Assembly: GCA_030629485.1 (NCBI GenBank)
Contig: DAOVOW010000004.1
Location: forward strand, 1-16,527
Source: a bacterium
Lineage (GTDB): Bacteria > Zixibacteria > MSB-5A5 > GN15 > FEB-12
Direction of reading: 5' to 3'
DNA: 16,527 bases
This document shows, in pieces, positions 1-16,527 of this stretch. Numbering within the stretch: position 1 is the stretch's first letter; each line of letters starts with the position of its first letter. Both the position numbers and the translations under genes were made by a program. The notes beneath the pieces are model-generated. The model was given only the letters and a program-made list of their open reading frames with translations. It had not been told where the DNA came from and searched no databases.

Positions 1-3000
1 AAGGACAAGGAAGGGCGTATCCAGATCACCGATACCAGCACCGGAGACGGTAGCACAGAATATCCTTTCGAGCGTGTCGAGTATACCTACAGCGAAGGGA
101 ATGTCATCGAACAGTTCTACCTTGGCACGGTAACATCGGATCCGGATGGGGTGATCACCATCGACTACACCGCTGACGGCGACCCGAATTCCCATACCAT
201 CGGTTCGGGCATCGAGTTCGCGTATGAGCCGGTGGAGGGCAGCCAGTATGTCTGGGTAGAGGGCCAAGAGAAGACCCAGACCGAGGTCAAGTATTACAAG
301 AAGAATAAATTCAACCTGACCGGCGGTCTTATAGATTGGATTGACGACAACTTGGCAGGGGATGAGAGTTATAAGTGGCGAACTTTTGAGTTTACCGACG
401 AGAAGCCCCTGCTCGAATCCGAGGCAATCATTATCGATCCCGGCACTACTGATGTTGCCTACAGCGTCGAATATAAAACCACGCAGACTGATGCTCCCGA
501 TGTGACGGTAGACGACTGGGAGACCGGTGGTGGCTGGCTGCGAAAGAAGTCATATCATAAGCTGGTGACCACGGTTGAAGGAATCAAGGACTTCTATACC
601 CACACCCTGGAAGCCGACAGGCCCATTGCAATCGATTTTATCGATGGACCGGCCGCGCCATCGGTCACTATTGTCTCGGGGGGCTCGATCGATTTCGGCG
701 AAATCAACGTGCCGGATACGGTGGCATCTTCGGTCAGTATCAACACGACAGGCGCAGGCGCTAATATTCTGCAGGATGTTTCCAGCGGAATATTTGGCAC
801 CAACGACGTGACCATCGATTCTGCTGGTTCGCTGCGGGCGAATATCGAAGGGCTGAAAACTAGCGGTGCTGGTGGCGAAGTGGGGGCGTACAAAGCGGCT
901 GGTGACATCTGGATTGGTTTCTTTGAAACCGAGGCAGGTCAGGTCGGTACCCTGAGTTCCGATCGGAGTGTGGTAGTTGACTATATCTGGTCCACCGACG
1001 GCAATGTATTCGTTTCCGCGCCGGATGGTATTTTTGCCAAGGATGCTAATTCATTCATCATCGGTAATCAGGTAGAGCTGTATGCCAAGGAAGGACAAAT
1101 CGGTACCGTCGACAATCCGATTTTTATCGACAGCGATGTGCATGGTGAAGTCGGCGATGGGGGCATGCTCGCCTGGGCGCAGGGCGATATCCATATTCGT
1201 GAAATGGAAGGCGACCTGTATCTTGCCCAACAGCTCGATCTGGCATCGGGCTTCGATGAGGACAACGCGGAACAGGGTCTGTCCAACCTCCAGTCAACCT
1301 ACGATGAGATCAGGCCGCAGGAGGATGGCGCAAATAATGTTTTTGACGGGTCGATCCACAGTACCACGGGGACCATCAATATCGAGGTCGTCGCGGGTTC
1401 GGTCATTGACGCCATCGAAGAAGGTTTTGTCCCGCTGACGCCGGAAGAAATCGAGGCGCGTAATGTCCGCCTTGGGCTAACCGGCGCCGCGGGTGAAGCC
1501 GCTGCACTTGAAGAACTCAATGCCGACGCCAGAGACAAGACCGAATCCTATCACCGTTACTGGAAGGACATTCGGAACGCCACCAGGGACACCACACCGA
1601 GCGATACGCTCGTGGTCGCTACCATCAACACTGGCACTGACATCCTGACATTCGCGAGCAATCATGGCCTTGAAACCGGCGATGAGGTCATTGCCGGTGG
1701 CAACGTTGAGCTGACCGACAGCGGGCTGCGAGCGAGCGCGGCCTACTATGTTATCAAGGTAAGCGATACGGTAATCAAGCTGGCTGCGACCCGTACGGAC
1801 GCCGCAATTGTGGAGACACCTCTCGACATCCTGTACAATGGCTTGTCGCTTGCTGGGCTGGAGTTGTTGCGTTACGACTATACCGACTATACCGAGGATT
1901 CATTTGCGCCTGACCAGGTACCGTCGTCGATTACCGCCGACTTCACAACTTCCGATACGCCTTCATTGATTTCGACGGACCAAATTGTCGAGTTGGATTC
2001 GGATATTGATAGTGGTAACGAAGGCCTGCTTGGTCAAAAGTATATCTACACGGGTACTGACGACCTCAACACACCGGATCTTGGCGACATCGACTACGTG
2101 TCCGATCCCAACTGGGTGCTGGTCATTGATCCGATATACGGCGGACAACAGGAGGTCGAGAATGCCTACGAGACCGGCGATACCAGCTTCGGCAGCATGT
2201 ATGAATACGACCCTGACTTCGTGTTTACCTACTCGCAGGTGGAAAAAGACGCCTATGTTGCCGCTAACACCTTTAACCTGGAAGCGCTCGAGAACCCGGT
2301 ATCACCGGGCCTGATGAAGTACCTCTATCCCCATGCGGAATTCAGCACCGGCACAGTCATTTCGGACAGCACCGAGTTTGCCAATATCACCGCCGATGAA
2401 GTCAACATCGTTGCCGGCACCAAGACCGACAGTTCCGGTAATGTAATCGTTGGCGAAGAAAGCAGCATCGGCAGCAAGGGCGACGTGATCACCATTAACA
2501 ACCCGGTTGATTTCGAAAATATCCCGGATGAAGGCAAGATCGCCATGGCGAATGCGACACCGGATGACCTGGTGGGCGTCCACTACAAGATCTACCAGTA
2601 CACCGGCAGCTATCAAACTGGGATTGATTTACAGGGTGAAGATTTCAGCGTTGGCCCCTGCCCCTGGACCGAAATAGTTACCAATTATGTGACCGGAACC
2701 GATGCAAGTGATACGGTTACGGAAAACGTTTCGATAGGGGAAACGGTACTGGTGCAACTGGATGCGGAAAGCTACGGCCTGTATCGCGCCACCCAGGCGT
2801 TTAATGGGGATATCGCCAACAAGTATATATACCAGGGCAGCGGCTGGGAACGCCTGACCGACGATGGTGGAACGCGTGCCGAAAATGATTTACTCCACGC
2901 AACCGATAGCGGGCCGGTCAATCTGATATCGGGTGACGTGTACCTCGACAAATTCAATGTTCAGACCCTGACATTGCAGTTGTTCGAGGATATCGACATC

Positions 3001-6000
3001 GAGTCCCAGGACGATAACGCGGTCAACCTGGGGGCAAATGCGGGCGGCGAAGTCATTATTCAGACCACGGATAATCTCAGGATCCATCATGTACTGGCCG
3101 GGGGCGATGTGCGCCTGCAGGCCGGTGGTTCCATCACCGGCGATGGCTCGGTGGCGGGTGATATCGCGAATCCGGCCATTGATATCGCCATCGGTACCCT
3201 GGGTAACCTCATCCTGCTGGCCGATAACTCGATTGGCACCGAACCCAATCCGCTGCGCATCCAGATTGCGCCAACCGGAACATTGTCGTTAAACGTGTCG
3301 GGTCAGCTGTATCTGCATCAGATTTCCGACACAATGCTGGACATCGACTATACGGATACCACCCCGGATACCACGCTGTTTAATCCGGCCGTTCGCGGAT
3401 TCTCGGTGACTCCTGGTGAGGTGGCGCAGTTTGGCTATGTCAATAGTCTGACTAGCATGCACTTGCCTGAACTGATCAAGATCGACGCCGGCACCGTCGG
3501 TATCAATGACCTGACTGTCGAAAATGCCAGTGCTGGTGGCAACCTGCTGATCAATATCGTGGACGAAACAGGGCTATCGGATACCGGCAAGCTGATAATT
3601 GGCAAGATCCAGGCGGGCGACTCGGTCGACTTGCGGGCGCCCGAATCCATCCTGGATTTGTTTGTTGATGCCAATGCACCCATCGTCAATATCCTGACCG
3701 ACGATATGTCTGATCCTGGCGATGTTTACCTCCAGGCGGGCAACGACATCGGCACCATCGACAATTTTATCGACATTGAAGTTTGGGACGGTGAGCTCAA
3801 CGGCCTGGTCGAAAGAAATGCCTTTATCCACAGCGTTCGCGATCTGAATGTCGGCACCGTTACATCCACGAATGGAGACGTGACCCTGGATGTGGATGGC
3901 AATGCCAACATCGGCTATATCTCGGCTACCGCCGGGACTGTCCTGATAGACGCCAAAGACAACATCGTCGATCGTCGGGGAGACGATGGCTGTAACATCC
4001 GAGCCATCAATCTGAACCTGACCTCCCAGTCCGGCGCCATCGGGTCCCTCATCAACAACCTTGACATCGATTCTTCCAACGCCACGGCCGGTTCCGTGGA
4101 TGCCAGCGCACCGAGTTCGATCTTCCTCAGAGAGACCGCAGGCGACATGAGGCTGGGTCTGATCACCTCCGGGACCGATGTGAACCTGGATGCCCCGTAC
4201 GGCGCCATCGTGGATGACGACATAAACGACAGCAATGACATCGACGCTCCGGTGGCCCTGCTGTTCGCTGCCATGGGCATCGGTGAGGCGGGCAACGCCC
4301 TCGAAGCCACCGTCCAGCGTCTGGAGGGCAGCGGCGGTACCGGCGGGATATGGCTCGACAATACAGGCGCTCTGGTCATCGGCGGGATCACTACAACCCT
4401 GGGGCGTTCCACCGTGGGACTCACCGCCAGCGATGATATCGTGGTCCGGGCAATGAGCCCCATGACGGTCAGCGAGGATGTCATATCGCTTGCCGATGTG
4501 GTTCTCACGTCCGTGGACACGTGCGCGGGTGACGACCTCGTTGTGGACATCGTCGACGACGGACTGAACGAGCGCAAAATCAGCGGTGACACCGTAACCC
4601 TGAGGGCAGGCGACGACTTCCACCTGGCCGCCGGAAGCCTCGTGGAGGCGACCTCCCAGATTACCGTGGAAGGTGATTACGGCAACACCGATGCCGGGAT
4701 CGGCACCCACATGACCTTTAACGGCAGCCTCAACGCCCCTGAGATAGATGTCTTCGGCGAGGCCGACGATGACGTGATCCTTTTCGACGCCCAGGGAACC
4801 AACACCCTCACCGGCCACATCCAGGTGTTCGGTAACACGGGTGAAGACCACATTACAGTAAATGAGCTGAACACCAGAACCGCTGAGATGGAACTTGACG
4901 GCCAGGGCGGCACTGATACCTACACGGTGAACATCAGAAGCGGCAGGACCGACTACATCATCAATGTCTGGGACACTGGTGCCAAGGATGACGGCGCCGA
5001 CACTCTCACCATCAACGGCACCGACGAACTCGACCCCAACAACCTGACAGGCGAGGACCTCTTCCTGCTGCGCAAAAACTTTGTCGCTTATCTCAACCCA
5101 AACACCGGTTTCGACGACCTCCACCCCGAGGTGGAGCGTATCAACTACAATGAGAACATTAACGCCCGTCTGACGGTCAACGGTTTTGAAGGCAACGACT
5201 ACTTTGCCAGCGACGACAACAGCTCCATCACCACCCTGGACGGCGGTTCCGGTGACGATCAGTTCCAGATTGGCCAGATTTTCAGAACCGATCGAATTCC
5301 AGATAGTGTCGCATCCGGTGATGAAATTGCAACTACGGAAACAACCCGCGGCTACCTCAGCCAGGGTATCAGCTTCCCGACAATTATTTACGGTGGCACC
5401 GGCCATGATATCTTTACAGTATACAGCAACAAGGCTGAACTGCGTCTCGAAGGTAACGATGGCAATGATACCTTTATCATTCGTGCCTTTGCACTGGAAG
5501 GCAGCGATGATTTCTCAACTAAGGAAACAACCGAAGTCCGCGCCGGCGGAGGTGATGATTACGTCCAATACAACATCAACGCCCCGGTGGATATTGATGG
5601 TGGTAAGGGATTTGACAAGATTGTCGTTATCGGTACAGAGTTCGCAGATGACTTTGCCATCACCGAAGCGGGGATTTACGGCGCCGGTCTCAACATTTCC
5701 TACGAAGGCGTGGAGTTGATCGAAATTGACGGTATGGAAGGTGATGACAACTTCTTTATCCTCTCCACCCGTTCCGACACCGTTACCAAAATAATCGGCG
5801 GCCTCGGCAGTGATACGTTCAATGTAACCGGCGATGTGACCGGAACGGTCATCAGCCAGGAACTTGAGGGCCGGAGCGGCATGATCAACCACGCAGTCAG
5901 CAGTATAACCGATCCTGATTACGACGGCCTGCTGGCACCGGGTATTTCCCTGAATGTGGCGGACCCGGAAACAGTCGGGCAGATTGTCATTGATCAGATC

Positions 6001-9000
6001 GACGGTTCAGTTGTTGTGGGTGAGCATCAAGGAGGAACGCTGTTCACCGATTACTATGATGTCTATCTCTCAGGACCTCCTGCTGAGACTGTCTATGTCA
6101 ACGTTTCTGCGGCACGGCCCATGACAGAAGAGCAAGAACTTGGTGGTGACACCATCCTTGTCTCCACGGATCAACTTACTTACACGCCGGCGACTGTCCT
6201 TACCTTTACCGCCAGCAACTACGATATCCCGCAGCGGATTTACATTAAAGCGGTGGACGATACGCTTGCTGAAGGAGAGCGGCTGGTAATGGTGAGCCAC
6301 AGCTCAGCCAGCGAAGATACCGATTTTGATAAAGTGCCGGTGGTCAATGTCGCGGTGAATGTCCGCGATGACGATCAGGCAGGACTGATCATCAACGAAA
6401 GCGATGACAAGACCCTGGTCCTCGAAGGTGCTTTACCGCACGGCATCAATGACAGCTATACTGTACAGCTCACCAAGGCTCCTGCTGATGGTAAAACTGT
6501 AACAGTAACTCTGGAGCATGATGATCAGGTATCACTTTCAAGTGCTGATAGTCGATTCGATGCAGGAGTCATCACCTTTACGCATACAAACTGGAATGAT
6601 ACCGTTACTATTGATGTCGCAGCGGTAGATGATGGGATTGCTGAAAACACTGATTTTTCCAGGATAACCCATACGGTAACCAGCAGCGATCCAGGTTTTG
6701 TCGTGACCAGCACACCGGCTGTTGAGGTCAAGGTCCTGGATAATGAAACACCCGGTGTTCTTGTGACTCAAACTGACGGTTCAACACTGGTTATTGCCGA
6801 TGGCATCGTTGGTGCAGGTACCGATACATATGGTATCAGGCTGACAAGTGCACCGCTGGGAGATGTCACCATCGATATGCTTACCGATGGCCAAACGGTG
6901 ACTACACCTGATTCTGTGACCTTCACCACTGGTAACTGGTGGATTCCTGTCACCATCACCGTTGATGAAGATCCTTCCTATGTGCCGGACACAAGTGAAC
7001 AGCCTGAAAAGGCATTCCCGCTTGCAGATCACTTGGTGAACAAGATCCGCGGACCACTCCTCATCGAAGGCTATGTTGAGGAAGGGGCTGACCGGTCACT
7101 TGCTGAGCCAATCATGCTGCCAACCGAGACCGACCTCCTCGAACCCATCGGCAATGTTGTTGCTTTCAGCGGCACAGGAGAAGGTGGTACTATTGACACG
7201 ATGACAGTGGAAACAGCCGACCTTCAGGCATATGTTGATGAGCCGGATGGACCGACGTCTATCAGCGAACTGGAGGGCTACTCGGTAGAGATCAGCTCAG
7301 GACCTGGTGATAAGCGCTTCTGGCTAATTACCGGACTAAGCAAGGGCAATGATGATACGGTACTGACGCTTCAAAATCCGACTGTCCTTGAAGCCGATCG
7401 AGATCTACCGACTGCGGCCAGCAAATATGTCATTACGTCCATGTCTCCCAACTTCTTTGTCACCGAAAGTGCTCAGGTCGATACGCTTAATGTGTTTAAC
7501 GATTCGAGCACATTCAATGATATAGGCGTCCTCGGCTATAATAATGATATTACCACGCCGGGATATACGTTGACCGGCCTCGGCATGTGTGATGGATTAA
7601 CAGCCGACCTTGGTGACGATGATCCGGGTAACGACATCACCTTCTCCGGCGGCATCACCTATGATGACGTGGAGATCCTTGATATCCTTCTCGGTAAGGG
7701 CCATGACACCCTTACCATTGAAGCGACATTGACAACCGACGCTAATCACGGCGGCATAACTACGGTGCATGGCGGCGGCGGCGATGACACCATCACCATT
7801 ACCGGTGGAGGCGGTCCCGATTCACCGCTAGTGGTGTACGGTGATACTTCCCAGGACGGCAGTCGGTATGCCGGCGAATCAGGTAAGATCCTGGAAGATG
7901 TCAATGGCATGATTTATGAACAGTTTCCAACAGAACCGGGTGAAGGCGATCCAAATTATAGAATCACCGGTATACCTTTAGGGACTCCTTTTGACTCACC
8001 AGGCGACGATACCATCAACGCCTCGGCAATTTCTGAGACCATTACTATCTATGGCGGTGGAGGTAATGATACGATTACCGGCAGCCAGGCTGGTGATCAT
8101 ATTGCCGGCGGTTCGGGAAATGACATTATCTATGGCCAGGCCGGCGTGGATCACATCTACGGCGACTCCGGGTTCAATGTCAATCTGGTGACACGCGTGG
8201 TGGACGTGGTAACTGCTGATTCAAGCAGCCATCACTCACGCGATACGCTGACGGCCGGACAGGACGAAATCCATGGCGAAGGTCATGACGATATTATCTT
8301 CGGTGACCTGGGCGTGGTAGAGCAGAGCACACTCAAGATCCTGTCTACGAACAACGTCACGGAGATCCGGAGTGAAAACCTCGCCAACGGCGACGCGGAC
8401 ACGATTTCCGGCGAAGCCGGTGCAGATATCATCCTCGGCGGCAGTGCCGGTGATACCATTTATGGTGATGATGCATCAGCATCAGCGGGTATGGACGACG
8501 GCGAGGACATTCTTCTTGGTGACAACGGGACTATTACTTTTTACGTAGACGTTCCTGGCAGACTGAACCTTGCCAACAGTGGTGTTGTAAAGGTTGAGAC
8601 CACCGACACCGTGGAAATCACCGGCGGTGCGGACACCATCGAGGGCAATGCAGGAATGGATGTGATCTTTGGTGGTGTCAACGGTGACACGTTGTATGGT
8701 GATGCTGAGAATGTGAGTGTTTACGATGGCGACGATGTGATCCTCGGTGACAACGGTGAACTCGATTTCGCTTACGGCGACACTGATCTGACCACCCTAG
8801 ATCTGATTCGTTCGCTGCCGTACTCCGCTTCAGATTCGAGCGTGCTTGGCGGTGTGGACATCATCTCAGGCAATGCTGGCAATGACGTGGTTATAGGTGG
8901 CACCTACGGCGATACCTTGTACGGTGACGATGCGACTGCTTCCGACGGCGCAGCGGACGGCGAGGACATCCTGATTGGTGACAACGGTGATATCTTCCTG

Positions 9001-12000
9001 TCCGGGAACGTTGCGGGCAGGCTGTATGCCCTTGGCAGCGCCATCAACAAGATCGAGACCACGGACTACGAAGAGTTAAGTGGCGGCGCGGACACCATTC
9101 ACGGCAACGCGGCGGGCGATGTGATTCTCGGCGGTGTCAACGGTGACACCTTGTACGGCGATGCTGCGAGCGTGGGTGATAACGACAGTGACGATGTGAT
9201 TCTGGGTGACAATGGTCTCCTTGACTTCGAGAACAATGACATTGATGCCACCACCCTGGATCTAATCCGGTCGCTTCCCTACTCCTCATCAGATTCGAAC
9301 GTGCTGGGCGGTGTGGACACCATCTCGGGTGATGCCGGAAATGACGTGGTTATGGGAGGCACCTTCGGGGATTTCTTGTACGGCGACGATGCGACTGCCT
9401 CTGACGGTGCGGCCGACGGTGAAGATATCCTGATCGGCGACAACGCTGATATCACTTTATCTGATAGCGAATATGGTCAGCTCATTCTCAACACGGCTGT
9501 GCATGTAATCGACACCACGGATTCGACAGAGACAACCGGCGGTGCAGACACCATCTCCGGCAACGCGGCAGACGACATCATTGTCGGTGGTGTCGGTGGC
9601 GATATCATTTATGGGGATGCCGCTGTTGAAGGCTTTTATGACGCTCTTGCATCACCGAAAGTTAATGACATCAATGACATTATCCTCGGCGACAATGGTG
9701 TATTCAATTTCAATACAGGTGATAATGACTACACGACCATCGACCTGATTGAGACCACCGATACCGGTCTGGACGGGCTCGTTTTAGGCGGGGCAGACAC
9801 CATATCCGGCAATGACGGTGACGATTACATTCTTGGTGGCACGGATGGTGACACCATATCCGGAAACGCGGATGATGATATTATCCTTGGCGACTTCGGA
9901 AAGATTACGCTTGAACGTGGAATCGCCATGGAAATCGAAACAATCGCCCGTACGAAAGGCGGCAGCGATACCATCTACGGCAACGAGGACGAAGATATGC
10001 TCGTTGGCGGCGCAGACGGAGACTTCATTGACGGCGATGAGGCCGACGACCTGATCTTCGGTGACAACGTGAAACTGGACCGTTGGGACGGTCTGAGCGA
10101 CTTCACCAACCCGCGATTCAGAACCCTGAGTGGGACCATGATCTATGGCGAGACGCCGGGCCTGAATGATGGCGACCCGCTCGTTGATTCTACTGACCGC
10201 CACATTCCCGGTCAGACCGGAACGCCGGTGTGGGGAAACTGGGATATCACCTTCCTGAATCACTCCGCAACTGATGAGACCGCAGGTCTCAACAACTTCG
10301 GTAACGACTACATTGCCGGCGGCCCAGACGATGACACCATATTCGGTCAGTTGGGCGACGACACGATTCAGGGTGACGGTAGTATCGATGGCAAGGTCGA
10401 TGACGAGACCCCGGTCGGTGCGATGCGTGATGGCGACAACCTCCTCGTTGTCTCCCCCTCCTTTGAGGCCGAAACAGACGGTGATGACTACATCGAGGGT
10501 AACGGCGGCAACGATGTCATCTTCGGCAACCTGGGTCAGGATGATATCATCGGCGGGAACTCGAATCTGTTCAGCCTGATTACGCCTGACTTGAGGCCCG
10601 ATGGTATCGACTTGATCTTTGGTGGGGCCGGAACCGATATCGACCGCAATGATCTGGGCGACGGTTTGCATACCACAGATTCAGACACCATTCTTGGCGA
10701 CAATGGAAATATCTTCCGGCTGGTTGCGCAGACGGCTGATGGTACGGATTATCTGGCCTTTAACTATGATAATTACGGCGAAGATCGTACGATCATACCG
10801 CGGGCCGCCGAACTTCTCGATTACACCCCAGGCGGGCCTGACTACGAGCCCACCGCTTCCCAGGCTGCTCTCGACATCGGTGCTGCCGATGAAATCCACG
10901 GCGAGTCCGGGGACGATTTCATCTACGGTATGAAGGGTGATGATGTCATCTTCGGCGAGGGCCAGGACGACGACATCATCGGCGGCTACGGGAACGATTG
11001 GATTTCCGGCGGCACCGGGCAGGACGGCGTGCTGGGCGACGACGGCCGGATTTACACCAGCCGCAACAGCGCTGAAGCCGACGAGGATGGTTATATAGAG
11101 CCCCTGTACGGCATCGAGGCGCTGCTGCCGACCGACCCGAGCAAGACCATCGACGGCAATGTGCTCAACGAGGCCATCTACACCCCGGGTAAGATTCAGC
11201 AGTCGACCATCAATGTCGAAGGTAAATTGAAGAAGAGCGTTAACCTGACTCCGTTCAAACTGGGCGATCCCGAAGCTTTTGATTATGATGGTGAATTACA
11301 TGATCCCGAACACGCGGATGACATCATTTACGGCGGCTGGGGCGATGACTTCCTGCATGGGGGTGACGGTGACGACGCCATCTCCGGTGCCGAGGCACTG
11401 GAAATGTACTATGAAGCGCCGTTTAACCCCGGCAATATCCTCAAGTTCGGTGATTACCGGGCAGGGGAGTTCGGGGCCTATGACGAGTACGATCCCTGGT
11501 CCAAGGTCTACTGGGATCCGAAAACCGGCGAGTTCGTGACCGGCGGCGACGTGGAATTTCTGCTTAACTTTAACCATATGGAAGGACCGACCGCCGGAAT
11601 CCTTGACGGCTTGGAAGCATTTACCGACGGCAACGACGTCATCTTCGGCGATGTGGGCAATGACTGGCTGGTGGGCGGTACCGGTAAGGATCACCTCTAC
11701 GGCGGGTACGGGTTCGATCTGATGAACGTGGACGACGATCAGACAACCAATTACGATGCCAACGATGTTCCCGACACCCATCCCTCCTACGAAGATATCG
11801 CTTACGGCGGGGCCGGTCGGGATGTGCTCATCGCCAACACGGGCGGTGACCGCTTGATCGACTGGGCGGGCGAGTTCAACAGTTACATCGTGCCCTTTGC
11901 GCCCTTTGGCATGGCCACGGTCAGCCGCACCCTGCAGCCGCAGTTGATGGAATACCTCTACGCGCTTTCGGCCAGCGACGGGGCCGATCCGACCCGCGCT

Positions 12001-14010
12001 GCCGATACCGGTGCGGCCGTGGAACGCAACGGCGAACCCGAGGGCGAGCTCGGCCTGGTAAAACAGAAAGACCTCGACTGGCATGACCAAACCGGGGCCC
12101 CGGATGACCCGCAGCCGGGCAACATACCGGGCGGCAAGCGAGACGTGCTGCGTTCCTCCACCTTTAACACCGGCACAATGGAAGGAACGTTTGTGGACAG
12201 TGGTGTCTTCAGCGTGGAGAGCGGCGCTTTGAAGGTCTCGGCCGAATCCATCGGCGGTGATGCGGTGGCGGTTTACCACGTGGACGAGATGCTGCCTCAA
12301 TACTTTGAGATTCAGGCCTCGATCACCATGGAGAAACCGACCGGCGGCTGGAAGGCCAATTCCTATATCATCTTTGACTATTATAACGAATATGACTTCA
12401 AGTTTGCCGGAATCGACGCTTCGCGCGACAAGATTCAGCTTGGACACAGGACGGCCGAAGGGTGGATCATCGATGCCGAGACGCCGGCCAAAATCAAACC
12501 TGGCATTTATTACAACGTGCTGGTAGCGGTAAACGGTACCAATGTCACCGTCGTGGTAGATGGAACCGAACACTTCGGCCATACCTACGAGGCACGAGTG
12601 GATGCGGACGGCTGGGTCTACGGTCTCAATTCCGGTATGGTGGGACTGGGTTCAGACAATTCGCGGGGGGTTTACGATAATATCGCCGTTCAGATTCTGC
12701 CGCCGGAAATCACCCTCGAAGCGACGGAAGAATTTCCCGATACAGATCCAGATGTTAATTTAGAGATTGCCTCAGGCTCGTGGCAGCCTGGCGGGGACAA
12801 CCTGCGTTATGAAGGAACACCGCTTAACGGCGATGATATGGCCATCAGTCTGGTCAACCTGGGAATCGATCAAGGACTGCATATTGATTCCGTGTTAGAG
12901 CTCGAAACTACGCTCAACACTAAGGCGACGGGCGGTTTGATCTTCGATTATTACGGGGAGGAAGATTTTAAATTTGCCGCCATCGACGCGTCTACCGACA
13001 GCCTCATCATTGGCCACCATACCAGCAAAGCCGGTTGGGTCTACGATGCCTCCTTTGACCTTTACATCGATATCGAAGACGGTATCGACTATACCTTGAA
13101 TCTTTCCCTGAAGGGATCAAGCGTGACCGCTTCCGTCAAAGCGGTCGATGCCGAAAACTGGCGGGGCATGGCGGGTTACGTGTATAACGCCGTTACTGTG
13201 GACGGGGACTTCGGACTGCTGACCAAGGATGGCGTGAGCTCTTTTGACGATGTGACAGTCAAGACCGACGATCCGGCCTTCAACGAGAGCGATAACCTGA
13301 TGGCCTCTGTGGCACCTCAAGATCTTTTCAGTTCAGAAAGCACCTTGAGCTACGCCGAATTGGCCCCAATTATTGATGAGGCGATCGAACGCTGGACCGA
13401 CTCACTCCTTCTTGATGACACCGCCTTGGCGTTGCTGGATGAGGTAACCTTCGAGATTGCCGACTTTGATGGGCTTGTCCTCGGAGAGACGGCCGGTACA
13501 ACGGTACTGATCGATGCTGACGCGGCCGGCTATGGCTGGTTTGTCGATTCCACGCCATATGACGACACCGAGTTCATACTGCAGAATGGAGACGGGGAAC
13601 TGGTGGCCACACCCTCAAGCACGGCTTACGGAGATATGGACCTGCTCACCGTGGTCATGCATGAACTGGGCCACGTGATAGGGCTTGAACATACTGAGCA
13701 GGAAGGGCTGATGGATGCAACATTAGATTCAGGCGTCCGCTACCTCATTGAGGACACCGCCGACGACCAAATTGATGAAAGCTCCACGGGCCTGGTGGCG
13801 ATGGATTCAACAACGGAAACAAGCGCTGAAGAGGATTCCCTCGCAGCGGCTACCGACCAGAGTCCATGGCTTGCGCAGTTCCTGCTAAACGGTGCGGAGG
13901 ATGACGACACAAATCCCAACGCTGATATCGCGGTGGTGTTACTCGGCGAAGATCTCAAGGACGACAATAGTAGTAACGGCAACGGGAGGGGAAAAACAAG
14001 CAAAAAGTAA
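1..14010 (+). CDS. Giant multidomain RTX exoprotein with C-terminal metzincin-like protease domain (5' partial)
   Basis: The frame is open from the first base to the TAA at 14008-14010, so at least 4,669 residues are present and the N-terminus lies upstream. The first GTG in frame (151) is not a credible start because coding continues before it. Modules in order: beta-helix-like repeats (about nt 700-4670), a first Asp/Gly-rich cluster (4750-5835), three Calx-beta-like domains (5980-6975), RTX nonapeptide arrays (7771-8170, 8386-10060, 10300-11868), two lectin-like domains (12160-13275) and a zinc-protease-like domain (13321-13760). The RTX motifs (GGxGxDxxx type) bind calcium in secreted proteins of Gram-negative bacteria, usually type I secretion substrates. 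The protein is very rich in Asp, Gly and Thr and has few Cys, as expected for a surface or secreted protein. The organisation resembles the giant proteins named LEPR-XLL in public annotation, but that N-terminal motif is outside the window. Likely roles are adhesion, matrix or predation; substrate unknown. Confidence 0.93.
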   Translation, partial: KDKEGRIQITDTSTGDGSTEYPFERVEYTYSEGNVIEQFYLGTVTSDPDGVITIDYTADGDPNSHTIGSGIEFAYEPVEGSQYVWVEGQEKTQTEVKYYKKNKFNLTGGLIDWIDDNLAGDESYKWRTFEFTDEKPLLESEAIIIDPGTTDVAYSVEYKTTQTDAPDVTVDDWETGGGWLRKKSYHKLVTTVEGIKDFYTHTLEADRPIAIDFIDGPAAPSVTIVSGGSIDFGEINVPDTVASSVSINTTGAGANILQDVSSGIFGTNDVTIDSAGSLRANIEGLKTSGAGGEVGAYKAAGDIWIGFFETEAGQVGTLSSDRSVVVDYIWSTDGNVFVSAPDGIFAKDANSFIIGNQVELYAKEGQIGTVDNPIFIDSDVHGEVGDGGMLAWAQGDIHIREMEGDLYLAQQLDLASGFDEDNAEQGLSNLQSTYDEIRPQEDGANNVFDGSIHSTTGTINIEVVAGSVIDAIEEGFVPLTPEEIEARNVRLGLTGAAGEAAALEELNADARDKTESYHRYWKDIRNATRDTTPSDTLVVATINTGTDILTFASNHGLETGDEVIAGGNVELTDSGLRASAAYYVIKVSDTVIKLAATRTDAAIVETPLDILYNGLSLAGLELLRYDYTDYTEDSFAPDQVPSSITADFTTSDTPSLISTDQIVELDSDIDSGNEGLLGQKYIYTGTDDLNTPDLGDIDYVSDPNWVLVIDPIYGGQQEVENAYETGDTSFGSMYEYDPDFVFTYSQVEKDAYVAANTFNLEALENPVSPGLMKYLYPHAEFSTGTVISDSTEFANITADEVNIVAGTKTDSSGNVIVGEESSIGSKGDVITINNPVDFENIPDEGKIAMANATPDDLVGVHYKIYQYTGSYQTGIDLQGEDFSVGPCPWTEIVTNYVTGTDASDTVTENVSIGETVLVQLDAESYGLYRATQAFNGDIANKYIYQGSGWERLTDDGGTRAENDLLHATDSGPVNLISGDVYLDKFNVQTLTLQLFEDIDIESQDDNAVNLGANAGGEVIIQTTDNLRIHHVLAGGDVRLQAGGSITGDGSVAGDIANPAIDIAIGTLGNLILLADNSIGTEPNPLRIQIAPTGTLSLNVSGQLYLHQISDTMLDIDYTDTTPDTTLFNPAVRGFSVTPGEVAQFGYVNSLTSMHLPELIKIDAGTVGINDLTVENASAGGNLLINIVDETGLSDTGKLIIGKIQAGDSVDLRAPESILDLFVDANAPIVNILTDDMSDPGDVYLQAGNDIGTIDNFIDIEVWDGELNGLVERNAFIHSVRDLNVGTVTSTNGDVTLDVDGNANIGYISATAGTVLIDAKDNIVDRRGDDGCNIRAINLNLTSQSGAIGSLINNLDIDSSNATAGSVDASAPSSIFLRETAGDMRLGLITSGTDVNLDAPYGAIVDDDINDSNDIDAPVALLFAAMGIGEAGNALEATVQRLEGSGGTGGIWLDNTGALVIGGITTTLGRSTVGLTASDDIVVRAMSPMTVSEDVISLADVVLTSVDTCAGDDLVVDIVDDGLNERKISGDTVTLRAGDDFHLAAGSLVEATSQITVEGDYGNTDAGIGTHMTFNGSLNAPEIDVFGEADDDVILFDAQGTNTLTGHIQVFGNTGEDHITVNELNTRTAEMELDGQGGTDTYTVNIRSGRTDYIINVWDTGAKDDGADTLTINGTDELDPNNLTGEDLFLLRKNFVAYLNPNTGFDDLHPEVERINYNENINARLTVNGFEGNDYFASDDNSSITTLDGGSGDDQFQIGQIFRTDRIPDSVASGDEIATTETTRGYLSQGISFPTIIYGGTGHDIFTVYSNKAELRLEGNDGNDTFIIRAFALEGSDDFSTKETTEVRAGGGDDYVQYNINAPVDIDGGKGFDKIVVIGTEFADDFAITEAGIYGAGLNISYEGVELIEIDGMEGDDNFFILSTRSDTVTKIIGGLGSDTFNVTGDVTGTVISQELEGRSGMINHAVSSITDPDYDGLLAPGISLNVADPETVGQIVIDQIDGSVVVGEHQGGTLFTDYYDVYLSGPPAETVYVNVSAARPMTEEQELGGDTILVSTDQLTYTPATVLTFTASNYDIPQRIYIKAVDDTLAEGERLVMVSHSSASEDTDFDKVPVVNVAVNVRDDDQAGLIINESDDKTLVLEGALPHGINDSYTVQLTKAPADGKTVTVTLEHDDQVSLSSADSRFDAGVITFTHTNWNDTVTIDVAAVDDGIAENTDFSRITHTVTSSDPGFVVTSTPAVEVKVLDNETPGVLVTQTDGSTLVIADGIVGAGTDTYGIRLTSAPLGDVTIDMLTDGQTVTTPDSVTFTTGNWWIPVTITVDEDPSYVPDTSEQPEKAFPLADHLVNKIRGPLLIEGYVEEGADRSLAEPIMLPTETDLLEPIGNVVAFSGTGEGGTIDTMTVETADLQAYVDEPDGPTSISELEGYSVEISSGPGDKRFWLITGLSKGNDDTVLTLQNPTVLEADRDLPTAASKYVITSMSPNFFVTESAQVDTLNVFNDSSTFNDIGVLGYNNDITTPGYTLTGLGMCDGLTADLGDDDPGNDITFSGGITYDDVEILDILLGKGHDTLTIEATLTTDANHGGITTVHGGGGDDTITITGGGGPDSPLVVYGDTSQDGSRYAGESGKILEDVNGMIYEQFPTEPGEGDPNYRITGIPLGTPFDSPGDDTINASAISETITIYGGGGNDTITGSQAGDHIAGGSGNDIIYGQAGVDHIYGDSGFNVNLVTRVVDVVTADSSSHHSRDTLTAGQDEIHGEGHDDIIFGDLGVVEQSTLKILSTNNVTEIRSENLANGDADTISGEAGADIILGGSAGDTIYGDDASASAGMDDGEDILLGDNGTITFYVDVPGRLNLANSGVVKVETTDTVEITGGADTIEGNAGMDVIFGGVNGDTLYGDAENVSVYDGDDVILGDNGELDFAYGDTDLTTLDLIRSLPYSASDSSVLGGVDIISGNAGNDVVIGGTYGDTLYGDDATASDGAADGEDILIGDNGDIFLSGNVAGRLYALGSAINKIETTDYEELSGGADTIHGNAAGDVILGGVNGDTLYGDAASVGDNDSDDVILGDNGLLDFENNDIDATTLDLIRSLPYSSSDSNVLGGVDTISGDAGNDVVMGGTFGDFLYGDDATASDGAADGEDILIGDNADITLSDSEYGQLILNTAVHVIDTTDSTETTGGADTISGNAADDIIVGGVGGDIIYGDAAVEGFYDALASPKVNDINDIILGDNGVFNFNTGDNDYTTIDLIETTDTGLDGLVLGGADTISGNDGDDYILGGTDGDTISGNADDDIILGDFGKITLERGIAMEIETIARTKGGSDTIYGNEDEDMLVGGADGDFIDGDEADDLIFGDNVKLDRWDGLSDFTNPRFRTLSGTMIYGETPGLNDGDPLVDSTDRHIPGQTGTPVWGNWDITFLNHSATDETAGLNNFGNDYIAGGPDDDTIFGQLGDDTIQGDGSIDGKVDDETPVGAMRDGDNLLVVSPSFEAETDGDDYIEGNGGNDVIFGNLGQDDIIGGNSNLFSLITPDLRPDGIDLIFGGAGTDIDRNDLGDGLHTTDSDTILGDNGNIFRLVAQTADGTDYLAFNYDNYGEDRTIIPRAAELLDYTPGGPDYEPTASQAALDIGAADEIHGESGDDFIYGMKGDDVIFGEGQDDDIIGGYGNDWISGGTGQDGVLGDDGRIYTSRNSAEADEDGYIEPLYGIEALLPTDPSKTIDGNVLNEAIYTPGKIQQSTINVEGKLKKSVNLTPFKLGDPEAFDYDGELHDPEHADDIIYGGWGDDFLHGGDGDDAISGAEALEMYYEAPFNPGNILKFGDYRAGEFGAYDEYDPWSKVYWDPKTGEFVTGGDVEFLLNFNHMEGPTAGILDGLEAFTDGNDVIFGDVGNDWLVGGTGKDHLYGGYGFDLMNVDDDQTTNYDANDVPDTHPSYEDIAYGGAGRDVLIANTGGDRLIDWAGEFNSYIVPFAPFGMATVSRTLQPQLMEYLYALSASDGADPTRAADTGAAVERNGEPEGELGLVKQKDLDWHDQTGAPDDPQPGNIPGGKRDVLRSSTFNTGTMEGTFVDSGVFSVESGALKVSAESIGGDAVAVYHVDEMLPQYFEIQASITMEKPTGGWKANSYIIFDYYNEYDFKFAGIDASRDKIQLGHRTAEGWIIDAETPAKIKPGIYYNVLVAVNGTNVTVVVDGTEHFGHTYEARVDADGWVYGLNSGMVGLGSDNSRGVYDNIAVQILPPEITLEATEEFPDTDPDVNLEIASGSWQPGGDNLRYEGTPLNGDDMAISLVNLGIDQGLHIDSVLELETTLNTKATGGLIFDYYGEEDFKFAAIDASTDSLIIGHHTSKAGWVYDASFDLYIDIEDGIDYTLNLSLKGSSVTASVKAVDAENWRGMAGYVYNAVTVDGDFGLLTKDGVSSFDDVTVKTDDPAFNESDNLMASVAPQDLFSSESTLSYAELAPIIDEAIERWTDSLLLDDTALALLDEVTFEIADFDGLVLGETAGTTVLIDADAAGYGWFVDSTPYDDTEFILQNGDGELVATPSSTAYGDMDLLTVVMHELGHVIGLEHTEQEGLMDATLDSGVRYLIEDTADDQIDESSTGLVAMDSTTETSAEEDSLAAATDQSPWLAQFLLNGAEDDDTNPNADIAVVLLGEDLKDDNSSNGNGRGKTSKK
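700..4670 (+). repeat. Beta-helix-like repeat region of the giant protein
   Basis: This part of the protein consists of degenerate short beta-strand repeats. A recurrent motif IG(T/S/E)xxNxLxI is followed by strands such as SIFLRETAGDMRLG and GDVTLDVDGNANIG. Clear copies begin near 1099, 3232, 3748, 4039 and 4279. The pattern resembles the right-handed beta-helices of filamentous haemagglutinin-like adhesins. The region is interrupted by an insert at 1603-1830 carrying the motif HGLETGDEV followed by YYVIKV and IKLAATRTDA, and by three KYxYxG...W motifs at 2038-2127, 2578-2679 and 2821-2856. Both insert types recur in other giant RTX proteins as I remember them. Fold assignment is inferred from pattern only. 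Confidence 0.6.
4750..5835 (+). repeat. First Asp/Gly-rich RTX-like cluster
   Basis: This stretch holds spaced, degenerate calcium-binding-type motifs: VFGEADDDVILFDA, VFGNTGEDHITV, LDGGSGDDQFQIG, IYGGTGHDIFTV, LEGNDGNDTFII, VRAGGGDDYVQY, IDGMEGDDNFFI and IGGLGSDTFNV. They are separated by 30-60 residues instead of being packed in tandem nonapeptides, so this looks like an RTX-related array of larger beta modules. Calcium binding is expected from the family, not shown. Confidence 0.6.
5980..6975 (+). repeat. Three tandem Calx-beta-like domains
   Basis: Three copies of an immunoglobulin-like module of about 120 residues follow one another, starting near 5980, 6379 and 6751; the third is shorter. 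Shared signatures are the entry motif D(D/N)xxxG(L/V)(I/L)(I/V)xxxD, seen in DDDQAGLIINESDD and DNETPGVLVTQTDG, then a YxVxLTxAP strand (YTVQLTKAP, YGIRLTSAP) and a closing FTxxNWxxxVTI strand (FTHTNWNDTVTI, FTTGNWWIPVTI). Such domains are common spacers in large adhesins and often bind calcium through the Asp-rich linkers. Confidence 0.6.
7771..8170 (+). repeat. RTX nonapeptide array, proximal block
   Basis: The encoded protein has repeats such as HGGGGDDTITI, YGGGGNDTITG, AGGSGNDIIYG and QAGVDHIYGDSG. These fit the GGxGxDxUx consensus of haemolysin-type calcium-binding repeats. An interrupting segment at about 7850-7980 lacks repeats. The block leads, after a short non-repeat stretch, into the superrepeats that begin at 8386. 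Confidence 0.8.
8386..9957 (+). repeat. Alternating two-type RTX superrepeat (B0-A1-B1-A2-B2-A3-B3)
   Basis: Two related RTX half-units alternate. Type A starts GGADTI, contains GGVNGDTLYGDA and ILGDNG, and in A1 and A2 ends TTLDLIRSLPYS. Type B starts GGVD(I/T)ISG, contains YGDDATASDGAADGEDIL and ends near (I/V)xTTD. Boundaries: B0 8386, A1 8623, B1 8848, A2 9082, B2 9307, A3 9538, B3 9787, with the next array at 9958. The A-to-A period is 459 bp and then 456 bp. A1/B1 and A2/B2 are very similar as protein but differ at many synonymous positions. The third pair is more diverged and B3 is shorter, consistent with decay away from the duplicated core. Each half-unit holds several calcium-binding GGxxGDxxY motifs. 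Confidence 0.85.
10300..11868 (+). repeat. RTX nonapeptide arrays, distal block
   Basis: Clusters of RTX motifs alternate with unrelated inserts. Examples are GNDYIAGGPDDDTIFG, GNGGNDVIFGNLGQDDIIGG, ESGDDFIYGMKGDDVIFG, YGGWGDDFLHGGDGDDAISG, GNDVIFGDVGNDWLVGG and YGGAGRDVLIANTGGDRLID. The inserts (for example about 10,720-10,870, 11,050-11,290 and 11,410-11,610) carry acidic or aromatic-rich sequence without repeats. The last motif precedes a linker rich in Pro, Gly and Asp that leads to the lectin-like domains. Confidence 0.8.
12160..13275 (+). other. Two tandem lectin-like (LamG/concanavalin-type) domains
   Basis: Two copies of a module of roughly 180 residues lie back to back. The matched core reads IIFDYYNEYDFKFAGIDASRD in copy 1 and LIFDYYGEEDFKFAAIDASTD in copy 2. 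Each is followed by a (I/L)xxGHxT motif, GW(I/V)xDA, a YxxxLxVxxxxVTxxV strand, and a closing (S/V)xxxDxxxVxx strand. This order matches concanavalin-like jelly-roll domains, often used to bind carbohydrate or protein ligands. The fold is inferred from pattern; the ligand is unknown. Confidence 0.55.
13321..13760 (+). other. C-terminal metzincin-like zinc metalloprotease domain
   Basis: The domain starts with the helix SYAELAPIIDEAIERW and continues through DGLVLGETAGTTVLIDADAAG, GYGWFVDSTPYDD and DLLTVVM. The motif HELGHVIGLEH at 13660-13692 fits HExxHxxGxxH exactly: three zinc-ligand His and the catalytic Glu. A candidate Met-turn follows, the Met of GLMDATL at 13711. All key residues of the motif are present, so activity is plausible. 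Similar domains end other giant RTX proteins, where they may act in self-processing or substrate cleavage. After the domain comes an acidic tail with SPWLAQFLLN and then a basic end, GRGKTSKK. Confidence 0.75.
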
Positions 14011-14029
14011 AAGAAGAGGGTTAATGATG

Positions 14030-14084
14030 AAATGGCCGACTCTACTGTGATGGTCAGTGGCTGCCACCGCGGGGTCGGCCATTT
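14030..14084 (+). terminator. Probable intrinsic terminator after the giant RTX gene
   Basis: An 11-bp perfect inverted repeat, AAATGGCCGAC (14030-14040) and GTCGGCCATTT (14074-14084), encloses a smaller inner hairpin, GTGG-CTG-CCAC (14057-14067). T-rich sequence (TTTTGGTTT) follows the right arm. It begins 20 bp after the stop codon of the giant gene. The A run before and T run after would allow it to work in either direction. The T tract is interrupted, so termination may be partial. Confidence 0.6.
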
Positions 14085-14095
14085 TGGTTTACCCT

Positions 14096-14108
14096 AAAAA
14101 AGGGGGGG
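14096..14108 (+). promoter_or_regulatory. A6-G7 tract in ribosome-binding position, abutting the ATG at 14110
   Basis: Six A are followed by seven G, and only one T separates the G run from the start codon. A purine-rich sequence here can pair weakly with the anti-Shine-Dalgarno, but no AGGAGG core exists and the spacing is unusually short. The ATG is nevertheless favoured because the first residues (KSxKKAEAxES) match those of the paralogue that starts at 15628 with a good ribosome-binding site. Confidence 0.4.
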
Positions 14109-14109
14109 T

Positions 14110-15285
14110 ATGGCGACATATAAGAGCAATAAAAAAGCTGAAGCCGCTGAGAGTACCACCCAGGCGGGTGATCAAACAAGAATCATCCGGGGTGACGCCA
14201 ACATGCGTACTGTGTATGCCAACGTGGCTCAAGTGAAGGCTACGCGGGAGGAGATCATGCTCCTATTTGGTACAAGCCAGGCACGAGGCCAAAATGAGAC
14301 CCTGGTACAGCTCAAAGAGCGAATCCTTCTGGGCCATGTCGCAGCCAAACGACTATCCATTCTGCTCAACAATGCTATCAAGGAATATGAGTCCAAGTTC
14401 GGCCCTCTGGACATGGAAGCCCCGCCGCCGACCGGGTCCGACCCGAAACCATCACTCCGCCTGCCCTATTTCAAATCGAGAGTAACAGCCGAAAAAGTCG
14501 GCTTGCTTTTTCAACTCTTAGAAAACCTCGACCTGAGGGTCAGTTTTGAACGTTCTTTTAAGCTATTAGAAAAAACCCTGCTTGGAAGCCGTTTTTTGTT
14601 GGGCATCAACAAAAATACGATCCGGCCGAACCCTCATGAAAAAATACTGGATATCTGTATACAAATGGATATGCCAAAAAATATTCTGGATACTTTTCAG
14701 ATTAACCTGCCGGAAGCAAACATGGTGCTTTTCGGTTTTGAGGAAAACGAAACGACTTGCATCGTTAAAGCCTATCTGGAGTTCGGAAGCAGATACGATA
14801 AAGCCATCAAAAACAAGCCGGATAAGCCTGATCCATACCTGTCGCATTTGGGATTTAAGTGGGATGCTGCGGATAATACCAGAAGCGCTTTAACAAGATA
14901 CACCTGCTTTCCAGCATTCACCGTCAAAGACATGCTGGAAAGATTATCAAACAGTTTTTACAGGCACAATGGCAGAAACCCCTTTGAAATCATAAAAGGT
15001 ATTCTCGATTTGGCTTCAAGCAAGGTTGGCCACGACAAGTTTCTCTATCTAGATGTTAGCGAGGGAAATAATCCGAGATCATCCTTCGATATCAACATGT
15101 ACGGGGCGAACCTTCGGATGAAAGAACTGCACCCCTTCTTGTTGGAAATGTGCCGGCACTATTCGATCCCTGATGAGCAATTTCACAACCTGTATGAGCT
15201 GGCGGAAACCCAGATATTTGGACACCTCGCAGGTGGTATGGACAGAAAAGGAAGAGATTTTCTCACCATATACTTTGGAGGGTAG
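14110..15285 (+). CDS. DUF3467 domain fused to a putative ABBA-type (LynF/TruF/PatF-like) prenyltransferase domain
   Basis: The 391-residue protein has two parts. Residues about 22-105 fit DUF3467: NMRTVYANVAQV, REEIMLLFG, VQLKERILL, AAKRLSILLNNAIKEYE and FGPL. A Pro-rich linker (EAPPPTGSDPKPS) leads to residues 116-391. Landmarks there are IRPNPHEKILDICIQMDMPKN (170-190), VLFGFEENETT (206-216), FLYLDVSEGNNPRSSFDINMY (321-341) and a final FGHLAGGMDRKGRDFLTIYF (370-389). The order and spacing of these, a xxLxxxIxxxxxP segment, then an (I/F)GF segment, then a C-terminal strand ending in aromatics, recall the cyanobactin peptide prenyltransferases of the LynF/TruF/PatF family, which attach isoprenoids to Tyr, Trp or Ser/Thr. 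I have not aligned it; this is pattern memory. No signal peptide or membrane segment is visible, so it is likely cytoplasmic. It follows a probable terminator, so it may have its own transcription. The DUF3467 half looks richer in GC than the C-terminal half. Confidence 0.85.
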   Translation: MATYKSNKKAEAAESTTQAGDQTRIIRGDANMRTVYANVAQVKATREEIMLLFGTSQARGQNETLVQLKERILLGHVAAKRLSILLNNAIKEYESKFGPLDMEAPPPTGSDPKPSLRLPYFKSRVTAEKVGLLFQLLENLDLRVSFERSFKLLEKTLLGSRFLLGINKNTIRPNPHEKILDICIQMDMPKNILDTFQINLPEANMVLFGFEENETTCIVKAYLEFGSRYDKAIKNKPDKPDPYLSHLGFKWDAADNTRSALTRYTCFPAFTVKDMLERLSNSFYRHNGRNPFEIIKGILDLASSKVGHDKFLYLDVSEGNNPRSSFDINMYGANLRMKELHPFLLEMCRHYSIPDEQFHNLYELAETQIFGHLAGGMDRKGRDFLTIYFGG

Positions 15286-15439
15286 GGGCAGCTTCAGTTA
15301 TATCGTGCTCGTCGGAACACAGCAGGTAATTTTTTGTTGACATCGCTGATCATCCGCTGCTCCAAGATTTATTGGCAAAAAACGTTTTAATGACCGCTTA
15401 AAGGCATTTTATGCAAAAAATACAAACACATTTTAGGCA

Positions 15440-15470
15440 TTGACTTTTGGTGGTTTCTGTGCTTTTTAAT
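15440..15470 (+). promoter_or_regulatory. Candidate sigma-70-type promoter upstream of the stand-alone DUF3467 gene
   Basis: TTGACT at 15440-15445 matches five of six bases of the -35 consensus. TTTAAT at 15465-15470 is a possible -10, with a 19-bp spacer, longer than the optimal 17. The surrounding AT-richness makes other -10 choices possible, for example within 15467-15475. It lies about 160 bp before the start codon at 15628. Confidence 0.35.
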
Positions 15471-15474
15471 AATA

Positions 15475-15486
15475 ATGATATATCAT
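15475..15486. promoter_or_regulatory. Perfect 12-bp palindrome, possible operator
   Basis: ATGATATATCAT is its own reverse complement and lies just after the candidate -10 element. Its position near a likely transcription start would suit a repressor or dimeric regulator site. Palindromes of this length can arise by chance in AT-rich DNA. Confidence 0.25.
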
Positions 15487-15532
15487 ATGTGTTCCAACGA
15501 TTAATATTGTATATTCAATGGGTTATAACATT

Positions 15533-15550
15533 CGCCAATTGGCGTTTTTT
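15533..15550 (+). terminator. Small hairpin with T6 run in the leader of the DUF3467 gene
   Basis: CGCC-AATT-GGCG (15533-15544) is followed directly by six T (15545-15550). The stem is only 4 bp with a 4-base loop, or a 12-bp palindrome at the DNA level. It sits between the candidate promoter and the start codon, so it could be a weak attenuator, the end of a short upstream transcript or a second operator. Confidence 0.3.
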
Positions 15551-15616
15551 ATATGCTTAAAACATAACCGATTGAATTTTAATGAAATTATTTAGATAGG
15601 GTAATTAACCATTTCC

Positions 15617-15624
15617 AAGGAGGT
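15617..15624 (+). promoter_or_regulatory. Strong ribosome-binding site for the stand-alone DUF3467 gene
   Basis: AAGGAGGT is close to a perfect complement of the 3' end of 16S rRNA. The GGAGG core lies 4 bases before the ATG at 15628 and fixes that start. It contrasts with the weak site of the paralogue at 14110. Confidence 0.8.
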
Positions 15625-15627
15625 TTT

Positions 15628-15981
15628 ATGACAACTGAAAAGAGTAGTAAAAAAGCTGAAGCAGTTGAGAGTGAGAGTACCGCCCGGGCGGGTAATCAAA
15701 CAAGAATCGTATGGGACGACTCGAATATGCGCAGTATTTATGCCAATGTATCCAACGTGGCCAGTGGGCGAGAAGAAGTCGTCCTCTTATTTGGAATGAA
15801 CCAGTCATGGCATGCCGGCCAGAAGGAGGTGAAGGTCCAGCTCATGGATCGAATCATCTTAAGCCCGTTTGCGGCCAAACGGCTGTCCATTTTGCTAAAC
15901 AACGTCCTTCAGGAATATGAAAAACGATATGGTGCGCTGGAGATCGAAGTCACCCGGCCACCAGGATCTTCCATACAATAA
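15628..15981 (+). CDS. Stand-alone DUF3467 domain protein
   Basis: The 117-residue protein consists almost entirely of one DUF3467 domain: NMRSIYANVSNV, REEVVLLFG, VQLMDRIILS, AAKRLSILLNNVLQEYEKRYG. It is a close paralogue of the N-terminal part of the protein encoded at 14110; both begin with KSxKKAEAxES, share AGxQTRI and run together to a PPxGS segment, where this protein ends. Several short DNA stretches are identical between the two genes, which points to a rather recent duplication. DUF3467 has no established biochemical role known to me. The protein is small, soluble and probably cytoplasmic. Its gene has a strong ribosome-binding site and a stop 69 bp before the next start, so it is likely cotranscribed with the GAF-adaptor gene. 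Confidence 0.9.
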   Translation: MTTEKSSKKAEAVESESTARAGNQTRIVWDDSNMRSIYANVSNVASGREEVVLLFGMNQSWHAGQKEVKVQLMDRIILSPFAAKRLSILLNNVLQEYEKRYGALEIEVTRPPGSSIQ

Positions 15982-16050
15982 AACACAATCCTGAGGGTAA
16001 GATTTAGCAACAACAGGATACTTGAAGTGCAGATTTGATTGATCAGTAAT

Positions 16051-16527
16051 ATGGAGCGATTTCCCCCAGGCCGTGATGATAAACCGCGAACACTTCATGC
16101 GGTAGGCGGATCAGAAGATAGTCGTGGTTCTGATCCGGACCGTATCTTTTGGCGGCAGTTTGCCGAAGCCACTACCCCCGAGGCGTTCTGCCAGAGCTGG
16201 CTGCCGCTTCAATGCCGCATGCTTAAAAGGGTCCGTTGCGCCATTGTCCTTTTAGGGACTCCGGACCGCGGTCCCTTTACCCCTGTGGCGGTCTGGCCGG
16301 ACGCCAAGCTTAGCATGCATCACCTCACCGGAGCCGCAGAGCGTGCCCTCAAGGAGCGCCGCGGCCTTCTTGTTGAAAAGGACCACGCCCCCGCCTCTAA
16401 AAATCATTTTCCCGAGAATTTTCACATCGCCTATCCGATCGAGATTGCAGGTAAAATCCACGGTACCGTTGTATTAGGAGTTGACGAGCACGACCGCACT
16501 GCGGTTCAAAATATTATGCGGCAGCTC
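16051..16527 (+). CDS. GAF-domain protein, likely N-terminus of a HlyD-type export adaptor (3' partial)
   Basis: The frame runs from ATG 16051 to the window end (159 codons) without a stop. An in-frame TTG at 16039 is an alternative start; a TGA at 16036 closes the frame before it. No good ribosome-binding site is visible for either. After a polar stretch of about 30 residues, the protein reads RIFWRQFAEATTPEAFCQSW, then CAIVLLGTPDRGPFTPVAVWP, then AAERALKERRGLLV, AYPIEIAGKIHGTVVLGVDE. This is the pattern of a small GAF-like sensor domain. Similar N-termini, as I remember them, precede biotinyl-lipoyl/HlyD domains in membrane-fusion proteins annotated as periplasmic adaptors near giant RTX genes. 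The adaptor part would lie beyond the window, so the HlyD assignment is inference. Confidence 0.75.
   Translation, partial: MERFPPGRDDKPRTLHAVGGSEDSRGSDPDRIFWRQFAEATTPEAFCQSWLPLQCRMLKRVRCAIVLLGTPDRGPFTPVAVWPDAKLSMHHLTGAAERALKERRGLLVEKDHAPASKNHFPENFHIAYPIEIAGKIHGTVVLGVDEHDRTAVQNIMRQL
16107..16137 (+). repeat. 10-bp inverted repeat inside the 5' coding region of the GAF gene
   Basis: CGGATCAGAA (16107-16116) and TTCTGATCCG (16128-16137) are perfect reverse complements separated by 11 bases. The sequence lies in the poorly conserved leader of the protein, just before the conserved RIFWRQF segment. It could form an mRNA hairpin shortly after the start codon or be a protein-binding site. No T run follows, so it is not a terminator. 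Confidence 0.55.

Follow-up and report, generated by a model that had tools for sequence, protein, structure and literature searches.

A DUF3467 domain fused to a predicted ABBA prenyltransferase barrel: a candidate enzyme of a giant-protein export module

What does a bacterial gene do when it joins a DUF3467 domain to a possible prenyltransferase and lies just downstream of a giant repeat-protein gene? This question is raised by a 16,527-nucleotide stretch of a Zixibacteria genome (contig DAOVOW010000004.1, positions 1 to 16,527), hereafter called the window. An earlier note, made from its letters only, had read the gene as DUF3467 followed by a domain resembling LynF/TruF/PatF peptide prenyltransferases, the former possibly targeting the latter to a neighbouring protein. 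The following features were defined:

1..14010, + strand: giant repeat-protein gene, 3′ part (4669 codons visible, open at the contig start)
14110..15285, + strand: DUF3467-ABBA fusion gene (391-aa open reading frame with an ATG start; Pfam, homologues, structure model)
14146..14412 (residues 13-101), + strand: DUF3467 domain of the secretion-module type (PF11950, E 9.8e-18; tree)
14413..14454 (residues 102-115), + strand: flexible linker (model pLDDT < 50 at residues 101-115)
14455..15282 (residues 116-391), + strand: domain with a predicted ABBA prenyltransferase fold (AlphaFold2 model, Foldseek, VIA)
14548..14550, + strand: E147 of ExSxK, candidate catalytic glutamate (position relative to TleC Glu106; 173/173 non-gapped copies)
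14590..14592, + strand: R161, candidate diphosphate-binding residue (E+14; 174/174 non-gapped copies)
14857..14859, + strand: K250 of GFKW, candidate diphosphate-binding residue (175/175 copies)
15076..15078, + strand: R323 of NPRSSFDINxY, candidate diphosphate-binding residue (175/175 copies)
15628..15981, + strand: DUF3467-only gene, 117 aa (PF11950, E 7.4e-23; tblastn and neighbour table)
16051..16527, + strand: GAF-HlyD-like membrane-fusion gene, 5′ part (truncated by the contig end)

A run of G immediately precedes the ATG of the fusion gene. A strong inverted repeat lies between the giant gene and the fusion gene (14029-14085), and the stretch 14020-14110 folds with a z of -3.3 against shuffles; the hairpin is absent from the list of a terminator scan, but folding does find it. 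The repeat is possibly a terminator, so that the fusion gene may have its own transcription. An Rfam search of the window gave no match.

The N-terminal DUF3467 that the earlier note had recognised was confirmed, with 64.4 bits for PF11950 against a gathering cut-off of 25. The C-terminal part alone has no match in Pfam or NCBIfam searches. However, a search with residues 110-391 retrieved 310 proteins at E <= 0.001 from a database of 5.8 billion, which indicates that it represents a real conserved family. Our further analysis was carried out on 120 of these homologues that were listed, together with 11 sequences from the loci described below. Among these 131 proteins one lacks a full domain, while the remaining 130 carry either one copy (86) or two copies (44). 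Four layouts were seen: DUF3467 with one barrel, as in the window, DUF3467 with two barrels, two barrels without a Pfam DUF3467 label, and a lone barrel (L007, L008 and L010). The distribution of the family is sporadic: it is present in 1/132 genomes of the window's phylum and 6/395 genomes of the phylum of genome G137, and a pattern-based scan of the genome collection gave 11 loci carrying it.

The fold assignment, which the earlier note considered its weak point, held when modelled. Indeed, the AlphaFold2 model of residues 116-391 predicts an alpha-beta-beta-alpha barrel in which five beta-hairpins alternate with helices, and pLDDT, averaged over blocks of 10 residues, is 87-96 throughout residues 121-390 apart from one block at 78. 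Compared with the PDB, the model retrieved named prenyltransferases or dimethylallyltryptophan synthases in all 50 rows listed by Foldseek and in all 50 listed by VIA, whose comparison of the whole model covers residues 110-391, Foldseek TM-scores being modest (0.29-0.54 over the 50 listed rows, with either normalisation). Since phmmer and profile searches of the PDB with the domain yielded no meaningful match, only chance-like ones, the assignment rests on the model, which supports placing residues 116-391 in the ABBA prenyltransferase superfamily by their predicted barrel.

Within this barrel, E147, S149, R161, Y222, K250, W251, R323, Y331 and Y388 are invariant among the non-gapped rows of 175 domain copies, some of which are near-duplicates (for example the window and P0003, or L003 and P0022). 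This invariance is common to single copies and to both copies of tandem proteins; H372 and Y264 show one exception each in the 175 copies, and K220 is K or R in the alignment rows shown. In TleC, the catalytic Glu106 and the phosphate-binding Arg119, Lys187, Arg248 and Arg378 line the barrel, as does a tyrosine shield made of Tyr252, Tyr317 and Tyr382, according to the available text of PMC4786772. R161 lies at E+14, compared with E+13 for TleC Glu106 and Arg119, and, by hairpin order rather than superposition, E147/R161, K220/Y222, K250/Y264 and R323 are plausible counterparts of the TleC residues. The (N/D)DxxD motif is absent from residues 116-391, as read directly from the translation, and absence of this motif is described for the ABBA superfamily in the available part of PMC7253389. 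Tandem copies and fusion to an export-module domain would also suit a barrel that has lost catalysis and instead serves the exporter described below as an adaptor or chaperone, binding peptides or isoprenoids. We consider this improbable, as E147, R161, K250, R323, Y222 and Y388 never vary in the non-gapped rows, including both tandem copies.

As for the proposed resemblance to LynF/TruF/PatF, it stands for the fold but not for membership of the curated family, whose models stay below cut-off. Neither TIGR04445 nor PF19156 matches the window protein; TIGR04445 reached E 0.0013 in 1/54 homologues and scored 12.6 bits in P0001 against a cut-off of 140, and the 12 families with a match at E <= 1 in any of these 54 homologues do not include PF19156. 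The cyanobacterium Anabaenopsis elenkinii harbours members of both families at separate places, L008 being a standalone relative of the domain and L025 a true LynF-family gene (E 1.2e-74, above cut-off), and this coexistence argues that the two families are distinct. Aligned by hhalign with a profile of 59 LynF-family proteins, the domain profile gave a weak but collinear match (E 0.0073, probability 5.3%) that pairs ERSFK...RF with ECSCK...RF, compared with E 0.3 and probability 0.2% for the reversed LynF profile. Kinship at the sequence level is thus weak. The landmarks that had suggested the resemblance are nonetheless real and conserved, namely ERSFK, RFLLG, the GF segment near residue 209 and the terminal GHLAGGxDRxGRDFLTxYF.

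We then considered the genomic context of the fused gene, from which our principal result comes, at 11 DUF3467-ABBA loci (window, L002, L003, L004, L005, L006, L009, L011, L105, L106 and L107). These counts leave out L012 (a 43-residue match), L001 and L013 (the window itself), L094-L104 (fragments, or overlapping loci already counted), H3 (a record without annotation) and a second copy in L005. This latter copy (14256-15175) lies at the contig end, split over two overlapping open reading frames. Giant or module genes, the module genes counted being GAF-HlyD, PqqD/M50-HlyD, SecA-like and HlyD, are found in the visible stretch at 9/11 loci (window, L002, L003, L004, L005, L006, L009, L106 and L107). 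L011 and L105 show neither in their visible stretches; in the genome of L011 (G139) the module is located on another contig (L082), and L105, the closest relative with context (54%), has no module or cassette gene in 9.8 kb, of which less than 0.8 kb lies upstream of its open reading frame. Complete SecA_DEAD/GAF-HlyD/M50/HlyD sets accompany the fused gene in L004, L009/L080 and L107. No exporter gene is in view around the standalone homologues L007 (5.2 kb), L008 and L010, and a giant-like open reading frame lies near L010.

In the window itself, the giant gene, a DUF3467-only gene and a partial GAF-HlyD gene are visible before the contig ends inside the latter. The GAF-HlyD fragment has no Pfam match and shares 29% identity over 128 aa (E 1e-11) with the GAF-HlyD protein of L005. 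An M50 protein was found in 8/12 family-bearing genomes at E <= 1e-8, the window's genome, which is 83% complete, giving weak matches only. On another of its contigs (L084), a weak M50-like match precedes one to GAF-HlyD that is weak as well (25%, E 2e-7), and no DUF3467 match is present. A short SecA-like ATPase of 665 aa is encoded in L009 (7990-9987), with a 79% identical copy in L004 (7057-9054); it matches Pfam SecA_DEAD with 328.9 bits, while the full-length SecA models of NCBIfam stay below their cut-offs. As far as the available text of Kamneva et al. 2015 (PMC4452313) describes it, this exporter is their secondary SecA_DEAD locus, which they link to type I secretion while describing its wider role as completely unknown.

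At 7/8 places whose upstream side is visible, L084 being left out of this count, the nearest recognised gene upstream of GAF-HlyD is a DUF3467-only gene of the same orientation (window, L002, L004, L080, L081, L082 and L107). At the exception, L005, a divergent DUF3467-ABBA gene is found instead. The DUF3467-only gene of the window occupies this slot, and its product is 56% identical to the fused DUF3467; a SecB-like fold was considered as one possibility for DUF3467, and a phmmer search of the PDB with this product gave at best E 0.57. Plasmids provided an independent set. Eight plasmid records were matched by the fusion protein, each by the DUF3467 part only, and seven are annotated. On 6/7 of these (Thalassospira, Pontibrevibacter, Mesorhizobium, Terrarubrum, Rhizobium johnstonii and Methylosinus), the gene immediately before DUF3467 is large or giant and is annotated LEPR-XLL, Ig-like or LamG, its length being 12-32 kb on five of them; in Terrarubrum an 829-codon Ig-like gene stands behind a 16-kb gene and ahead of DUF3467. 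An HlyD/RND adaptor gene comes directly after DUF3467 on 5/6 plasmids and one gene later in Terrarubrum, and PqqD-family, DEAD/DEAH and TolC genes are found further on in two records each. The seventh plasmid, from Octadecabacter, has a scattered arrangement: within 12 kb there are genes for TolC, a site-2 protease, HlyD and calcium-binding proteins. The fusion gene as a whole was also considered as a mobile-element gene; this reading was rejected, as a phage search with the fusion protein gave no match and the plasmid matches cover DUF3467 only.

A housekeeping DUF3467 also exists: PF11950 is present in 88/98 genomes of the window's class, and the usual neighbours at 30 such loci are genes other than those of the module. 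Around these housekeeping genes (L050-L079), what we take from sequence to be a sugar-kinase-like gene is near in 29/30 loci and a presumed GH57-like gene in 24/30. A tree of 65 DUF3467 sequences over 106 columns comprised 30 housekeeping sequences (of 31 fetched loci, L059 being without sequence; L060 and L086 are the same gene), 26 fused and 9 module sequences, 14 database proteins being hand-picked. Housekeeping sequences fall on one side of a branch (support 100/100), module and fused ones on the other. Given the 106 columns, many open forks and long branches, the arrangement of fused and module rows among themselves is uncertain; a single origin of the fusion is compatible with the tree without following from it. 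When each fused sequence was compared with both kinds, its highest identity was to a module DUF3467 rather than to a housekeeping one in 25/26 cases, the remaining one (L002) being a tie. DUF3467-only proteins, which alphaproteobacterial plasmids encode too, look like a so far overlooked part of the SecA_DEAD/GAF-HlyD/M50 module for giant-protein export. Neighbourhoods, tree and plasmids altogether strengthen the earlier idea of a targeting domain with a neighbouring protein as substrate, docking and substrate themselves staying presumptive.

Which protein could be the substrate? The giant repeat protein of the window is a candidate cargo. It carries RTX repeats (HemolysinCabind, E 1.2e-19) and is 55% identical over 1551 aa to the giant adjoining the fusion in L003. 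Near its C-terminus, a matrixin-like HELGHVIGLEH zinc-protease segment is encoded at 13627-13728 (Peptidase_M10, E 2.8e-5), and the L003 giant has a similar HEMGHVIG segment. LEPR-XLL N-termini, known on many giants, were found in 7/12 family-bearing genomes, counting G142, which has only a fragment of the ABBA family, compared with 0/14 control genomes; the search gave no match in the window's genome, G132, G136, G139 and G142. A C-terminal tail of the GWxV...RxFxKW type was found by pattern in three of six giants with a visible C-terminus, all adjoining the module:

L004, 1-2601: tail-bearing giant
L080, 3559-8001, - strand: tail-bearing giant
L107, 3-1562: tail-bearing giant

The L002 giant shows such a tail loosely, by eye, and the window and L003 giants are without it. 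This motif is a candidate recognition or modification site, nothing more.

Additional enzymes are encoded around most fused genes. A radical-SAM gene and u290, an unannotated family of 290 aa with 1982 homologues (L005 12320-13195; orthologues in L002, L003, L004, L006, L009, L011 and L106), are adjacent or in the same gene run at 8/11 loci, all but the window, L105 and L107. An O-methyltransferase gene is present too in 7/11 (L002, L003, L004, L005, L006, L009 and L106), the domain calls of these partners being taken from representatives in L005 and L009. The model of u290 likewise predicts an ABBA prenyltransferase barrel, which Foldseek places nearest to FamD1/AmbP1/AmbP3; its hhalign comparison with the ABBA profile or LynF gave nothing useful (E 0.095 and 0.17), and a u290 search of the window's genome gave no match. 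A neighbouring methyltransferase of the PF00891 type commonly goes with small-molecule substrates. Its presence beside most fused genes gives weight to a serious rival, in which the fused gene would encode a prenyltransferase for a small aromatic molecule. The radical-SAM enzyme, the second ABBA-fold protein and the O-methyltransferase would then assemble a metabolite bearing prenyl and methyl groups, which would either exit by the HlyD system encoded nearby or anchor it. We nonetheless hold it to be somewhat less likely than the first choice given below: the DUF3467 fusion and the place of the gene inside or beside a protein exporter demand a reason, L107 and the visible part of the window lack the cassette, and no polyketide, nonribosomal peptide or shikimate scaffold gene was seen among the minority of neighbouring open reading frames that were searched by family. 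In L107, the fused gene directly follows a giant-DUF3467-DUF3467-GAF-HlyD-M50-SecA-HlyD series, with no radical-SAM, u290 or O-methyltransferase gene in 19.9 kb, so that the tie to the exporter is not solely via the cassette.

The M50 protein of L005 interrogates another role. A daptide metalloprotease model matches it at E 4.6e-46, the 157.7 bits lying under the cut-off of 300, and PqqD matches it weakly (E 0.0011), which could point to a classical RiPP enzyme with an unseen short precursor and the PqqD-like part as leader-binding element; the leader dependence of MppC, a lanthipeptide ABBA enzyme, agrees with this (PMC12715784, available text). We regard it as the least probable of the readings weighed here. 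The PqqD match is below cut-off (19.7 against 23.4 bits), no precursor was recognised among the short open reading frames viewed in the window gap 15285-15628, and the cassette genes, several of which overlap or nearly touch in L003, leave little room for one.

Altogether, our tentative first choice is a soluble ABBA prenyltransferase docked by DUF3467 to giant-protein export and acting on the cargo or on another polypeptide of the module. We base it on computed fold, residue conservation, DUF3467 kinship and recurrent context, and infer from them catalysis, donor, docking and cargo as substrate. The fused DUF3467 would duplicate a small part of an export module dedicated to giant proteins and made of giant cargo, DUF3467, GAF-HlyD, PqqD/M50-HlyD, SecA-like ATPase and HlyD, and would probably tether the enzyme either to the cargo or to the exporter on its inner-membrane side. 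DMAPP or GPP may donate an isoprenyl group, which the barrel may transfer, ahead of export or in its course, onto side chains of the giant protein or of a different module polypeptide. In most of the relatives seen, the radical-SAM enzyme, the second ABBA-fold enzyme and the O-methyltransferase may act alongside. A bolder generalisation, somewhat more doubtful than this proposal, is a new class of post-translational bacterial protein lipidation, in which giants of the RTX or LEPR-XLL type would receive isoprenoids from export-docked ABBA enzymes, often a tandem fusion plus an enzyme of the second ABBA family, while passing a SecA-powered type-I-like exporter.

To our knowledge, known ABBA enzymes modify small molecules or short peptides. 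If our proposal is true, prenylation would be extended to very large proteins by an exporter-tied enzyme, the SecA_DEAD module could be assigned both a cargo and a chemical role, and DUF3467 would be seen in a functional context for the first time. The fusion hints that, in these bacteria, giant secreted proteins or their partners may be lipidated with isoprenoids, and the two large families without curated models (310 and 1982 matches) constitute new enzyme material. As the earlier note had supposed, this architecture appears undescribed: searches of open-licence literature gave no paper with a DUF3467-ABBA fusion or such a system in its title or the opening of its abstract, and DUF3467 appears there in one study, on chlorhexidine and P. 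gingivalis.

Among known systems, the LynF/TruF/PatF enzymes (PagF, LimF, KgpF, PatF) are alike in being small soluble enzymes of about 280 aa with an ABBA fold and an ExSxK...RF barrel start. The domain of the window differs from them by identities of about 10-15% in structural alignments and models below cut-off, and its family by the DUF3467 fusion and tandem copies. Cyanobactin clusters contain a precursor and PatA/PatG-type proteases; none of these, and no cyanobactin context, was recognised among the partly annotated neighbours of our loci. DMATS-type indole prenyltransferases (CymD, CdpNPT, TleC) are larger chains of about 340-440 aa without DUF3467, and use free Trp, cyclic dipeptides or indolactam. 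Our loci and that of Kamneva et al. 2015 (PMC4452313) have GAF-HlyD, M50 with HlyD, SecA_DEAD and HlyD in common. In ours, DUF3467, giant cargo and ABBA genes are tied to the module; the available main text of that study mentions no prenyl, methyltransferase or radical SAM, and its DUFs are DUF1501 and DUF4062. Finally, MppC (PMC12715784) differs by its short lanthipeptide substrate and, in the available text, by no mention of DUF3467, but is alike in being an ABBA enzyme that needs a part of its substrate, the leader, away from the modified site.
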